Shown here one piece after another: positions 1 to 64,000 of a stretch of DNA of 64,000 bases. A program made the position numbers and the translations under genes. Source of the stretch: Sphingomonas sp. SUN039 (GTDB taxonomy: Bacteria > Pseudomonadota > Alphaproteobacteria > Sphingomonadales > Sphingomonadaceae); contig NZ_CP096972.1 in NCBI RefSeq assembly GCF_024758725.1, forward strand, positions 3,330,001 through 3,394,000. The letters run 5' to 3'. A model generated the notes under the pieces. The model saw only the letters and a list, made by a program, of their open reading frames with translations. It ran no database searches and was not told where the DNA came from. Within the stretch, counting starts at the first letter, position 1. Every line of letters begins with the position of its first letter.

Positions 1-1181
1 ATCCGCGCCCCGCCATCGTCCTTCGCCAGCACCACGGCGGTGCGCCAGTCCTTATACGCGACCCCGATATTGGCGGCGGCGAATGCCTGCGCCCAGTTGC
101 CTGACACATCGACCTTGCCCGACGGTCCGCTCCAGCCGCGCCCGCGGTCGAAGCGCAACAGCCCCTCGCGCAGCGCCGTCTCCGCATAGCCCTGCAGCCG
201 CGTGTCGAGCGAACTGCGCACCCACAGCCCCCCGGCATAGACCGAAAAGGGGCCATCCTCGGCCTTCTCGCCGAACTTGTCGATCAACTGGCGGCGGATT
301 TCCTCGGTGAAATAGCCGCCGACATCGTCGCGCGCGGCGGCGACACGGCTGATCGTGCCGAGCGGGCTGGCAACCGCGGCGTCGTGCTGCGCGCGGTCGA
401 TATAGCCGTTCTCCTGCATCTGCCCCAGCACCCAATTCCGCCGCTCGATCGCCCGGTCGTAAAATCGCTCGGGGCGATAGTTCGACGGCCCCTTGGGCAG
501 GATCGCGAGATAGGCCATTTCCGGCAGCGTCAGCTCACCGACGTCCTTGCCGAAATAGGCGCGCGCTGCCGACTGCACGCCGAACGCGTTCCGCCCCAGC
601 GCGATCTGGTTGAGATAGAGTTCGAGGATTTGCGGCTTCGAGAGCGCGGCCTCGATACGATAGGCAAGCACCGCTTCCTTCAGCTTGCGGGCATAGCTGA
701 CTTCGTTGCCGATCAGCAGGTTCTTGGCCACCTGTTGCGTGATCGTCGAGGTGCCCTTGGGTGTCTCGCGGTTGAGCACCCCCTGGCCGACCGCGCGGAC
801 CAGCCCCAGGTAATCGACGCCGCCGTGGGTGAAGAAATTCTTGTCCTCCGCCGACAGATAGGCACCGACGAGCAGCTTGGGATATTCGGGGAACGACAGC
901 TGCACCCGCCGCTCGCGGGCATAGCTATAGACCGGCGTCCCGTCGTTGCCGCGCACATTGGTCGGCAGCGGCGGCTCGTATTTGAGCAAGGTGCGCGCAT
1001 CGGGCAGCCCGCGCAGGAACATCGCCCAGAAGATGACGTAGAGAACGGCCAGCACCCCCGCGCCGATGACGGCGCGCCGCCCCCAGCGCTGCGCCCAGAC
1101 ACGGCGGCCGAATTCGACCGCAGCATTGCTCCGGCGCGTCAGGGTAAGGCGAAGGCTCTCGGGTTCGGCAGCATCGGTCAT
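1..1181 (-). CDS. mrcA: Penicillin-binding protein 1A, bifunctional transglycosylase/transpeptidase (partial, C-terminus off window)
   Basis: Class A PBP that polymerises and cross-links peptidoglycan in the periplasm. The start is ATG at 1181; the frame stays open to the window edge, so about 393 N-terminal residues are visible. A cytoplasmic tail (about 30 residues) is followed by one membrane anchor (residues 35-55). The glycosyltransferase domain follows, with SAEDKNFFTHGG (catalytic Glu near residue 112), GTSTITQQVAKN and RKLKEAVLAYRIE motifs. The PB1A linker/OB region begins before the edge; the penicillin-binding SxxK motif is not in view. It lies 45 bp downstream of the amidase on the same strand, so the two peptidoglycan genes are probably co-transcribed. 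Confident; only the C-terminal half is unseen. Confidence 0.95.
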   Translation of the reverse strand, partial: MTDAAEPESLRLTLTRRSNAAVEFGRRVWAQRWGRRAVIGAGVLAVLYVIFWAMFLRGLPDARTLLKYEPPLPTNVRGNDGTPVYSYARERRVQLSFPEYPKLLVGAYLSAEDKNFFTHGGVDYLGLVRAVGQGVLNRETPKGTSTITQQVAKNLLIGNEVSYARKLKEAVLAYRIEAALSKPQILELYLNQIALGRNAFGVQSAARAYFGKDVGELTLPEMAYLAILPKGPSNYRPERFYDRAIERRNWVLGQMQENGYIDRAQHDAAVASPLGTISRVAAARDDVGGYFTEEIRRQLIDKFGEKAEDGPFSVYAGGLWVRSSLDTRLQGYAETALREGLLRFDRGRGWSGPSGKVDVSGNWAQAFAAANIGVAYKDWRTAVVLAKDDGGAR

Positions 1182-1226
1182 CCGGCCCGCGTGTAATGCG
1201 CGAAACGGGCGGGGGAAAGCGCTCTG

Positions 1227-2465
1227 TTACCGCGACGCGATCCGCCGCGCGAAGTGGACGTCGACGGCGCGGCGGAGCGAGTCGGCGATGGCCTGCTTGC
1301 CTTCGCCCGATGTGATGCGGGCGACGTCGCTGGCGCTGCTGATATAGCCCGCCTCGAACAGGATAGCGGGCATGTCGGGCGCCTTCAGCACGGCAAGGCC
1401 CGCCATCTGGTGATAGTCGCGCTTGAACGGCACCGCGCGCGCTTCGCGCTTGACGAGGTCGGCGAAGCGCGCGCTGGCGTTGATCGTTTCGCGCTGGGCC
1501 AGGTCGATCAGGATCGACGAGACGTCGTTCGATTCGCCGCCCAGATTGACGCCGTTGATGATGTCGGCGCGGTTCTCGCGCGCGGCGAGCGCGGCCGCGT
1601 TGCGGCTCGAGGCAACTTCGGACAGCGTATAGATCGTGGCGCCCGTCGCTTCGGTCCCCGGCGCGCTGTCGGCATGGACCGAGATGAACAGGTCGGCCTT
1701 CAGCCCGCGCGCAATCTGGGCGCGCTCGCCGAGCACGAGGAACCGGTCGTCGTCGCGCGTCATCGCCACGCGGACGCGGCCCCCGGCGAGCAATTCGTCA
1801 CGGATCGATTTGGCCAGCGCCAGCGTGATGTCCTTTTCGCGCGCGCCGCTCGCGCCGATCGCGCCGGGATCATGCCCGCCGTGTCCGGCATCGATGACGA
1901 CGAGTGGGCGACCGGCCGGCCCCATGATACGCGGACGCGGCAGGCCCGACTGCATCGGCGGGATATCGACGGTGACGCTGTAACGACTGCGTGGCGGCGC
2001 GGCACGGTGCGCCTCGGGCGGAAGATAGAGCTTGCGCGGCGCAGCGACCGCGCGTGCCAGCGCTTCGTCGTCGAGCGGCGCGAGGTCGAGCACCAGTTCG
2101 CGCCCGTCGTCGGAAAACCGCCCGCCGCGCACCTTTTGCGGCGCACTCATGTCGAACACGATGCGCGTCGTGCCCGCAACATAATTGCCCTGCCGCACCC
2201 GCGACACCGGGCCACTGCCGGCAACCGCCGAGCCGGGTTCTCCCCCCTCGATATCCACGGCGATCCGGTCGGGTCCGGCCAGTACGAAGCTGGTCGCCTT
2301 GGCCACGGTCCCGTCGAAACGCACGACGATGCGGTCTTCGGCGATGTCCACGCCGGTCACCTGGCCCGCCTGGGCCTGCGTTGCGATTGCCGCCAGGATC
2401 GGCAGAAGTGCGGACACGACTGCTCTTTGCCGCGCAACCCCTTGCGCGGTCCAGAAATATTGCAT
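1227..2465 (-). CDS. N-acetylmuramoyl-L-alanine amidase (AmiC type, AMIN + Amidase_3)
   Basis: Zn-dependent periplasmic amidase that cuts the MurNAc-L-Ala bond and splits septal peptidoglycan. The N-terminus is a signal peptide (hydrophobic VVSALLPILAAIATQAQA, cleavage near residue 33). An AMIN domain covers roughly residues 35-130 and targets the septum or OM. A proline-rich linker leads to the Amidase_3 domain (190-410). Zn ligands are visible in VIDAGHGGHDPG (His), GAREKDI (Glu) and LFISVHAD (His); the catalytic Glu is in AILFEAGYIS. The 412-residue length is normal for alphaproteobacterial AmiC. It is divergent from rne and upstream of the PBP1A gene, a common alphaproteobacterial arrangement. 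Confidence 0.95.
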   Translation of the reverse strand: MQYFWTAQGVARQRAVVSALLPILAAIATQAQAGQVTGVDIAEDRIVVRFDGTVAKATSFVLAGPDRIAVDIEGGEPGSAVAGSGPVSRVRQGNYVAGTTRIVFDMSAPQKVRGGRFSDDGRELVLDLAPLDDEALARAVAAPRKLYLPPEAHRAAPPRSRYSVTVDIPPMQSGLPRPRIMGPAGRPLVVIDAGHGGHDPGAIGASGAREKDITLALAKSIRDELLAGGRVRVAMTRDDDRFLVLGERAQIARGLKADLFISVHADSAPGTEATGATIYTLSEVASSRNAAALAARENRADIINGVNLGGESNDVSSILIDLAQRETINASARFADLVKREARAVPFKRDYHQMAGLAVLKAPDMPAILFEAGYISSASDVARITSGEGKQAIADSLRRAVDVHFARRIASR

Positions 2466-2639
2466 GGTGAACCGGTTTCCCGAAATTAACCCCTGTTGCG
2501 GGCAGGATTACGTTCGGGCGGTCAAAACGCGGTTGAGCGGTGGGGTTAACGGCAAGTTTGCCACGAATGCTGCGCGCTACCCCCAGCGCCAAGGTTGTTG
2601 CCGTGGCGTGACGACGCTGCTAGGCCTTGGCGCGGGGAC

Positions 2640-2922
2640 TGCTGCGGGCCTTTGCCTTTCCATGCGGCCACCCGACAGGTTGACGCTTCCATGATGCATG
2701 ACATTCCGCACCACGTAACTGCCGGACACGCTGTCCGGTCGCGTGCGCGGACGTTTTTCCCGGCGGCATTCGCCGGGCATGCTGCGGGAGCAGACGCGCT
2801 CACTGACCACCAACCACCCCGCAGCAGCGGTGCGCGAGGAGCCGCGCCCAAGACCTGCTGCAGGACATTTGGCGCGCCCGCATGGCATGAAATGCGGCGG
2901 CTGCGCGCCCGGAGAAACCTAC
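2640..2922 (+). promoter_or_regulatory. Long leader of rne with two perfect hairpins
   Basis: The 457 bp between the amidase and rne start codons hold no convincing gene. Two perfect inverted repeats lie in the rne-sense leader: CCGGACA-CGC-TGTCCGG at 2722-2738, and CCCGGCG-GCATT-CGCCGGG at 2759-2777, directly after a run of five T. A TTGACG hexamer at 2680-2685 is a possible -35 element, but no good -10 follows it. In enterobacteria the rne 5' leader folds into hairpins that RNase E senses to autoregulate its own mRNA. Equivalence here is inferred only from position and structure. A GGAGA ribosome-binding site (2911-2915) precedes the rne ATG. Confidence 0.4.
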
Positions 2923-5445
2923 ATGACAATGCGTATGCTGATCGATGCGCGCCACCGGGAAGAAACCCGGGTCGCGGTCGTCAAGGGTAGCCGGATCGAA
3001 GAATTCGATTTCGAATCCGCCGAACACAAACAGCTCAAGGGCAATATCTACCTCGCCAAGGTGACCCGCGTCGAACCGTCGCTGCAGGCGGCGTTCGTCG
3101 ATTACGGCGGCAATCGGCACGGCTTTCTGGCGTTCGCCGAAATCCACCCCGATTATTACCAGATTCCCAAGGAAGACCGCGAAGCGCTGTTGCGCGAGGA
3201 GGCCGAGCACGCCGCCGAGGAAGAAGCGCTTCGTGCTGCCGAGGACGATTTCGAACCGATCGACGGCCATCATGACGACGACGGGCACGACGATGAGCGT
3301 CCCGACGCCGATGATGAGCATGACGATGACGGCGAGGCTCCCGCGCCTGTCGCGACCGGCAATGGTGGCGACGAGAAAGCCGCCGACGCGCTCCGCGCAA
3401 AACGGATGAACCTGCGCCGCCGCTACAAGATCCAGGACGTGATCCGCCGCCGTCAGGTGCTGCTGGTGCAGGTCGTCAAGGAAGAACGCGGCAACAAGGG
3501 TGCGGCGCTCACCAGCTATCTCTCCCTCGCCGGTCGCTATTGCGTGTTGATGCCCAACACGTCGCACGGTGGCGGGATCAGCCGCAAGATTTCGAACGCG
3601 GCGGACCGCAAGCGGCTGAAGTCGATCATGGCCGATCTCGCGCTGCCCAAGACAATGGGTTGCATCGTCCGCACCGCCGGGCTGCAGCGGACCAAGGTCG
3701 AGATCCGCCGCGACTTCGATTATCTCGCCCGTCTGTGGGACGAGATCCGCGAGAACACGCTGGCGTCGGCCGCGCCCGCGCTGATCCATCAGGACAGCGA
3801 CCTCATCAAGCGCGCGATCCGCGATATCTATCACAAGGATATCGAAGAGGTCGTGGTCGAGGGCAGCGAGGGCTATGCCCATGCCAAGCAGTTCATGAAG
3901 CTGCTGATGCCCAGCCACGCCCGCCGGGTGAAACCCTATGTCGACACGGTGCCGCTGTTCCAGCGCGCGCATGTCGAGGACCAGCTGGCGGCGATGTACA
4001 ACCCCGTCGTCCAGCTGAAATCGGGCGGCTATCTGGTCATCAACCCGACCGAGGCGCTGGTCAGCATCGACATCAATTCGGGGCGTTCGACGCGCGAGCA
4101 CGGCATCGAGGCGACGGCGGTCAACACCAACCTCGAGGCTGCGCACGAAATCGCGCGCCAGTTGCGACTGCGCGACATGGCGGGCCTTGTCGTCATCGAT
4201 TTCATCGACATGGAATCGAACGGCAACATCCGCAAAGTCGAAAAGGCGATGAAGGCGGCGCTCTCGGACGACCGCGCGCGCATCCAGGTCGGGCGCATCT
4301 CGTCGTTCGGATTGATGGAAATGAGCCGCCAGCGCCTCCGCACCGGCGTGCTCGAAGCCTCGACGCGGCAGTGCCCGCATTGCGAGGGGACTGGCCTCGT
4401 CCGCACCGCCTCGTCGGCAGGGCTGTCGGCGCTCCGCATGCTCGAGGACGAGGCTGGTCGCGGTCGCGGCAGCCGCCTCGTGTTGACCGCGAGCAAGGAA
4501 GCCGCGCTCTATGTGCTCAACAAGAAGCGCGCCGAACTCGCCGAAATCGAGGCGCGCTACGGTGTCATCATCGAAGTCGCCTCGGATAACGAGGAAGAGG
4601 GCGCACGGATGACCGTCGAGGTTTCCGGCCCGCCGCCTGCCTTTACCCCGCGCCTCGATGCGCCGGCGTATGAGGAAGAGGACGACGAGGTCTTCGAAGA
4701 GGAGATCGACGAGGAAGAAGTCGCCGAGGAGGAGGACGAGCCGCGCGGCGAACGTCGTCCCCGCGAGGCGCGTGAGCGCAGCGAGGGAGAGGGCGAAGGC
4801 GAGGGTCGCGGCCGCCGCCGCCGTCGCCGCGGTCGTCGCGGTCGTCGCGACGAGGGCGGCGAAGGTGCCGAGCGGCCCGCGCGCGAGCCGGTCGAGGGCG
4901 AAGCTGCCGAAGCGCCCGAAGGCGAGGAAGTTGCCGAACGCGAAGTCGCCCCGCGCGAAGAGGGCGACCGCAAGCGCCGCAACCGTCGCGGCGGCCGCCG
5001 TCGGCGCGGACGCGGCGATGCGGATCGGACGCCCGCAGAGGTCGCCGAGGATGCAGCAGCCGATGCCGCCGAAGCGGCAGGCGAAACCGTCGAGGCCGCT
5101 CCGGTCGAGGCCGAGGCCGATGCACCGCCGGTCAAGCCGAAACGCACCCGCAAGCCCAAAGCCGAGGCCGTGGTCGAAGCCGAGCCGGTCGCTTCGGTCG
5201 AAGAAGCTGTAGCCGAAAAGCCCAAGCGGACGCGCAAGGCAAAAGTCGTAGACGCCGAAGCGGCCCCTGCCGCCGAAGCCGAACCGGCTCCTGCGGAAAA
5301 GCCCAAGCGCACCCGCAAGGTCAAAGCCGAACCCGTTGCCGAAGCCGCAACCGCCGAAACCGCGCCCAGCACCGAAGGCAGCACCGAAGCCGACGGCACC
5401 CGCCGAGGCGGCTGGTGGCAACGCACGTTCGGCGCGACCGAATGA
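2923..5445 (+). CDS. rne: Ribonuclease E (Rne/Rng family)
   Basis: Endoribonuclease that starts mRNA decay and processes rRNA/tRNA, and scaffolds the degradosome. The start ATG at 2923 (GGAGA seven bases upstream) gives 840 residues beginning MTMRMLIDARHREE. The S1 domain (about 36-180) is interrupted by a very acidic Asp/Glu/His-rich insert (about 90-153). The DNase-I-like catalytic core carries SIDINSGR (D383, N385) and VVIDFIDM (D426), the equivalents of E. coli D303/N305/D346. The Zn-link CPHC is at 484-487. The C-terminal third is low complexity: alternating acidic blocks and Arg-rich blocks, then three PKRTRK repeats and a terminal GGWWQRTFG. The Arg-rich blocks probably bind RNA, and other tail motifs could recruit partners. 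Confidence 0.97.
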   Translation: MTMRMLIDARHREETRVAVVKGSRIEEFDFESAEHKQLKGNIYLAKVTRVEPSLQAAFVDYGGNRHGFLAFAEIHPDYYQIPKEDREALLREEAEHAAEEEALRAAEDDFEPIDGHHDDDGHDDERPDADDEHDDDGEAPAPVATGNGGDEKAADALRAKRMNLRRRYKIQDVIRRRQVLLVQVVKEERGNKGAALTSYLSLAGRYCVLMPNTSHGGGISRKISNAADRKRLKSIMADLALPKTMGCIVRTAGLQRTKVEIRRDFDYLARLWDEIRENTLASAAPALIHQDSDLIKRAIRDIYHKDIEEVVVEGSEGYAHAKQFMKLLMPSHARRVKPYVDTVPLFQRAHVEDQLAAMYNPVVQLKSGGYLVINPTEALVSIDINSGRSTREHGIEATAVNTNLEAAHEIARQLRLRDMAGLVVIDFIDMESNGNIRKVEKAMKAALSDDRARIQVGRISSFGLMEMSRQRLRTGVLEASTRQCPHCEGTGLVRTASSAGLSALRMLEDEAGRGRGSRLVLTASKEAALYVLNKKRAELAEIEARYGVIIEVASDNEEEGARMTVEVSGPPPAFTPRLDAPAYEEEDDEVFEEEIDEEEVAEEEDEPRGERRPREARERSEGEGEGEGRGRRRRRRGRRGRRDEGGEGAERPAREPVEGEAAEAPEGEEVAEREVAPREEGDRKRRNRRGGRRRRGRGDADRTPAEVAEDAAADAAEAAGETVEAAPVEAEADAPPVKPKRTRKPKAEAVVEAEPVASVEEAVAEKPKRTRKAKVVDAEAAPAAEAEPAPAEKPKRTRKVKAEPVAEAATAETAPSTEGSTEADGTRRGGWWQRTFGATE

Positions 5446-5509
5446 TCATCCGGGCGGAGTATGGCCGGTGTTTCACGCGCCGTTCATCCTCCGCCCGCAA
5501 GGGTCGCCA

Positions 5510-6877
5510 ATGATGAAATTCCTGCGCCAGCTTGTGGCGGCATTTCTTGCCGCCACCCTCATTGCCCAGCCCGTACTGGCGCAATCGATTCTGCGCGATG
5601 CGGAGACCGAAACGCTGTTCCGCGACATGTCCGCGCCGATGATCGCCGCGGCGGGGCTCAATCCGAAAAGCGTCGATATCGTCATGATCGGCGATGGGTC
5701 GATCAACGCGTTCGTCGCGGGCGGGCAGGTCGTTTATATCCATTCGGGGCTGATCCAGGCCGCCGACAACGCCAATGAAGTGCAGGGCGTCATCGCGCAC
5801 GAACTGGGGCATGTGGCGGCGGGCGATGTCCTGCGCTCGAGTGCAGGCGCAAGCGAGGCGACCGGCATCACCCTGCTCAGCCTGTTGCTCGGGGCCGCTG
5901 CCATTGCGGCAGGCGCGGGCGATGCAGGCGCGGGTATATTGATGGCCGGGCAGCAGGCCGCAATGGGCAAATATCTGGCGTTCTCGCGCTCGGTCGAGGC
6001 GGGCGCGGACGAGTCGGCCCGGCGGTATCTGTCGGCGAGCAAGATCAGCGGCAAGGGCATGATCAGCTTCTTCAAGAAACTGCGCGCCGAGGAATATCGG
6101 CTGAGCCAGGAAAAGATCGACCCCTATGCAGTCACTCACCCGCTGAGCGGCGACCGGGTTGCAATCCTGAGCGAGCGGATGGCCGCCGATCCGGCGTGGA
6201 ACACCCCCACCGATCCCGCCATCGAGGCGCGGTTCCAGCGGGTGAAGGCAAAGCTGTTCGGCTTCGTCAACGATCCCAAGGATACGCTCGTCCGCTTTCC
6301 GGTCGGCAACAACTCGATCCCGGCGCGTTACGCCCGTGCGTACGCGTTCCACAAACAGTCCTTCGCCGACAAGGCTGTGGCGGAAACCGATGCCCTGCTC
6401 GCGACGATTCCGCACGACCCGTATTTCGAGGAGCTGAAAGGACAGATCCTGCTCGAATCGGGGCGTCCGCGTGAGGCGATCCCGGTGCTGCGCGATGCGG
6501 TGAAGGGCACCAACTACCAGCCGCTGATCGCGGCGCTGTTCGCGCATTCGCTGATCGCGACCGAAGACAAGGCATTCTATCCAGAGGCGAAAACGGTGCT
6601 TCGCAATGCTGTGCAGCGCGACCGCGAAAACCCGTTTGCCTGGTACCAGCTCGGGGTCATCTATTCGCAGGAAGGCGATACGGCGCGTGCCGCGCTCGCG
6701 TCCGCCGAGCGCTTCGATCTGACGGGACAGGCCCCGCAGGCGCTGTACAATGCCAGGATTGCGATGGCAGGGATCCCCAAGGGCTCGTCCGACTGGATTC
6801 GCGCGCAGGACATTTTGATGGTTGCGCAAAACCAGGTCGGCAAGGACGGCAAACGCCGCAAGCCCAAGGATGAGTAG
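5510..6877 (+). CDS. Exported M48 family metalloprotease with TPR-like C-terminus (BepA/YfgC type)
   Basis: Periplasmic Zn-protease of the M48 family, whose E. coli relative BepA monitors outer-membrane protein assembly. Tandem ATGs lie at 5510 and 5513. The signal peptide is FLRQLVAAFLAATLIAQPVLA. The HELGH zinc motif (IAHELGHVAAGD, about residues 101-105) is followed by the third-ligand region SVEAGADESARRYL. The C-terminal 170 residues contain helical repeat units (ALFAHSLIATEDK, NPFAWYQLGVIYSQEGD) typical of TPRs. Its stop overlaps the start of the next gene by 8 bp, so the protease and the DsbA-like protein are translationally coupled; both would act on envelope protein quality. Confidence 0.9.
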   Translation: MMKFLRQLVAAFLAATLIAQPVLAQSILRDAETETLFRDMSAPMIAAAGLNPKSVDIVMIGDGSINAFVAGGQVVYIHSGLIQAADNANEVQGVIAHELGHVAAGDVLRSSAGASEATGITLLSLLLGAAAIAAGAGDAGAGILMAGQQAAMGKYLAFSRSVEAGADESARRYLSASKISGKGMISFFKKLRAEEYRLSQEKIDPYAVTHPLSGDRVAILSERMAADPAWNTPTDPAIEARFQRVKAKLFGFVNDPKDTLVRFPVGNNSIPARYARAYAFHKQSFADKAVAETDALLATIPHDPYFEELKGQILLESGRPREAIPVLRDAVKGTNYQPLIAALFAHSLIATEDKAFYPEAKTVLRNAVQRDRENPFAWYQLGVIYSQEGDTARAALASAERFDLTGQAPQALYNARIAMAGIPKGSSDWIRAQDILMVAQNQVGKDGKRRKPKDE

Positions 6878-7586
6878 GAAACGTGAAATCGTGATCGGAT
6901 TGGTGGCGGCTGCACTGGGTGCTGCGGCAACGCTGGCGGCGACGGGCGCAACCCCTGCCATCGGTACGACGGACAAGGCAGCGATCGAAAAGATCGTGCA
7001 CGATTATATCCTCGAACATCCCGAAATCCTGCCCGAGGCGATGGACAAGTTGCAGGAGCGTGAGACGACAAAGGCCGTGGCGGCAAACCGCAAGGCAATC
7101 GAGACGCCCTATGCGGGCGCGTGGGAAGGCAACCCCGACGGCGACGTTGTTCTGGTCGAATTTTTCGACTATGCCTGCGGCTATTGCCGCGCGAGCCTGC
7201 CCGACATCGAGCGGCTGCTGAAGGAAGATCCCAAGCTCAAGATCGTCTATCGCGAGATGCCGGTGCTGGGCCCCGACAGCACGGCCGCAGCCGAACTGAG
7301 TCTGCGCGTTGCCAAAACCGGGCGCTATGCGGCGTTTCACCGCGCTGCCTATGCCGCCCGTCCCGATGCAGCGGCACGCGCCAGGCTCGCGCAGCAATTC
7401 GGCGTCGATCCGAAAGCGAAAGACGCGGCGGCCGAGAGAGAGATCGCGGCCAACCTCCAGCTTCAGAGTGCGTTGCGGCTGAGCGGTACGCCAAGCTGGG
7501 TGGTCGGCGACAAGCTGCTCGCAGGCGCCGTCGGCTATGACGCGCTCAAGGCTGCAATTGCCGAAGTGCGTGCTGCCCGTAAGTAA
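6870..7586 (+). CDS. DsbA-family thiol:disulfide protein (Com1/ScsC-like)
   Basis: Periplasmic thioredoxin-fold protein, probably a disulfide oxidase or isomerase. The chosen ATG at 6870 overlaps the preceding stop by 8 bp and gives 238 residues. The N-terminal SRKRE plus hydrophobic segment (IVIGLVAAALGAAATLAA) is a signal or anchor. A helical N-terminal segment (KIVHDYILEHPEILPEAM, about 38-55) is typical of the Com1/ScsC subgroup. The thioredoxin fold follows with EFFDYACGYCRAS (active-site CGYC) and the cis-Pro loop LSGTPSWVVG. There is no DsbD-like partner nearby. Oxidase versus isomerase cannot be decided from sequence. Confidence 0.88.
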   Translation: MSRKREIVIGLVAAALGAAATLAATGATPAIGTTDKAAIEKIVHDYILEHPEILPEAMDKLQERETTKAVAANRKAIETPYAGAWEGNPDGDVVLVEFFDYACGYCRASLPDIERLLKEDPKLKIVYREMPVLGPDSTAAAELSLRVAKTGRYAAFHRAAYAARPDAAARARLAQQFGVDPKAKDAAAEREIAANLQLQSALRLSGTPSWVVGDKLLAGAVGYDALKAAIAEVRAARK

Positions 7587-7597
7587 AGGGGAAGGGC

Positions 7598-8113
7598 ATG
7601 ACCGACGATTCTGCCGCCGCGATCCGCGAGACGCGCAAGGACTGGATGACCGAGCACCGCGAGATGTACCTGCGGTCGGGCGGCAGCGAAGGGCACATCA
7701 TGGATTTGGCGCCCGTCGGCGGGCACCGGTTCACGACGCATTGCATGATCCGCTACACCGGTCGCAAAAGCGGCAAGGTCTTTATCACGCCGCTGATCTA
7801 TGGCGACATCGGCGGCGAAGTCGTGATCGTCGCGTCGAAGGGGGGCGCGGAAGAGCATCCCGCCTGGTACCTGAATATCTGCGATGCCGCCGACGTCGAG
7901 TTTCAGGTCGGCACACAGGCGTTCCGGGGGACATGGCGCGAACCGTCGGGGGCCGAACGCGACAAGGTGTGGGCGTTCATGGTCGATGTCTTTCCGTCCT
8001 ACGCTGCCTATCAGGCTTCGACCGCGCGCCAGATTCCGCTGGTGATGATGACACCGGTCGAGCCGGTTCCGGTGTTCCGGGAAAGCGACGCGACGGGGAT
8101 GCGACAGCTCTAG
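7598..8113 (+). CDS. Deazaflavin-dependent-type nitroreductase family protein (DDN-like)
   Basis: 171 residues of the split-barrel flavin-binding family named after the mycobacterial F420-dependent nitroreductase Ddn. Family hallmarks are visible: HCMIRYTGRKSGKVFITPLIYG (barrel entry and phosphate-binding RKSG), EEHPAWYLNI and QVGTQAFRGTWRE, then the C-terminal VFPSYAAYQ segment. The cofactor (F420, FMN or other) is not established; proteobacterial members need not use F420. It lies 11 bp after the DsbA-like gene on the same strand and overlaps the convergent EthD gene by 4 bp. Confidence 0.82.
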   Translation: MTDDSAAAIRETRKDWMTEHREMYLRSGGSEGHIMDLAPVGGHRFTTHCMIRYTGRKSGKVFITPLIYGDIGGEVVIVASKGGAEEHPAWYLNICDAADVEFQVGTQAFRGTWREPSGAERDKVWAFMVDVFPSYAAYQASTARQIPLVMMTPVEPVPVFRESDATGMRQL

Positions 8114-8523
8114 TCGCCATGCCTTAGCTCGACCCGCGTCGCCTCGCCGTTCGGCCCCATCGGTGAGTCATACTCGATCACCGAACAGACCGGATTGTCG
8201 TGGGTTGCGAGGAAATTGGCTTCGTCGGCCTTGATCGAGGGCAGGCGGTCGGGACTCGAAATGATTGCCTGCGAGGCAAGGAAATCCTCGCGGCTGTTCC
8301 ACCAGATTTCCATCAGGCAGTCATATCCCGGATCGATCACCGCGCCGGTGACCGGGTTGTTTTCGGGCACCAGATAACGCCGGACATAGCGCACCGCGTT
8401 GGGGATCGACGGCGCACGGCCCATACGCTCCGACAGCCGGGCGTGCTGGTTCTCGTAATAATCCATGAACGCGTCCATCGTCATGTCGGGACGCTTTCTG
8501 AAGAAACAGATTTGTTTGAACAT
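8110..8523 (-). CDS. EthD domain-containing protein
   Basis: 137-residue ferredoxin-like alpha+beta barrel protein of the EthD family, a small dimeric group that often accompanies oxidative or catabolic enzymes. It starts MFKQICFFRKRPDMT and shows the family pattern: ICFFRKRPDMTMDAFMDYY, then ENQHARL (conserved His), and later EIWWNSREDFLAS. The biochemical role is unknown. It is convergent with the DDN-like gene, the two stops overlapping by 4 bp. Its start is 182 bp from the divergent ugd start codon. Confidence 0.8.
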   Translation of the reverse strand: MFKQICFFRKRPDMTMDAFMDYYENQHARLSERMGRAPSIPNAVRYVRRYLVPENNPVTGAVIDPGYDCLMEIWWNSREDFLASQAIISSPDRLPSIKADEANFLATHDNPVCSVIEYDSPMGPNGEATRVELRHGD

Positions 8524-8705
8524 GGCTCTCCCCTACCGGCTCGCGCCTGGCATTGCAGATTTGGCGTCCAGCCGCCACGGGCAGTGGCGGCGGTGCCCCG
8601 CAGAGAGTGGACCAGCGGTTGTCGATCGCATAAAGGCGTCTGACTTCGGGTGCACGGGCGTTGCCCTTCACCTGGCATCTGAATCGACGCGGAGTTGCGA
8701 CCCCC

Positions 8706-10013
8706 ATGAAAATTGCGATGATCGGTGCCGGCTATGTCGGTCTGGTATCGGGCGCGTGTTTTGCCGATTTCGGGCACGATGTCGTTTGTGTCGATGTCAG
8801 CCAGGACAAGATCGACGCGCTGCGCGCCGGGCGCATGCCGATCTACGAGCCGGGCCTCGCCGAACTGGTCAAGGCCAATGTCGATGCGGGGCGGCTGAGG
8901 TTCACGACCAGCCTGGCCGAGGGCGCTGCGGGGGCCGACGCCATCTTCATCGCGGTCGGCACGCCCTCGCGGCGCGGCGACGGTCATGCCGACCTCAGCT
9001 ATGTCTATCAGGCGGCTCGTGACATCGGTGGCGCGCTGACCGGACCCTGCGTCGTCGTGACCAAATCGACGGTGCCGGTGGGCACCGGCGACGAGGTCGA
9101 ACGCATCCTGCGCGAGGTCGCCCCGAATGCCGAAGTCGCAGTCGTCTCCAACCCCGAATTCCTGCGCGAAGGGGCGGCGATCGGCGATTTCAAACGCCCC
9201 GACCGCATCGTCATCGGTTGCGAGAATGCGCGCGCCGAACAAGTGATGCGCGACGTCTATCGTCCGCTGTCGCTCGGCCAGGCCCCGCTGATGTTCACCG
9301 CACGGCGGACGGCGGAGCTGATCAAATATGCCGCGAATGCCTTTCTCGCCGTCAAGATCACTTTCATCAACGAGATTGCCGACCTGTGCGAGGCGGTCGG
9401 CGCAGACGTGAAGGATGTGTCGCGCGGTATCGGCCTCGACAACCGCATCGGCGCGAAATTTCTGCATGCGGGGCCCGGCTATGGCGGGTCGTGCTTTCCC
9501 AAGGACACGCTGGCGCTGCTCAAGACGGCGGACGACGAGGGCGTGCCGCAGCGGATCGTCGAAGCCACAGTTGCGGTCAATGATACGCGGAAACGGGCCA
9601 TGGGGCGAAAGGTTGTCGCGGCCATGGGCGGCGACGTGCGCGGCAAGACGGTCGGCATATTGGGCCTGACGTTCAAGCCCAATACCGACGACATGCGCGA
9701 CGCGCCGTCGCTGGCGATCGTCCAGGCGCTGCTCGACGCGGGTGCAGTCGTGAAGGCGTACGACCCCGAAGGGATGGAGATCGCCGCGCCGATGATGCCT
9801 GCGGTCACCATGTGCAAGAACGCCTATGCGGTGGCAGAGGCCGCCGATGCCGTGGCGATTGTCACCGAATGGGATGCGTTCCGGGCGCTCGACCTCAACC
9901 GGCTGGCCGCGGTCATGCGGACGCCGCGGCTCGTCGATCTCCGCAACATTTACGACCGCGCGACGGTCGAAGCCCTAGGGATCGACTACCACTGCGTTGG
10001 TCGGCCCGCGTGA
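8706..10013 (+). CDS. ugd: UDP-glucose 6-dehydrogenase
   Basis: Oxidises UDP-glucose to UDP-glucuronate with two NAD+, supplying glucuronate for exopolysaccharide or glycolipid synthesis in the cytoplasm. 435 residues from ATG 8706. The Rossmann motif MIGAGYVGLVSGACFA is at the N-terminus; TKSTVPVGTG lies in the NAD domain and FLREGAAIGDF at the substrate loop. The central dimer helix contains KYAANAFLAVKITFINEI. The catalytic Cys is in GPGYGGSCFPKDT (about residue 260), and the C-terminal domain begins GILGLTFKPNTDDMRD. An upstream in-frame extension is possible, but MKIAMIGAG is the family start. With wecB nearby it suggests a surface-polysaccharide supply function. Confidence 0.96.
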   Translation: MKIAMIGAGYVGLVSGACFADFGHDVVCVDVSQDKIDALRAGRMPIYEPGLAELVKANVDAGRLRFTTSLAEGAAGADAIFIAVGTPSRRGDGHADLSYVYQAARDIGGALTGPCVVVTKSTVPVGTGDEVERILREVAPNAEVAVVSNPEFLREGAAIGDFKRPDRIVIGCENARAEQVMRDVYRPLSLGQAPLMFTARRTAELIKYAANAFLAVKITFINEIADLCEAVGADVKDVSRGIGLDNRIGAKFLHAGPGYGGSCFPKDTLALLKTADDEGVPQRIVEATVAVNDTRKRAMGRKVVAAMGGDVRGKTVGILGLTFKPNTDDMRDAPSLAIVQALLDAGAVVKAYDPEGMEIAAPMMPAVTMCKNAYAVAEAADAVAIVTEWDAFRALDLNRLAAVMRTPRLVDLRNIYDRATVEALGIDYHCVGRPA

Positions 10014-10151
10014 CTTTTTCGACGAGAAATGCTGCTTGAGCCGACGCGCCCGCGCCTTTTTTCGTACCTGGGCAAAGACGATGGCGACGACCGAGGTGCC
10101 ACCGATCATCACGGTGCCGAATATCAGAGCAAATTCCACAACGCCGTTCAT
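9975..10151 (-). CDS. Small putative single-span membrane protein
   Basis: A 58-codon ORF beginning MNGVVEFALIFGTVMIGG. It has one hydrophobic helix (about residues 5-27, VVEFALIF...VVAIVFAQ) and then a strongly basic cytoplasmic tail (VRKKARARRLKQHFSSKK). This matches the positive-inside topology of a small bitopic protein. Its 3' end overlaps the 3' end of ugd by 39 bp in antisense. It sits downstream of wecB on the same strand, 120 bp away. No family recognised; the ribosome-binding site is weak. Support comes from composition and topology only. Confidence 0.5.
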   Translation of the reverse strand: MNGVVEFALIFGTVMIGGTSVVAIVFAQVRKKARARRLKQHFSSKKSRGPTNAVVVDP

Positions 10152-10271
10152 TTCAGGGCATCCCGCCTGGTCGATGGTAGATATTACCGGTGGTGTAACA
10201 ACCGCGTCACAGCCCCGCAATGTTACTGCGGCGGAAGTGATGAATAAAAACTACCCAATGAATTCATTACG

Positions 10272-11402
10272 TTAGCGTAACGAATCAATCGGGGAGCGTC
10301 CGGCAACAATTGCTGCGATACGCCCACTCGCTTCGCCGTCGCCGAACGGGTTGTGGGCGCGCGACATCGCGTCGTAACGGGCGCGGTCGTCGAGGAGGGC
10401 GTTGGCTTCGGCGACGATGCGCTGCGGGTCGGTGCCGATCAGGCGGGCCGTGCCCGCTTCGACCCCTTCGGGGCGTTCGGTGGTGTCGCGCATGACCAGC
10501 ACGGGCTTCCCGAGTGCGGGTGCTTCTTCCTGCACGCCGCCCGAGTCGGTCAGCACAAAGTCGCACGCGTTCAGCAGGGCCACGAAATGCGGATAATCCT
10601 GCGGCGGAATCATCGCGATATTGTCACGGCCCTTCAGCATCCGTTCCATGACGCCTGCGACATTCGGATTGGGGTGGACAGGGAAGATCACGGCGATGTC
10701 GCGGCGCTCGGCAATGGCGCTGATCGCCTCGGCGACCGCGGTCATCGCCGCAAAATTTTCGCGGCGGTGGGTGGTGACGAGGATGATCCGGCGCTGGCGG
10801 AACCGGCTGAACAACAGGTCGAGCCCCTTGGTCATTGCCGGCTCCGCCGCAATCCTGTCGCGTGTGGCGAGCAGTGCGTCGATCACGGTGTTGCCGGTGA
10901 CATGGACGGTCGCGGGGTCGATGCTCTCGCGGTAGAGTGCCTCCGCCGCCGTCGTCGTCGGGGCGAAATGCTGGTCGGCGATCGTTGAGACGATGCGGCG
11001 ATTCACTTCCTCGGGCCAGGGGCGATAGATGTCGCCGCTGCGAAGACCGGCCTCGACATGGCTGACCGGCAGGCGGCGGTAATAAGCAGCGAGCGCGCCG
11101 ATCATCGCGGTCGCAGTATCGCCCTGCACGATGACGCGGTCGGGCGTGTCTTTGTCGAGAACATCGCCGATACCGGTGAGCAGCGCGGCGGTGATCGCGT
11201 CGAGGGTCTGCGCGGGGCGCATCAGGTCGAGGTCGTGGTCGGGCTTGATGCCGTTCAGGTCGAGCACCTGGTCGAGCATCCCGCGATGTTGCGCGGTAAC
11301 GCAGGTGCGCGAGACGACGCCGGGGGTGGCCTCCAGCGCCGCGATGACGGGCGCGAGTTTGATCGCTTCGGGACGCGTCCCGAAGATCGTCATGACTTTC
11401 AT
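10272..11402 (-). CDS. wecB: UDP-N-acetylglucosamine 2-epimerase (non-hydrolysing)
   Basis: Interconverts UDP-GlcNAc and UDP-ManNAc for cell-surface glycans. 376 residues starting MKVMTIFGTRPEAIK, the family signature. Other conserved blocks are VQGDTATAM, SHVEAGLRSGD, PEEVNRRIVSTIAD, VTGNTVIDAL, THRRENF, and the UDP-binding LTDSGGVQEEAPALGKPVLVMRDTTERPE region. Length and motifs are complete, so the enzyme should be active. The gene's stop codon lies inside a small perfect stem (CGTTA-GCG-TAACG, 10270-10282). It is on the opposite strand from ugd. Confidence 0.96.
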   Translation of the reverse strand: MKVMTIFGTRPEAIKLAPVIAALEATPGVVSRTCVTAQHRGMLDQVLDLNGIKPDHDLDLMRPAQTLDAITAALLTGIGDVLDKDTPDRVIVQGDTATAMIGALAAYYRRLPVSHVEAGLRSGDIYRPWPEEVNRRIVSTIADQHFAPTTTAAEALYRESIDPATVHVTGNTVIDALLATRDRIAAEPAMTKGLDLLFSRFRQRRIILVTTHRRENFAAMTAVAEAISAIAERRDIAVIFPVHPNPNVAGVMERMLKGRDNIAMIPPQDYPHFVALLNACDFVLTDSGGVQEEAPALGKPVLVMRDTTERPEGVEAGTARLIGTDPQRIVAEANALLDDRARYDAMSRAHNPFGDGEASGRIAAIVAGRSPIDSLR

Positions 11403-11459
11403 TGATGCTCCGCCCCGCGACCCATGACGCCGCCATAAGGCGTCACACTTGATTTGTGG

Positions 11460-13034
11460 TTAAGCTATCGCCTCGCCAGCCGCGCGGGCGCGCTCGACGA
11501 CACTTGCCTCTGCAGCGGGGACGCTGCGCCACGCGAGCAGCAGGAAAATCGTTGAGATAGGCGCGACCAGCAGCAGCGACAGGATGCCGGTTCTCAGGCT
11601 TCCCGTCACTTCCGAGACGAAGCCAGTCATGAACGGCCCGAGGCCGAGGCCCATCAGCGCAGTGCCAATAAAGAAGGTCGCTGTCGCCGTTCCGCGCATC
11701 CGGGGCAGCACCAGATCCTGCGTCGTCGCCCCTGCCGCCCCAAGCGCCGCCGGCGCCAGCATCCCGGCGAGGAACATGCCGATGTAGAAAATCGTCGGGC
11801 TGGCAGTCGTATAGGCAACCAGCACCGGAATGACTGGCCCCAGCGTCCCGACCAGAATGACCGGAATACGCCCCCAAGGATAACGTTTCTTGAGCGTATC
11901 GGCGATGCGCCCGCCGGTGACGATGCCGATGAACCCGGCAGCCGCTGCGCCGCCGCCGAGAAACAGGCCGACCACCGTCTTGCTCTGACCGAGCATGGTC
12001 TCGGCATACAGCGCGCCGAAGGCCGAGAGACCATAGGACGCGAATGCGATCAAACCATAGCCCAAGGTGACATAGATGAACGACGGCGTTCCCCAGATCA
12101 GCCTGAAAGTCGGCACGTCACGCGCCTTGAGCGCGCTCGCCCAAGAGAACACCGCATAGACACCGCCGCCGATAGCGACCCATTGCGGCACCTTGCCGGT
12201 TGCCGCGATCATCCCCCAGGCCGCCACCGCGACGATCCCGGCGACCAGCAGGTTGACGAGCAAGGCCGCAACGCCGCGCCGCGCCGCGCCGATGAGCGTC
12301 AGCGGCGGGATGATCGTGACGAGCTCGCCCAGGAAGTCGCGGAACGGGTTGGGTTGCGCGGGGGTGATGATGCCATCGGATTGGCCGCGCAATGGTTCGC
12401 GCAGGGTCGCGACCCACAAGGCCATCAACAGACCGGGGATGCCGACTGCCATAAACGCTGCTTGCCACCCGACGAGACCCCATTTCCCGTCGGGAAAGGC
12501 GTGGTTCCAATTGTCCACGACCAGCCCGCCGATAGAGAGCGACAGTCCGCCACCGATGAAAATGCCCGACGAGTAGATTGCGAGCGCGGTCGCGCGGTTA
12601 TGCTTGGGGAAATAGTCGGACAGCAACGAATAAGCGCAAGGGGAGGCGGTCGCCTCGCCGATGCCGACGCCGATCCGCGCCATGGTTAGCTGCCCGCCGC
12701 TGCGCGCCAATCCCGAAAATGCCGTCATTGCCGACCACAGTGCCAGACCGATGGTAATGAGCCGCACCCGGTTCCAGTTATCCGCCAGCCGCCCCAGCGG
12801 AATGCCGAACAGCGAATAGAACACGCCGAACGCGGTGCCGAACAGGAACCCGATATCGGCATCGGTCAGGTGCAGGTCGCGCTTTACGTCGGCGGCGAGG
12901 ATGCTGAGAATCTGGCGGTCGATGAAGTTCAGGACGTAAACGATGGTCAGCACGACCAAAACGTAATTGGCATAAGCCGGTGACGCGGCGCGGGGCGGCA
13001 CGATTTCGGGCGCAATCTGGCGCATATCGGTCAA
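11460..13034 (-). CDS. MFS transporter, spinster-like family
   Basis: 524-residue twelve-helix major facilitator protein. The first helix carries YVLVVLTIVYVLNFIDRQILSILA, whose FIDRQ motif is typical of the spinster-like MFS group abundant in sphingomonads. Motif A is GIPLGRLADNWNRVR, and helix 4-5 has GEATASPCAYSLLSDYFP. A long loop (about 215-240, EPLRGQSDGI) is followed by two extra hydrophobic segments before helices 7-12, which explains the larger than usual size. The substrate is unknown. It is 57 bp from wecB on the same strand, but no functional link is evident. Confidence 0.88.
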   Translation of the reverse strand: MTDMRQIAPEIVPPRAASPAYANYVLVVLTIVYVLNFIDRQILSILAADVKRDLHLTDADIGFLFGTAFGVFYSLFGIPLGRLADNWNRVRLITIGLALWSAMTAFSGLARSGGQLTMARIGVGIGEATASPCAYSLLSDYFPKHNRATALAIYSSGIFIGGGLSLSIGGLVVDNWNHAFPDGKWGLVGWQAAFMAVGIPGLLMALWVATLREPLRGQSDGIITPAQPNPFRDFLGELVTIIPPLTLIGAARRGVAALLVNLLVAGIVAVAAWGMIAATGKVPQWVAIGGGVYAVFSWASALKARDVPTFRLIWGTPSFIYVTLGYGLIAFASYGLSAFGALYAETMLGQSKTVVGLFLGGGAAAAGFIGIVTGGRIADTLKKRYPWGRIPVILVGTLGPVIPVLVAYTTASPTIFYIGMFLAGMLAPAALGAAGATTQDLVLPRMRGTATATFFIGTALMGLGLGPFMTGFVSEVTGSLRTGILSLLLVAPISTIFLLLAWRSVPAAEASVVERARAAGEAIA

Positions 13035-13176
13035 TGCTCTCTCCCTGAACCCTATTCTCTGAGCCTAGGGTTAGCAGAGTCGTCGCCCACGCCAAGCGGG
13101 CAATGTCGTATTCGTCCTAGAGTTGCGTGCCGAAGAGGGTGAAACCGTAAATTCGAATCGCCGGACAGGGAAGCGG

Positions 13177-14439
13177 ATGATGCAAAAACGATTGATCGCG
13201 GGCAGCGTTGCACTTTTGGCTCTGGCGGCAGGGCTGGCGGTCGAGGTCGCCGCGCAGAAGACGACCGGCCCGAAGGCGCGCTACCAGATGGATGTCACCA
13301 CGGCCTCGGGCATGCCCGGGATGGCGGGCATGGGCGGCGGTGGCGGCGCGGGTGCGAAGCCGCGTGGCGGCCTTGGCGCGATGTTCGGTGGAGGCGGCAT
13401 GTCGGCGATGATGGGCGGCGGCGGTCCGCGACACGAACTCGAGCTGCGGCTGGGATCGACGCTCGCGGCGAGTGGTACACCGGCGGCCGACCACTTCGTT
13501 CCTGCGGGACTGGGCCTGGGGCCGTCGGTGCCGCTTGCCACGCCGGTTGCGACCGCCTCGCCACCGGTCGAGCGCGGCGACGTGCCGCGCGATTTTCAGC
13601 GGCCGAAGGGGCGGATGCTGATTTTCTGGGGTTGCGGCGCGAAGGCCGGGCCGGGGCAGCCGGTGGTGATCGATTTTGCCAAAATGGCGGCGGGGCAAGT
13701 GCCGCCGGGGCTGTTCAGTGCCAATGTGCCGGTCGATCGCGGCGTGACGCAGGGCAACAGCCGCACCTATGGCTATTGGCCCAACGATCGCGGGCGGCGC
13801 GTCGATATCCCGGGCAATTCCTCGCTGGTCGGCCCGCATCGGATCGCGGGCAATTATAGTCCGGAGATCAAATTCGCGCTCAATCAGGATTTCATGAACC
13901 CGCTCCAGGTGCGGACGGCAGAGATGGGCAACGTCACCAATGTCAGCTGGAACGCGATTCCGGCGGCAACCGGCTATTACGCGCATGGCATCGGCTTTTC
14001 GGGCGGGGGCAAGCGCGGCGGTTCCAACGACATCGTCTGGTGGACGTCGGCGTCACGGCAGGAATTCTTCGGCGGGCTGACCGACTGGCTCGCCCCGAGC
14101 GTCGTTCAGCGGTTGATCGGCGAACGCGTCGTGATGCCGCCGACGCAGACCCAGTGCCAGATTCCGGCCGAGGTGAAAGCAGCCGGCGGCGAGATGATGA
14201 TGCTGTCGATGTACGCCTACGGACCCGAGGCGAGCTTTGCCTTCCCGCCGCGCCCCGCCAATCCGAAGATCGCGTGGAACCCCGAATGGACCGCGCGTGT
14301 CCGCTACCGCTCGGTCAGCAACAAGATCGTCGGTATGCCCGACATGGACGAAGCGATGTCGGGCCGCGACGGCAGCGACGAACCGCGCCAGCCGCAAAAG
14401 AAATGCGGCATGCTCCAACGCGCGGCGGGGCTTTGCTGA
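13177..14439 (+). CDS. Exported Gly/Met-rich protein of unknown function
   Basis: About 420 residues from the tandem ATGs at 13177/13180 behind an AAGCGG purine tract. It has a signal peptide (KRLIAGSVALLALAAGLAVEVAA). After it comes a low-complexity Gly/Met block (about residues 45-90: GMPGMAGMGGGGG, GGLGAMFGGGGMSAMMGGGG), then a folded domain with FWGCGAKAGPGQP, GNSSLVGPHRIAGNY and a WWTSASRQEFFGG segment. The C-terminus has Cys-containing QKKCGM and ends GLC. No family recognised. The visible features suit a periplasmic or surface protein; the Met/Gly block could bind metal or simply be flexible. It is convergent with the dienelactone hydrolase gene, 16 bp apart. Confidence 0.85.
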   Translation: MMQKRLIAGSVALLALAAGLAVEVAAQKTTGPKARYQMDVTTASGMPGMAGMGGGGGAGAKPRGGLGAMFGGGGMSAMMGGGGPRHELELRLGSTLAASGTPAADHFVPAGLGLGPSVPLATPVATASPPVERGDVPRDFQRPKGRMLIFWGCGAKAGPGQPVVIDFAKMAAGQVPPGLFSANVPVDRGVTQGNSRTYGYWPNDRGRRVDIPGNSSLVGPHRIAGNYSPEIKFALNQDFMNPLQVRTAEMGNVTNVSWNAIPAATGYYAHGIGFSGGGKRGGSNDIVWWTSASRQEFFGGLTDWLAPSVVQRLIGERVVMPPTQTQCQIPAEVKAAGGEMMMLSMYAYGPEASFAFPPRPANPKIAWNPEWTARVRYRSVSNKIVGMPDMDEAMSGRDGSDEPRQPQKKCGMLQRAAGLC

Positions 14440-14455
14440 CGGACCTGCGGAGGCG

Positions 14456-15319
14456 TCAAACGTACTTCTTGAAATGCGCCAGCGTCTTCGCCCAGGCGTC
14501 TTTCGCCGCCGCCTCGTTGTAGCTGGGGCGGTAATCGGCGAGGAAGCCGTGGTCGGCGGTCGGATAGAGCGTGATCGACGACGGCTTGCCCGCAGCCTTC
14601 AATGCAGCGTTCATGGCGTCGACGTCCTTCACCGGAATGCCCTTGTCGAGCGCGCCGTAATTGCCGAGCACCGGCGCGCGGATCGCGGGGACGAGGTCGA
14701 TCGGCTGTTTCGGCGTCAGCGGATTGCCCGCGCCTGCCAGCCGTCCGTACCACGCAACGCCCGCCTTCAGATTGGGATTGTGCGCGGCATAGAGCCAGGT
14801 GATGCGCCCGCCCCAGCAAAAACCGGTGATGCCGCGCCGTGTCGCGCTGCCGCCGTCCTTCGCGGCAAAGGCGAACGCGGCGTCGGTGTCGTTCATCACC
14901 TGCGCGTCGGGCACCTTCGACACGATATCGCGGATCAGCGCCCCGAAGTCGGCGATCCTGGTCGCGTCCCCCTGGCGCTGGTAGTAATCGGGCGCAATGG
15001 CGTAATAACCCGCCTTGGCGAAGCGCCGCACGATATCCTTGATCCACTCGTGCACGCCGAAGATTTCCTGCACCACGACGATGACCGGCAGATTGCGCTT
15101 GCCCTTCGGCTTGGCGCGATAGGCATTCATCGTGAAGCCGCCGGTGGAAAAGGTCGTCATGCCCGCGTCGAGCCCGTCGGCGGGCGTCTGGATCGCCGCC
15201 TCGACCGGTTGCGCGGCAAGTGCATAGCCCGCGAGCGCGACGCCGCCGATCAGCGCGCCGCGCCGGTCGATCTGCGTCGATTTCACCCAGTTCTCGGTTT
15301 CGGGGAGGCGGTCGGTCAT
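14456..15319 (-). CDS. Dienelactone hydrolase family protein, probably exported
   Basis: 287-residue alpha/beta hydrolase of the DLH family. The family converts dienelactones to maleylacetate, although many paralogues act on other esters. The nucleophile is a cysteine in GITGFCWGGRITW (about residue 172), with QEIFGVHEWI (conserved Glu) and the catalytic His in TADHGFLADYRPSYN near the C-terminus. The N-terminus has DRRGALIGGVALAGYALAA, a twin-arginine-like signal, unusual for a classical DLH but common among these larger homologues. It is divergent from the GST gene with 83 bp between starts. Confidence 0.88.
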   Translation of the reverse strand: MTDRLPETENWVKSTQIDRRGALIGGVALAGYALAAQPVEAAIQTPADGLDAGMTTFSTGGFTMNAYRAKPKGKRNLPVIVVVQEIFGVHEWIKDIVRRFAKAGYYAIAPDYYQRQGDATRIADFGALIRDIVSKVPDAQVMNDTDAAFAFAAKDGGSATRRGITGFCWGGRITWLYAAHNPNLKAGVAWYGRLAGAGNPLTPKQPIDLVPAIRAPVLGNYGALDKGIPVKDVDAMNAALKAAGKPSSITLYPTADHGFLADYRPSYNEAAAKDAWAKTLAHFKKYV

Positions 15320-15402
15320 GGTTTTTTTGTCCTCTCGGTTACGCGTGACTCGCCCAATCGTTCGACCTATGTTCCGCTCATCGAACGATTCGGAGGACCA
15401 TC

Positions 15403-16020
15403 ATGGCGCAGCTCACCTTCTACACCAACCCGATGTCGCGCGGACAGATCGCACGCTGGATGCTCGAGGAGGTGGGAGAACCGTACGAACAGGTGCTGCT
15501 CGACTATGGCACGACGATGAAAGCCCCCGAATATCTGGCGGTCAACCCGATGGGGAAAGTGCCCGCAATCAAGCACGGCGATACCGTAGTGACCGAGGCG
15601 GCGGCGATCTGCGCCTATCTGGCTGACGCGTTTCCGGGCGCGGGGCTAGCCCCCGATGCGGCGGCGCGGGGCGATTATTACCGCTGGATGTTCTTTGCCG
15701 CTGGACCGGTCGAGACGGCGGTGACGGCGCGGGCGCTGGGCCTAGAGGCCCCTGCCGACAAGGCGATGATGGCGGGATATGGCAGCTATGACGCGACCAT
15801 CGACGCGCTCGAGCGTGCGGTCGCGGGCAAGCGTTTCGTCGCGGGCGACCGGTTCAGCGCGGCAGACGTTTATGTCGGGTCGCAAATCGACTGGGGCCTG
15901 ATGTTCAAATCGATCCCGACCCGCCCCGCGTTCGAGGACTATATCGCCCCGATCCGCGAACGCGCGGCGTACAAGCGGGCGAAGGAAATCGATGCGGCGT
16001 TGATGCCGAAGCAGGATTGA
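15403..16020 (+). CDS. Glutathione S-transferase
   Basis: 205-residue cytosolic GST. The thioredoxin-fold N-domain shows LTFYTNPMSRGQIARWMLEEVG (candidate catalytic Ser near residue 11), NPMGKVPAIKHGD (cis-Pro) and VTEAAAICAYLADAFP (glutathione-binding E-A/S). The all-helical C-domain contains FVAGDRFSAADVYVGSQIDW, the N-capping box of the family. The substrate is unknown. It is transcribed towards a large perfect hairpin that starts 5 bp after its stop codon and could terminate it. Confidence 0.92.
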   Translation: MAQLTFYTNPMSRGQIARWMLEEVGEPYEQVLLDYGTTMKAPEYLAVNPMGKVPAIKHGDTVVTEAAAICAYLADAFPGAGLAPDAAARGDYYRWMFFAAGPVETAVTARALGLEAPADKAMMAGYGSYDATIDALERAVAGKRFVAGDRFSAADVYVGSQIDWGLMFKSIPTRPAFEDYIAPIRERAAYKRAKEIDAALMPKQD

Positions 16021-16024
16021 AAAA

Positions 16025-16100
16025 GGGGCTTCGACAAGCTCAGCCAAGTCGGGTGGAGAGATTGCCCTCCACCCGACTTGGCTGAGCTTGTCGAAGCCCC
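16025..16100. repeat. Perfect 34-bp stem palindrome (sphingomonad-type dispersed repeat, copy 1)
   Basis: GGGGCTTCGACAAGCTCAGC... (16025-16058) pairs perfectly with 16067-16100 around an 8-nt loop, one of the longest perfect hairpins in the window. The arm sequence (CCGACTTGGCTGAGC, TTGTCGAAGCCCC) recurs at three other places in the window. Here it lies between the convergent GST and Bax-inhibitor genes, where it could act as a bidirectional terminator. Any reading frame through it gives AELVEAP-type peptides, so small ORFs annotated over it are artefacts. Confidence 0.93.
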
Positions 16101-16182
16101 TTCTTCTTTGCCGGGGCTAGCGATAAGAAGAGGCCCGGCGGATTTCGCCGCCGGGCATCGTTTTCGTGTCAGGAGCGATGCG

Positions 16183-16911
16183 TTAGCGACGGTCGCCCAT
16201 GAAGCTCAGCAGGAAGGTGAACATGTTGATGAAGTCGAGATAGAGCGTCAGCGCGCCCATGATCACCGACTTGCCGACCATGTCGCTGCCCGCGACATAG
16301 AAGTACATGCTCTTGATCTTCTGCGTGTCGTACGCCGTCAGACCCGCGAACAGCAGCACGCCGATGAAGCTGATTGCCATCGCCATCGCCGTCGATTGCA
16401 GGAAGATGTTGATGACCATCGCCACCAGCAGGCCGACCAGTCCCATGATCAGGAACGTACCGAAGCCCGACAGGTCGCGCTTCGTCGTGTAGCCGTAGAG
16501 GCTGAGGCCCGCAAAAGCCGCGGCGGTTGCAAAGAACGTCGTGGCAATCGATTCACCCGTGTAGACGAGGAAGATCGACGACAGCGACAGGCCCATCACC
16601 ACCGTGAACGCCCAGTAGATGCCCTGCGCGGCGGTCGTCGACAGGCGGTTGATGCCAAAGCTCAGCACCATTACGAACCCGAGCGGCGCGAGCATGATCA
16701 GCCAGCGCAGCGGTGTATTTTGGACGGCGGCGGCATAGCCCGACTGCGCGAACAGCAGCGCGACGATCCCCGTCAGCAGCACGCCCGATGCCATGGTATT
16801 GTACACCGACAGCATATATTTCCGCAGGCCCGCGTCGCGGACGTCGGCCTGTGTTCCGGCCGAGGCAGCGGCGGCTGCGGTCGCAGTCGACCGTGGATCC
16901 CAATTGGCCAT
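16183..16911 (-). CDS. Bax inhibitor-1/YccA family membrane protein
   Basis: 242-residue integral inner-membrane protein of the BI-1/TMBIM family, proposed in the literature to be pH-sensitive calcium-leak channels or modulators of membrane proteolysis. The ATG at 16911 has a GGAGAG site upstream and gives MANWDPRSTATAAAAAS. Seven hydrophobic segments are visible. Hallmarks are RKYMLSVYNTMASGV in the first helix region and the acidic C-terminal AYDTQKIKSMY and LYLDFINMFTFLLSFMG blocks, holding the conserved Asp pair. It is monocistronic and convergent with the GST gene across the palindrome. Confidence 0.93.
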   Translation of the reverse strand: MANWDPRSTATAAAAASAGTQADVRDAGLRKYMLSVYNTMASGVLLTGIVALLFAQSGYAAAVQNTPLRWLIMLAPLGFVMVLSFGINRLSTTAAQGIYWAFTVVMGLSLSSIFLVYTGESIATTFFATAAAFAGLSLYGYTTKRDLSGFGTFLIMGLVGLLVAMVINIFLQSTAMAMAISFIGVLLFAGLTAYDTQKIKSMYFYVAGSDMVGKSVIMGALTLYLDFINMFTFLLSFMGDRR

Positions 16912-17102
16912 CTCGAAACTCTCCTTTGCCCAGCCGCAATTGGCCGGATAACGCAAATATCGGGGCAATTGCCTTTGCTTTCAAGCGAAACGCGACAAAA
17001 CCCGCCGCAGCCCGCGCCGCGAGGCGCCGAAGGGTTTCGGCTTGGCGACCGTAACCATATCCGTTAGTCTCCTGTAGGGGGCGTTGGGATCATGTTGCCG
17101 TG

Positions 17103-17948
17103 ATGCATCGCTGGGTGCCTTTATTGCTCGTGACAGCCGCTGTGGCCGGGACACCGGCGCACGGTGCAGCAGTCAGCAATGTCAAATTCGACTTGAAAAA
17201 CAGCGCGATGAAGGCAGATCGTGCCGCAGGTCCGGCTGCCGATCTGCGCGCGGTATTCTTCGACGGCGACGATTGGGCCCCGGTCGTGGTCGAGCCGATG
17301 CGCGGCGACTCACTGCCGATGACGGCCTCCGAGTCGCTGTCGCGCGCGGTCGCGACGACCGGAACGCCGCAGGTGCGGATCGATTTGAATCTTCAGCCGC
17401 TGGCCGGACACCGCAGTTTCGACACCATGTCGACGCGGCGCGCAACGCTCGGCTGGGTGCTCACCAATAATGGCAATGCGCTGGGGGTCGGCACAACCGG
17501 CACCTATGGCATCCGCCTTGCCAAAGCGTGGCGGTTCACGCCGTTCGTGTCGATCGACTACAACCATATCGACAGCGCGCGCTATGTGGATTCCACCGGC
17601 CCGCGCGCGTTCATGGTCAATAATGCCGATACGGGCTTCACCGGCACGATGGGGGCGACGGTATCGCACCGGTTCGGTGCCGAACGGCGGTTCCGCGCGG
17701 TCGCCTATGGCGCAATGATTGCTGCGACCGACACGGGCGGGCAACCACGCGAGTTCGGTTCGGTGGGGGCACGGCTGGTCCATGCGCTGGGCAACAGCGG
17801 TGTCGAGGCGATGTGGGAAGAACTCGGCATGGGCCTCGACTATCGGCTGACCCCGCGCGCACGCGTCAGCGGGGCGCTGGTCCAGACCATCGACCGCCGC
17901 GACGGCGAGGCGACAGCCGCCAAATTCGGATTGCGGGTCGCGCTCTAG
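17103..17948 (+). CDS. Exported protein with autotransporter-like beta-barrel features
   Basis: About 281 residues with a clear signal peptide (WVPLLLVTAAVAGTPAHGA). A GTG at 17100 directly precedes the ATG at 17103; the ATG is preferred, with TTGGGA upstream as a weak ribosome-binding site. From about residue 90 the chain shows amphipathic beta repeats with alternating aromatic residues (ATLGWVLTNNGN, TYGIRLAKAWRFTPFVSIDY, GATVSHRFG, RVSGALVQTIDRR), as in outer-membrane barrels of the autotransporter-barrel type. It ends FGLRVAL, short of the canonical terminal aromatic. No passenger domain is present. Family not assigned with certainty. Confidence 0.72.
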   Translation: MHRWVPLLLVTAAVAGTPAHGAAVSNVKFDLKNSAMKADRAAGPAADLRAVFFDGDDWAPVVVEPMRGDSLPMTASESLSRAVATTGTPQVRIDLNLQPLAGHRSFDTMSTRRATLGWVLTNNGNALGVGTTGTYGIRLAKAWRFTPFVSIDYNHIDSARYVDSTGPRAFMVNNADTGFTGTMGATVSHRFGAERRFRAVAYGAMIAATDTGGQPREFGSVGARLVHALGNSGVEAMWEELGMGLDYRLTPRARVSGALVQTIDRRDGEATAAKFGLRVAL

Positions 17949-17978
17949 CTTCTTCCCGTTCTAAACCGCCGTCGCCGG

Positions 17979-18884
17979 TCACGATTTGCGCTTCGGCTTG
18001 CGTGGTCCGGCAGGGGCGGCCTTCGGTGCGGATGGTGGCGGCGCGACCGTGAAACTGGGTAGTGGCACATCCGCGAGCGCCAGCGCGTCCATCCGCGTGC
18101 CCATGGCCTTGTCGAGGCGTTCGATACGCTCGACCGGCAAGGGGTGGGTCTTGGTCATCAGGGCATAGCCCTTTCCGTCGCCCGCCGCGCTCAAGGTTTG
18201 CAGGACGCCGGGCAGGCCGAACGGCGAGAACCCGGCGCGCGCCGCGATGACCACGCCGGTGCGGTCGGCATCGAATTCGTCGTCCTTGTTCAGGCCACGC
18301 GTGAACATGTCCTTGCCCGCGTTGATGATCGCGGTCTTGACCAGCGCGCCCAGCCCGCCGCTGCCGGTGGCATATTCGCTGAACCCGGTCAGCGCCGAAT
18401 TCCGCAAACTGCCTTGCAGCGCGGCAAGATGATCCTTGTGCGCGACATGCGCGATTTCATGCGCGAGCACACCGGCTAGTTCGGATTCGCTCCGCATCTT
18501 GTCGAACATGCCGCGCGTGATCAGTACGTAACCGCCGGGCATCGAAAAGGCATTGACGTCGGCAGTCTCGACGATGCCGAACTTCCACGGCAGATCGGGG
18601 CGGTCGCTGTGCAGCGCCAGCCAGCGCCCCAGCCGGTTGATGTACTGCTGCTTCGGCCCGTCCTTGATCAGCGGCGCGACGCCGAGAATGATTCCGGCCA
18701 GATCGCCGCCGATCTTGATCTCCTCGGCTTCCGAAATCTTGCGGAACGATTCGCTCAATTTCTGGGCATTTTTGACGCCCTTGATCAGATTGCCGATACC
18801 GCCGAACTGGGCCTGGGCCGGTGTCGCCAAGGCCAGTACGACGCAGGCGGCAAGCGCGGTGCGGGGCAGGTCGCGGCCCCTCAT
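17979..18884 (-). CDS. Exported M48 family metalloprotease
   Basis: Second M48 peptidase of the window, 301 residues. The start ATG at 18884 lies in an ATGA overlap with the stop of the SH3-like gene, which fixes the start and implies translational coupling. It has a signal peptide (LPRTALAACVVLALATPAQA), an HEIAH zinc site in GVLAHEIAHVAHKDH (about residues 147-151) and the third ligand in DDEFDADRTGVV. The C-terminal tail is Pro/Ala/Lys-rich (PSAPKAAPAGPRKPKRKS). The wider motif MPGGYVLITRGMFDKM is typical of periplasmic LoiP/Oma1-like members. Likely role: envelope protein quality control. Confidence 0.9.
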   Translation of the reverse strand: MRGRDLPRTALAACVVLALATPAQAQFGGIGNLIKGVKNAQKLSESFRKISEAEEIKIGGDLAGIILGVAPLIKDGPKQQYINRLGRWLALHSDRPDLPWKFGIVETADVNAFSMPGGYVLITRGMFDKMRSESELAGVLAHEIAHVAHKDHLAALQGSLRNSALTGFSEYATGSGGLGALVKTAIINAGKDMFTRGLNKDDEFDADRTGVVIAARAGFSPFGLPGVLQTLSAAGDGKGYALMTKTHPLPVERIERLDKAMGTRMDALALADVPLPSFTVAPPPSAPKAAPAGPRKPKRKS

Positions 18885-19402
18885 TTGCTGCCCTTTTTGC
18901 CGAGATAGTCGACGCTGCGTTCGACGAGCTTGACCTTGGCGGCATTGGCGCGCGCATCTTCGGCATCGACGCCCAGCGTGTCGAGCAGGGTCAGTTCGAC
19001 ATAATTCGGGGTGGAGCCACGAATGTCTTCCTCGTCCATCCCCTTGACGCCCGTGGTGACCGTCCGGCCCGAACTGTTGGTGGTCAGCGACGACAGACTC
19101 GACATGCCCGACGGCTTCGTTCCAGCGGGACGCGCAAGTCCTGCAACCGCAACGGCGGGTTCGAGCCGCAGGTTGAGCAAGCGCACCCAGCCGGTCTTTC
19201 CGGCCGCCTGCACACTCACCCACGGCCCCCGCCGCTCGACGATGGTGACGGGCTGGGCAGCGGTCAGCTTGGCGGTGCTGGCGGCGTCGATGAACGGCTG
19301 GGCCAGCAGATCGCCGGCGCGGATGATCTGTCCCTTTTCAGCCGCTGCAGCACCCGGCAGCAAAGCCAAAACAGTCAGCGTCAATAATGTGGTCGATCGC
19401 AA
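18881..19402 (-). CDS. Exported SH3b-like domain protein
   Basis: 173 residues: signal peptide (TLLTLTVLALLPGAAAA), then a bacterial SH3-like domain (about 25-80) with AKLTAAQPVTIVERRGPWVSV and GKTGWVRLLNLRLE. A Ser/Thr-rich linker and a helical C-terminal part (ELTLLDTLGVDAEDARANAAK) follow. SH3b domains usually bind cell-wall peptides. It is the first gene of a two-gene unit with the M48 protease (4-bp ATGA overlap), so it may tether or regulate that protease in the periplasm; this pairing is an inference. Confidence 0.82.
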   Translation of the reverse strand: MRSTTLLTLTVLALLPGAAAAEKGQIIRAGDLLAQPFIDAASTAKLTAAQPVTIVERRGPWVSVQAAGKTGWVRLLNLRLEPAVAVAGLARPAGTKPSGMSSLSSLTTNSSGRTVTTGVKGMDEEDIRGSTPNYVELTLLDTLGVDAEDARANAAKVKLVERSVDYLGKKGSK

Positions 19403-19489
19403 GCCCCAGGTCCCCGCAGATACAGTTTCGATCGCATCGAAGCGCGCGAGACTTGCCTCGACCGGCTGCCTCTTTTCATCTGGTCCGAC

Positions 19490-21367
19490 TTATCGGACAC
19501 GACCCTCCTCCAAGACACTATCACCTTTGGACACCGGTTCAAAGAGGCGAACCGGCATCTCGCGCCCCTTGACGTGGTGCGACCCGCAATCGCGCCAGTC
19601 ATAGGCGTCGCCGACCGCATCGCGTACCGCCTCCGAGACCAGCACGCGGGCGATCCCCTTGGTCATGCCCTCGATCCGGCTGGCCAGGTTCACCGTGTCG
19701 CCGATGATCGTGTAATCGAGCCGGTCGCTGGAACCGATGAAACCGACGACCGCGCGACCGGTGTGGATACCGATGCCGATTTCGAGTTCGGCGCCGAGTT
19801 CGCCCAATTGCCCGCGCATCTCGTTCAGCGCGGTCGACATGTCGAGCGCAGCGGCCACCGCCAACCGCGCATGGTCGGCGTGCGCGACCGGTGCGCCCCA
19901 GAACGCCATGATCGCATCGCCGATAAACTTGTCGAGTGTGCCGCCGTGGCGGAAAATCACTTCGACCTGCTTCGAGAAATAGCTGTTGAGCAAGGTCACC
20001 ACGTCCTCGGCCCGGGCAACCTCCGACAGTGCGGTGAACCCGCGGATATCTGAGAACATCACCGTCACGTCGCGCGACTCCGCGCTGCCCCGGTAATCGA
20101 TGTCGCCGCTTTCGATCAGGTCGGCGACAACGCGCGGGTCGAGGAAGCGCTTGAACATGCCCGACGTCCGCAGCCGCTGGGTGCGTTCGTCGAGATAGGC
20201 GAGCGCGCTAGCGGTCAGATAAAAGGCCCAGCCGAAGGCGAGCGGCGCGAAGACGGGGACGAAGGTGCCACCGACGAGCGCTGCCCAGCTTGCCGCGATG
20301 ACGATCACGGTCACTGCCAGCAGGGCATAACCCAGCCGGTTCGCGCTGACATTGCGTGCAAGCCCTATCGCGATCAGGGCGATCAGTGCCAGCGCCAGCG
20401 GCACCATCGAGCTGCGCGGCACCTCGCGCAGCCAGTCCCCCCGGTCGAGATTGTCGATGGCAGTCGCCAAGATTTCCACGCCGGGGTAGGTGCTGTCGAG
20501 CGGGGTAACGCGCAGGTCGAGCAGGCCGGGAGCGGAGGTGCCGACCAGCACGATCTTGTCCTTGAACTCGCCCGGCGGACGCTGGCGCTGCGCCCGCAGG
20601 CTGTCGAGATAGACGTCGGCATAGGACACATGCGTCCAGCCGCGCCGCCAGTTGAGCAGCACCCGTTCCTGCGGCGGCAAGGGTCGCCCAAGATCGGCCA
20701 TCATCCGCGCCGCCATCGACGCGAAGCGCCAGCCATTGCGGTCGCGAAACAGCGTGTGATGCCGCCCCACGCCGTCGCTGTCGCTGGTGAAGTTGATGAG
20801 GCCCCCGCGCATGGCATTCGGGTGGGTTCCGACGACCAGCGGCATCATCAGCGGCACGCGGGCATCCTTCGGCGGGCTGGCCAGCGCCTTCGCGCCGACC
20901 GACGCGGGCATCTTGCTCACCCAGGCACCGTCGCCGTCGGCGTTGAGCGTCATCGCCAGCCAGACATTGCGGTTGCGCTCGACCGCCTCGGCAAAGGCGG
21001 CATCATGTTCGGGTCGATAGACATCGGGTTCGTTGAACAGGATGTCGAACGCGATGCCGCGCGGCTTTTGCGCGGCGATGTGATCGATCAGCTCGCCGTG
21101 AACCGAACGCGGCCATGGCCAGCTGCCGGCCATTTCGTTCATCAGTTCGAGCGAGCGCTGGTCGATATCGACGATAACGACACGGTCGGAAACCGGGCGA
21201 CGCGCGGCGTCGAGCTTCAGCATCAAATCGCCGCCGCGCTGGTCGGCGAGCTTGCTCAGGCCGAACAGGCGGTCATCGGCGACGACGATCAGGCCGAACA
21301 GGCAGGCGAGCATCAGCCACCCGCGTCCCGGCAGACGTCGCACGATTTTCCGGATCATCCCCAGCAT
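19490..21367 (-). CDS. CHASE2-domain adenylate cyclase (class III)
   Basis: 625-residue membrane receptor cyclase. An N-terminal membrane helix is followed by a periplasmic CHASE2 sensor (about 40-320: VVIVDIDQRSLELM, SWPWPRSVHGELIDHI, KDKIVLVGTSAPGLLDLR). Three membrane helices (about 325-400) lead to a class III cyclase domain. Both metal Asp residues are present (MFSDIRGFTALSE; FIGDAIMAFWG). The adenine-selecting Lys (TLDKFIGD) and Asp (TIIGDTVNL) and the transition-state Asn/Arg (NLASRIEG) are also intact, so it should make cAMP. In-frame ATGs lie at 21367 and 21358; either could start. It is 38 bp downstream of the GH42 gene. Confidence 0.9.
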   Translation of the reverse strand: MLGMIRKIVRRLPGRGWLMLACLFGLIVVADDRLFGLSKLADQRGGDLMLKLDAARRPVSDRVVIVDIDQRSLELMNEMAGSWPWPRSVHGELIDHIAAQKPRGIAFDILFNEPDVYRPEHDAAFAEAVERNRNVWLAMTLNADGDGAWVSKMPASVGAKALASPPKDARVPLMMPLVVGTHPNAMRGGLINFTSDSDGVGRHHTLFRDRNGWRFASMAARMMADLGRPLPPQERVLLNWRRGWTHVSYADVYLDSLRAQRQRPPGEFKDKIVLVGTSAPGLLDLRVTPLDSTYPGVEILATAIDNLDRGDWLREVPRSSMVPLALALIALIAIGLARNVSANRLGYALLAVTVIVIAASWAALVGGTFVPVFAPLAFGWAFYLTASALAYLDERTQRLRTSGMFKRFLDPRVVADLIESGDIDYRGSAESRDVTVMFSDIRGFTALSEVARAEDVVTLLNSYFSKQVEVIFRHGGTLDKFIGDAIMAFWGAPVAHADHARLAVAAALDMSTALNEMRGQLGELGAELEIGIGIHTGRAVVGFIGSSDRLDYTIIGDTVNLASRIEGMTKGIARVLVSEAVRDAVGDAYDWRDCGSHHVKGREMPVRLFEPVSKGDSVLEEGRVR

Positions 21368-21405
21368 CGGCAACGGTGTGGCCGACCCGCCCCGCCGACG
21401 CAAAT

Positions 21406-23337
21406 TCAGTCGCGCCAGACTGTGACACTTGCCGGAGGGACGAGGGGCGTCCCGAGCACGCAATCCGCGCCCGCGATACTGGACAGATCGACCGCCTCGG
21501 GGCCGAAATTGAAAGCAAATCGCAAGTTGCTATGCCGACGCAGCCGAACATCGGGGGGCAGGTCGACGACGGGCAGCGCCGCTTCACCGGCCATCGCCGT
21601 AAACAGCCGGTCGAGCAGCGCCGCGTCGGGCCAGGCTGCCAGGTAGCGCACAGCGCCATGCGCGAACACGACGCCGCGCCCATCGTCGAGCTTCACTTCG
21701 GGCACCAAATCGCTCTCGACATGCTCCAGCCAGCGCGCCACGGTGAACCCGTCACCCTTGTGCTCCAGCCCCGGACGCAGGCTTTCCACTCGAACGACGC
21801 GCAGCGGGATCAGCGCCCGAAGCGGCCCCGGCGGCAAAGTATCGGGAATGGCGAAATCGCGCGTCTTGCTGCCGCTGCGAGGGCCGAGCAGCACCAGCCC
21901 GTCGAACGCTGCAAGCCTCTCCACCAACCCCGTATCGGCAATCGGCAGGCTTGGCACGACAACCATCGCATAGCCGTCGAGCGAGGCGTCGGGGGCAACG
22001 ATATCCACATCGAGTCCCAGCCGCCGCAGCGCCGAATATAGGGCGAACGCCAGCTCGATATAGCGCATGTCCACGCCCTGTGGCTGGGTCTCGAACACCC
22101 AGCTTGCCTCGTACGAGAACACCAGCGCCACCGATTTCGGCGGCGCACCGGTCGCACCCAGCGCCGCGATCTCTCGCGCCACCGTGGCGACTTCACCCGC
22201 ACCGACATCGTCGCTGCTGTCGGGACGCAGCAGCCCGCTGTGCATCTGTTCCTGCGCGAACGGGGCCTGTCGCCAGCGGAAATAACTGACCAGTTCGGCC
22301 CCGTGCGCCAGGGCTTCGAGCGTCCACAACCGGACCATGCCGGGAAGCGGCGCGGGGTTGTACCGCGCCCAGTTTACCGGCCCCGGCTGTTGCTCCATCA
22401 CCCACCAGCGCCCGCCCTTGGCACAGCCGCGATACAGGTCGTGGTGGAACGCCGCGATGTCGGGGTGGCCGGTGCGGGCGTAGCGCAGCTTTTCGTCGGC
22501 TGTAAAATACGGAAATTGTTCGAGGAAACCGAGAGGGTAGCTGTCCCATGTCGCGACATCCAAGTCGCGCGACACCGCGTGGTGATCGAACTGGGTGAAG
22601 AACCCCATGAAGTTATGGACGATATCGCGCCCCGGCGACGCGGCGCGGAGGATATCGGCCTGCGCGCGGTTGAAACTCACCACTTCGTCCGACGAAAACC
22701 GCCGCCAGTCGAGGACATGGGCGGGGTTGGGTTCGGTCACGGTCAGATTGGGCGGATCGATGCTGTCGAAACCGGGATAGTCCATGCTCCAGAAGACATT
22801 GCCCCACGCCGCGTTCAGTGCGCCGATGTTGCGGTGCCGCACCGCCAGCCAGCGCCGGAATCCCGATGCCGCCGCATCCGAATAGCTGATCGCCGTGTCA
22901 TGGCAGCCGTATTCATTGTCGGTCTGCCACGCGACGACCGCGGGGTGGGTGCCATAACGCGCCGCCACCGCGCGCACGATCCGCGCCGCTTCCGCGCGGT
23001 AGCCGGGGTGCGAGAAGCAGTAATGCCGCCGCGACCCGAATTTGCGCGGGCGTCCGTCGGCATCGACAGCGACCATGTCGGGCATTTTCGCGACCAGCCA
23101 GCGCGGCGGCGTTGCCGTCGGCGTGCCCATCACGATTTTCAGGCCCGCTTCGTGCAACACCGCGACCGCGCGGTCGAGCCAGCCCCAATCGAACTGCCCG
23201 TCCGCAGGTTCGATCCGGCTCCATGCGAACTCGCCGATGCGGACGTGCGACAGGCCCATGGCCACCATGCGCCGCGCATCGTCGGCCCAGCGGTCCTCGG
23301 GCCATTGTTCGGGATAATAGCAAACGCCCAGCTGCAT
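21406..23337 (-). CDS. Beta-galactosidase, glycoside hydrolase family 42
   Basis: Retaining beta-galactosidase, 643 residues, with no visible signal peptide, so probably cytoplasmic. The ATG at 23337 gives MQLGVCYYPEQWPEDRW, the standard GH42 start; an upstream in-frame ATG is less likely. The TIM barrel carries the acid/base Glu in WQTDNEYGCHD (about E142) and the nucleophile in WWVMEQQPGPVNW (about E315). The GH42 trimerisation domain (about 395-570) has LVFSYEASWVFETQP, and a beta C-terminal domain follows. No sugar transporter or regulator is adjacent. Divergent from the hydantoinase gene. Confidence 0.93.
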   Translation of the reverse strand: MQLGVCYYPEQWPEDRWADDARRMVAMGLSHVRIGEFAWSRIEPADGQFDWGWLDRAVAVLHEAGLKIVMGTPTATPPRWLVAKMPDMVAVDADGRPRKFGSRRHYCFSHPGYRAEAARIVRAVAARYGTHPAVVAWQTDNEYGCHDTAISYSDAAASGFRRWLAVRHRNIGALNAAWGNVFWSMDYPGFDSIDPPNLTVTEPNPAHVLDWRRFSSDEVVSFNRAQADILRAASPGRDIVHNFMGFFTQFDHHAVSRDLDVATWDSYPLGFLEQFPYFTADEKLRYARTGHPDIAAFHHDLYRGCAKGGRWWVMEQQPGPVNWARYNPAPLPGMVRLWTLEALAHGAELVSYFRWRQAPFAQEQMHSGLLRPDSSDDVGAGEVATVAREIAALGATGAPPKSVALVFSYEASWVFETQPQGVDMRYIELAFALYSALRRLGLDVDIVAPDASLDGYAMVVVPSLPIADTGLVERLAAFDGLVLLGPRSGSKTRDFAIPDTLPPGPLRALIPLRVVRVESLRPGLEHKGDGFTVARWLEHVESDLVPEVKLDDGRGVVFAHGAVRYLAAWPDAALLDRLFTAMAGEAALPVVDLPPDVRLRRHSNLRFAFNFGPEAVDLSSIAGADCVLGTPLVPPASVTVWRD

Positions 23338-23434
23338 CGTCGTCCTCGCCGTTTTGCGCGACGCTATCGCCACAAATCACCGGTGTTGGCCAGCCCCGCT
23401 TTCCCCGTGCACCGAATTGTCGTTATCTGGCTGC

Positions 23435-27024
<3,590 letters not shown>

Positions 27025-27028
<4 letters not shown>

Positions 27029-28026
27029 CCGACCGTCTGTTCGATCACACCGAACACTGGATGGTGTTTCGCATCGTCCATCCAGATGCGGACCGTGTCG
27101 CCCTTTTTCAGGAACGGCGTCACCGGCGCGCCCGACTGGATCGTCTCGACCGTCCGCACTTCGGCAATGCACGAGTAGCCGAGGCCGCCTGCGCCGATCG
27201 GCTTGCCCGGCCCGCCATCGGCATCGCGGTTCGACACCGTGCCGGACCCGACGATCGTTCCCGCGCCGAGCGCACGCGTCTTCGCCAGATGCGCGATCAG
27301 TGTGCCGAAATCGAAGGTCATATCGACCCCCGCATCGGCGCGCCCGAACGGCTGGCCGTTGAGATCGACCTTCAAAGCGCCGTGGAGCTTGCCGTCGGCC
27401 CACGCGTCGCCGAGCGTATCGGGCGTCACGAATACCGGCGAGAACGCGCTGGCCGGCTTCGACTGGTAGAAGCCGAACCCCTTGGCCAATTCGCCGGGGA
27501 TGAGATTGCGGAGCGACACGTCGTTGGTCAGCCCGACCAGACGGATCGCGGCCAGCGCGTCTTCGCGGCTTGCGCCTTGCGGGACGTCGCCGATGACCAC
27601 GACGACTTCGCCTTCCATGTCGCAGCCCCAGTCTTCGTCGGCGAGCGGAATGGGATCGCGCGGTCCCAGAAATCCGTCGCTGCCGCCCTGATAGACGAGC
27701 GGGTCGTGCCAGAAGCTGTCGGGCAGTTCCGCCCCGCGCGCCTGCCGGACGAGCGCGACATGGTTCACATAGGCCGATCCGTCCGCCCACTGGAACGCGC
27801 GCGGCAGCGGGGCCGCCGCATCGCGTTCGTGGAACCGCATCATCGGAATCGCTTCATGGCTGAGGTCGGTCGCAAGCGCTTCCAGCAACGGCGACAGATG
27901 GTGCCAGTCGTCGAGTGCGGCCTGCAAGGTCGGCGCGATATGGGCGGCGTCGGCGCACCAAGCGAGATCATCCGAGACGACGACGAGCTTGCCGTCGCGG
28001 CCGCCCTTGAGTGAGGCAAGTTTCAT
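27025..28026 (-). CDS. Fumarylacetoacetate hydrolase family protein
   Basis: 333-residue FAH-fold hydrolase. The first residues, MKLASLKGGRDGKLVVVSDD, match the proteobacterial fumarylacetoacetase-like subgroup, which cleaves fumarylacetoacetate to fumarate and acetoacetate at the end of tyrosine breakdown. Metal-binding acidic residues are visible in DWGCDMEGEVVVVIG and FTNDVSLRN-like VGLTNDVSLRNLIP. Other conserved blocks are FQWADGSAYVNH, GTIVGSGTVSNRD and LKKGDTVRIWMD. It is 21 bp downstream of the VOC gene, so the hppD-VOC-FAH order is probably one transcription unit. The stop overlaps the convergent hydantoinase stop by 4 bp. Confidence 0.9.
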
Positions 28027-28047
28027 GGTCTCTCCCAGATGCCCGGT

Positions 28048-28605
28048 TTATTCGGCCAGCGACCCCGGATCGACGTGCAGCCAGTCTGCATGACGGGGAG
28101 CCTGTTTGGTCCGGCTCCATTCGTCAAGCATCAGCGGCGCCACGCGGCGCAATTCGGCATATTGCTCCTCGGTCCCGATGTCGCAGGCGAGTTCCAGCCG
28201 GTGGCCATTGGGATCGAAGAAATAGATCGAGCGGAAAATGCCGTGGAAGGTCGGCCCCAGCACATCGACCCCGTTCGCCTCCAGATGCGCCTTGGCTGCC
28301 TTCAGCGTGTCGAAGTCCGCCACCTGAAACGCGATATGCTGCACCCATTCGGGCGTGTTCGGGTCGCGGCCCATGTCGGGCTGCTGCGGCAGTTCGAAGA
28401 ACGCGATCACATTGCCGCCTCCGCAATCGAGGAAGATGTGCATATACGGGTCGTACGCGCCGGTGGAGGGGACGTGGTCCTCCGAAAACGCGGTCTGGAA
28501 CGACATGCCGAGCATCGCCGCATACCAGTCCGCCGTGACCTTCGCGTCGCGGCAGCGGTACGCGACGTGGTGGATTTTCTGGAGGGCAAAGGGAAGGGTC
28601 GTCAT
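28048..28605 (-). CDS. VOC family (glyoxalase/extradiol dioxygenase fold) protein
   Basis: 185 residues from ATG 28605, chosen because GGGAG sits about 8 bases upstream. Two beta-alpha-beta-beta-beta modules carry a probable 2-His-1-Glu metal site: LQKIHHVAYRCRD (His near residue 11-12), WVQHIAFQVAD (His) and DPNGHRLELACD (Glu). The reaction is unknown; families with this fold include glyoxalases and ring-cleaving dioxygenases. Its position between hppD and the FAH-like gene suggests a step in aromatic amino-acid catabolism. The upstream 120 bp to hppD is mostly a palindromic repeat. Confidence 0.85.
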   Translation of the reverse strand: MTTLPFALQKIHHVAYRCRDAKVTADWYAAMLGMSFQTAFSEDHVPSTGAYDPYMHIFLDCGGGNVIAFFELPQQPDMGRDPNTPEWVQHIAFQVADFDTLKAAKAHLEANGVDVLGPTFHGIFRSIYFFDPNGHRLELACDIGTEEQYAELRRVAPLMLDEWSRTKQAPRHADWLHVDPGSLAE

Positions 28606-28623
28606 GGCGTGCACTCCCAACCA

Positions 28624-28712
28624 CCGACTTGGCTGAGCTTGTCGAAGCCCCCTTCTTTGTCTGCACAGTGGCAAAAAGAAGAAGTGCCCTTCGACAAGCT
28701 CAGGGAAGTCGG
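28624..28712. repeat. Palindromic repeat (copy 3)
   Basis: CCGACTTGGCTGAGCTTGTC at the left and TTCGACAAGCTCAGGGAAGT at the right form an imperfect hairpin around a 30-nt A/T-richer centre. Same family as copies at 16025, 25211 and 29863. It fills the gap between hppD and the VOC gene on their shared transcript, where it could stabilise upstream mRNA or attenuate downstream expression. Confidence 0.9.
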
Positions 28713-28726
28713 CTTCTGTTGCCCGC

Positions 28727-29809
28727 TCATGCCCTCGCCTCCGCCAGCACCCCACGTTCCAGCTGATCCGCCTCGATGCTCTTGAACAACGCGGTGAAAT
28801 TGCCCTCACCGAAGCCTTCGTCCTTCTTGCGCTGGATAAATTCGAAGAACACCGGCCCGATCTGCGGCTGGGCGAAGATCTGGAGCAGCAGGCGCGGGTC
28901 GTTATTCTCGGTCGACCCATCGAGCAAAATGCCGCGCATCTTCAAATCCTCGACCGGCTCGCCATGCCCCGGCAGGCGGTCGTCGAGCTGGGCGTAATAG
29001 GTCGCCGGCGGGGGTGCCATCAGCGGCACGCCCGAAGCGCGCAACCGGTCGATGCAGGCGATCAGATCGTCGCAGATCAGCGCGATATGCTGGATGCCCT
29101 CGCCGTTATAGGCGCGCAGATATTCGTCGATCTGCCCGCCGCCGGCCTTGCCTTCCTCGTTCAGCGGAATGCGGATTTTGCCGTCGGGCGCCGTCATCGC
29201 GCGGCTGGTCAGCCCGGTATATTCGCCCTTGATGTCGAAATAGCGGATCTCGCGAAAATTGAAGATGCGCTCGTAGAACGCGCTCCAATGCGCCATCCGC
29301 CCGCCGTAAACATTGTGCGTCAGGTGATCGATCAGCCGGAACCCGGCGCCCACCGGATTGCGGTCCACGCCCGGCAGATAATCGAAATCGATGTCATAGA
29401 TCGACAACTGATCCCCATACCGGTCGATCAGATAGATGATCGCGCCGCCGATCCCCCGGATCGCGGGCAGGCGCAATTCCATCGGCCCGGTCCGCGTTTC
29501 GACCGGTTCGGCCCCGCGCGCCAGTGCCTCGTCATAGGCCGCGCGCGCATTGCGGACGCGGAAACCCATGCCGCACGCCGACGGGCCATGCTCGGCGGCG
29601 AAATAGGCAGCGGGCGATTTCGGCTCGTAATTGGCGATCAGATTGATTCCGCCCTGCCGCCACAGATCGACCTGCTTCGAGCGGTGCCGCGCGACATGCG
29701 AGAAGCCCATGGCCGTGAAGACCGGTTCGAGCAGCCCGCGTTCAGGTGCTGCAAATTCCACGAACTCGAACCCGTCGAGGCCGAGGGGGTTTTCGAACAG
29801 GTCGGTCAT
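28727..29809 (-). CDS. hppD: 4-hydroxyphenylpyruvate dioxygenase
   Basis: Fe(II) enzyme converting 4-hydroxyphenylpyruvate to homogentisate in tyrosine degradation. 360 residues, normal length. Two VOC-type domains; iron ligands are visible as His162 in LIDHLTHNV, His in [13 protein letters not shown] (about 240) and Glu in [20 protein letters not shown] (about 322). The terminal [13 protein letters not shown] is the family C-terminal helix that closes the active site. First gene of the putative hppD-VOC-FAH unit. Its promoter region holds a palindromic repeat and two operator-like sites shared with the divergent MarR gene. Confidence 0.97.
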
Positions 29810-29862
29810 GCGCGTTGCTCCGATATAGCCTGATGTTGCAAAGGCCGCCCACCGCCCTACCG

Positions 29863-29944
29863 CCGACTTGCCTGAGCTTGTCGAAGGCCCTTCTTCTCAC
29901 CTGCCTGCAAAGCAGAAAAGGGCTTCGAAGCTCAGCCAAGTCGG
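29863..29944. repeat. Palindromic repeat (copy 4)
   Basis: CCGACTTGCCTGAGCTTGTC (left) and GGGCTTCGAAGCTCAGCCAA (right, with a short deletion relative to the other copies) form an imperfect hairpin with a short inner CTGC/GCAG pairing. It lies between hppD and the operator-like sites, in what should be the hppD 5' leader. Confidence 0.88.
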
Positions 29945-29974
29945 TCTGGAGTGACCGCCCTTAAGACGCAATCT

Positions 29975-29990
29975 AGTATCAAATGAAACC
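29975..29990 (-). promoter_or_regulatory. Operator-like site 1 of the hppD/MarR intergenic region
   Basis: On the minus strand this reads GGTTTCATTTGATACT, matching 13 of 16 positions of the near-palindrome at 30009-30024. Centre-to-centre distance is 34 bp, about three helical turns, so two MarR dimers could bind the same DNA face. Confidence 0.6.
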
Positions 29991-30008
29991 ATATCGCCTT
30001 GACCAACT

Positions 30009-30024
30009 GGTGTCAATTGATACC
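30009..30024 (+). promoter_or_regulatory. Operator-like site 2 (near-perfect 16-bp palindrome)
   Basis: GGTGTCAATTGATACC is palindromic except for one mismatched pair. It ends 8 bp before the MarR ATG. A TTGAC-type -35 hexamer overlaps it (CAATTGATACC on one strand, TTGACACC on the other). MarR proteins bind such 16-20 bp palindromes, usually in their own promoter, so autoregulation with control of hppD is the simplest reading. Confidence 0.65.
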
Positions 30025-30032
30025 ATCCCGGC

Positions 30033-30476
30033 ATGAGCACGTTACGCCTCGACGACTTCGTCCCCTACCGCCTGTCGTACACGTCGAACCTGGTCAGCGA
30101 AGCCATCGCGCGCACCTATGAAAGCCTGTTCGGCCTGACGATCCCGGAATGGCGGCTGGTCGCGGTGATCGCCGAGCACGACGGCATAACCCAGGCCGCG
30201 ATCTGCACCCGCACCGGCATGGACAAGGTCACTGTCAGCCGCGCCGCCATCGCGCTGACCGCAAGGGGCCTCGTCGCCCGAGCCCCCAGCCCCACCGACC
30301 GCCGCTCGCACGACCTCGCGCTGACCGGCGAGGGGCGGGCGCTGTACGCGCAGGTGGCCCCCAAGGCACTGGAACTGGAGAAACAGATTTTCGGCGGCCT
30401 GGGCGCGGCGGAATTGCGAGGGTTCGTGGCAACGCTGCGGCGGATCGACGCGATTGTGAGGGGTGGCGGTAACTAA
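30033..30476 (+). CDS. MarR family transcriptional regulator (probable regulator of hppD)
   Basis: 147-residue winged-helix dimer. The N-terminal dimerisation helix is RLSYTSNLVSEAIARTYESLF. The HTH spans AAICTRTGMDKVTVSRAAIALTARGLV (about 53-79), and the wing carries the signature RAPSPTDRRSHDLALTGEG. MarR regulators next to hppD (HpdR type) are known to control tyrosine catabolism. The divergent arrangement and two palindromes between the genes support the same role here. A hairpin with GGGAGAGG arms follows the stop codon. Confidence 0.9.
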   Translation: MSTLRLDDFVPYRLSYTSNLVSEAIARTYESLFGLTIPEWRLVAVIAEHDGITQAAICTRTGMDKVTVSRAAIALTARGLVARAPSPTDRRSHDLALTGEGRALYAQVAPKALELEKQIFGGLGAAELRGFVATLRRIDAIVRGGGN

Positions 30477-30479
30477 GCT

Positions 30480-30533
30480 CCTCTCCCCTTGCGGGAGAGG
30501 ATACGCAGACTTGGCCTCGCCGCTTGGCGAGGC
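30480..30533 (+). terminator. Two tandem hairpins after the MarR gene
   Basis: CCTCTCCC-CTTGC-GGGAGAGG (30480-30500) is followed by GCCTCGCC-GCTT-GGCGAGGC (30514-30533), both perfect. Neither is followed by a U-tract, so Rho-independent termination is not certain. Their sequence resembles short dispersed repeats common in sphingomonad intergenic DNA. Confidence 0.5.
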
Positions 30534-30577
30534 TTAGTCGGAGTTGGTGAGGGGTCGGCAGGAGCAGCAGTCCGACC

Positions 30578-30664
30578 GCCGCCCATCGCCTCGACGAAGC
30601 GGCGCAGATTGCCGACGTCCATGTCGGTGCGCTTTTCCATCTTGGCGACGGCAGCTTGCCCGAC
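30578..30664 (-). pseudogene. Truncated XRE-type HTH regulator/antitoxin fragment
   Basis: The minus strand reads VGQAAVAKMEKRTDM then DVGNLRRFVEAMGG. This is the recognition-helix half of an XRE/HigA-like helix-turn-helix (family pattern SQAAVAKMEKRTD...LRRFVEAMGG). A stop codon lies immediately upstream at 30665-30667, where the fragment abuts the palindromic element at 30668; downstream it runs into repeat sequence. There is no start codon and no first helix, and no partner toxin is seen. A relic of a regulator or toxin-antitoxin gene cut by repeats. Confidence 0.75.
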
Positions 30665-30667
30665 TTA

Positions 30668-30903
30668 CCCCGTCATTCCCGCGAAAGCGGAAATCCAGCT
30701 TCTTCCCTTCCTTCTTTGCGCCTTTTTCTTCCCTTTGCGCCTTTGCGTGAAACATTGGCGCTCTGCCGCGACACGGGTTTTGCCCGAATGAGAGAAAGGG
30801 GTTTCACGCAAAGGCGCAAAGGAGAAGGGAAGGCGCAAAGCTAGAAGAAGTTGGATTGGCCTGCGGCAGCGCTCGGCTCCCGCTTTTGTGGGAATGACGG
30901 GGT
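30668..30903. repeat. Composite palindromic element with nested inverted repeats
   Basis: Outer arms ACCCCGTCATTCCC (from 30667/30668) and GGGAATGACGGGGT (30890-30903) are perfect inverted copies, with AAAGCG/CGCTTT pairing just inside. Nested within is a perfect 21-bp inverted repeat, CTTTGCGCCTTTGCGTGAAA(C) at 30733-30753 and its complement at 30801-30821, flanked by longer imperfect arms. No protein-coding signal. The CGTCATTCCCGCGAAAGCGG arm is a widely dispersed proteobacterial repeat type. Confidence 0.85.
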
Positions 30904-30964
30904 GGGATCGGCGACATGCGCTCCGTCTGTGCATTCACAGACAATGGTCTTCCCTACAGCTTTT

Positions 30965-30979
30965 GTTCCTGCTACGTTC
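30965..30979 (+). promoter_or_regulatory. LexA (SOS) box, alphaproteobacterial type
   Basis: GTTC-CTGCTAC-GTTC matches GTTC-N7-GTTC, the alphaproteobacterial LexA operator, exactly. It is 5 bp upstream of the ATG of a 26-codon ORF and 235 bp upstream of the Tet-like MFS gene. The same motif, inverted, precedes imuA at 56886-56900. A chance match is possible in 64 kb, but the placement near a start codon mirrors imuA. Confidence 0.5.
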
Positions 30980-30984
30980 CGATC

Positions 30985-31065
30985 ATGCGAGACGCTTTCC
31001 ATGCTTCTTATTACCTGCCGTCCGTTTGGCCATGGGAACATGCGGCTGTGGAAAACTCTGGTTAG
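30985..31065 (+). CDS. Possible SOS-controlled micro-ORF (26 residues)
   Basis: ATG at 30985 just after the LexA box opens a frame reading MRDAFHASYYLPSV then WPWEHAAVENSG and a TAG stop. Aromatic-rich (two Tyr, two Trp, one Phe), no clear membrane helix, no family recognised. There is no Shine-Dalgarno between box and ATG, so expression would need leaderless initiation. SOS-induced micropeptides exist in alphaproteobacteria (SidA of Caulobacter, about 29 residues), but no similarity is claimed. It may equally be a relic or not translated. Confidence 0.25.
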   Translation: MRDAFHASYYLPSVWPWEHAAVENSG

Positions 31066-31213
31066 ACGTCTGACTTCGTCGCACATGTTTCAGGTGTGAC
31101 CTTTGTGACCTTTGGCGGTTTTCCGGGCTTTTTTGCTGCCCAAACCCGCCTAGCTTGAGCACCGACCATTTTCATGCAACCGCACCGCACACCAACAGGG
31201 GGACACCACAATC

Positions 31214-32425
31214 ATGGCGGCGCGTAATCATTCCGCCTTGTTTGTGCTCGTCACCATTTTCATCGACGCCATCGGCTTCGGCCTCATCATGCCGGTGCTG
31301 CCGCAGCTGCTGATGACGGTCGGGCGGATCGACCTGAGCCATGCCATCGGCATCGGCGCGTGGATGGGGTTGGCGATGGCGGTGGCGTCGTTCTTTTCGG
31401 CGCCGGTGCTCGGCAATCTGTCCGACGCCTATGGCCGCCGTCCGGTGCTCCTTGCGGCGCTCGGCTGCCTTGCCCTCGACTATTTGTTGCTCGCGGTCGC
31501 GCACACGCTGCCGCTGATCTTTATCGGCCGCGTGCTGTCGGGCGCGTTCGGGGGCAGCTATGCGCCCGCGATGGCCGCTGTCGCCGATGTCTCGACGCCG
31601 GAGGACCGCGCCAAGACCTTCGGCTTCGTCAGTGCCGCCTTCGGCATCGGCTTCGTGCTCGGTCCTGCGCTGGGCGGACTGCTCGGCGAAATGGGGCCGC
31701 GCGCGCCCTTCTATGCGGCGTCGGCGATGGCCGCGATCAACGTGCTCTATGGCCTGATCGTCTTCCCCGAAACCTTGACGCCCGAACGCCGCCGCGCGTT
31801 CGACTGGCGGCGCGCCAATCCGCTCGGCGCACTCAAGACGGCGCGCGCCGCACCCGGCATGATCGGCGTCGCGGTGGTGCTGATCCTGTGGCAGATCGCG
31901 TCGCTGGTCTATCCGCTAACCTGGAGTTTCTACGCCATCGCCCAGCTTGGCTGGTCACCGGCGATGATCGGCCTCAGCCTTGCTGCTGTCGGTGTCACCA
32001 TCGCGCTCAGCCAGATTTTCCTTACCGGCCGTGCGGTCAAGAAGTTCGGGGAACGCGACGCCGCGACCATCGGGCTGGTCGTCGCGATCTGCGGGTTCAT
32101 TGCCTATGCGTTCGTCCGCGAGACTTGGCAGGCATTCCTCGCAATGGGCTTCATCGCGATGCAAAGCTTCGTCCAACCCAGCCTGATGGCGATGCTCAGC
32201 AGGCGGGCCACGCCCGAAACGCAGGGCGAAGTGCAGGGTATCTCGTCGATGGCGCTCGGCATCGGCTCGATCGTCGGCCCGTTGGTGCTGACCGGCCCGA
32301 TGGCCTGGTTCACGGGTGGCGGCGCGCCGGTGTATTTTCCCGGCGCGGCGTTCGTGGTGTCGGCCATCTTCGGCGCGGCAGCGCTGATCGTGTTACGGCA
32401 ACTGCCGAGGGTGCAACCGGTTTAG
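31214..32425 (+). CDS. MFS drug-efflux transporter, TetA-like (DHA1)
   Basis: 403-residue, twelve-helix DHA1 carrier close to the TetA group. Helix 1 has [24 protein letters not shown] (D1 motif region), loop 2-3 motif A is [14 protein letters not shown], and helix 5 motif C is [19 protein letters not shown]. Tetracycline transport is not implied; chromosomal homologues often have other or unknown substrates. The ATG at 31214 follows an AGGGGGA site. No TetR regulator is adjacent. The stop overlaps the convergent CinA-like gene by 4 bp. Confidence 0.9.
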
Positions 32426-33180
32426 ATCCCGCCCGCCACTGTCTCGCGGCCCGTAGCCTCAAGTCCCCCCGCCAAAGCCGCCACACAGGCGCCGAGCACC
32501 GCCTGCTCGGTCGAGCGCACGACGAAATTAGCCCCGACCCGCCCCTCGCGGAAGAAGGGATAGCTGCCGATCTGGCACCCCTCATGCGCTTTCTCGGTCG
32601 CGCGCAGCAGTTCGGCAACTTCGCTCTCCCCGACCCAGCAGCCGAGCGTTGCGCTGAGCAGCGGCGCACCGCCCTCCAGCGTGCCCGACAGCGCATCGAG
32701 CATCATCGCGGTGATGTGCGGCACGCCCGCCATGATGAAAACGTTCCCGTGGCGGATGCCCGGCGCGCCCGACATGCGGTTCTCGATCAGCGTCGCGCCG
32801 TCGGGCACCCGTGCCATGCGCAGCCGCGCCTCGGTGATGCCCCCGCGCGTCTCGTAATAGTTTTCCAGCACCGCCCGCGCCTTCGGATGCACGACCACCT
32901 CGACGCCCAGCGCCTTGGCCACCGCATCGACCGTAATATCGTCATGCGTTGGCCCGATCCCGCCGGTGGTGAACAGATAGTCGTTGCGCGCGCGCAGCTG
33001 GTTGACCGCCTCGACGATTGCGTCCTCGACATCGGGGACGACGCGCACCTCGCGCAATCGGATACCCTGCAGGTTCAGCCACAGCGCGATCTGCGCGATG
33101 TTTTTGTCCTGCGTGCGGCCCGACAGGATTTCGTCGCCGATCACGGCCAAGGCGGCGGTCCAGATGCGCTGACTGGTCAT
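32422..33180 (-). CDS. CinA-like competence/damage-inducible family protein (molybdopterin-binding domain)
   Basis: 252 residues with a MoCF-type fold: AALAVIGDEILSGRTQDKN at the N-terminus and FTTGGIGPTHDDITVDAVAKAL (the T-G-G-x-G-P-T-x-D motif, about 70-92). The AGVPHITAMMLDAL segment follows. Only the N-terminal CinA domain is present; the C-terminal nicotinamide-nucleotide amidase domain is absent, as in the stand-alone YfaY/CinA-N group, some of which hydrolyse ADP-ribose or related nucleotides. Divergent from map with 28 bp between starts. Confidence 0.88.
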   Translation of the reverse strand: MTSQRIWTAALAVIGDEILSGRTQDKNIAQIALWLNLQGIRLREVRVVPDVEDAIVEAVNQLRARNDYLFTTGGIGPTHDDITVDAVAKALGVEVVVHPKARAVLENYYETRGGITEARLRMARVPDGATLIENRMSGAPGIRHGNVFIMAGVPHITAMMLDALSGTLEGGAPLLSATLGCWVGESEVAELLRATEKAHEGCQIGSYPFFREGRVGANFVVRSTEQAVLGACVAALAGGLEATGRETVAGGI

Positions 33181-33208
33181 CGCCGCCCCCTAACTCTATA
33201 TCTGCGGC

Positions 33209-34027
33209 ATGACCACCTATGTCACTGCTACTGCCGATATGCGCCAGGCGCGCGACGGAACGATCAAGCTGCACGGACCCGACGGGTTCGCGGGGATGCG
33301 TCGCGCCGGCTTGTTGTCGGCCCAGGTGCTCGATTCGCTCTACGACATCATCGTGCCCGGCATCACGACGCAGGATATCGACGACCATGTCCGGCGGATG
33401 ACGTTGGACGCGGGCGCGCTGCCCGCGACGCTGGGCTATCGCGGCTATACGCACAGCTGCTGCACCTCGATCAACCATGTTGTCTGCCACGGCATCCCGG
33501 GGCCGAAGCGGTTGCAGGAGGGGGACATCGTCAACGTCGATGTCACCAGCATCGTCGATGGCTGGCACGGCGACACCAACCGCACCTATTTCGTCGGCAC
33601 GCCCGGCATCAAGGCACGGCGGCTGGTCGAGGTCACCTATGAGGCGATGATGCGCGGGATCGAAGTCGCCAGGCCGGGCAATACCATCGGCGACATCGGC
33701 CATGCCATCCAGAGCTTTGCCGAAAAGCACCGCTACGGTGTGGTCCGCGATTTCTGCGGGCACGGCATCGGCCGGTTGTTTCACGATGCGCCCGAAGTCG
33801 TCCATGCAGGTCGGCCCGGCACCGGCCCCGAATTGCGCCCCGGCATGTTCTTCACTGTCGAACCGATGATCAACATCGGTCGCGCGGACGTCAAAGTGCT
33901 CGAAGACGGCTGGACGGCCGTGACGCGCGACAAGACGCTGTCGGCGCAGTTCGAACACAGCATCGGGATTACCGAGGACGGGTGCGAGATTTTCACGACC
34001 AGTCCCAAGGGGCTGCATCGCCCCTAG
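33209..34027 (+). CDS. map: Methionine aminopeptidase type I
   Basis: Removes the initiator Met from nascent proteins; 272 residues with the type I pita-bread fold. Metal ligands are visible in VNVDVTSIVDGWHGDTNR (two Asp), FCGHGIGRLFHDAPEV (His), FTVEPMINIG (Glu) and FEHSIGI (Glu), and the substrate His in CTSINHVVCHGIPG. The N-terminal 25 residues (TATADMRQARDGTIKL) extend beyond the E. coli enzyme, a common alphaproteobacterial feature. Convergent with fprA, 5 bp apart. Confidence 0.96.
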   Translation: MTTYVTATADMRQARDGTIKLHGPDGFAGMRRAGLLSAQVLDSLYDIIVPGITTQDIDDHVRRMTLDAGALPATLGYRGYTHSCCTSINHVVCHGIPGPKRLQEGDIVNVDVTSIVDGWHGDTNRTYFVGTPGIKARRLVEVTYEAMMRGIEVARPGNTIGDIGHAIQSFAEKHRYGVVRDFCGHGIGRLFHDAPEVVHAGRPGTGPELRPGMFFTVEPMINIGRADVKVLEDGWTAVTRDKTLSAQFEHSIGITEDGCEIFTTSPKGLHRP

Positions 34028-34032
34028 AAAAT

Positions 34033-35349
34033 TTATGGCGCAGGGTGCGCCAGATCGAGCATTTCGGCGACCGACGTAATCTTTTCGCGCGGCGACCCGT
34101 CGCGGGCGCGGGCGCTCTCGGCGGCTTCGATCCGCTGCCAGTCCGCAAAGACGACGATATCGACCTTGCGGTCCCTGAGCAGCGCGGTGAGTCCCGCAGG
34201 ACCGGCTTTGCCCGATCCGCTGCCGATATCTGCGGCAACGGCGTCGATCACGCCATAGCCGTCGGGCCGGTTGGTGCCGATGGTCCCGCTCGGCCCCCGC
34301 CGTGCCCAGCCCGCGCAATAGAGGCCGTTACCGATCCGTCCGTCACTGTTGACGAAACGCCCGCCGCGCTTGTCGTAGGGAACGCCTATGATCGGCGAGG
34401 TCTTGTAGCCGATGCACGAGACGACAAGTCCGGCGGCGACTTCGTAGCGTTCGCCGGTCGGGATCGCATGGCCGCCCGCATCGAGCCGGGTGCGTTCGAC
34501 CAGTACGCGCGCGGCACGCCCGCCTTCGCCGATGATCGCGACCGGCTGGGCGAAGAAATCGAAGTCGATCTCGATGCTGCCCGCTTGAGCAACGCCGTCC
34601 GCGAAAGCGCGGAGATGGCCGACCGATTTGCGTAGTCCCGGTTCGAGCGCCCCGTCGTGGCCGGCCGGTGGCAAGTCGCCTGCCTCGACATGCGGGGTGG
34701 CACGGTCGAGCTGGCCGAGCTCGCCGAGCTCCTTCGGCGTCATCGCGATCTGGTGCGGCCCGCGTCGCCCGAGCAACGTGATCCGCTCGATCCCCGACTG
34801 TGACAAGGCATTCAGGGCATGCGCGGCAATGTCCGATCCGGCCAATTCGGCGGGCGTCTTGGCAAGAATGCGCGCAACGTCGAGCGCGACATTGCCGTTG
34901 CCGATGACCAGCGCGTCGGGGCTGTCGAGCGGCGGCGATAGGGCAGCGAAATCGCTGTGCCCGTTATACCAGCCGACGAAGGCCGCCGAGCCGATTACGC
35001 CTGCGAGTTCCGCCCCTGGCAGATCGAGCGAACGGTCGCGCGGTGCGCCGGTCGCAAGCACGACGGCGTCGTACAAGTCGAGCAGTTCGGCCACCGAGAC
35101 ATCCTGTCCGACCATCACATTGCCGACGAACCGCGTATTGTCGGCAAGGCTGATCCCTTCGAACCGGCGGGCGACGGCCTTGATCGACTGGTGGTCGGGT
35201 GCGACGCCCGAGCGGATCAGGCCATAGGGAACGGGCAGCCGGTCGATGATATCGACGCACACATCGTCGCCGAACGCCTTTTGCGCGGCCTCTGCGGTGT
35301 AATAGCCCGCAGGACCGGAGCCGACGACCGCAATATGGCGCACAGGCAT
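34033..35349 (-). CDS. fprA: NADPH:ferredoxin reductase, adrenodoxin-reductase (FprA) family
   Basis: 438-residue FAD enzyme passing electrons from NADPH to ferredoxins. The FAD-binding dinucleotide motif is VVGSGPAGYYTAEAAQK, followed by LPVPYGLIRSGVAPDHQ, a signature of this family. The NADPH domain has VIGNGNVALDVARIL and LLGRRGPHQIAMTPKEL. The C-terminal FAD contact is YCAGWARRGPSGTIGTNRPDG. The adrenodoxin-type 2Fe-2S ferredoxin at 38691 is a plausible partner, although 3.3 kb away. Divergent from the UrcA gene across 240 bp in which I see no gene. Confidence 0.92.
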   Translation of the reverse strand: MPVRHIAVVGSGPAGYYTAEAAQKAFGDDVCVDIIDRLPVPYGLIRSGVAPDHQSIKAVARRFEGISLADNTRFVGNVMVGQDVSVAELLDLYDAVVLATGAPRDRSLDLPGAELAGVIGSAAFVGWYNGHSDFAALSPPLDSPDALVIGNGNVALDVARILAKTPAELAGSDIAAHALNALSQSGIERITLLGRRGPHQIAMTPKELGELGQLDRATPHVEAGDLPPAGHDGALEPGLRKSVGHLRAFADGVAQAGSIEIDFDFFAQPVAIIGEGGRAARVLVERTRLDAGGHAIPTGERYEVAAGLVVSCIGYKTSPIIGVPYDKRGGRFVNSDGRIGNGLYCAGWARRGPSGTIGTNRPDGYGVIDAVAADIGSGSGKAGPAGLTALLRDRKVDIVVFADWQRIEAAESARARDGSPREKITSVAEMLDLAHPAP

Positions 35350-35589
35350 TCCCCCTTTTTACGCGCCGATCATGTCGCACACCGATTCATGTGTCGAGGG
35401 CGAGCACTTGGCCGTCGGCAACCCGATCGAATCCGGCAAGGCGCGATTTTCGGATTCGCACAGCCGTTTCGACTCCGGAATCGACCGGTCGAATTGCAAA
35501 GTCTGCCGCGCTCGCTGTCGCAATCCGCGCCATTTCCCCGGCATCGCCCCGACGCATCCCGCGGCGTGACGACCTGAAGGAGATCCGCT

Positions 35590-35880
35590 GTGAACATTCT
35601 CATTACCTTGCTTGCCGCTGCTGTCGTCACCGCTGCGGTACCTGTGTCGGCGCAGGAGACCGCCAGCGTCCGCGTCGCAACCCGCGACATCGACCTTTCC
35701 ACGACACAGGGCCAGCGCATCCTCGACTTGAGGATCGACCGGGCGGCGCACAGCCTGTGCGACCTTGCCAACGAACGTTTCGACCTCAACGTGCGGGTTG
35801 CTCAACGCCAGTGCCGACAGGCTGCCGTCGAAAGCGCAATAGCCTCGGTCCAGACCTCGATACGCCTCGCGGCGCGCTGA
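35590..35880 (+). CDS. UrcA family exported protein
   Basis: 96-residue protein starting at GTG 35590, chosen because AAGGAGATC sits 4-10 bases upstream. Signal peptide (ILITLLAAAVVTAAVPVSA), then the UrcA pattern: SVRVATRDIDLSTTQGQRILDLRIDRAAHSLCD and a second Cys in RVAQRQCRQAAVESA. The two Cys are likely disulfide-bonded in the periplasm. UrcA proteins are numerous in sphingomonads and their function is unknown. Monocistronic, 204 bp ahead of glnB. Confidence 0.88.
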   Translation: MNILITLLAAAVVTAAVPVSAQETASVRVATRDIDLSTTQGQRILDLRIDRAAHSLCDLANERFDLNVRVAQRQCRQAAVESAIASVQTSIRLAAR

Positions 35881-35985
35881 TCCGTTGCGCCCGTGCGCCG
35901 CCGGTCGGCAGCGCACGGCGCAGATGCAGGCGTCGCGCGGTTTTGGATGCACAAAATTCAGGCAAAAGTCGCCGGGATGCTGTAA

Positions 35986-36423
<438 letters not shown>

Positions 36424-36455
36424 TTTTTCACGTTTTACACAAAGGGCAATGACAC

Positions 36456-37874
36456 ATGGCGAAGGCGAATACCCCGGCTGATATTCTGAAGCGCATCAAG
36501 GACGAAGAGATCGAGTGGGTCGACGTCCGCTTCACCGATCCCAAGGGCAAATGGCAGCACCTGACCATGTGTTCGGGGGTGATCGGCGAAGACGAGCTGA
36601 CCGACGGCCTGATGTTCGACGGATCGTCGATCGAGGGCTGGAAGGCGATCAACGAGTCGGACATGATCCTGAAGCCCGATCTCGATGCGGTCTATATCGA
36701 CCCGTTCTCGGCGACCCCGATGATGATCCTGTTCTGCGACATCGTCGAACCCTCGACCGGTCAGCTGTATTCGCGCGACCCGCGTTCGACCGCCAAGCGC
36801 GCCGAGGCCTATCTGAAGACCACCGGGATCGGCGACACCGTCTATGTCGGCCCCGAAGCCGAATTCTTCATGTTCGACGATGTGCGCTTTGGCCAGGGGT
36901 ATAACGAGAGCTATTTCCACATCGACGATATCGAACTGCCGACCAACACCGGCACGAAGTATGAGGGCGGCAATCTCGGCCACCGGCCGCGTGCCAAGGG
37001 CGGCTATTTCCCCGTTGCGCCGGTGGACAGCGCCGTCGATATCCGCGGCGAAATGGTTTCGACGATGCTCGAAATGGGCCTGCCGTGCGACAAGCATCAC
37101 CATGAAGTCGCCGCTGCCCAGCACGAGCTGGGCCTGACCTTCGGCACGCTGACCCAGACCGCCGACCGCATGCAGATCTACAAATATGTCGTGCATCAGG
37201 TCGCGCACGCCTATGGCAAGTCGGCGACGTTCATGCCCAAGCCGATCAAGGAAGATAACGGCAGCGGCATGCACACCCATCTGTCGATCTGGAACGGCAA
37301 GGAGCCGCTGTTTGCGGGCAATGGCTATGCAGGCTTGAGCGACATGTGCCTGTATTTCATCGGGGGCATCATCAAACATGCCAAGTCGGTGAACGCCTTC
37401 ACGAACCCGACGACGAACAGCTACAAGCGGCTGGTCCCGGGGTACGAAGCGCCGGTGCTGCTCGCCTATTCGGCGCGCAACCGTTCGGCGTCGTGCCGCA
37501 TTCCCTATGGCGCGGGCAGCAAGGCGAAGCGCGTCGAAGTGCGCTTTCCTGACGCGATGGCCAATCCGTATCTGTGCTACGCTGCGCTGTTCATGGCGGG
37601 CCTCGACGGCATCCAGAACAAGATCCATCCCGGCGACGCGATGGACAAGAACCTCTACGACCTACCGCCCGAGGAACTGTCGCAGGTGCCGACCGTCTGC
37701 GGGTCGCTCCGCGAAGCGCTGGAGTCTCTCGAGGCCGATCACGCCTATCTGCTCAAGGGAGACGTGTTCACCAAGGACCAGATCGACAGCTATATCGAAC
37801 TGAAAATGGCCGATGTGGCGCGCTGGGAAATGACGCCGAGCCCGGTCGAGTTCGATATGTACTACAGCTATTGA
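36456..37874 (+). CDS. glnA: Glutamine synthetase type I
   Basis: 472-residue dodecameric GS-I condensing glutamate and ammonia. Visible motifs: [17 protein letters not shown] (latch/Asp50 region), the Mg-binding [40 protein letters not shown] and the glutamate-flap/Arg region [11 protein letters not shown]. The adenylylation Tyr is in [11 protein letters not shown] (about Tyr401), so GlnE-type control is expected, linked to P-II from the adjacent gene. The 127 bp after the stop contain no gene. Confidence 0.98.
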
Positions 37875-38001
37875 GGTTCGTAGCGGCGCTAAAACCGGTG
37901 CGGGTCGGGCGCAGCCTAGGCCCGCACGATAGCTGTCGGACGGCCTCGCCAAAGCGCGGACCGACGGCGTGGTTCTGCCACGACGACTTTTCCGATCGGG
38001 C

Positions 38002-38628
38002 CTAGATCACCGGTATCTTGTAATGATGCCACGCAAAGATCGCCGCAGCGCCGCGATAGGGTCGCCAGCTTTCGGCGATCTCGCGGGCGGCCTTCTCGCT
38101 GGGCCGCGCATCGTGCCCCATGATCCGCCGCACCGATTCCTGCACGGCAAGATCGCCTGCGGGCCAGATGTCGGTCCGTCCCTCGGCAAACAGCAGATAG
38201 ACCTCTGCCGACCAGCGGCCGATGCCCTTGACGCGGACGAGCAAGGCAATCGCCTCCTCGTCATCCTCCGGCAAGGCGTCGAGGTCGAGCGCCCCGCACG
38301 CGCAGAGTTCGGCGAGGCTGCGCGCATAGCCGATCTTTTGCCGCGACAGTCCCGCGCCGCGCAGGTCTTCGTCCGCACGGGCGATCAATGCGTTCGGGTC
38401 GGCAATATCGCCGACCGCTGCCTCGACCTTCTTCCACACCGCGTCCGCTGCCTTGAAACTGATCTGCTGCCCGACGATGGTCCGGAGCAACGTGACATAG
38501 CCCCTGTCGCGCATGCGGGGCTCGGGATAGTCCGCCAGCGCCAGCGCGGCGGCAAAGCGCGGGTCACGCGCGGCCAGCGCGTCGAGGTGTTCTTTCAGTT
38601 GCCCCGCACTCAATCCCATCGCGCGCAT
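38002..38628 (-). CDS. DNA-3-methyladenine glycosylase II (HhH-GPD, AlkA type)
   Basis: 208-residue base-excision enzyme removing alkylated purines. The HhH-GPD core is complete: [19 protein letters not shown], the hairpin-helix-hairpin [19 protein letters not shown], and the catalytic Asp in [18 protein letters not shown]. It lacks the N-terminal AlkA beta-domain, so it resembles the short Mag1-like class, and it has no FeS Cys cluster, which excludes Nth/MutY. Divergent from the ferredoxin gene with 62 bp between starts. Confidence 0.92.
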
Positions 38629-38690
38629 CCTTGCCTTGGCGTCCGGTCCGCGACATAGGCGCTGCGAACCCGGCGGGACAGGAGTTATCG

Positions 38691-39008
38691 ATGCCGAAGC
38701 TGATCGTCACGAAGCGCGACGGTGAAACCGTCGAACTCGAAGGCAAAACCGGCCTGAGCGTGATGGAAGTCATCCGCGACAATGGCATCGACGAATTGCT
38801 GGCGCTGTGCGGCGGCTGCTGCTCGTGCGCGACCTGTCACGTCCACGTCGATCCCGCCTTCGCCAACCAGGTCGTGGCGATGAGCGAGGACGAGAACGAC
38901 CTGCTCGATTCGTCCGACCACCGCGACGAGACGTCGCGCCTGTCGTGCCAGCTGGTCTTCACAGCGGCGCTCGACGGGCTGAAAGTGACGATCGCGCAGG
39001 AAGACTGA
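38691..39008 (+). CDS. 2Fe-2S ferredoxin, adrenodoxin type
   Basis: 105-residue electron carrier. ATG 38691 with CAGGAG upstream. The iron-sulfur ligands are in [17 protein letters not shown] (C-x5-C-x2-C pattern) and the fourth Cys in RLSCQLVF. Acidic surface helix [18 protein letters not shown] is typical of ferredoxins serving P450s or FprA-type reductases. Candidate partner of FprA (34033-35349). Convergent with the lipoprotein gene, one base apart. Confidence 0.93.
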
Positions 39009-39009
39009 G

Positions 39010-39726
39010 CTACTTCAGGCGCAGCACGGCCGTTGGCGCATCCTTGGTCAGCGGGGTCGCGCGCCAGACGATCTGCTTGCGCCTGCCGACTGCTTTTGCG
39101 CCATCCTCGTTGTTCTGGCTGATGATCTCCGCGTCGGTGTCGAGCGTGAACACGCCATCGAGATATTTCGCCGCGTCGGCGACGCCGCCGCCCATCGGGT
39201 TCATCGCCGCCGTCCCGCTGTCGCTGTTGGCAAACCCGGGTGCTCGCAGCCGCACTGTGCCGCCCTGTCGCACTTCGACCATCAGAAAGGGCAGTACGGC
39301 TTGCGCATCGGCATTGAAGGGGAACAGGAAGCTGTGGGTCAGGCTTCCCGAAATGGCATAGTCGATGTCGAACTTGCCGTTGCCGCGATAGACGACGGAT
39401 TTGTAACCCGCCTCGTTCGACAGCGCCGCAGCGATCTCGCGGTTCTTGGCATCGGCTTCGGCGGCGGAAGCCACGCCGGCCTTTTCCTTGGCCGCCTTGT
39501 CCGTGTCGTCGGTGGCCTGGGCGTCCTTGCTCTCCTCGCGTTTGCCGAAGCCCTTCATTGCGCCGCCCGGATCGAGCGCAATCACTTCGCCCTTATAGGC
39601 AAAGGCGAACGTCCGGTCGGCATTCACCGTCAGCGACGACACGAACTTGCCCGGCGTCAGGACGCACGCCCAGAGTATCAATGGCGCGAAAAGCGCAAAT
39701 CCGGCACGCAGCAGCTTTCCCATCAT
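39010..39726 (-). CDS. Predicted lipoprotein of unknown function
   Basis: 238 residues with a lipoprotein signal: MMGKLLRAGFALFAPLILWAC, Cys21 being the lipidation site. After it comes a beta-rich region (KFVSSLTVNADRTFAFAYKGEV), a charged Lys/Asp/Ala linker (KREESKDAQATDDTDKAAKEK), and a C-terminal domain (YKSVVYRGNGKFDIDYAISG, HSFLFPFNADAQAVLPFLMVE). No family recognised. Its ATG overlaps the rlmB stop by 4 bp, so translation is coupled. Probably outer-membrane or periplasm-facing. Confidence 0.82.
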   Translation of the reverse strand: MMGKLLRAGFALFAPLILWACVLTPGKFVSSLTVNADRTFAFAYKGEVIALDPGGAMKGFGKREESKDAQATDDTDKAAKEKAGVASAAEADAKNREIAAALSNEAGYKSVVYRGNGKFDIDYAISGSLTHSFLFPFNADAQAVLPFLMVEVRQGGTVRLRAPGFANSDSGTAAMNPMGGGVADAAKYLDGVFTLDTDAEIISQNNEDGAKAVGRRKQIVWRATPLTKDAPTAVLRLK

Positions 39727-40478
39727 CCGGCTCCCGTCTGGGCCGCCGCATAAAGCGCAATCGCGGCAGCGTTCGATACGTTGAGGCTCTCGACTTTCGG
39801 CGAGATCGGCAGGCGCGCGATGGCGTCGCAGTGCGCCGCGACATTCTGGCGCATTCCTTCGCCCTCGGCCCCCAGCACCAGCGCGACTTTTTGCGGCCCC
39901 AGCGCCTCAGCCAATGTCGTCCGCGTCTCGCCCGCAAGACCGATCCGCCAGAACCCGGCTTCACCGATCTCATCGAGCGCGCGCGACAGATTGACCACCC
40001 GCACCCAGGGGACGGTTTCGAGCGCGCCCGATGCCGATTTCGCCAGCGCCCCGCCTTCGGGCGGCGCATGGCGGTCCTGCGTGACGATGCCCAGCGCGTC
40101 GAAAGCGGCTGCCGAACGCAGGATCGCGCCGACATTGTGCGGGTCGGTCACCGAATCGAGCACCAGCAGCGCGCGTCGGTCGTCGGCGTCCGCACCCTGA
40201 TCCAGCAGGTCGCCGAGCCAGACATCCTCGAGCGGATTGACTTCGATCACCAGCCCCTGGTGCGGGGCGTCGCCGGGAACCATCCGGCCCAGATCGGCGA
40301 CATCGGCATAGACGATAGGAAGCACCGGCGGCAGATCGAGCCGTCCCAGTGCCTCGCGCGTGCCCCAGATTTTGTGGACGACACGTTCGGGATTGGCGAG
40401 CGCCGCTATTACCGCATGCCGCCCCCAGAAGCGCGGGCGCTGGGCATTATGGCTGCTCGTCCTGTTACCCCGTCGCAC
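39723..40478 (-). CDS. rlmB: 23S rRNA 2'-O-ribose methyltransferase RlmB (SpoU/TrmH family)
   Basis: 251-residue SPOUT methyltransferase that modifies G2251 in the 23S P-loop. The N-terminal substrate-binding domain starts with FWGRHAVIAALANPERVV. SPOUT motif 1 is LVLDSVTDPHNVGAILRSAAAF, motif 2 VALVLGAEGEGMRQ, and motif 3 ARLPISPKVESLNVSNAAAIAL, which forms the trefoil knot and SAM site. Divergent from the tRNA-Tyr gene 107 bp away. Confidence 0.95.
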   Translation of the reverse strand: MRRGNRTSSHNAQRPRFWGRHAVIAALANPERVVHKIWGTREALGRLDLPPVLPIVYADVADLGRMVPGDAPHQGLVIEVNPLEDVWLGDLLDQGADADDRRALLVLDSVTDPHNVGAILRSAAAFDALGIVTQDRHAPPEGGALAKSASGALETVPWVRVVNLSRALDEIGEAGFWRIGLAGETRTTLAEALGPQKVALVLGAEGEGMRQNVAAHCDAIARLPISPKVESLNVSNAAAIALYAAAQTGAG

Positions 40479-40585
40479 ATGTGTCTCCTTGTTCAGGCTG
40501 CCCTACGCCCGCACACAATTGACAGGCAAGGCCCGCTTCGCCATTGCGCGCGCTCGCTGCAACGGCTTGATGCCAGGCGGTGTGT

Positions 40586-40671
40586 GGACAGGTGGCCGAG
40601 TGGTTAAAGGCGGCAGACTGTAAATCTGCTCTCGCAAGGGTACGCTGGTTCGAATCCAGCCCTGTCCACCA
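40586..40671 (+). tRNA. tRNA-Tyr (anticodon GUA)
   Basis: 86 nt including an encoded CCA. Acceptor stem GGACAGG pairs with CCTGTCC, followed by A-CCA. The anticodon loop CTGTAAA has anticodon GTA. The T-arm GGTTCGAATCC is canonical. A long variable arm (CTCTCGCAAGGGTACG) makes it type II, as expected for bacterial tRNA-Tyr. It stands at the boundary between housekeeping genes and the sugar-acid cluster. Confidence 0.97.
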
Positions 40672-40715
40672 CGCAGTGTGCGACTTCGCTGACCGAGGCG
40701 GTTCTCAAGCGGACG

Positions 40716-40737
40716 TGGCGTAGAACTGGCGTAGTTC
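40716..40737. repeat. Tandem 11-bp repeat downstream of tRNA-Tyr
   Basis: TGGCGTAGAAC is followed immediately by TGGCGTAGTTC. It lies in the 180-bp gap between the tRNA and the catabolic cluster, in which no gene is visible. Possibly a remnant of an integration module, but no integrase or duplicated tRNA end is present in the window. Confidence 0.4.
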
Positions 40738-40851
40738 TGTCGGCTTTTGCGGCCTCGCGCTCGTGCGCTGTTCGGCAGAGACCATGCCTGAACCGCGAAG
40801 GCGAGGAGTCGATCTCCTCAACCTGAAGAACGCACGCCTGTCCGTTTCCAT

Positions 40852-42405
40852 TCAGTCAAAAACGCGATGCGGTATGTTTTGCAGATTCGCATCGTTCAGC
40901 ATCAATGGCAGCAGATCGTCGGGAAAACCCTGGTAGCACACCGGGCGCAGGAAGCGCTCGATGGCGGCAGTGCCGACCGAAGTCGTCCGCGAATCGCTGG
41001 TGGCGGGGAACGGTCCGCCGTGGACCATCGCGCGGCTGACTTCGACGCCGGTCGGCCAGCCGTTGACGAGCAGCCGTCCGGCCTTGCGTTCGAGCAGCGG
41101 CACGAGCGCTGTCGCTGCTGCATGGTCTGCGGCGTCTATGTGCAGCGTTGCCGTCAGCTGTCCCTCCATCGCGCTCAGGCACGCTGCAACTTCCGCCATG
41201 TCGGCACACCGCACGATCAGCGATGACGGCCCGAACACCTCATCGGCGAGCGCCGGATCGGCGCGGAAGTCGGCCGCCGAAACGGCGAACAGTGCCGCGC
41301 TGCCGCCACACAAACCGGCTTCGCCGCCTTGTGCGACGCGCTGCACGCCGGCTCCGGCGGCAAGCGCGTTACTGCCTTCGCGAAAATTGGCTGCAATGCC
41401 TTTGGTCAGCATGGTCTGCGGCGCCACGACGCCGAGTGCGGCGGCGGCGGCGGTGGTGAAGCGATCGAGATCGGGGCCTTCGAGCGCAAAGACGATGCCG
41501 GGATTGGTGCAGAATTGTCCGGCACCGAGCGTCAGCGAACCCGCATATGCAGCGCCCAGCGCCTCGGCACGCGCGGCGAGGGCGGCAGGAAACAGGATGA
41601 CGGGGTTCACGCTCGACATTTCGGCATAGACCGGAATGGGTTCGGGGCGCGCTTGCGCGGCGGCGACCAGCGCCAGCCCGCCAAGACGCGAACCGGTAAA
41701 GCCGACCGCCTTGATCCGGGGGTCGGCAACCAAGGCGGCACCGAGGGCGTTACCCGGCCCCTGCACCAGCGAGAACACGCCCTCGGGCAGGCCGCACTCG
41801 ACCACGGCCTGCGCGATGGCTTCGGCGGCGAGCACCGATGTCCCCGGATGCGCCGGATGCGCTTTCACGACGACGGGGCACCCTGCCGCAAGCGCGGATG
41901 CGGTGTCGCCGCCCGCGACCGAGAAGGCGAGCGGGAAATTCGACGCGCCGAAAACGGCGACGGGGCCGACGGCGATGCGGCGCTGGCGCAGGTCGGGGCG
42001 CGGCAGCGGCTGGCGGTCGGGCAGGGGGCGGTCGCGCACGATGCCTGCCCAGTCGCCTTCGCGCACCAGCCGGGCGAACAGCCGGAGCTGGCCGGTGGTG
42101 CGCCCGAGTTCGCCCGTCAGCCGCACCTGCGGCAGCCCGCTTTCGGCCATGGCGCGGGTAATCAATCGGTCGCCGCGCGCTTCGAGCTGTGCGGCAATTG
42201 CGTCGAGAAAGGCACCGCGCACCTCAGGCGTTGTCTCGCGGAACGCATCGAAAGCGGCGTCGGCGAGGGTGCAGGCGTGCGCCAGATCGGCGGGCGGTGT
42301 TACTGCGAAATCGCCCTCGAGCGGCGTGCCGTCGGCCGCCGCCAGCGCCTTGAACACCTCGGTGCCGCCGATACGCGCCGATCCGATGAAATACCTGCCG
42401 TCCAT
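40852..42405 (-). CDS. 2,5-dioxopentanoate (alpha-ketoglutarate semialdehyde) dehydrogenase
   Basis: 517-residue NAD(P)-dependent aldehyde dehydrogenase that makes 2-oxoglutarate, last step of oxidative glucarate/galactarate breakdown. ATG 42405 is chosen for the GAGGA site upstream and the MDGRYFIG start. Motifs: VAVFGASNFPLAFSVAGGD, KAHPAHPGTS (typical of the KGSADH group), catalytic Glu in VYAEMSSVNPV and catalytic Cys in GQFCTNPG. C-terminal VLLPLML-like tail. It is the last gene of the gudD-kdgD block (53 bp from gudD), which fits its substrate. Confidence 0.9.
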   Translation of the reverse strand: MDGRYFIGSARIGGTEVFKALAAADGTPLEGDFAVTPPADLAHACTLADAAFDAFRETTPEVRGAFLDAIAAQLEARGDRLITRAMAESGLPQVRLTGELGRTTGQLRLFARLVREGDWAGIVRDRPLPDRQPLPRPDLRQRRIAVGPVAVFGASNFPLAFSVAGGDTASALAAGCPVVVKAHPAHPGTSVLAAEAIAQAVVECGLPEGVFSLVQGPGNALGAALVADPRIKAVGFTGSRLGGLALVAAAQARPEPIPVYAEMSSVNPVILFPAALAARAEALGAAYAGSLTLGAGQFCTNPGIVFALEGPDLDRFTTAAAAALGVVAPQTMLTKGIAANFREGSNALAAGAGVQRVAQGGEAGLCGGSAALFAVSAADFRADPALADEVFGPSSLIVRCADMAEVAACLSAMEGQLTATLHIDAADHAAATALVPLLERKAGRLLVNGWPTGVEVSRAMVHGGPFPATSDSRTTSVGTAAIERFLRPVCYQGFPDDLLPLMLNDANLQNIPHRVFD

Positions 42406-42458
42406 TATCTGTCCTCGATCGATGCTGTGCGTGATGCGGTGCCGTAGTCCGCGCGAAG

Positions 42459-43787
42459 CTATCGCACCAGACAGGGACGTTTGGGGTCGAACTGCCAGTC
42501 GCGCACCAGAAACTGCATGCCCGTCGCATCGTCGCGCGCGCCGAGGCCGTGGTCCAGGTAAAGCCGGTGCGCGCGTTCGAGCGCGTCCTCGTCGAGGTCG
42601 AGGCCCAGGCCGGGGCGATCCGACAGCGCGACATGGCCGTCGACAATCTGCGGCGGAGCCTTGGTGAGGGTTTCGCCGTCCTGCCAGATCCAGTGGGTAT
42701 CGATCGCCGTGATCCGCCCGGGGGCCGCAGCGGCGCAATGCGTGAACATCGCCAGCGAAATGTCGAAATGGTTGTTCGAGTGCGAGCCCCAGGTCAGCCC
42801 CATCGTCCGGCACAGCTGCGCGACACGGACCGCCCCTTCCATCGTCCAGAAATGCGGGTCGGCCAGCGGGATGTCGACGGCCTGCAGCTGGACGGCATGG
42901 GCGAGTTGCCGCCAGTCGGTCGCGACCATGTTGGTCGCGGTCGGCAGGCCGGTCGCACGGCGGAACTCGGCCATGATCTCGCGACCCGAAAAGCCGTTCT
43001 CGGCCCCGCAGGGGTCCTCGGCATAGGCGAGCACGCCGGTCAGATCGCGGCCGATCCGCACGGCGTCGGCTAGGCTCCATGCGCCATTGGGATCGAGCGT
43101 AATGCGGGCGTCGGGAAAGGCACGCTTGAGCTCACGGACGGCCTTGGCTTCGTCATCGCCTGACAGCACGCCGCCCTTCAGCTTGAAGTCGCGAAAGCCA
43201 TAGCGGGCCTGTGCAGCGCGGGCGAGGTCGACGACCGCGTCGGGCGTCATCGTCGCTTCGTTGCGGCGGCGCAGCCAGACGTCGTCCGCACCGCTTTCAT
43301 CGCGATACGGCAGGTCGGTCGCGTGGCGGTCGGCGATGTAGAAAAGATAGCCGAGCATTTCGACGCGGTCGCGCTGACGGCCTTCGCCCAGCAAATCGGC
43401 AACCGCCTGTCCGGTGTGCCGCCCGAGCAGATCGAGCATCGCCGCCTCGATCGCGGTCTGCGCGTGGATGGTGGTTCTCAGGTCGAAGGTCTGCAGGCCA
43501 CGCCCCCCGGCATCGCGCGCCGCGAAACGGCCACCGACTTCGGCGATTGTCGCAGCATGGCTGCCGAGCGGCTTACCGATGACCAGAGGCTTCGCGTCTT
43601 CCAGCGTCTGCCGGATTGCTTCGCCGCCGGGCACTTCGCCGAGCCCGGTGTTGCCTGCGCTGTCGCTCAGCACGACGATGTTGCGGGTAAAAAACGGCGC
43701 ATGCGCGCCTGACAGGTTGAGCAGCATCGAATCGTGCCCGGCAACGGGCACGACGCGCATCGCCGTTACGACCGGCGCAGCGCTCAT
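42459..43787 (-). CDS. gudD: D-glucarate dehydratase
   Basis: 442-residue enolase-superfamily enzyme converting D-glucarate (and L-idarate) to 5-dehydro-4-deoxy-D-glucarate. Very close to E. coli GudD along its length: [42 protein letters not shown], the KxK base in [13 protein letters not shown], metal ligands in [12 protein letters not shown] and [18 protein letters not shown], and the His/Asp dyad in [20 protein letters not shown] 43787 overlaps the kdgD stop by 4 bp, so the two successive enzymes are translationally coupled. Confidence 0.97.
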
Positions 43788-44713
43788 GCGGCGACGGCGA
43801 GCGAACCGTTGACGCGCTCGATCAGCGCCGCCAGCTCGGCGCGTTCGCCGGGCTTCAGATCGGTCAACGGGCTGCGGACCGGACCTGCAGGCCGTCCGAT
43901 CGCGTCGCACCCGGCCTTGACGATCGACACCGCATAGCCGCTGCCCTGATTGCGCAGCGCGATATAGGGCAGCACGAAATCGTTGAGTTCGCGGACGATG
44001 GTCGCCTTGTCGCGCGCCCGTACCGCCTTGTAGAACCGCACCGCCCATTCGGGCATGAAGTTGAAGATCGCCGAGGAATAGGTGGTGACCCCCATTTCCA
44101 GATAGGCTGGGGCGAAGGTCTCCGCTGTGGGCAAGCCGCCGACATAGGTCAGCCGGTCGCCCATCTTGCAGTAAATCCGCATCATCAGTTCGATATCGCC
44201 GACGCCGTCCTTGAAACCCACGAGGTTGGGGTTGCGGTCGCACAGCCGCGCCAGCGTGTCTTCGTTGAGCACGGCATTGTCGCGGTTATAGACGATGACG
44301 CCGAGGTCGGTCGATTTGCAGACTGCCTCGACGTGCGCGGCAAGACCTTCCTGCCCGGGAGTCATCAGGTACATCGGCAGCAGCAGGATGCCATCGGCCC
44401 CGGCGTGCTCTGCCGAGCGGGCGAGGTCGCAGGCAATCGCGGTGCCATAGCCTGCGCCTGCGATCACCGGCACGCGGCCGGCGGTCTCGGCGACGGCGGC
44501 GCGTACGACCTGCTCGACTTCGGCCGGTGTCAGCGAGAAAAACTCGCCCGTGCCGCCTGCCGCGAACAGCCCGGCGACTTCGTAACTCAGCATCCACGCG
44601 CAATGCTTGCGGAACGCGGCCTCGTCGAAGCGCAACTCGCTGTCGAAATGCGTCACCGGGAACGAGAGCAGTCCTGCCCCGATCGTTTGCGCCATGGCTT
44701 GGGCACTCATCAT
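43784..44713 (-). CDS. kdgD: 5-dehydro-4-deoxyglucarate dehydratase
   Basis: 309-residue DapA-fold aldolase-superfamily enzyme that decarboxylates and dehydrates 5-keto-4-deoxyglucarate to 2,5-dioxopentanoate. Start: ATG 44713 is preferred because GGAG lies 8 bases upstream; a GTG at 44722 would sit too close to it. Motifs: [24 protein letters not shown], the phenolic Tyr in [12 protein letters not shown], and the Schiff-base Lys in [11 protein letters not shown]. Its product feeds the aldehyde dehydrogenase two genes downstream. Confidence 0.95.
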
Positions 44714-44825
44714 CTTCGTCACTCCGGGATGGGATATGTTGTCCTGCCGCTAGGGCGCGGGTCGGTGCAGGTCCAAGTCAAATGGCGTTTCGGTTCATGC
44801 CGGTTCGGCATCGCTCGCGTGCCGG

Positions 44826-46676
44826 TCATGCCCAGTCGGGAAATTGCAGCGTCGGTTTGCGACTGTAGCAACTCATCTCGAGCACGATCTGCGCGCCTGC
44901 ACCGGGACCGAGCCGCACGGTCAGGTCGCTGCCGCCCACCGCCGTGCGCCGGTCGCCGACAGTGGCGCTGACGATGCCGTGCTCGCCATAGCCGCCGCCG
45001 CGCACGATCAGGCGGCGCGGCGCGGCGGGGTCGAGGTTGACGATACTGAACTTCGTCGAGCGCGAATCCATCGCTTGGACCAGCACTGCGACATCGCTCG
45101 GCAGACCGGGCTGACGCCGGTCGGCATCGAAATGACGCAGCCGCGCGAACAGCGGTGTTCCGCCCTGTTCGGGCGACGTGTGCGTCGGCTCTGGGCGATG
45201 CGCGATAGGCAGCGCGCCCATCGTCTGGTGCAGCAACGCCTCGACCGATACCGGGTTCTTCTCGATGGCATTGTCGGCAAGGCGCGTCTGCGGCGTCGTG
45301 GTGTCGGCTGCGACGAGAGCCATCCGGTCACGCATCCGCCGCATGTCGGTCTGCAGCGCCGCTTCGGGCCAGTCGGGTGCGCGTCCGGCGAGGAACTCGG
45401 TCCAGGGCGTCGGCACCATTGCTGCCCGGTCGGCCTCGCGCATCGACATGTACCAGATTTCGCGCGTGTTGTGGCGATAGGGGCCGGGCTTGAAACTGTA
45501 CCAGCCCTCGGCCCCGTGCATCGTGGGCGACTGGCGGATCCCGTCGATCGTGCGACCGGCGTCGCTGATCCGCGCATTTTGCGTGCGCCACGGCTGCAAA
45601 TAGCGATCGTCGCCGGTCAACAGATAGGCGTTCATGAACCCGACCACCGCACGCGGCACGCGGTTGCGGTCCTCGCGCTTGCCGGTCTGCGGCACGACCG
45701 GCGAAAATCCCCAGCCATAGGTGCCGCCCCACCAGCGCCCGCCCGCCGCCGATCCGATGACGCCGTCGGGGCCGACGTTGCTGGGGATGACGCCGTCATT
45801 GGCGGCCATGCGCTGCGCCCAGGCGTCGACATAGTCGAACAACCAGCCACGAAACCGGTCCTCGCCGGTCAGCAACCACGCGTTGAGCGCGAGCGACGTC
45901 GCCTGCAAGTTGAGCGGGTTGTCGCCGATTGTCTCGGTATATTCGCGATAGTGGTCGAGGAATTGCGCGTATGTATTCTCGCCATGCTCGAGCTTGAACG
46001 GCGCGGCGTCGAACGGGTCGCCCGCCCAGTCGAGCGCAGTCGCCGGGCGCATCAGCGGCCCCAGACTGCCGTTGATCAGCGACGGGATCAGCCGCCGCGC
46101 CGGGTCGTAGTTGCGCGCGACCGGATCGCGCCCGGTGTAGAAATCGGCAAACCGCCGCGCGCGCATGGCGAGCTTGGCATCGCGCGGCGTCGACAGCCCC
46201 ATCAGGTTGAACGTCGTCAACCCCTCGCTGATGTGCTGCCAGTCCATCTGCGTCGGGAATTCGCGAACGTACATACCCTTGCGGCCCGCCGGGACATCGG
46301 TGGTGCGGATACGCGAATATTGCGCGAAATGCGCCTCCTGCACGCCGCGATAGAGCCGCAAAATTTCGGGATCGCCGCCGATGATGTGAAGTAGCGGCCA
46401 GTCGTTGACATGCTCGACGGCATCGTCGGGTCCGTCGTTCGCGCCCCAGCGCAGGAAAGCTTCGAGCCGATGCTCTTTATCGAAATAGCGGTCGTGGAAT
46501 GTGCGCGCGGCGGGCACCTGCATCGCGATCAGCTCGCGTTGCAACTTCGCCCAGCGCGGCGGGGCCATGGGTGTCGCAATGTCGAGCTGCGGTCGCGCTG
46601 CGCGGGGGGCGGCGGGCAGCGACGCCGCGACCAGCGATAATCCTGTGCTCCCAAGGAACTGGCGGCGACTGGTCAT
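44826..46676 (-). CDS. Tat-exported 616-residue protein of unknown function
   Basis: Twin-arginine signal SRRQFLGSTGLSLVAASLP, then a long helical region with repeated Trp/Tyr/His-rich segments (FLRWGANDGPDDAVEHVNDW, EFPTQMDWQHISEGLTTFNL, LALNAWLLTGEDRFRGWLFDY, FMNAYLLTGDDRYLQPW). These repeats look like the helix pairs of an (alpha/alpha) toroid, as in many polysaccharide lyases and glycoside hydrolases. A beta C-terminal domain (about 500-616) follows. I cannot assign a family. It overlaps the UxuA-like gene by 4 bp (ATGA), so the two exported proteins are coupled and probably work on the same uronic-acid-containing substrate. That link is inference. Confidence 0.85.
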   Translation of the reverse strand: MTSRRQFLGSTGLSLVAASLPAAPRAARPQLDIATPMAPPRWAKLQRELIAMQVPAARTFHDRYFDKEHRLEAFLRWGANDGPDDAVEHVNDWPLLHIIGGDPEILRLYRGVQEAHFAQYSRIRTTDVPAGRKGMYVREFPTQMDWQHISEGLTTFNLMGLSTPRDAKLAMRARRFADFYTGRDPVARNYDPARRLIPSLINGSLGPLMRPATALDWAGDPFDAAPFKLEHGENTYAQFLDHYREYTETIGDNPLNLQATSLALNAWLLTGEDRFRGWLFDYVDAWAQRMAANDGVIPSNVGPDGVIGSAAGGRWWGGTYGWGFSPVVPQTGKREDRNRVPRAVVGFMNAYLLTGDDRYLQPWRTQNARISDAGRTIDGIRQSPTMHGAEGWYSFKPGPYRHNTREIWYMSMREADRAAMVPTPWTEFLAGRAPDWPEAALQTDMRRMRDRMALVAADTTTPQTRLADNAIEKNPVSVEALLHQTMGALPIAHRPEPTHTSPEQGGTPLFARLRHFDADRRQPGLPSDVAVLVQAMDSRSTKFSIVNLDPAAPRRLIVRGGGYGEHGIVSATVGDRRTAVGGSDLTVRLGPGAGAQIVLEMSCYSRKPTLQFPDWA

Positions 46677-47797
46677 GCGGCGGGCAATGCGTGCGCGGCG
46701 GCCTGCATCAGCCCGCGGATATGGCCATAGGCAAAAGCGAAGCTCTGCATTGCGGCTTCGGGCTTGCCGGGCACGTCGGGGACATGATCGGGCATCAGCA
46801 TCCCGTCGTAGCCGACCTCGTGATAGGTCATCAGCGCGCGGTACATGTCGATATCGCCTTCGTCGGGGAAGGCTTCGCGGAACTTGCCGCGTCCGCCGAC
46901 GATGTTGCGGAAATGGACGTTGAAGATTTTGCCGCGGCTGCCGAACCAGCGGATGGTATCGAAAATCTGCGTCTTCGGGTCGGGCAGGTTCTCGCTGACA
47001 GTCCCCTGACAGAAATTCAGCCCGTGATAGCGGCTCTCGCGTATCCCGACGAAGCGCTTGAGCCCGTCGATCGTGCCGAGCACGCGGTGGACACCTTGAT
47101 ATCCTTGCGGCGGCGTACCCGGATCGTGCGGATGGCAGGCGAGGCGGACCTTATACTCGTTGGCGACCGGCACGACGCGGTCGAGGAAATAGGCGATTCG
47201 TTCCCAGAACGCGTCCGCGCTGACGGGACCGGCCCGGGTCAGCGGTTTGTCGAGCGTGGCCGTCGCTGCATCCCATGCCCCGAATTCGGCATCGCCGCGG
47301 CCTTGGACGTGCCCCGTCCGCAGCACGCCGAGGATGCTCATATTATATTTGATGCACGGAATGCCGACGGCGGCGCAGTTGCGGATCAGCGTCTGGAACT
47401 GTTCGATGTCGCGGTCGCGCTGCGGGCTATCGGCCATCATGATCGCCGGGTTCGCTTCGCGGTCGATGTGCGACGAAGGCAGCATCACGGGGTCGAGGAT
47501 GTCGAGCGACAGCTTGTGGCGGATCGCCATGTCCTTGAGCGCAGCCAGTTCCGCAACCGTCGAGGCGAGCCGCCCGTCGGACACCTTGGCCCGTGCGGCG
47601 ATGTTGGTGACGCCGTATCGTGCGAAAAACGCGAAACGGTCGTCGGTGGAGGGTCCGCTCTGGCAGCCCAGCTTCATCCGCAACGGACCTCGCGCCGCAT
47701 GCGGTCGCGGGGGTGCAGCGCTCGCCGAAGCGACCGCTCCTGCACCGGCCAGCGTTGCGCCGAGGCCGATGCCGCCCAAGAAATCGCGCCGATCCAT
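46673..47797 (-). CDS. Mannonate dehydratase-like (UxuA family) TIM-barrel protein with Tat signal
   Basis: 374 residues from ATG 47797, chosen for GGGAGA about 8 bases upstream (an ATG at 47815 lacks a site). The N-terminus has MDRRDFLGGIGLGATLAGAG, a twin-arginine signal not found in cytoplasmic E. coli UxuA. The UxuA-like metal/catalytic motifs are present: RLACHPHDPGTPP, KIFNVHFRNIVGG, DEGDIDMYRAL and GMLMPDHVPDVPG. Conventional UxuA converts D-mannonate to 2-keto-3-deoxygluconate. Export would place this one in the periplasm, so the true substrate may differ. Coupled to the unknown 616-residue protein. Confidence 0.85.
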   Translation of the reverse strand: MDRRDFLGGIGLGATLAGAGAVASASAAPPRPHAARGPLRMKLGCQSGPSTDDRFAFFARYGVTNIAARAKVSDGRLASTVAELAALKDMAIRHKLSLDILDPVMLPSSHIDREANPAIMMADSPQRDRDIEQFQTLIRNCAAVGIPCIKYNMSILGVLRTGHVQGRGDAEFGAWDAATATLDKPLTRAGPVSADAFWERIAYFLDRVVPVANEYKVRLACHPHDPGTPPQGYQGVHRVLGTIDGLKRFVGIRESRYHGLNFCQGTVSENLPDPKTQIFDTIRWFGSRGKIFNVHFRNIVGGRGKFREAFPDEGDIDMYRALMTYHEVGYDGMLMPDHVPDVPGKPEAAMQSFAFAYGHIRGLMQAAAHALPAA

Positions 47798-47886
47798 CGC
47801 CGTCTCCCTTGTCATTATCGGGACAGGCTAACGCCAAACGGGGAGAGGCCGCCAATCGCGACACGCAATCGTTCGATACCGGCTGG

Positions 47887-48768
47887 CTATCCGTTCACCG
47901 CGTCGAGATGGCGCAGCAGTTCGCCCAGCGCGGGGTTGTCGTTCTCGCGCCGCCACGCCGCATGGAGCTCGACGATGGGGTCGGCATCCTCCAGCTCGCT
48001 GAACACGACGTCCTCGGGGTGGAGGCGGGCCGAAGACTCAGGGACGAGCGCAAAGCCCTGTCCGGCGCCGACCAGCATCAGGATCGAATGGATCTGCGCG
48101 AGATACTGGACCAGTCGTGGTTCGGCGCGCGCACTCGCCAGCAACCCGGTGATCAGGTCGTGGAAATAGCGCGCCTTGTCGGGCGCGTACATGATCAGGG
48201 GCAGGCCATCGAAATCGGCAAGGCGTCGCGGGCGGTCGGCGGCGGGGACGGAGCTGTGCGAGCAGACGATGAAGCGTTCGCGCAGCACGCGCCGCGACTC
48301 GAGTTCCGGCCGCCGCACGGGCGGACGCAGCAGCCCGAAGTCGATACGCCCCGACAACAGGCTTTCGAGCTGCTCGCCGGTGACCATCTCCTTCAGCAGG
48401 AACCGCACATCGGGCAGTTCGGCCTGCACGCGTCCGATCAGGCGCGGCAGGAAACTATAGCCCGATGCGGCGGTGAAGCCGAGCGTGACCATGCCGAGCT
48501 GCCCTTCGGCGGCGGCGCGCGCAGTGGCGACCGCGCTGTCGGTCATTTCCACAATGCGCGTCGCTTCGGCCAGGAACGCCGCGCCTGCCGCCGTCAGCTT
48601 TACCGAACGGCTCGACCGCCGGAACAGCTCGACGCGCAAGATACGCTCGAGTACCTGGATGTGGCGGCTGAGCGGCGGCTGGGTCATGTTCAGCCGTCCG
48701 GCAGCGCGGCCGAAATGCAGTTCCTCGGCAACGGCTACGAAACAGCGTAGCTGGATCAGCTCGAACAT
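47887..48768 (-). CDS. LysR family transcriptional regulator
   Basis: 293 residues. The N-terminal winged HTH is IQLRCFVAVAEELHFGRAAGRLNMTQPPLSRHIQVLE, followed by RSVKLTAAGAAFL and the effector-binding domain (about 90-290, GMVTLGFTAASGYSFLPRLIG). The HFGRAAxxLxMTQPPLS pattern belongs to the CbbR/BenM-like subgroup. As the only regulator inside the sugar-acid cluster it probably controls the flanking dehydratase genes with an aldarate-derived ligand. It is 27 bp downstream of the GlucD-like gene, an atypical non-divergent position. Confidence 0.92.
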   Translation of the reverse strand: MFELIQLRCFVAVAEELHFGRAAGRLNMTQPPLSRHIQVLERILRVELFRRSSRSVKLTAAGAAFLAEATRIVEMTDSAVATARAAAEGQLGMVTLGFTAASGYSFLPRLIGRVQAELPDVRFLLKEMVTGEQLESLLSGRIDFGLLRPPVRRPELESRRVLRERFIVCSHSSVPAADRPRRLADFDGLPLIMYAPDKARYFHDLITGLLASARAEPRLVQYLAQIHSILMLVGAGQGFALVPESSARLHPEDVVFSELEDADPIVELHAAWRRENDNPALGELLRHLDAVNG

Positions 48769-48795
48769 GCCGCTCTCCCGCAGCGTTATGATCCC

Positions 48796-50070
48796 TCAGT
48801 AGCGTGGTTTCGCCGCACTGAAAGCAGGATCGTATTTGCGCATCTGGCCCCCGTCGTCGCGGCTGCGGATGGCGATGCGGTTGAACGTGGCATGGGCACG
48901 CGCCAGCCGGTCGCGGTCGAGCGTCACGCCGAGCCCCGGGCTATCGCCGACCGCGATACAGCCGTTGGAGAATGCGATCTTGCCGCCGGTGACGACTTCG
49001 TCGGCGTCCTCGACCCATGGATAATGTGTGTCGCAGGCATAGGTCAGGTCGGGCGTCGCCGCTGCCAAATGGCTCATCGCCATCAGGCTGATGCCGAGGT
49101 GCGAGTTGGAATGCATCGACAGACCCAGACCGAATGTGCGGCACATCGCTGCCAGATGCTGGCTCGCGCGCAAGCCGCCCCAGTAATGATGGTCCGACAG
49201 CACGATCTGGACCGCGTCGATGGAAACGCTGCGCCGCAGCTGGTCGAAATCGGTCACTACCATGTTCGTTGCGAGCGGCAGGCCCGTGCGCCGGTGGAGT
49301 TCGGCCATTGCATCGAGCCCGTCGACCGGGTCTTCATAATATTCGATCAGCGGGCCGAGTTCCTCGGCACACGCCAGCGCGGTTTCCATCGACCAGGCAC
49401 CATTGGGATCGATGCGAAGCGGCAAGCCGGGAAAGGCTTTGGCCAGCGCGACGATGCTCGCCACTTCGGTCGCCGGGGGCAATGTTCCGGCCTTCAGCTT
49501 GATGCTGCCGAAACCATGTGCGGCAATCATCCGCTGCGCCTGTTCGACGATCTGTGCCGGTGTGACCGCTTCGCCCCAGTCGTCGGGGGTTTCTTCCGTC
49601 TCGACATGCCGGGCGTATTTGAAAAACAGATAGGCGCTGAACGGCACCTCGCGTCGCACGGCGCCGCCGAGCAGCGCATGCAGCGGCACTCGGGCATGCT
49701 GCGCCTGCAGGTCGAGCAGCGCGACCTCCAAGGCCGAAACGCTGTTCGCGATCAGCTTGGCCGGATGCGATCCGGGTGCAAGTTCGGCCCCGGGCGCGGC
49801 TTGCGGCAAGCCGGCGACGGCCTGTTCGACCAAGCGGACCAGGCCGTTGAGATCGAAGATATCGAGGCCCGGCAGCAGCTGCGCGACCGCTTCGAATGCT
49901 GTCAGCGCAGGGGCATCGCCATAGCTTTCGCCGAGCCCGACCAGCCCCTCCCCGGTTTCGACCTCGATAATCGAGCGCAGCGCATAAGGCTCATGGATGC
50001 CGGCCGCGTTCAGCAGCGGCGGGTCGCGGAACGCGATCGGCGTGACGCGAACCCGGGTAATGCTTGGCAC
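48796..50070 (-). CDS. Enolase-superfamily acid-sugar dehydratase (glucarate dehydratase-like)
   Basis: 424 residues with the glucarate-dehydratase-like pattern: RVTPIAFRDPPLLNAAGIHEPY at the N-terminal capping domain, the base in FGSIKLKAGTLPP (KxK), metal ligands in LRIDPNGAWSMET and IEYYEDPVDGLDAM, and the dyad in GLGLSMHSNSHLGISLMAM. It differs from the GudD at 42459 in lacking the [10 protein letters not shown] capping loop and having a longer 80s loop, so its acid-sugar substrate probably differs. Divergent from the talarate-type dehydratase with 162 bp between starts. Confidence 0.88.
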   Translation of the reverse strand: MPSITRVRVTPIAFRDPPLLNAAGIHEPYALRSIIEVETGEGLVGLGESYGDAPALTAFEAVAQLLPGLDIFDLNGLVRLVEQAVAGLPQAAPGAELAPGSHPAKLIANSVSALEVALLDLQAQHARVPLHALLGGAVRREVPFSAYLFFKYARHVETEETPDDWGEAVTPAQIVEQAQRMIAAHGFGSIKLKAGTLPPATEVASIVALAKAFPGLPLRIDPNGAWSMETALACAEELGPLIEYYEDPVDGLDAMAELHRRTGLPLATNMVVTDFDQLRRSVSIDAVQIVLSDHHYWGGLRASQHLAAMCRTFGLGLSMHSNSHLGISLMAMSHLAAATPDLTYACDTHYPWVEDADEVVTGGKIAFSNGCIAVGDSPGLGVTLDRDRLARAHATFNRIAIRSRDDGGQMRKYDPAFSAAKPRY

Positions 50071-50232
50071 TTGCTTCCCCCTTTTCGCTGACTTCTATCG
50101 CTGGCTTCGATACCCGAATGACAGGGTCTGACCCCGGCATCAATGCGGAATGCCTATCGTTCGATGCTATCGCCTTGCTTGATCGGGGGCGTGCCGTTGC
50201 TAGGCGGAGCGGGTCGAATAAAGGAGCGGACC

Positions 50233-51381
50233 ATGTCAGCCGACCGTATCGCCGAAGTCCGGATCAGCCTCGCTTTCCTGCCGCTCGCGCAGCCGATCAG
50301 CGACGCAAAGGTGCTGACCGGACGGCAGAAGCCGCTGACGCAGGTCGCGATGCTATTTGCCGAAATCACTACAGTCGACGGGCACGAAGGTATGGGCTTC
50401 AGCTATTCCAAGCGCGCAGGCGGTCCCGGCATGTACGCCCATGCCCGCGAGATCGGGCCGGACCTGGTCGGCGAAGACCCCAGTGATATTGCGCGACTGT
50501 GGACCAAACTCGTCTGGGCCGGAGCGTCGGTCGGCCGGTCGGGCCTGTCGGTACAGGCGATTGCGGCGTTCGACAATGCGCTCTGGGATTTGAAGGCAAA
50601 ACGGGCAGGGCTAAGTCTCGCCAAGCTGCTCGGTGCGCAGCGTGACGGCGTACCCTGTTACAATACTTCAGGGGGGTTTCTGTCGAGCCCTATCGACGAA
50701 GTGCTCGACAATGTCGAGGCCTCGATCGCGAGCGGAATCGGCGGCATCAAGATCAAGGTCGGCCATCCCGATGCGAAAGTCGACCTCGCGCGGCTCGAAG
50801 CGGTTGCCAGGCGGATCGATGGGCGGGTCGCGCTGATGGTCGATGCCAACCAGCAATGGGACCGGGCGAGCGCACTCCGCATGGGCCGCGCGATGGAGCA
50901 ATACGGGCTGGTGTGGATCGAGGAGCCGCTCGACGCCTATGATGTCGAGGGCCATGCCGCACTGGCTGCGGCACTCGATACGCCGGTCGCCTCGGGCGAG
51001 ATGCTCGTCTGCGCGGCCGAGCATTTCGCGATGATTCGCAGCAACGCCGTCGATTTCATCCAGCCCGATGCGGCGCGCGTCGGCGGGATCACCCAGTTCC
51101 AGCGGGTAACCGCCATGGCGCAGGAGGCGCAGCTCGCGCTCGCGCCGCATTTCGCGATGGAACTGCACCTCCATCTGTCGGCAGCCTATCCGCATGCGGC
51201 ATGGGTGGAACATTTCGACTGGCTCGACCCGCTGTTCAACGAGCGGCAGATGATCGTGGATGGCAGGATGGTCGTCAGCGAACGGCCGGGTCTCGGCGTC
51301 AGCCTGAGCGGCCAGGCACGGGCGTGGACCGTCCAGTCTTGCAGCATCGATAGCACAGGAACGCGCGACAGCGTCCATTGA
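50233..51381 (+). CDS. Mandelate-racemase-family dehydratase, L-talarate/galactarate dehydratase type
   Basis: 382 residues from ATG 50233 with AAGGAG seven bases upstream. Capping domain RISLAFLPLAQPISDAKVLTG-like block, the KxK bases in GIGGIKIKVGHPD, metal ligands in ALMVDANQQWD, LVWIEEPLDAYD and ASGEMLVCAAEHF, and the His base in LALAPHFAMELHLHLSAAYP. This combination resembles the Salmonella L-talarate/galactarate dehydratase, which makes 5-keto-4-deoxyglucarate, the substrate of KdgD. So galactarate could enter the same downstream route. Followed 109 bp later by the TonB receptor. Confidence 0.85.
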   Translation: MSADRIAEVRISLAFLPLAQPISDAKVLTGRQKPLTQVAMLFAEITTVDGHEGMGFSYSKRAGGPGMYAHAREIGPDLVGEDPSDIARLWTKLVWAGASVGRSGLSVQAIAAFDNALWDLKAKRAGLSLAKLLGAQRDGVPCYNTSGGFLSSPIDEVLDNVEASIASGIGGIKIKVGHPDAKVDLARLEAVARRIDGRVALMVDANQQWDRASALRMGRAMEQYGLVWIEEPLDAYDVEGHAALAAALDTPVASGEMLVCAAEHFAMIRSNAVDFIQPDAARVGGITQFQRVTAMAQEAQLALAPHFAMELHLHLSAAYPHAAWVEHFDWLDPLFNERQMIVDGRMVVSERPGLGVSLSGQARAWTVQSCSIDSTGTRDSVH

Positions 51382-51490
51382 TACCCGCTACGGATTGGTC
51401 GATTGCCGCTGTGCATTGGACGCCGATGCGGTCCTGCGAGCAAAGCATCCTCAAACAGGCCCTAGTGGGCCGCAGGACCTTGGGGAGGTT

Positions 51491-54328
51491 ATGATGTCGA
51501 CACGGGCCGCCGTTCGAATTGCCTTGTTGTGCGGAGCGGGCGTAGTCGCCAGCCTGCCGGGTCACGCTTTGGCTCAATCGGCACCAGCGCCCGCCGAGGA
51601 GGCGGCACCGGCTGCCCCCGAAATCATCGTCACCGGCACCCGCGTGAAGCGCGACGGCTATGACGCGCCGACACCGCTGACGGTGGTCGGCGAGGAGGCG
51701 ATCCGTAAGGCCGCGCCCACCAATATCGCCGATTTCGTCAATCAGCTGCCGCAGCTCGTCGGCAGCACGACGCCGCGTACGACCGCCGGCACAACCAGCC
51801 AGAGCGTTGCCGGCCTGAACCTGTTGTCGCTGCGCGGTCTGGGTTCCAACCGTACGCTCGTCCTGCTCGACGGCCAGCGCATTGCGCCATCGACGCAGGA
51901 CGGGTCGGTCGACGTCAACAATGTTCCCTCGGCGCTGCTCTCGCGGGTCGATGTAGTCACCGGCGGCGCCTCGGCAGCCTATGGGTCGGACGCGGTCGCC
52001 GGTGTCGTCAACTTCATCATCGACGGCAAGTTCGAAGGTCTCAAGGCCAATCTGATGGCCGGGATCACCGACCGCGGCGACAACAAAAACTACCAGCTGA
52101 GCGCGGCATTCGGTGCCTCGTTCGCCGACGGTCGCGGCCATATCCTGGTGTCAGGCGAGCATCAGCATGAAGACGGCATCGACATTCTCGATCCCGCCAC
52201 CCGCAACTGGTACAACTACACCTACCTCGTGCCGAACCCGGCCTATACGGCGACCAACGGCCAGCCGCTGCAGATTGTCACGAGCAACGTATATTACAGC
52301 TTGCTGGCGCAAGGCGGGCTGATTCTGAACACCGCGCTGCGCGGGCGGACCTTCGGCAGCGCCGGCACGCCGCGCACGTTCAACTATGGCACGCTGACCG
52401 TCAATTCCGCGATCACCAGCAGCAATTTCATGATCGGCGGCGACGTCTGGAACGAGGGCAATGTCGTCGCGCTCACACCGCGCATCGACCGCGACAATCT
52501 GTGGGGCCGGTTCAGTTACGACTTTTCCGACCTGTTCAAGCTGTCGCTGGAAGGGTCCTACGGTCGCACGCACACGATCAACAGCGCGGCCTATCAGCGC
52601 TACGCCAATGCCGCAGCGCCCTTTGCAGCGCTGTCGTTCAGCAACCCGTTCCTGCCCGCCAGTGTGCGGACACAGGCGGCCGGGCTGGGACTCGCCAACT
52701 CGACCTTCCGCTACGGCTATTCGGCGTTCGATCTGGGGCGGCCGGTCAACGACAATACGCGCCAAACCTATCGCTTCGTCGGGACGCTGTCGGGCGAATT
52801 CGCCCCCGGCTGGTCGTACAACGCCTATTACCAGTACGGGCGCACGGATCTCGAAATCAATCTGAAGAATACCACCAATCGCGCCAACATCACCCTCGCT
52901 GTCGATGCCGTCACCAATGGCAACGGCCAGATCGTCTGCCGCTCGACGCTGACCAACCCGACCAACGGCTGCGTGCCGCTCAACGTTTTCGGTATCGGCG
53001 TGGCGAGCCCTGCCGCGATCGCCTATGTGCAGGGCACGGCGTGGCAGACGCAGCAGATCACGCAGCAGGTGGCGGCGCTCGCGATCAACGGCGAACCCTT
53101 CCACACCTGGGCCGGGCCGGTGTCGCTCGCCATGGGCATCGAACAGCGCACCGAGCGCGCCGACGCGGTCGGTGACACGATCTCGCTCGCCAACGGCTGG
53201 TACAACGGCAATTTCAAGACCAACTCGGGCAGCTACCGCGTCCAGGAAGGCTTTGCCGAAGTCGTCGTGCCGCTGGCTCGCGACTCGTTCCTCGGCGACC
53301 GCCTCGACTTCAATGGCGCCGTGCGCGTCACGAAGTATAGCACGGCGGGCACTGTCACGACCTGGAAGGCCGGTCTGACCTACCAGCCGATCCCCGACCT
53401 GATGTTCCGTGCGGTCAAGTCGCGTGACATTCGCGCGCCCAGCATCACAGAGCTGTACGCGGCGGGGTCGTCGCAATCGGTCGACGTCGTCGATCCGCAA
53501 CGCGGCGGCATCGTTACCCGTGTCGTGCAGGTGACCGACGGCAACACCGCGCTGACGCCCGAAAAGGCCGATACGCTCGGACTCGGCGTGGTGGTGAAAC
53601 CGCGCTTCCTGCCCGGCTTCACCGCATCGTTCGACTATTACAACATCCGTCTCAACGACGCGATCACGGCCCTGTCGCCGAATGAAATTGCCGCGCGGTG
53701 CTTTGCCGGCGAAACCGTACTATGCGGCTTCATCCAGCGCGACACGGCGGGTGTCATCACGCAAATCCGGCGCGTGCCGGTCAACGTCGCCAATCTGCGC
53801 GTGCGCGGTTTCGATATCGACGCGACCTACCGGCTGCCCTTGTCCGAAATCTTTGCCAAGGCGGGTGGCACGCTGACGCTGCGCTTCCTCGCCAGCCGGG
53901 CGCTCAACTATGCCTTCACCAACAGCGGCGTGACCAATGAAGCGGTCGGCGAGAATGGCGGACCGCAGGCAAGCCCCGCCGTGCCGCGCTGGCGCACCTA
54001 CAGCACGCTCGGCTATGACGATGCGCGCTCGACGTTCCAGCTGACGATGCGGACGATCAGTTCGGGCGTTTATGACGTCAACTGGAAGAGCGGCGTCGAT
54101 ATCGACAACAACTATATCGCGGCCGTGAAATATTTCGATCTCGCAGGCAGCTATCGCCTGTTCGGCGAGCCCCGCAAGGGTGTCGAAGCCTATTTCCGTG
54201 TCGATAACCTCTTCGACCAGGCACCGCCGGTCGTCGGAGGCAACAACGCGAGCGCCATACAGACCAACGTCGGCCTGTATGACACGATCGGTCGCGCCTA
54301 TCGCATCGGCGTGCGGGTCCGTTATTGA
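51491..54328 (+). CDS. TonB-dependent receptor
   Basis: About 945 residues. ATGs at 51491 and 51494 follow GGGGAGG; the second has the better spacing. Signal peptide (RIALLCGAGVVASLPGHALA), then an Ala/Pro/Glu linker and the TonB box/plug start PEIIVTGTRVKRDGYD. The plug (about 60-180) has LNLLSLRGLGSNRTLVLLDGQR and SRVDVVTGGASAAYGSDAVAGVVNFI. The rest is a 22-strand barrel ending RIGVRVRY with a terminal aromatic. The position in the sugar-acid cluster next to the carrier suggests uptake of a sugar-acid oligomer or glycoconjugate; the ligand is not known. Confidence 0.94.
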   Translation: MMSTRAAVRIALLCGAGVVASLPGHALAQSAPAPAEEAAPAAPEIIVTGTRVKRDGYDAPTPLTVVGEEAIRKAAPTNIADFVNQLPQLVGSTTPRTTAGTTSQSVAGLNLLSLRGLGSNRTLVLLDGQRIAPSTQDGSVDVNNVPSALLSRVDVVTGGASAAYGSDAVAGVVNFIIDGKFEGLKANLMAGITDRGDNKNYQLSAAFGASFADGRGHILVSGEHQHEDGIDILDPATRNWYNYTYLVPNPAYTATNGQPLQIVTSNVYYSLLAQGGLILNTALRGRTFGSAGTPRTFNYGTLTVNSAITSSNFMIGGDVWNEGNVVALTPRIDRDNLWGRFSYDFSDLFKLSLEGSYGRTHTINSAAYQRYANAAAPFAALSFSNPFLPASVRTQAAGLGLANSTFRYGYSAFDLGRPVNDNTRQTYRFVGTLSGEFAPGWSYNAYYQYGRTDLEINLKNTTNRANITLAVDAVTNGNGQIVCRSTLTNPTNGCVPLNVFGIGVASPAAIAYVQGTAWQTQQITQQVAALAINGEPFHTWAGPVSLAMGIEQRTERADAVGDTISLANGWYNGNFKTNSGSYRVQEGFAEVVVPLARDSFLGDRLDFNGAVRVTKYSTAGTVTTWKAGLTYQPIPDLMFRAVKSRDIRAPSITELYAAGSSQSVDVVDPQRGGIVTRVVQVTDGNTALTPEKADTLGLGVVVKPRFLPGFTASFDYYNIRLNDAITALSPNEIAARCFAGETVLCGFIQRDTAGVITQIRRVPVNVANLRVRGFDIDATYRLPLSEIFAKAGGTLTLRFLASRALNYAFTNSGVTNEAVGENGGPQASPAVPRWRTYSTLGYDDARSTFQLTMRTISSGVYDVNWKSGVDIDNNYIAAVKYFDLAGSYRLFGEPRKGVEAYFRVDNLFDQAPPVVGGNNASAIQTNVGLYDTIGRAYRIGVRVRY

Positions 54329-54359
54329 TCGTCTAACGCATGCTTCCGGGAGAGAGACG

Positions 54360-55673
54360 ATGACGGAAGCGACACGAGCGGGGCGGGTCCGCTGGACCGT
54401 GCTGGCGATGCTGTTTGCCGTGACGGTGATCAACTATGCCGACCGCGCAACGCTGTCCCTGGCCGCCCCCTTCCTGTCGAAGGATCTGGGCATCGACAAG
54501 CTTCAGCTGGGGATTGTGTTCTCCGCCTTCGGCTGGTCCTATGTCGTCGCGCAAATCCCGGGCGGATGGCTGCTCGACCGCTATGGTGCCCGGCGTGTCT
54601 ATTTCGCGGCGATCGCGTTATGGTCGCTGTTCACCGCGATGCAGGGCGGCGTGGTGTGGCTGAGCGGCGCGACGGCGATCTCCGCGCTGTTTGCCTTCCG
54701 CTTTCTCGTCGGATTTGCCGAGGCACCGTCGTTTCCGGGCAATGCGCGGCTGGTTGCGGCGTGGTTCCCCGCCAAGGAGCGCGGCACGGCATCGGCCATC
54801 TTCAATGCCGCGCAATATTTCGCGACCGTCCTGTTCGCGCCGATCATGGGCCTGATTATTGCCGGATTCGGCTGGCCCTGGGTGTTCGTGTTCATGGGCG
54901 CGTTGGGGATGATCGCATCGGCGGTGTGGCTCAAGGTCATCTTCGAACCGCGCCGCCATCCCCGGCTGGGGCAGGCCGAACTGGCGTTGATCGCCGAGGG
55001 CGGTGCGCTGGTCGATCCGGTCGAACCGACAGCCAAGGTTCCCGACGGCGACATGCGGCGCAAGCTCGGCATCCTGCTCGGCACCCGCACCTTGTGGGGC
55101 CTCTACCTCGGACAGTTTTTTATCAACACATTGACCTACTTCTTCATCACCTGGTTCCCCGTCTATCTCGTCGAGGAGCGCGGGTTGTCGGTGGTCAAGG
55201 CAGGCCTGTTCGCCACCGTTCCGGCGCTGTGCGGCTTTGCGGGCGGCGTGCTCGGCGGCATCTTCTCCGACTGGCTGTTGCGCAGGGGCGCGACGCTCAC
55301 GATCGCACGCAAGGTGCCGGTGGTGGCGGGGATGCTGCTCGCGCTGGCGATCCTCGGCTGCAACTATGTCGACTCGAACCTGATGATCCTGCTGTTCATG
55401 AGCCTCGCGTTTTTCGGCAAGGGGATCGGCGCGCTCGGCTGGGCAGTGATGTCCGACGTCGCGCCGCGCGATTGCGCAGGGCTGAGCGGTGGCATCTTCA
55501 ACATGTTCGGCAATATTTCGTCGATCGTCACGCCGATCGTGATCGGGCTGATCCTTAAGCAAACCGGCTCGTTCGATCTGGTATTGTCGCTGGTGGCCGC
55601 CTCGGCGCTCGCCGCCGCGCTCAGCTATCTGTTCGTGGTCGGCAAGATCGGCCGGCTGGGCGAACCAGCCTAA
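54360..55673 (+). CDS. MFS transporter, anion:cation symporter family (GudP-like)
   Basis: 437-residue inner-membrane symporter. ATG 54360 with GGGAGAGAG upstream, 31 bp after the TonB receptor stop. Helix 1 carries TVINYADRATLSLAAPFLSKDLG, close to the NYVDRATLS motif of the glucarate/galactarate carriers GudP/GarP. Other marks are GGWLLDRYGARRVY (motif A) and GFAEAPSFPGNARLVAAWFP. It likely takes the dehydratase substrates across the inner membrane after the TonB receptor passes them through the outer membrane. Confidence 0.88.
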   Translation: MTEATRAGRVRWTVLAMLFAVTVINYADRATLSLAAPFLSKDLGIDKLQLGIVFSAFGWSYVVAQIPGGWLLDRYGARRVYFAAIALWSLFTAMQGGVVWLSGATAISALFAFRFLVGFAEAPSFPGNARLVAAWFPAKERGTASAIFNAAQYFATVLFAPIMGLIIAGFGWPWVFVFMGALGMIASAVWLKVIFEPRRHPRLGQAELALIAEGGALVDPVEPTAKVPDGDMRRKLGILLGTRTLWGLYLGQFFINTLTYFFITWFPVYLVEERGLSVVKAGLFATVPALCGFAGGVLGGIFSDWLLRRGATLTIARKVPVVAGMLLALAILGCNYVDSNLMILLFMSLAFFGKGIGALGWAVMSDVAPRDCAGLSGGIFNMFGNISSIVTPIVIGLILKQTGSFDLVLSLVAASALAAALSYLFVVGKIGRLGEPA

Positions 55674-56704
55674 TCCGACGCCTTGCCCATACGCGCGAGC
55701 TGGACGCGCGAGCATCCGCTCATCACCTGCATATAACGCTGGTAGCGCGCGGCCCCATAGACATAGGGATGACGCCCGCCGGTCGCGCCGTAGCGGATCA
55801 GAGCCTGCTTCTCGTTCGCCGCCATATGGACCGGGTGGTTGGTCACCAGCACATCGACGCCGGTGGCCTTGGTCAGGGCCTGCCAGCGCGCCAGCGAAAC
55901 GAGCTGCTGGCGCACCGAAGCTTCGTCCTGCCCGCCGCCGGTGCCGCCCATCAGGCCTGCCATATGGCGGACGCCCTTGTCGAACACCGGGAACAGCAGC
56001 GACAAGACGCCGGGCGTATGGCCGGGCGTGACGTAAAGCCGGATGCTCGTGCCACCGAGCGCAACCGTGTCGCCGTCCTTGGCGACGATGTCACGCTTCG
56101 GGGGAACCAGCCCCGCGAATGGCCCGCCACCGCGCTGTGGACTTTCCATCATCCGCCAGTCGGCTTCGGACGCCACGATCTTGGCGCCATAGATGTCCTG
56201 CAGATACTTCGCCCCGCCCCAGTGATCACCGTGTCCGTGGGTGATCAGCACATAGCGGATGCGCTTGGGATCGAGCCCCAACTTGACCAAATTCGGCACG
56301 ATGATCTCGCGCGCCTCGGCCTCGTTGTTGAGCGCATCGATCAGGATGATCCCCTCGGGCGTATCGAGGGCAAAGGCGGACACCGCATTCTGGCCGACCG
56401 AATAGAAATTGTCGAAGATTTTGGTCGCGGGTACCAGCCCGTCGTGCTGCACGCCGAACACCAGCTGGCGGTCGAGCGGACTGACCAGGCAGCGCCAGTT
56501 GAAATCGGCTTCGAGGTCGGCCCCCGCGATCTGCCGTGTCGCCGCCAGATGCCGCGCCACGCTCTTGGCGTCCTCCTGCGGGAAGTTGTTCTGGGCGGGA
56601 TAGGTTGCCGGTCCGCTCTCCTTCGCCTGGCCGTTCGCCATCGCCGGACCGAGGACGGCCAATGCGGCCAGCAGGGACATCCGGTGTGTCGTACGCATTG
56701 GCAT
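55670..56704 (-). CDS. Exported metallo-beta-lactamase-fold hydrolase, subclass B3-like
   Basis: 344 residues from ATG 56704 (GAGGAGG upstream). Signal peptide (MSLLAALAVLGPAMANGQA). Zn ligands: YVLITHGHGDHWGG (HxHxDH), YVTPGHTPGVLS (His196 equivalent) and VTNHPVHMAA (His263 equivalent), the B3 set. The pre-active-site FDNFYSVGQNAVSAFAL is also B3-like. Antibiotic hydrolysis is not implied; many such environmental homologues are uncharacterised, and a lactonase role on sugar-acid lactones is possible given the neighbours. Convergent with the GudP-like gene, 4-bp stop overlap. Confidence 0.87.
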   Translation of the reverse strand: MPMRTTHRMSLLAALAVLGPAMANGQAKESGPATYPAQNNFPQEDAKSVARHLAATRQIAGADLEADFNWRCLVSPLDRQLVFGVQHDGLVPATKIFDNFYSVGQNAVSAFALDTPEGIILIDALNNEAEAREIIVPNLVKLGLDPKRIRYVLITHGHGDHWGGAKYLQDIYGAKIVASEADWRMMESPQRGGGPFAGLVPPKRDIVAKDGDTVALGGTSIRLYVTPGHTPGVLSLLFPVFDKGVRHMAGLMGGTGGGQDEASVRQQLVSLARWQALTKATGVDVLVTNHPVHMAANEKQALIRYGATGGRHPYVYGAARYQRYMQVMSGCSRVQLARMGKASD

Positions 56705-56885
56705 TGAACGCCCTCCTCGACGGGTGGCCCTGGCACCCTCGGCATACGAACCTATTCTTGCAAAGCGGCCCTCGCCAATGCTGGCTTCTCATCGCTCGAT
56801 GCGACTCGCGGATAGGTCGGGCGAGGTACGACCGCAGTCCTCGAATGTGCGCTGCGAGTCTTCGGCCTAGCAATTATATCGAATG

Positions 56886-56900
56886 GAACATAATAAGAAC
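56886..56900 (+). promoter_or_regulatory. LexA (SOS) box of the imuA-imuB-dnaE2 operon
   Basis: GAAC-ATAATAA-GAAC is the complement form of GTTC-N7-GTTC. It ends 2 bp before the imuA ATG, leaving no room for a standard ribosome-binding site. LexA control of this cassette is established in Caulobacter and other bacteria. The box itself contains CATAAT (56889-56894), a fair -10 hexamer. Confidence 0.85.
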
Positions 56901-56902
56901 AT

Positions 56903-57664
56903 ATGATTCGACCTTTTCCTGTCCGGCACTGTCATCGAACCCTCCCGCGCGCGGTCGGTGGCAGTGCGGCTGTCGATCCTGTGTCGTTCGGTGTCGATGG
57001 AATCGACGCGCGCATCGGTGGCGGCTTGAGGCAAAGCGCATTGCATGAGGTTTTTGCCGCATCGGCTGCAGACGGCAGCGCCGCTGCGGGCTTTGCGGTC
57101 ATGATTGCCATGCGGGCCAGTGTTTCCGGCCGTCCGGTCATCTGGGTGCGCGAACAGCGTTGTGGGCCCCATAGCGGACACCTTTATGCTGCCGGTCTTG
57201 TCGAATTGGGGTTCGATCCCGACGATCTCATTTTGATCGAGGCACCCGATGTGCGGGCCGTGCTTCGCGCCGGGGCGGACATCGTCAAATGCCGACAGGT
57301 CGGCGCGGTCGTTATCGAACCCAGGGGAAAGGCACCGCTGCTCGACCTGACAGCCTCGCGCAGGCTTTCGATGGCGGCGGCGGTATCCGGCGTGCTGACA
57401 TTGGTGCTGCGCGTCGATGCCGAGCCTGCACCCAGTGCCGCCCAAACGCGGTGGCAGGTGGCAGCGGCCCCTTCTTCGCCGCTTGCTGCCAATGCCCCCG
57501 GTGCACCCGCTTTCGATATCGCCCTGCTGCGCCACCGCGGCGGCATTGCCGGGTTCGAGGCCCGTCTGGAGTGGAACCGTGATACAAGAAGCTTCACGCC
57601 GCTATCTGGCGGTGTTCCTGCCGTTCCTGCCGTCGGAGCGGATCAAGCGCGAAAAGCCGCCTGA
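56903..57664 (+). CDS. imuA: SOS mutasome protein ImuA
   Basis: 253-residue RecA-like protein, part of the ImuA-ImuB-DnaE2 translesion system behind damage-induced mutagenesis. N-terminal VSFGVDGIDARIGGGLRQSALHEVFA is the family start, and WVREQRCGPHSGHLYAAGLVELGFDPDDLILIEA follows; the C-terminus has FDIALLRHRGGIAGFEARLEWNRDTRSF. No complete Walker A is seen, as usual for ImuA. ATG 56903 lies 2 bp from the LexA box. The imuB start lies 86 bp inside its 3' end. Confidence 0.93.
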   Translation: MIRPFPVRHCHRTLPRAVGGSAAVDPVSFGVDGIDARIGGGLRQSALHEVFAASAADGSAAAGFAVMIAMRASVSGRPVIWVREQRCGPHSGHLYAAGLVELGFDPDDLILIEAPDVRAVLRAGADIVKCRQVGAVVIEPRGKAPLLDLTASRRLSMAAAVSGVLTLVLRVDAEPAPSAAQTRWQVAAAPSSPLAANAPGAPAFDIALLRHRGGIAGFEARLEWNRDTRSFTPLSGGVPAVPAVGADQARKAA

Positions 57665-59090
57665 CGCGCCCTTCGCGCTGGTCGAAAAGCAGCGCGGCAG
57701 CATGCGGCTGGCCGCAGTCGATATGGCGGCGCGTGCACTCGGTCTTGCACCTGGTCTTGCGCTTGCAGACGCCCGCTCCCTGCTGCCCGGACTGCTTGTT
57801 TTCGATGCCGACAGCCGCGCCGATGCGGCGCTGCTCGATTGGCTCGCCGATGCCTGCGACCGTTATACGCCGATGATTGCGACCGATCCGCCGCAGGGGT
57901 TGCTCCTCGACATAACCGGCTGCGTCCATCCATTCGGAAGCGGAGAGCGCGGGCTGGCGGACGACCTGGCAAGGCGGCTTGCTAGGCTTGGTCTGACGGC
58001 GTGCCTTTCGCTGGCGGATACGCCCGATGCGGCTGCGGCACTGGCCCGGCATGGAGGCGACGATGTGCACGCCCTTCCGGTCGCTGCACTACGCACCGAC
58101 CCCGATATTCATGTCGCGCTGACGCGGGCAGGTTTGAAAGCCATCGGCGATGTCGCGCGATTGCCGTCGGCACCGCTTGCGGCCCGGTTCGGCAAAGCCC
58201 TGCCTGTTTTGCTGGCGCGCCTGCTCGGCGCGATCGACGTCCGCATCACGCCCCGCCGGAGGCTTGCCGAAATCGAGACGGAGGTGCGTTTTGGCGAACC
58301 GGTGGCGCACACCGAAATCGTGCTCGACACTATAGCCGGGCTGGTCGGGGATGCCGCCGTCACTTTGTCCGAACGCGGTGTCGGCGGGCGGCGTTTTTCG
58401 GTCGCCCTGTTCCGCAGCGACGGCCATGTCGCACGCCTGTCGGTCGAGACGGGGCAGCCGGTGCGCGACCCCGCAGTGCTCGACCGGCTGTTCCGCGAGC
58501 GGATCGACACGCTTGCGGATCCGCTCGATCCGGGGTTCGGTTATGACATGATCCGGCTGGCAGTGCATGTTGTCGAGCCGCTCGCACCCGAACAATTGCG
58601 GCTCGATGGCGGTAAAACTGCCGACCGCGAGCTGGCGGCGTTAATCGACCGGCTGGGCACACGGCTGGGGCGCAATCGCGTCCGGCGCTTTGCCTCTGTC
58701 GACACGCATATTCCCGAACAGTCGGCGCTCGAATTCCCCGCTGTCGAAACCCGCAAGACCGGTGCGTGGCCCAGGCCCGAGCCCGGCGAACCGCCGCTGC
58801 GCCCCCTGCATTTGTTCGACCCGCCGCACCGGATAGAGGTGATCGCCGAAGTCCCCGACGGGCCGCCGCGACGGTTCAAATGGCGGCGGGCGATGTACGA
58901 GGTCGCCCGGCACGAAGGGCCCGAACGCATCGCTGCCGAATGGTGGACGCGTCGCGACAATGCCGGGCTGACCCGCGACTATTACCGCGTCGAGGACGTG
59001 CGCGGCCGACGCTACTGGCTGTTCCGCCACGGCCTTTATGGCACTGAAAAGGCGCACCCTGTCTGGTATCTGCATGGGCTGTTCGCATGA
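57579..59090 (+). CDS. imuB: Y-family polymerase-like protein ImuB
   Basis: 503 residues from GTG 57579, chosen for the GGAG site at 57568-57571 and the start VIQEASRRYLAVFLPFLPSERI. ImuB is a catalytically inactive Y-family homologue that recruits DnaE2 through the sliding clamp. Where active Y-polymerases have the acidic DxD start, this has LAVFLPFLP, consistent with inactivity. LLLDITGCVHPFGSGERGLADDL is the palm remnant, and AIGDVARLPSAPLAARFG the helix-hairpin-helix region. The C-terminal RRFKWRRAMYEVARHEGPERIAAEWW block is typical of ImuB. Overlaps imuA by 86 bp and dnaE2 by 4 bp. Confidence 0.94.
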   Translation: MIQEASRRYLAVFLPFLPSERIKREKPPDAPFALVEKQRGSMRLAAVDMAARALGLAPGLALADARSLLPGLLVFDADSRADAALLDWLADACDRYTPMIATDPPQGLLLDITGCVHPFGSGERGLADDLARRLARLGLTACLSLADTPDAAAALARHGGDDVHALPVAALRTDPDIHVALTRAGLKAIGDVARLPSAPLAARFGKALPVLLARLLGAIDVRITPRRRLAEIETEVRFGEPVAHTEIVLDTIAGLVGDAAVTLSERGVGGRRFSVALFRSDGHVARLSVETGQPVRDPAVLDRLFRERIDTLADPLDPGFGYDMIRLAVHVVEPLAPEQLRLDGGKTADRELAALIDRLGTRLGRNRVRRFASVDTHIPEQSALEFPAVETRKTGAWPRPEPGEPPLRPLHLFDPPHRIEVIAEVPDGPPRRFKWRRAMYEVARHEGPERIAAEWWTRRDNAGLTRDYYRVEDVRGRRYWLFRHGLYGTEKAHPVWYLHGLFA

Positions 59091-62000
59091 GCGGTTTTGC
59101 CGAACTGGCGGCGGCGACCAATTTCTCGTTCCTGGAAGGGGCGTCGCATCCGCATGAAATGGTGACGGAGGCATTTGCCCTCGGCCATGGCGGGATCGGT
59201 ATTGCCGACCGCAACACCGTGGCCGGTGTCGTCCGCGCCCATGTTGCGTTGCGCGACCTCAGGGCTGCCGGACACGCGAAAGATTTCAGACTGGTCGTCG
59301 GCGCACGGCTGTCGTTCGCCGATAATACGCCCGACATTATCGCCTATCCGACCGACCGGCGCGCTTGGGGGCGGCTGTGCCGCTTGCTGAGTCTGGGCAA
59401 TTTGCGTGCGACAAAGGGCGCGTGCCAGCTGTTCTTCGACGACTTGCTGGAATGGGGGGAAGGGATGGTGTTGATCGTCCTCCCCGGCGCGTCGCGTCTT
59501 TGTCGAATCGACCGGTTGGGGGTTGTTCTTCGCCTCCGCCAACTTGTGGGCGATAACCTCTGGATCGGCGCAACCATGCACCGCAGCGGCGGCGACAGGC
59601 GTCGGCTGGCGGCTCTGCAGTCGCTGTCGGGCGAAGCAGGCATTCCTCTGCTCGCGCTTAACGCCCCGCTTTTCGCGACGCCTGCGGATCGTCCTTTGCA
59701 GGACGTCATGACCTGCATCCGCGAGAAGGCAAAGCTCGCCGACGTCGGTCGCAAACTCGCCGCCAATGCCGAACGCCACCTGAAACACGCACGCGAAATG
59801 GTCCGGCTGTTCGCAGATGCGCCTGACGCGCTAGCCCAGACTTCGGCACTTCTGGACCGGATCGACTTCACGCTCGACGACCTGCGTTACGAATATCCGC
59901 ATGAGCCCGTGCCGCCCGGTTGGACGCCGATGGGCTGGCTGATCCGACTGACGATGCGCGCCGCGCGCGACCGCCACGAACGCACCCGCCTGCCAAAGAA
60001 ATTGCGCGCGATGCTCCGCGAGGAATTCGGCCTCATACGCGACCAGAATTATGCCTATTATTTTCTGACCGTTCACGATCTCGTCCGCTTCGCGCGCGAG
60101 CAGGAGCCGCCGATCCTGTGTCAGGGCCGGGGTTCGGCGGCGAATTCGGTGGTGTGTTTCATGCTGGGGATAACTTCGGTCGATCCGGTTTCCCATAATT
60201 TGCTGTTCTCGCGCTTCGTCTCGGCGGACCGCAACGAGCCGCCCGATATCGATGTCGATTTCGAGCATGAACGCCGCGAGGAAGTGATGCAGTACGTCTA
60301 TCGTCGCTATGGCCGCCATCGCGCCGGGATCGCCGCGACGATCGCGCATTACCGTCCGCGCAGTGCGGTGCGCGAGGTGGGCAAAGCGCTGGGGATGACC
60401 GAGGACGTGACGGCACGCCTCGTTTCGACAGTATGGGGCAGTCACGCCTCGACGATGGACGGGAAACGCATCGCCGAAACCGGGTTCGACCTGGACAATC
60501 CCGAAATCGCACGGCTGAACATGCTTGTCGGACGCTTGTTGGGCTTTCCGCGCCATCTCGGCCAGCATGTGGGCGGTTTCGTGCTGACCCATGACCGGCT
60601 CGACGAGACGGTGCCGGTCCACAATGCCGCGATGCCCGACCGGACCTTCATCGAATGGGACAAGGACGATATCGACGCGCTGGGATTGATGAAGGTCGAT
60701 GTGCTCGCGCTCGGCATGCTGACCTGCATCCGCAAATCCTATGACCTGATGCGGCAGCACGGGCTTGGCGATCACACGCTCGAAGTCGACCTCGATTCGA
60801 GCGATCCGGCAGTCTATGACATGCTGTGCAAGGGCGACAGTATCGGCGTGTTCCAGGTCGAGAGCCGCGCGCAGATCAACATGCTGCCGCGCCTAAAACC
60901 AAAAAACCTCTACGACCTGACCGTGCAAGTCGCGATCGTGCGGCCGGGACCGATCCAGGGCGACATGGTGCATCCCTACCTCAGGCGGCGCTCGGGTATC
61001 GAGAAAGCCGAATTCCCCTCTCCCAAACCACCGCACGACCCCGACGAGCTGCGCACCCTGCTCGGCAAGACCTATGGCGTGCCGCTGTTCCAGGAACAGG
61101 CGATGAAGCTCGCGATTGTCGCGGCGGATTTCACGCCGTCCGAAGCTAACAAACTGCGCCGCGCGATGGCGACGTTCCGCCATGTCGGTGGCATGGACAA
61201 GTTTCAGGAAAAGCTGGTCGGCGGAATGGTCGCGCGCGGCTACGAACGCGCCTTCGCCGAGCGCTGCTACAAGCAGATCGAGGGGTTCGGTAGCTATGGC
61301 TTTCCCGAAAGCCATGCGCTGTCGTTCGCGCGGCTGGTCTATGTTTCGTCGTGGATCAAATGCCACCATCCGGCAGTGTTCGCCTGCGCGCTGCTCAATT
61401 CGCAGCCGATGGGTTTCTACGCCCCCGCCCAGATCGTTCGCGATGCGCAGGAACACGCAGTCGAGGTTCGCACGATCGACGTCAATGCGAGCCTGTGGGA
61501 CAACGGTCTGGAATTTTCTGAGGGGCCGGATATGCCCGCGCTCCGTCTCGGCCTGCGCCAGATCGACGGGTTTCGCGAGGAATGGGCGAACCGGGTTGTG
61601 CTCGGCCGACCTTATGACAGTGTCGAGACATTGGCCCGCCGGGCCTGCCTGCCTGCCCGGGCGCTGCGGCTGCTTGCCGACGCCGATGCGCTGGGATCGC
61701 TCGACCTTGGCCGGCGCGCCGGGGGCTGGGATGTGCGGCGCACGCACAGCGACGTGCTGCCCTTGTTCGCTGCCGCAGATGCCCGCGAGCTGGGCGAAGA
61801 ACCTGCCTTCACCCTGCCCGAGATGCCGGCGGGCGAGGAAGTCGCCGCCGATTACCAGACCATCCGCCTGTCGCTGAAGGGGCATCCGATGGCGTTCTTG
61901 CGCGACGGTTTCGCGGCGGAAAACGTACTGAGCTGCGCGCAAACCTCGGCTGCGAGAAATGGTGCCCGCGTCAAGACCGCCGGAATCGTCCTCGTCCGTC

Positions 62001-62341
62001 AACGCCCGGGCAAAGGCAACGCAATCTTCGTGACCATCGAGGACGAAACCGGCGTCACCAACATCGTCATCTGGGCGCGGTTGTTCGAAACATTGCGGCG
62101 CGAAGTGATGGCCGCGCGCCTGATGCTGGTCGAGGGTGAAGTACAGCATAGTCCCGAAGGCGTCGTCCATCTGATGGCGACCAAGATCCAAGACCGCACG
62201 GCGGCGTTGCGGTACCTGTCCGAGGCGCATGACGCGAATCCCTCGATGTCGCGCTCCGACGCGTTTCTGCATCCGCAATACCCCCGCCACGGCCATCCCC
62301 GCGATGTGCGTATTTTGCCGAAATCGCGGGATTTTCACTGA
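59087..62341 (+). CDS. dnaE2: Error-prone DNA polymerase DnaE2
   Basis: 1084-residue C-family polymerase used for lesion bypass under SOS conditions. PHP domain at the N-terminus (FAELAAATNFSFLEGASHP). Palm motifs include LCQGRGSAANSVVCF and the metal-binding RNEPPDIDVDFEHERREEV. The tail of the fingers has GMDKFQEKLVGGMVARGY. The OB domain (RQRPGKGNAIFVTIEDETG) and the terminal PKSRDFH are typical of DnaE2. It lacks DnaE1's long C-terminal extension. ATG overlaps the imuB stop by 4 bp. The operon is complete; the 150 bp after it contain no gene. Confidence 0.97.
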   Translation: MSGFAELAAATNFSFLEGASHPHEMVTEAFALGHGGIGIADRNTVAGVVRAHVALRDLRAAGHAKDFRLVVGARLSFADNTPDIIAYPTDRRAWGRLCRLLSLGNLRATKGACQLFFDDLLEWGEGMVLIVLPGASRLCRIDRLGVVLRLRQLVGDNLWIGATMHRSGGDRRRLAALQSLSGEAGIPLLALNAPLFATPADRPLQDVMTCIREKAKLADVGRKLAANAERHLKHAREMVRLFADAPDALAQTSALLDRIDFTLDDLRYEYPHEPVPPGWTPMGWLIRLTMRAARDRHERTRLPKKLRAMLREEFGLIRDQNYAYYFLTVHDLVRFAREQEPPILCQGRGSAANSVVCFMLGITSVDPVSHNLLFSRFVSADRNEPPDIDVDFEHERREEVMQYVYRRYGRHRAGIAATIAHYRPRSAVREVGKALGMTEDVTARLVSTVWGSHASTMDGKRIAETGFDLDNPEIARLNMLVGRLLGFPRHLGQHVGGFVLTHDRLDETVPVHNAAMPDRTFIEWDKDDIDALGLMKVDVLALGMLTCIRKSYDLMRQHGLGDHTLEVDLDSSDPAVYDMLCKGDSIGVFQVESRAQINMLPRLKPKNLYDLTVQVAIVRPGPIQGDMVHPYLRRRSGIEKAEFPSPKPPHDPDELRTLLGKTYGVPLFQEQAMKLAIVAADFTPSEANKLRRAMATFRHVGGMDKFQEKLVGGMVARGYERAFAERCYKQIEGFGSYGFPESHALSFARLVYVSSWIKCHHPAVFACALLNSQPMGFYAPAQIVRDAQEHAVEVRTIDVNASLWDNGLEFSEGPDMPALRLGLRQIDGFREEWANRVVLGRPYDSVETLARRACLPARALRLLADADALGSLDLGRRAGGWDVRRTHSDVLPLFAAADARELGEEPAFTLPEMPAGEEVAADYQTIRLSLKGHPMAFLRDGFAAENVLSCAQTSAARNGARVKTAGIVLVRQRPGKGNAIFVTIEDETGVTNIVIWARLFETLRREVMAARLMLVEGEVQHSPEGVVHLMATKIQDRTAALRYLSEAHDANPSMSRSDAFLHPQYPRHGHPRDVRILPKSRDFH

Positions 62342-62491
62342 TGATGCGATGCCCGGTCTCTTGGCCGGACTTCCGGAAACCCGGAGCGGGCGCACGCACC
62401 GGCTAGGCAAATTTTGTGCCGTTGCGGCGTTTAGGCGCTTGCTCCCGCAAGGGCGCGCCGCCACAACCGGGACAATCGGTACGGGGGTCGT

Positions 62492-63166
62492 GTGGCAGGT
62501 GTCGGACCAGGAGTAGGGAGTGCGGCGGAGCGTGCAGCGATCGATGGCCGCTTCGATGCCGCGCACCGCGCGCTGATCGCCGACAAGAGCATCCAGTTCG
62601 ATCTGGCGCCTATGGCTTCGCGCACCCCGCCGAAACTGCCCGAATGGCTGCGCTGGATCGGCGATTTCCTGCAATGGCTGTCCCCGGCTTTCCCCTATAT
62701 TTTTTGGGGCGCGATCATCCTGGCGGTGCTGACAGTGCTCTATTTCGTGCTGTCGAACGTCGACGGGTTCGAATGGCCGTGGGCGCGCGGATCGCGAGAC
62801 CGCAACGCTGTGATCGAAGAGGACTGGCGGCCCGAAGAGGGTGCCGCGCGCGCGTTGCTCGCGGAAGCCGAGGCGCTGGCGGCGCAGGGCCGATATGCGG
62901 AAGCCGCGCGGTTGCTGCTGCTCCGGAGCGTCGAGGATATTTCGCGCCGCCTGCCCCAATTCCTGAAACCCTCGCTGACTGCACGTGACATTGCTGCCGC
63001 CCAGGAATTGCCGGGGGCGGCCCGTCCCGCGTTCGATGCCATTGCCCGCGTCGTCGAGGTCAGCGCCTTCGGCAGCCGGTCGGTCAACGAGGCCGCCTGG
63101 GCCGAGTGCCGCGCTGCCTATGCCCGCTTCGCCACGCCCGCGACCTGGAGTGCGGCGCATGGCTGA
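62492..63166 (+). CDS. DUF4129 domain membrane protein
   Basis: 224 residues from GTG 62492. A soluble N-terminus, one membrane helix (PYIFWGAIILAVLTVLYFVLS, about 68-90), and the DUF4129 module (about 115-215: EALAAQGRYAEAARLLLLRSVEDISRRLP, SLTARDIAA, then AWAECRAAYARF). Proteins of this type usually sit in operons with DUF4350, MoxR ATPase and DUF58/von Willebrand proteins of unknown overall role. The next gene overlaps by 8 bp. Confidence 0.85.
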   Translation: MAGVGPGVGSAAERAAIDGRFDAAHRALIADKSIQFDLAPMASRTPPKLPEWLRWIGDFLQWLSPAFPYIFWGAIILAVLTVLYFVLSNVDGFEWPWARGSRDRNAVIEEDWRPEEGAARALLAEAEALAAQGRYAEAARLLLLRSVEDISRRLPQFLKPSLTARDIAAAQELPGAARPAFDAIARVVEVSAFGSRSVNEAAWAECRAAYARFATPATWSAAHG

Positions 63167-64000
63167 CCGCAGCGCTGCCGATAATCCGTTCTCGGTAAGG
63201 ACGGTGGCGATTATCGTTCTCGGCGGCGTGCTGGCGTTCCTCGGTTTCCTGTTCCTCATGGCTTATGCCCCGCAGATCAGGGCGCGCGGCGACAGCGGCG
63301 CACAGCCGATGTCGAAATCGGCCGTCGGCTTCTACGGCTTGTACAAGCTGTCGGAAGCGACGGGCCGGCTGACCGAGCTGGGAACCGACGAGGCCCACTG
63401 GTCGGCCACGGGGTTCGTCATCGTCACGATCCAGCCTGACACCGATCTCGAACGGCTGAAGCGGCTGGTTGCCGCGCGGCGTGCGGTCGATGGCACAAAA
63501 ACCCTCTATATCCTGCCCAAATATCTGACTTTGCCGAGCTTTACCCGGTCTGGATGGGTCCAGAATATGGGCATGCTCGACCCCGAATGGTCGAAGGAAC
63601 TGCTCGCCGTGTTCGGCCGCATCGCCTTTGCCGAGGAGAAGTCGCCCAAGGGCAATCGTATCATCGGCGTGGCAGACGAGGAAATGGCGGGGATCGACAT
63701 TCCGGCGCCGTCGGCAACGCTGCACTATATCGCCAAAGGCATGAAGCCGGTGTTGATCGACAGCGGCGGCGAGGTGGTGATGGGCAGGACCGACCTCAAC
63801 AACGGGGCTGCCGACTATATCCTCGCCGATCCCGACATCCTGTCCAATCAGGGGCTGAAGTCGCCCGAGGGCGCGCGAGCGGCGCTCGCCGTCGTCGATG
63901 CGCTCCGTCACGACACGAAGGATTCGGTGGCATTCGACATGGTGCTCAATGCATCGGGATCGCGCAATTTGTTGCAGCTGATGTTCGAACCCCCATTCCT
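63159..64000 (+). CDS. DUF4350 domain protein (partial, C-terminus off window)
   Basis: ATG 63159 overlaps the DUF4129 stop by 8 bp. The visible 280 residues begin MADRSAADNPFSVRTVAII, with one membrane helix (VAIIVLGGVLAFLGFLFLMAYA, about 15-36) followed by the DUF4350 region (KSAVGFYGLYKLSEATGRL, FVIVTIQPDTDLERLKRLV, TLYILPKYLTLP, ADYILADPDILSNQGL). The frame stays open to the window end. The pairing with DUF4129 supports the call; a MoxR ATPase gene would be expected beyond the edge. Confidence 0.85.
   Translation, partial: MADRSAADNPFSVRTVAIIVLGGVLAFLGFLFLMAYAPQIRARGDSGAQPMSKSAVGFYGLYKLSEATGRLTELGTDEAHWSATGFVIVTIQPDTDLERLKRLVAARRAVDGTKTLYILPKYLTLPSFTRSGWVQNMGMLDPEWSKELLAVFGRIAFAEEKSPKGNRIIGVADEEMAGIDIPAPSATLHYIAKGMKPVLIDSGGEVVMGRTDLNNGAADYILADPDILSNQGLKSPEGARAALAVVDALRHDTKDSVAFDMVLNASGSRNLLQLMFEPPF

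Follow-up and report, generated by a model that had tools for sequence, protein, structure and literature searches.

We propose that the LexA-type box at 30965-30979 of the window, the 64,000-nucleotide stretch of Sphingomonas sp. SUN039 analyzed here, overlaps the -10 of a promoter that belongs to a dispersed, non-coding module of the Sphingomonadales; in this copy the promoter would be repressed by LexA and would send a leader towards a Tet-like MFS gene. We put the probability of this reading as a whole at about 45%; judged from nucleotide sequence, the box most likely marks the promoter of a non-coding leader directed towards the MFS gene, which is possibly repressed by LexA. The first-pass annotation had described the box as isolated and had placed a small SOS peptide behind it. 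The box in fact belongs to a composite element that recurs in the genome and in the order. We find this module, and chiefly its lineage-specific tandem repeat, of greater interest.

Architecture of the window copy

The features of the copy and its surroundings are as follows.

30950-30958 (+): -35-like element TTCCCTACA, with the family consensus T[GT]TCCTACA; 13 of the 18 repeat copies are preceded by such a block, in two cases with TTGACA instead.
30965-30979 (+): LexA-type box GTTC-CTGCTAC-GTTC; the same 15 letters recur in this promoter context in a different genus (L273, L314).
30973-30978 (+): -10-like TACGTT within the box; the column profile of 80 related promoters has an extended -10, C-T-G-C-T/C-A-T-N-N-T.
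About 30984-30986: expected transcription start.
30985-31065 (+): ORF of the first-pass annotation, 26 codons plus TAG, translation MRDAFHASYYLPSVWPWEHAAVENSG; judged not to be a gene.
30993-31001 (+): decayed boxA-like CGCTTTCCA; sister copies have GCTCTTTCAAATCGT or GCTCTTTCCACC, and rrn leaders served for comparison.
31087-31115 (+): dispersed 29-bp repeat GTTTCAGGTGTGACCTTTGTGACCTTTGG.
31096-31113 (+): tandem direct repeat GTGACCTTT-GTGACCTTT of period 9, a periodicity also seen at related loci.
31116-31134 (+): weak hairpin CGG-TTTT-CCG with GGC and a T-run, by its sequence a possible weak terminator.
31214-32425 (+): Tet-like MFS transporter gene, the possible downstream target; best NCBIfam match tet_MFS_A_B_C_D at 278.5 bits, under the cut-off of 475, and Pfam MFS_1.

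The box, GTTCCTGCTACGTTC on the forward strand, is an exact GTTC-N7-GTTC, as the first-pass annotation had recognized, and its distances also hold: the box ends 5 bp ahead of the ATG at 30985, and the MFS gene, which had been placed 235 bp on, starts 234 bp past it. In its complete form the module would run from a -35-like T[GT]TCCTACA and an extended -10 through an rrn-like boxA (decayed here) and a spacer to the tandem 9-bp repeat. From this arrangement we infer an active promoter at which RNA polymerase would start near 30985 and make an untranslated leader extending past the repeat; this leader would end at the weak hairpin or read through into the MFS gene. As the window promoter carries a GTTC-N7-GTTC operator, LexA would bind there and keep it off until DNA damage occurs. 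The -10 element occupies columns 8-13 of the box register, so the overlap would make repression possible. The copy in the window fits the family only weakly (E 0.044 with the model described below), having a decayed boxA and one change in the -35-like element; the rrn-type boxA, GCTCTTT after a hairpin, is absent from it, and only CGCTTTCCA is found at that place. A terminator scan did not report the hairpin at 31116-31134 at its thresholds.

Dispersal in the genome and across the order

A search of this genome with 30920-31213 returned 11 further matches, all inside 31083-31136. Allowing up to 3 mismatches, the genome contains the 29-mer of 31087-31115 18 times and its reversed control not at all; a nineteenth copy, with a repeat period of 11, lies at G000:C1:1713379. 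The promoter-like block precedes 13 of the 18 by 85-185 bp, and in the better copies T[GT]TCCTACA is followed, after six bases, by GTTY and TAYGTT at a fixed distance, the full -35-like form being C-T[GT]TCCTACA. In many copies GCTCTTTCAAATCGT, or something close to it, stands between the block and the repeat, and GCTCTTT is exact in seven of the genome's 13 module copies and additionally in L145. We read GCTCTTT as boxA because the rrn leaders of the order carry it after a hairpin, followed by NNCATTGT or a similar sequence; these leaders were taken from relatives because the SSU rRNA family gave no match in this genome. In one of them, from another genome of the genus (L171 of G002), TTTTCCTACA stands just upstream of the TTGACG of the rRNA promoter.

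The likeness of the module to an rRNA leader with boxA, an antitermination site, thus lies in the hairpin and GCTCTTT of many sister copies, as in the rrn leaders of the order. The module differs in being short and without rRNA after it, in its T[GT]TCCTACA promoter and tandem 9-bp repeat, and in the decay of boxA in the window. Like REP- or MITE-type repeats, it is present in about 18 copies that are mostly intergenic and in part clearly duplicated (L053/L060, L059/L145); unlike them, it is conserved only in the promoter, the boxA and the 29-bp end, and terminal inverted repeats were not seen. A same-strand gene is faced by eight of the 18 copies and a convergent gene by 10. Gene contexts, here and below, come from a simple codon-usage gene caller, and rplU, groEL, recA, recG, rpsB, trmFO, def and ndk were named by eye. 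No description of such a module was found in the literature searched, as covered by titles and the opening of abstracts.

Five copies of the 29-bp repeat stand without the promoter block (L067, L056, L064, L066 and L058), and for four of these a same-strand gene begins 38-69 bp further on; that at L067 occupies the groES-groEL gap (genes named by eye). At L064 (G000:C1:165124, -) an exact box precedes a lysozyme-like gene (named by eye) by 33 bp; the repeat and a holin-like gene come next, and it is possible that the two genes are an SOS-controlled lysis pair.

The repeat itself is rarely kept letter by letter: only two of 296 genomes of the order, this one included, have it with at most 2 mismatches, and the second is an uncultured member of another family of the Sphingomonadales (G036, CAKZYD01). 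There the promoter block accompanies 20 of 21 copies, with the order of parts unchanged and the -10 letters at a near-constant distance; the distance between block and repeat is either about 74-78 or about 91-95. A convergent gene is faced by 14 of these copies and a same-strand gene by five, while for two no gene was called. A second promoter, GCTCTTTGACA...TATAAT, is a possible reading of the CAKZYD01 copies; given the rrn leaders, boxA is the better one. Consensus folding of 12 of these copies gave 8 pairs, none of them changed on both sides, so that conservation of an RNA structure was not supported. When the genus was searched with a gapped pattern, the true copies, amid noise, were mostly those of this genome and of G005, and the reversed control was no poorer in matches.

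The promoter side reaches further. A sequence-only model of the left block, aligned from 20 of 25 extracted left blocks with the window copy deliberately left out, recovers that copy at 30953-30995 (12.1 bits, E 0.044) and, at E of at most 0.05, matches 72 of the 296 genomes against about 15 expected by chance. Relatives of the module occur across the Sphingomonadales. The 80 loci of the column profile (L234-L313) are from other genera of the family and were taken from the model's listed matches, best E first, with matches lacking the model start and weaker ones omitted. A tandem repeat of period 9 lies downstream in 37 of them, as against 51 of 252 control windows, and periods 8 and 10 in 10-12 of the 80. 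The letters of the repeat vary from lineage to lineage, but copies of one genome may share them; GTGTAGCTTTTGTAGC, for instance, is present in all four copies of G059.

Most of the repeat versions in these loci can be read as V-x-F twice, which raises the alternative that the module ends in a conserved coding repeat (VTFVTF, VNFLNL, VAFVAF, VHFVHF). The prominence of period 9 at 37 of the 80 loci and, in frames read by eye, the changes on wobble positions in several lineages speak for such a peptide; against it, versions of period 10-11 keep the letters and break the frame (L145, L092, L089, L277), several copies are in reverse orientation, and the sequence after the repeat differs between copies, so that we regard a coding repeat as extremely unlikely.

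If the module alone is real, it is a recurrent composite element, made of promoter, boxA and lineage-specific tandem repeat, that is common to distant families. A broader conjecture, which we think rather unlikely, is that the order has a dispersed family of small boxA-bearing non-coding units, a subset of them under LexA, such that DNA damage would switch on many leader RNAs simultaneously, and that the tandem repeat co-evolves with a trans-acting factor, in step within each lineage.

LexA operator or promoter letters

In PMC7987155 the alphaproteobacterial LexA motif is GTTC-N7-GTTC, and PMC12700426 has Caulobacter LexA boxes, such as GTTCttgttatGTTC, that also contain TATGTTC. The window box matches this operator exactly; the difference is its position inside a dispersed, apparently non-coding module that mostly lies beside genes not known to belong to the SOS response. 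By number alone the boxes stay within chance, as shuffled sequence gives 1.86 +/- 1.33 where the window has four exact ones, a number attained in 10 of 100 shuffles, and the genome has 87 against 60 for the reversed pattern. The first-pass annotation had compared the closeness of box and ATG with that at imuA. A box at 56886-56900 (-, the other strand) does precede an ORF at 56903 by 2 bp, and imuB-type and dnaE2-type genes, identified by Pfam, come after this ORF (region 56886-62341); the ORF in the imuA position, of 253 aa, had no Pfam match.

Within the module the two halves of the box keep company. Exact boxes at the module position were seen by eye in five of 15 promoters of this genome (L055, L061, L065, L068, L157), and three more have GTTT-N7-GTTC, with the left half altered. 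In the other genera of the family, the exact box is found in six of the 80 loci, from five genomes and two genera, as against 0.56 expected with independent halves (P about 5e-6, kinship ignored), in a sample chosen by a model whose 20 rows included boxed copies. In the two registers of these loci the left GTTC occurs six and five times, the right one five and three times, and both together three and three times, and no GTTC pair with a spacing of N6 or N8 was present. This excess argues against the box being mere promoter letters, whose halves should occur independently, and the pairing should not come from the model because its columns are independent.

The alternative that has to be taken most seriously, and which we consider quite possible, accepts the module and makes the box a coincidence: TACGTT or TATGTT would be the -10, the left GTTC would be spacer, and LexA would not act here. 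It is favored by the other family, where the same module has no box in any of the 20 CAKZYD01 copies inspected by eye, by the three GTTT-N7-GTTC copies of this genome, and by the occurrence of this type of sequence at aceA and moeA and ahead of genes resembling rpsB and trmFO, none being a known SOS gene. Against it stand the co-occurrence of the halves far above independence, at N7 only and in two registers, and the situation at rmuC, where both halves are retained though the middle changes. This last box is present in two genera, here and in G298, as GTTCCATATACGTTC and GTTCCAGCTATGTTC, which is not an unbiased sample; in G005, GTTCTGGCTACGTTC lies behind a def-like gene on a contig that ends before rmuC (L092). 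An exact GTTC-N7-GTTC overlapping the -10 is thus seen in three species with different middles, at rmuC in L061 (G000) and L316 (G298) and behind the def-like gene in L092. Among the six boxed loci outside this genome, rmuC is the only recombination- or repair-type target, the others lying by aceA, by moeA, between ndk and holC and by genes without a link to DNA repair.

The claim that the box is an SOS operator gains support from the co-occurrence of its halves at the module position, beyond chance and in two registers; the unboxed MFS homologues described below, the mostly non-repair neighbors and the boxless module of the other family count against it. On the sequence evidence we consider LexA control of this particular copy about an even bet and control of a subset of the promoters, including that of rmuC, plausible, which would make rmuC a candidate member of the SOS response. 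If so, SOS control in the order would reach, besides rmuC, dispersed non-coding units resembling rrn leaders, which annotation misses since in many cases there is no protein after them.

The short ORF, the MFS gene and the surrounding gap

A LexA-controlled peptide of 26 aa comparable to SidA, as the first-pass annotation had suggested, has in its favor the exact box 5 bp before the ATG. SidA of Caulobacter is an SOS-induced peptide with a single membrane helix; the resemblance ends with a short ORF after a LexA box, as the window ORF lacks coding evidence and no hydrophobic stretch or membrane helix was seen, by eye alone, in MRDAFHASYYLPSVWPWEHAAVENSG. In codon usage it scores -1.07 nats, whereas 26-codon windows of the MFS gene have a median of 8.13 and never go lower than 0.64; in Markov simulations of the region, one ATG in two starts a frame of 26 codons or more. 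The ORF is itself the tail of a 49-codon frame whose ATG lies upstream at 30916, and the ATG at 30985 would coincide with the expected +1, no purine-rich ribosome site being visible by eye ahead of it. Conservation of the codons, proposed with the peptide as a check, did not appear: the frame is absent from the sister copies, whose middles are unrelated, and a search of 58 relatives with 30920-31213 gave matches below E 0.001 only to the repeat and none to the ORF. Such a peptide is therefore very unlikely.

A MarR-type gene and the Tet-like MFS gene flank the box, leaving a gap of about 740 bp; control of the latter gene by the box is possible. The box could also be an ordinary LexA-regulated promoter of this gene, with the dispersed repeat incidental, as the MFS gene is the next one on the strand, 234 bp away. 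We consider this unlikely, given that none of 25 MFS homologues (fetched loci of at least 34% identity, spanning 34-67%) has an exact box within 450 bp upstream and that convergent genes lie ahead of many sister promoters in this class.

In the same gap, 30667-30903 holds large nested imperfect inverted repeats with arms of 47 nt (81%) and 33 nt (82%) and CTTTGCGCCTTTGCGTGAAAC. An Rfam search of 30000-32500 at a permissive threshold found nothing at the module and four sub-threshold microRNA matches on a hairpin at 30716-30838; these are spurious products of the inverted repeats, which look like a mobile or REP-type palindrome.

Follow-up and report, generated by a model that had tools for sequence, protein, structure and literature searches.

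Background

The polysaccharide lyases and exo-lyases of PL15, PL17 and PL38 have a toroid architecture and occur in uronic-acid loci, and a toroid combined with a beta sandwich is a frequent arrangement among lyases. As far as we are aware, sugar-acid dehydration has been described only in the cytoplasm. Uronic acids themselves are degraded in the Agrobacterium-type oxidative hexuronate pathway by Udh, KdgD and a semialdehyde dehydrogenase (PMC6353982). We analyzed a stretch of 64,000 nucleotides from Sphingomonas sp. SUN039 (hereafter the window), in which two overlapping genes with Tat-type starts lie within a cluster of aldarate genes. The first encodes a protein of 616 residues (P616), the second a protein of the UxuA family (UxuA-like). 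Our preferred reading, which we consider roughly an even call, is that P616 represents a family of (alpha/alpha)-toroid carbohydrate-active enzymes of pectin and uronic-acid loci that would release monomers from chain ends in the periplasm, and that the UxuA-like protein is a module of its own.

Gene content of the locus

Both genes are encoded on the minus strand, P616 at 44826..46676 (616 aa) and the UxuA-like TIM barrel (PF03786) at 46673..47815 (380 aa), and the ends of the two ORFs share the four bases ATGA, as the first-pass annotation of this DNA had described. Position 47797 is the second ATG of the UxuA-like gene (MDRRDFLGG), a few codons past the first one at 47815. The Tat model TIGR01409 scores the UxuA-like protein at 17.6 bits (cut-off 16.7), which upholds, as a prediction, the earlier view that this protein is exported although its family is normally cytoplasmic. 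P616 begins with MTSRRQFLG, and RR starts were seen again among its homologues.

The nearby TonB receptor and acid-sugar genes that had been pointed out are indeed present, and a sugar-acid transporter, KdgD and the glucarate and talarate/galactarate dehydratases were confirmed as well. On the minus strand, KdgD (5-dehydro-4-deoxyglucarate dehydratase, 43784..44722) reaches 438.7 bits with TIGR03249 (cut-off 373.95) and a glucarate dehydratase-like protein (42459..43787) 802 bits with TIGR03247 (cut-off 828.7), while the aldehyde dehydrogenase at 40852..42405 is probably a ketoglutarate semialdehyde dehydrogenase, given its position after KdgD. The same strand carries a LysR-type regulator (47887..48768) and a divergent glucarate-dehydratase-like protein of the enolase superfamily (48796..50070; 268 bits vs. 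a cut-off of 829), which is kept in the cluster and probably has a function other than that of GlucD. Three genes follow on the plus strand: an L-talarate/galactarate dehydratase (50143..51381; NF047820 655 bits, cut-off 500), a TonB-dependent receptor (51395..54328) of a type that differs from the receptor beside P616 in other genomes, and an MFS transporter of the D-galactonate transporter subfamily (54180..55673; TIGR00893 455 bits, cut-off 395), homologous to the MFS gene located immediately ahead of P616 in other genomes. A hydrolase of the metallo-beta-lactamase fold with an apparent signal peptide (55670..56704, minus strand) resembles subclass B3, scores far under the NCBIfam cut-offs, and is kept in the aldarate cluster of genome G215, where it adjoins P616, and of Novosphingobium; it is possibly an aldarolactone lactonase. 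Udh was not identified within the window. Downstream of the cluster, at 56903-62341, the translations read as an apparent imuA-imuB-dnaE2 mutagenesis cassette.

Sequence family and distribution of P616

P616 had been called unrecognised, and neither the single protein nor a profile of 48 members gave a significant match in Pfam, NCBIfam or the PDB sequences. Membership in a known sequence family was rejected after phmmer, a search with the profile and Pfam scans of all 48 homologues had yielded no significant match, and matches to CHASE3 (E 0.028) and a NorC-like model (E 0.58) were discarded as chance. The GH88/GH105 profile PF07470 left P616 unmatched and hit one of the 48 relatives at E 0.014. 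In the literature on exported mannonate dehydratases, haloarchaeal pectin loci and Caulobacter glucuronan lyases, searched with most subscription papers out of scope, the family is undescribed.

From GTDB genomes we retrieved 57 P616 loci (44-68% identity), mostly from sphingomonads and Caulobacteraceae, with additional ones from Steroidobacter-type bacteria and one Spirochaetia bin. One of them, L048, is a typical sphingomonad locus, yet its record bears the title Bacillus sp. 2B10, and the assembly is probably contaminated or mislabelled. Among 298 genomes from the order, 5 carried P616, and the family is rare, since a phylum-wide sample of 398 genomes contained it in the window genome alone. 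Plasmid records of haloarchaea, Streptomyces and Nonomuraea yielded further relatives, about 30% identical across 86-94% of the protein and annotated as 'hypothetical protein' wherever the gene is listed. In the wide alignment the haloarchaeal proteins begin at about query residue 27 and therefore have no signal peptide.

Conserved neighbours and the association with the UxuA-like gene

Over the 57 loci, homologues of the window's MFS transporter recurred in 55, the LysR regulator and a TonB receptor in 53 each, and KdgD in 52; a type-B carboxylesterase was present in 40. The UxuA-like gene was found within ~10 kb of P616 in none. In the 15 loci with a script-placed Tat start, the MFS stop lies -4 to +15 bp from the start of P616. 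The conserved partner of P616 is thus the MFS sugar-acid transporter, not the UxuA-like protein.

These counts bear on the idea that P616 and the exported UxuA-like protein work together as the two enzymes of a periplasmic pathway dedicated to uronic oligomers, which the first-pass annotation had proposed and which we now consider improbable. The 4-bp overlap in the same orientation speaks for it, and so does the recurrence of both genes in one locus in two further genomes, G215 (9-10 kb apart) and G948 (~2.2 kb apart), which belongs to another family and has a PQQ dehydrogenase and a GMC oxidoreductase next to the two genes. A Tat-UxuA of at least 68% identity is also more frequent among the proteobacterial P616 genomes (4/49) than in the sample of the order (2/298; p ~0.004, uncorrected for kinship). 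However, 45 of these 49 genomes have no UxuA-like match at E 1e-25, and the UxuA cluster is conserved in the absence of P616: three Novosphingobium clusters (L104, L142, L144) encode Tat-UxuA relatives (63-72%) and resemble the window's cluster in their MBL-fold protein, MFS, TalrD/GalrD, GlucD2, LysR and UxuA and, mostly, GlucD1 and KdgD, but contain no P616. The genomes of L142 and L144 carry P616 at other loci (L035, L042), without the UxuA-like gene, and another Novosphingobium genome (L057) has both P616 and Tat-UxuA. With no UxuA-like gene in any of the 57 loci and a UxuA cluster kept without P616, the two proteins as a functional unit are unsupported. Of the expected co-occurrence, what stands is that the association recurs in G215 and G948 and is thus not unique to the window genome; it is rare, confined to these three among the genomes found, and no rule, and the overlap in the window is a local arrangement. 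At L128 (4919-13506), P616, a PQQ dehydrogenase, Tat-UxuA and a GMC oxidoreductase stand together, a grouping that suggests periplasmic sugar oxidation beside P616 and Tat-UxuA.

The UxuA-like protein

Pfam places the UxuA-like protein in PF03786 (139.3 bits vs. a gathering cut-off of 23.7), whereas both NCBIfam mannonate-dehydratase cut-offs are missed (76.5 vs. 199.55 and 108.7 vs. 191 bits). The claim of intact catalytic motifs holds in part. H228, C269, H301 and D343 align with the solved enzymes of S. suis and E. faecalis, in positions that we take to bind manganese in the S. suis enzyme, and these four putative metal ligands are invariant in 14 relatives; RPDHGR, however, reads MPDHVP, so that PDH is kept while the preceding Arg and the following GR are changed, and GLYDR is not conserved. 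With the D-mannonate dehydratase UxuA it therefore shares PF03786, the TIM barrel and the putative His/Cys/His/Asp ligands, and it differs by the predicted Tat signal, the scores below the NCBIfam cut-offs, the loss of RPDHGR and GLYDR and the location in an aldarate cluster. Judging by its sequence, it is probably a metal-dependent sugar-acid enzyme with a substrate other than that of mannonate dehydratase. Tat starts are also predicted on relatives from Novosphingobium, Caulobacter, G215 and G948, and rhizobial relatives of about 50% identity are without one.

One explanation, compatible with the preferred reading of P616 and a serious contender though short of an even chance, is that the protein acts as a periplasmic aldarate or aldonate dehydratase or isomerase of the glucarate/galactarate cluster and is functionally unrelated to P616. 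It is kept beside LysR, glucarate dehydratases, KdgD, TalrD/GalrD and MFS, its rhizobial relative in Sinorhizobium adjoins kdgD, and the putative metal ligands are invariant. Against this, the product chemistry is a guess and the substrate putative.

Predicted fold and invariant residues of P616

An AlphaFold (AF2) model built from the 48 homologues reached a pLDDT of 88.8 and a pTM of 0.88; a single-sequence model (pLDDT 32.8) was discarded. P616 is predicted to be helical up to about residue 486 and to carry a beta domain at 513-602, i.e., a toroid plus a beta sandwich. The best structural neighbours in VIA-align 2 were GH76, the GH88 unsaturated glucuronyl hydrolase, GH47, GH105 and 2-epimerases (Z 12.5-14.8, rmsd ~5), matches close to the level that this tool gives for unrelated helical proteins. 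GH76 occupied the top rows (Z 14.8, 282 residues, rmsd 5.2, ~9-12% identity), and GH88 (1vd5; Z 14.4, 304 residues, rmsd 5.4) was tied with other toroid families. In Foldseek, cellobiose 2-epimerases and GH127 took the first ranks, at TM-scores that were low (0.2-0.3). PL15, PL17 and PL38 were absent from the structural-search rows, an absence that excludes nothing. The alpha/alpha toroid guessed from the helical repeats agrees with the model and its neighbours, and these matches would identify P616 as a toroid carbohydrate enzyme and nothing more specific.

From haloarchaea to sphingomonads, the wide alignment keeps D81, D84, D85, E88, D145, H148, E151, N189, Y190, D252, N256, Y282, R289, Y320, D356, D416, D517, E565 and H566 invariant. 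D84-D85 are a putative counterpart of the adjacent catalytic Asp pair of GH76, and the invariant His/Tyr candidates are H148, Y180, Y190, Y282, Y320 and H566.

The Foldseek ranking, with cellobiose 2-epimerases and a sugar epimerase among its lowest E-values, together with weak C5-epimerase Pfam matches in 6 of the 48 members (best E 0.027), could indicate that P616 does not cleave chains and acts on sugars as an isomerase or as a 2- or 5-epimerase. We regard this as quite unlikely: the TM-scores are low, the Pfam matches fall under any cut-off, and the wide alignment retains one invariant barrel histidine (H148), where known 2-epimerases use two.

Pectin and uronate context

Pectate lyases are encoded near the haloarchaeal P616 genes of Haloterrigena turkmenica, Halopiger, Halosolutus, Halostagnicola and Halomontanus, and GH28 near those of Haladaptatus halobius and Halomontanus. 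Other haloarchaeal neighbours are GH4, glucuronate isomerase (uxaC), enolase-family dehydratases and DHDPS-family proteins, and some neighbourhoods are without a pectin enzyme. Among the bacterial loci, L005 combines GH28, UxaC and a fructuronate-reductase-like (UxuB-like) gene, L001 has a pectin-acetylesterase-like gene, GH43 also occurs, and L049 has KduI, PL22 and GH88/105-like genes. At this last locus PL22 and the GH88/105-like protein already cover the breakdown of oligogalacturonate, which counts against our preferred reading. The GH88/105-like domain there (L049:18131-20371) is fused with DUF4861 and adjoins PL22 and KduI.

Of the 23 sphingomonad genomes with P616, 12 contained GH28, vs. 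10 among 200 genomes drawn from the family (Fisher p ~2e-8, uncorrected for kinship and with some P616 genomes in the sample of 200), an enrichment that may come from shared ancestry. The window genome gave one KduI/IolB-family match, and searches for GH28, the PF00544 pectate lyase and GH88/105 found none there, so that pectin need not be the substrate of its P616.

Proposed function of P616

Returning to P616 as an end-acting toroid enzyme, short uronic-acid oligosaccharides would enter through the TonB receptor, P616 would act at the chain ends and free an acid-sugar monomer in the periplasm, the MFS sugar-acid transporter would import it, and KdgD and the semialdehyde dehydrogenase would take it on to 2-oxoglutarate. 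The UxuA-like protein would be a separate exported TIM-barrel enzyme of the glucarate/galactarate cluster which in this lineage now sits in the P616 operon. Proteobacterial P616 combines a Tat start with an MFS importer, and several haloarchaeal copies, which have no signal peptide, lie near ABC importers, so that P616 seems to be placed where short oligomers arrive: exported where MFS transporters would import monomers, cytosolic where ABC systems would import oligomers. We infer the substrate, the end-wise action, which may be hydrolysis or beta-elimination, and the order of the steps; judging from genomic context, P616 may plausibly act on uronic oligomers.

The variant in which P616 is a periplasmic lyase, whose unsaturated or 4-deoxy-5-keto products reach KdgD after oxidation, is one that we entertain only tentatively. 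It would account for KdgD in 52 of the 57 loci while a talarate/galactarate dehydratase scores over its cut-off in one of 30 P616 genomes, and a toroid with a beta sandwich would suit a lyase. Yet the KdgD substrate can also be reached via glucarate dehydratase or uronate dehydrogenase, so the KdgD count is compatible with the lyase route and no proof of it; a catalytic His/Tyr pair was not identified in P616, and not all haloarchaeal loci have a KdgD-like gene.

The end-acting toroid enzyme that we favour would be a candidate for a missing step in the use of uronic acids by Caulobacter, sphingomonads and haloarchaea, and a periplasmic enzyme conserved together with an MFS monomer importer makes a directly testable model.

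Comparison with known systems

P616, an unannotated family that spans two domains of life and is tied to pectin and sugar-acid loci, could well qualify as a new CAZy family. A more far-reaching proposal, which we offer as speculative, is that P616 founds a new family, of glycoside hydrolases or of lyases, which extends over Proteobacteria, Spirochaetes, Actinomycetes and haloarchaea and in which a periplasmic or cytosolic location goes with the kind of importer, and that a Tat-UxuA branch dehydrates sugar acids in the periplasm; if true, this branch would mean that sugar acids are also dehydrated outside the cytoplasm.

The unsaturated uronyl hydrolases of GH88/GH105 may resemble P616 in the predicted (alpha/alpha) toroid, and do so in the pectin/uronate loci and the small oligosaccharides that are plausible as its substrates, but P616 has no PF07470 match and a predicted extra C-terminal beta sandwich, and at L049 a separate GH88/105-like gene is present. 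The GH76 alpha-1,6-mannanases, structurally the top rows, differ in genomic context and share no sequence match, and P616 is likewise without a sequence match to the toroid lyases and exo-lyases of PL15, PL17 and PL38. With the Agrobacterium-type pathway (PMC6353982) the window has the end steps in common, i.e., KdgD and the aldehyde dehydrogenase, whereas its entry step would consist of P616, the TonB receptor and exported enzymes.
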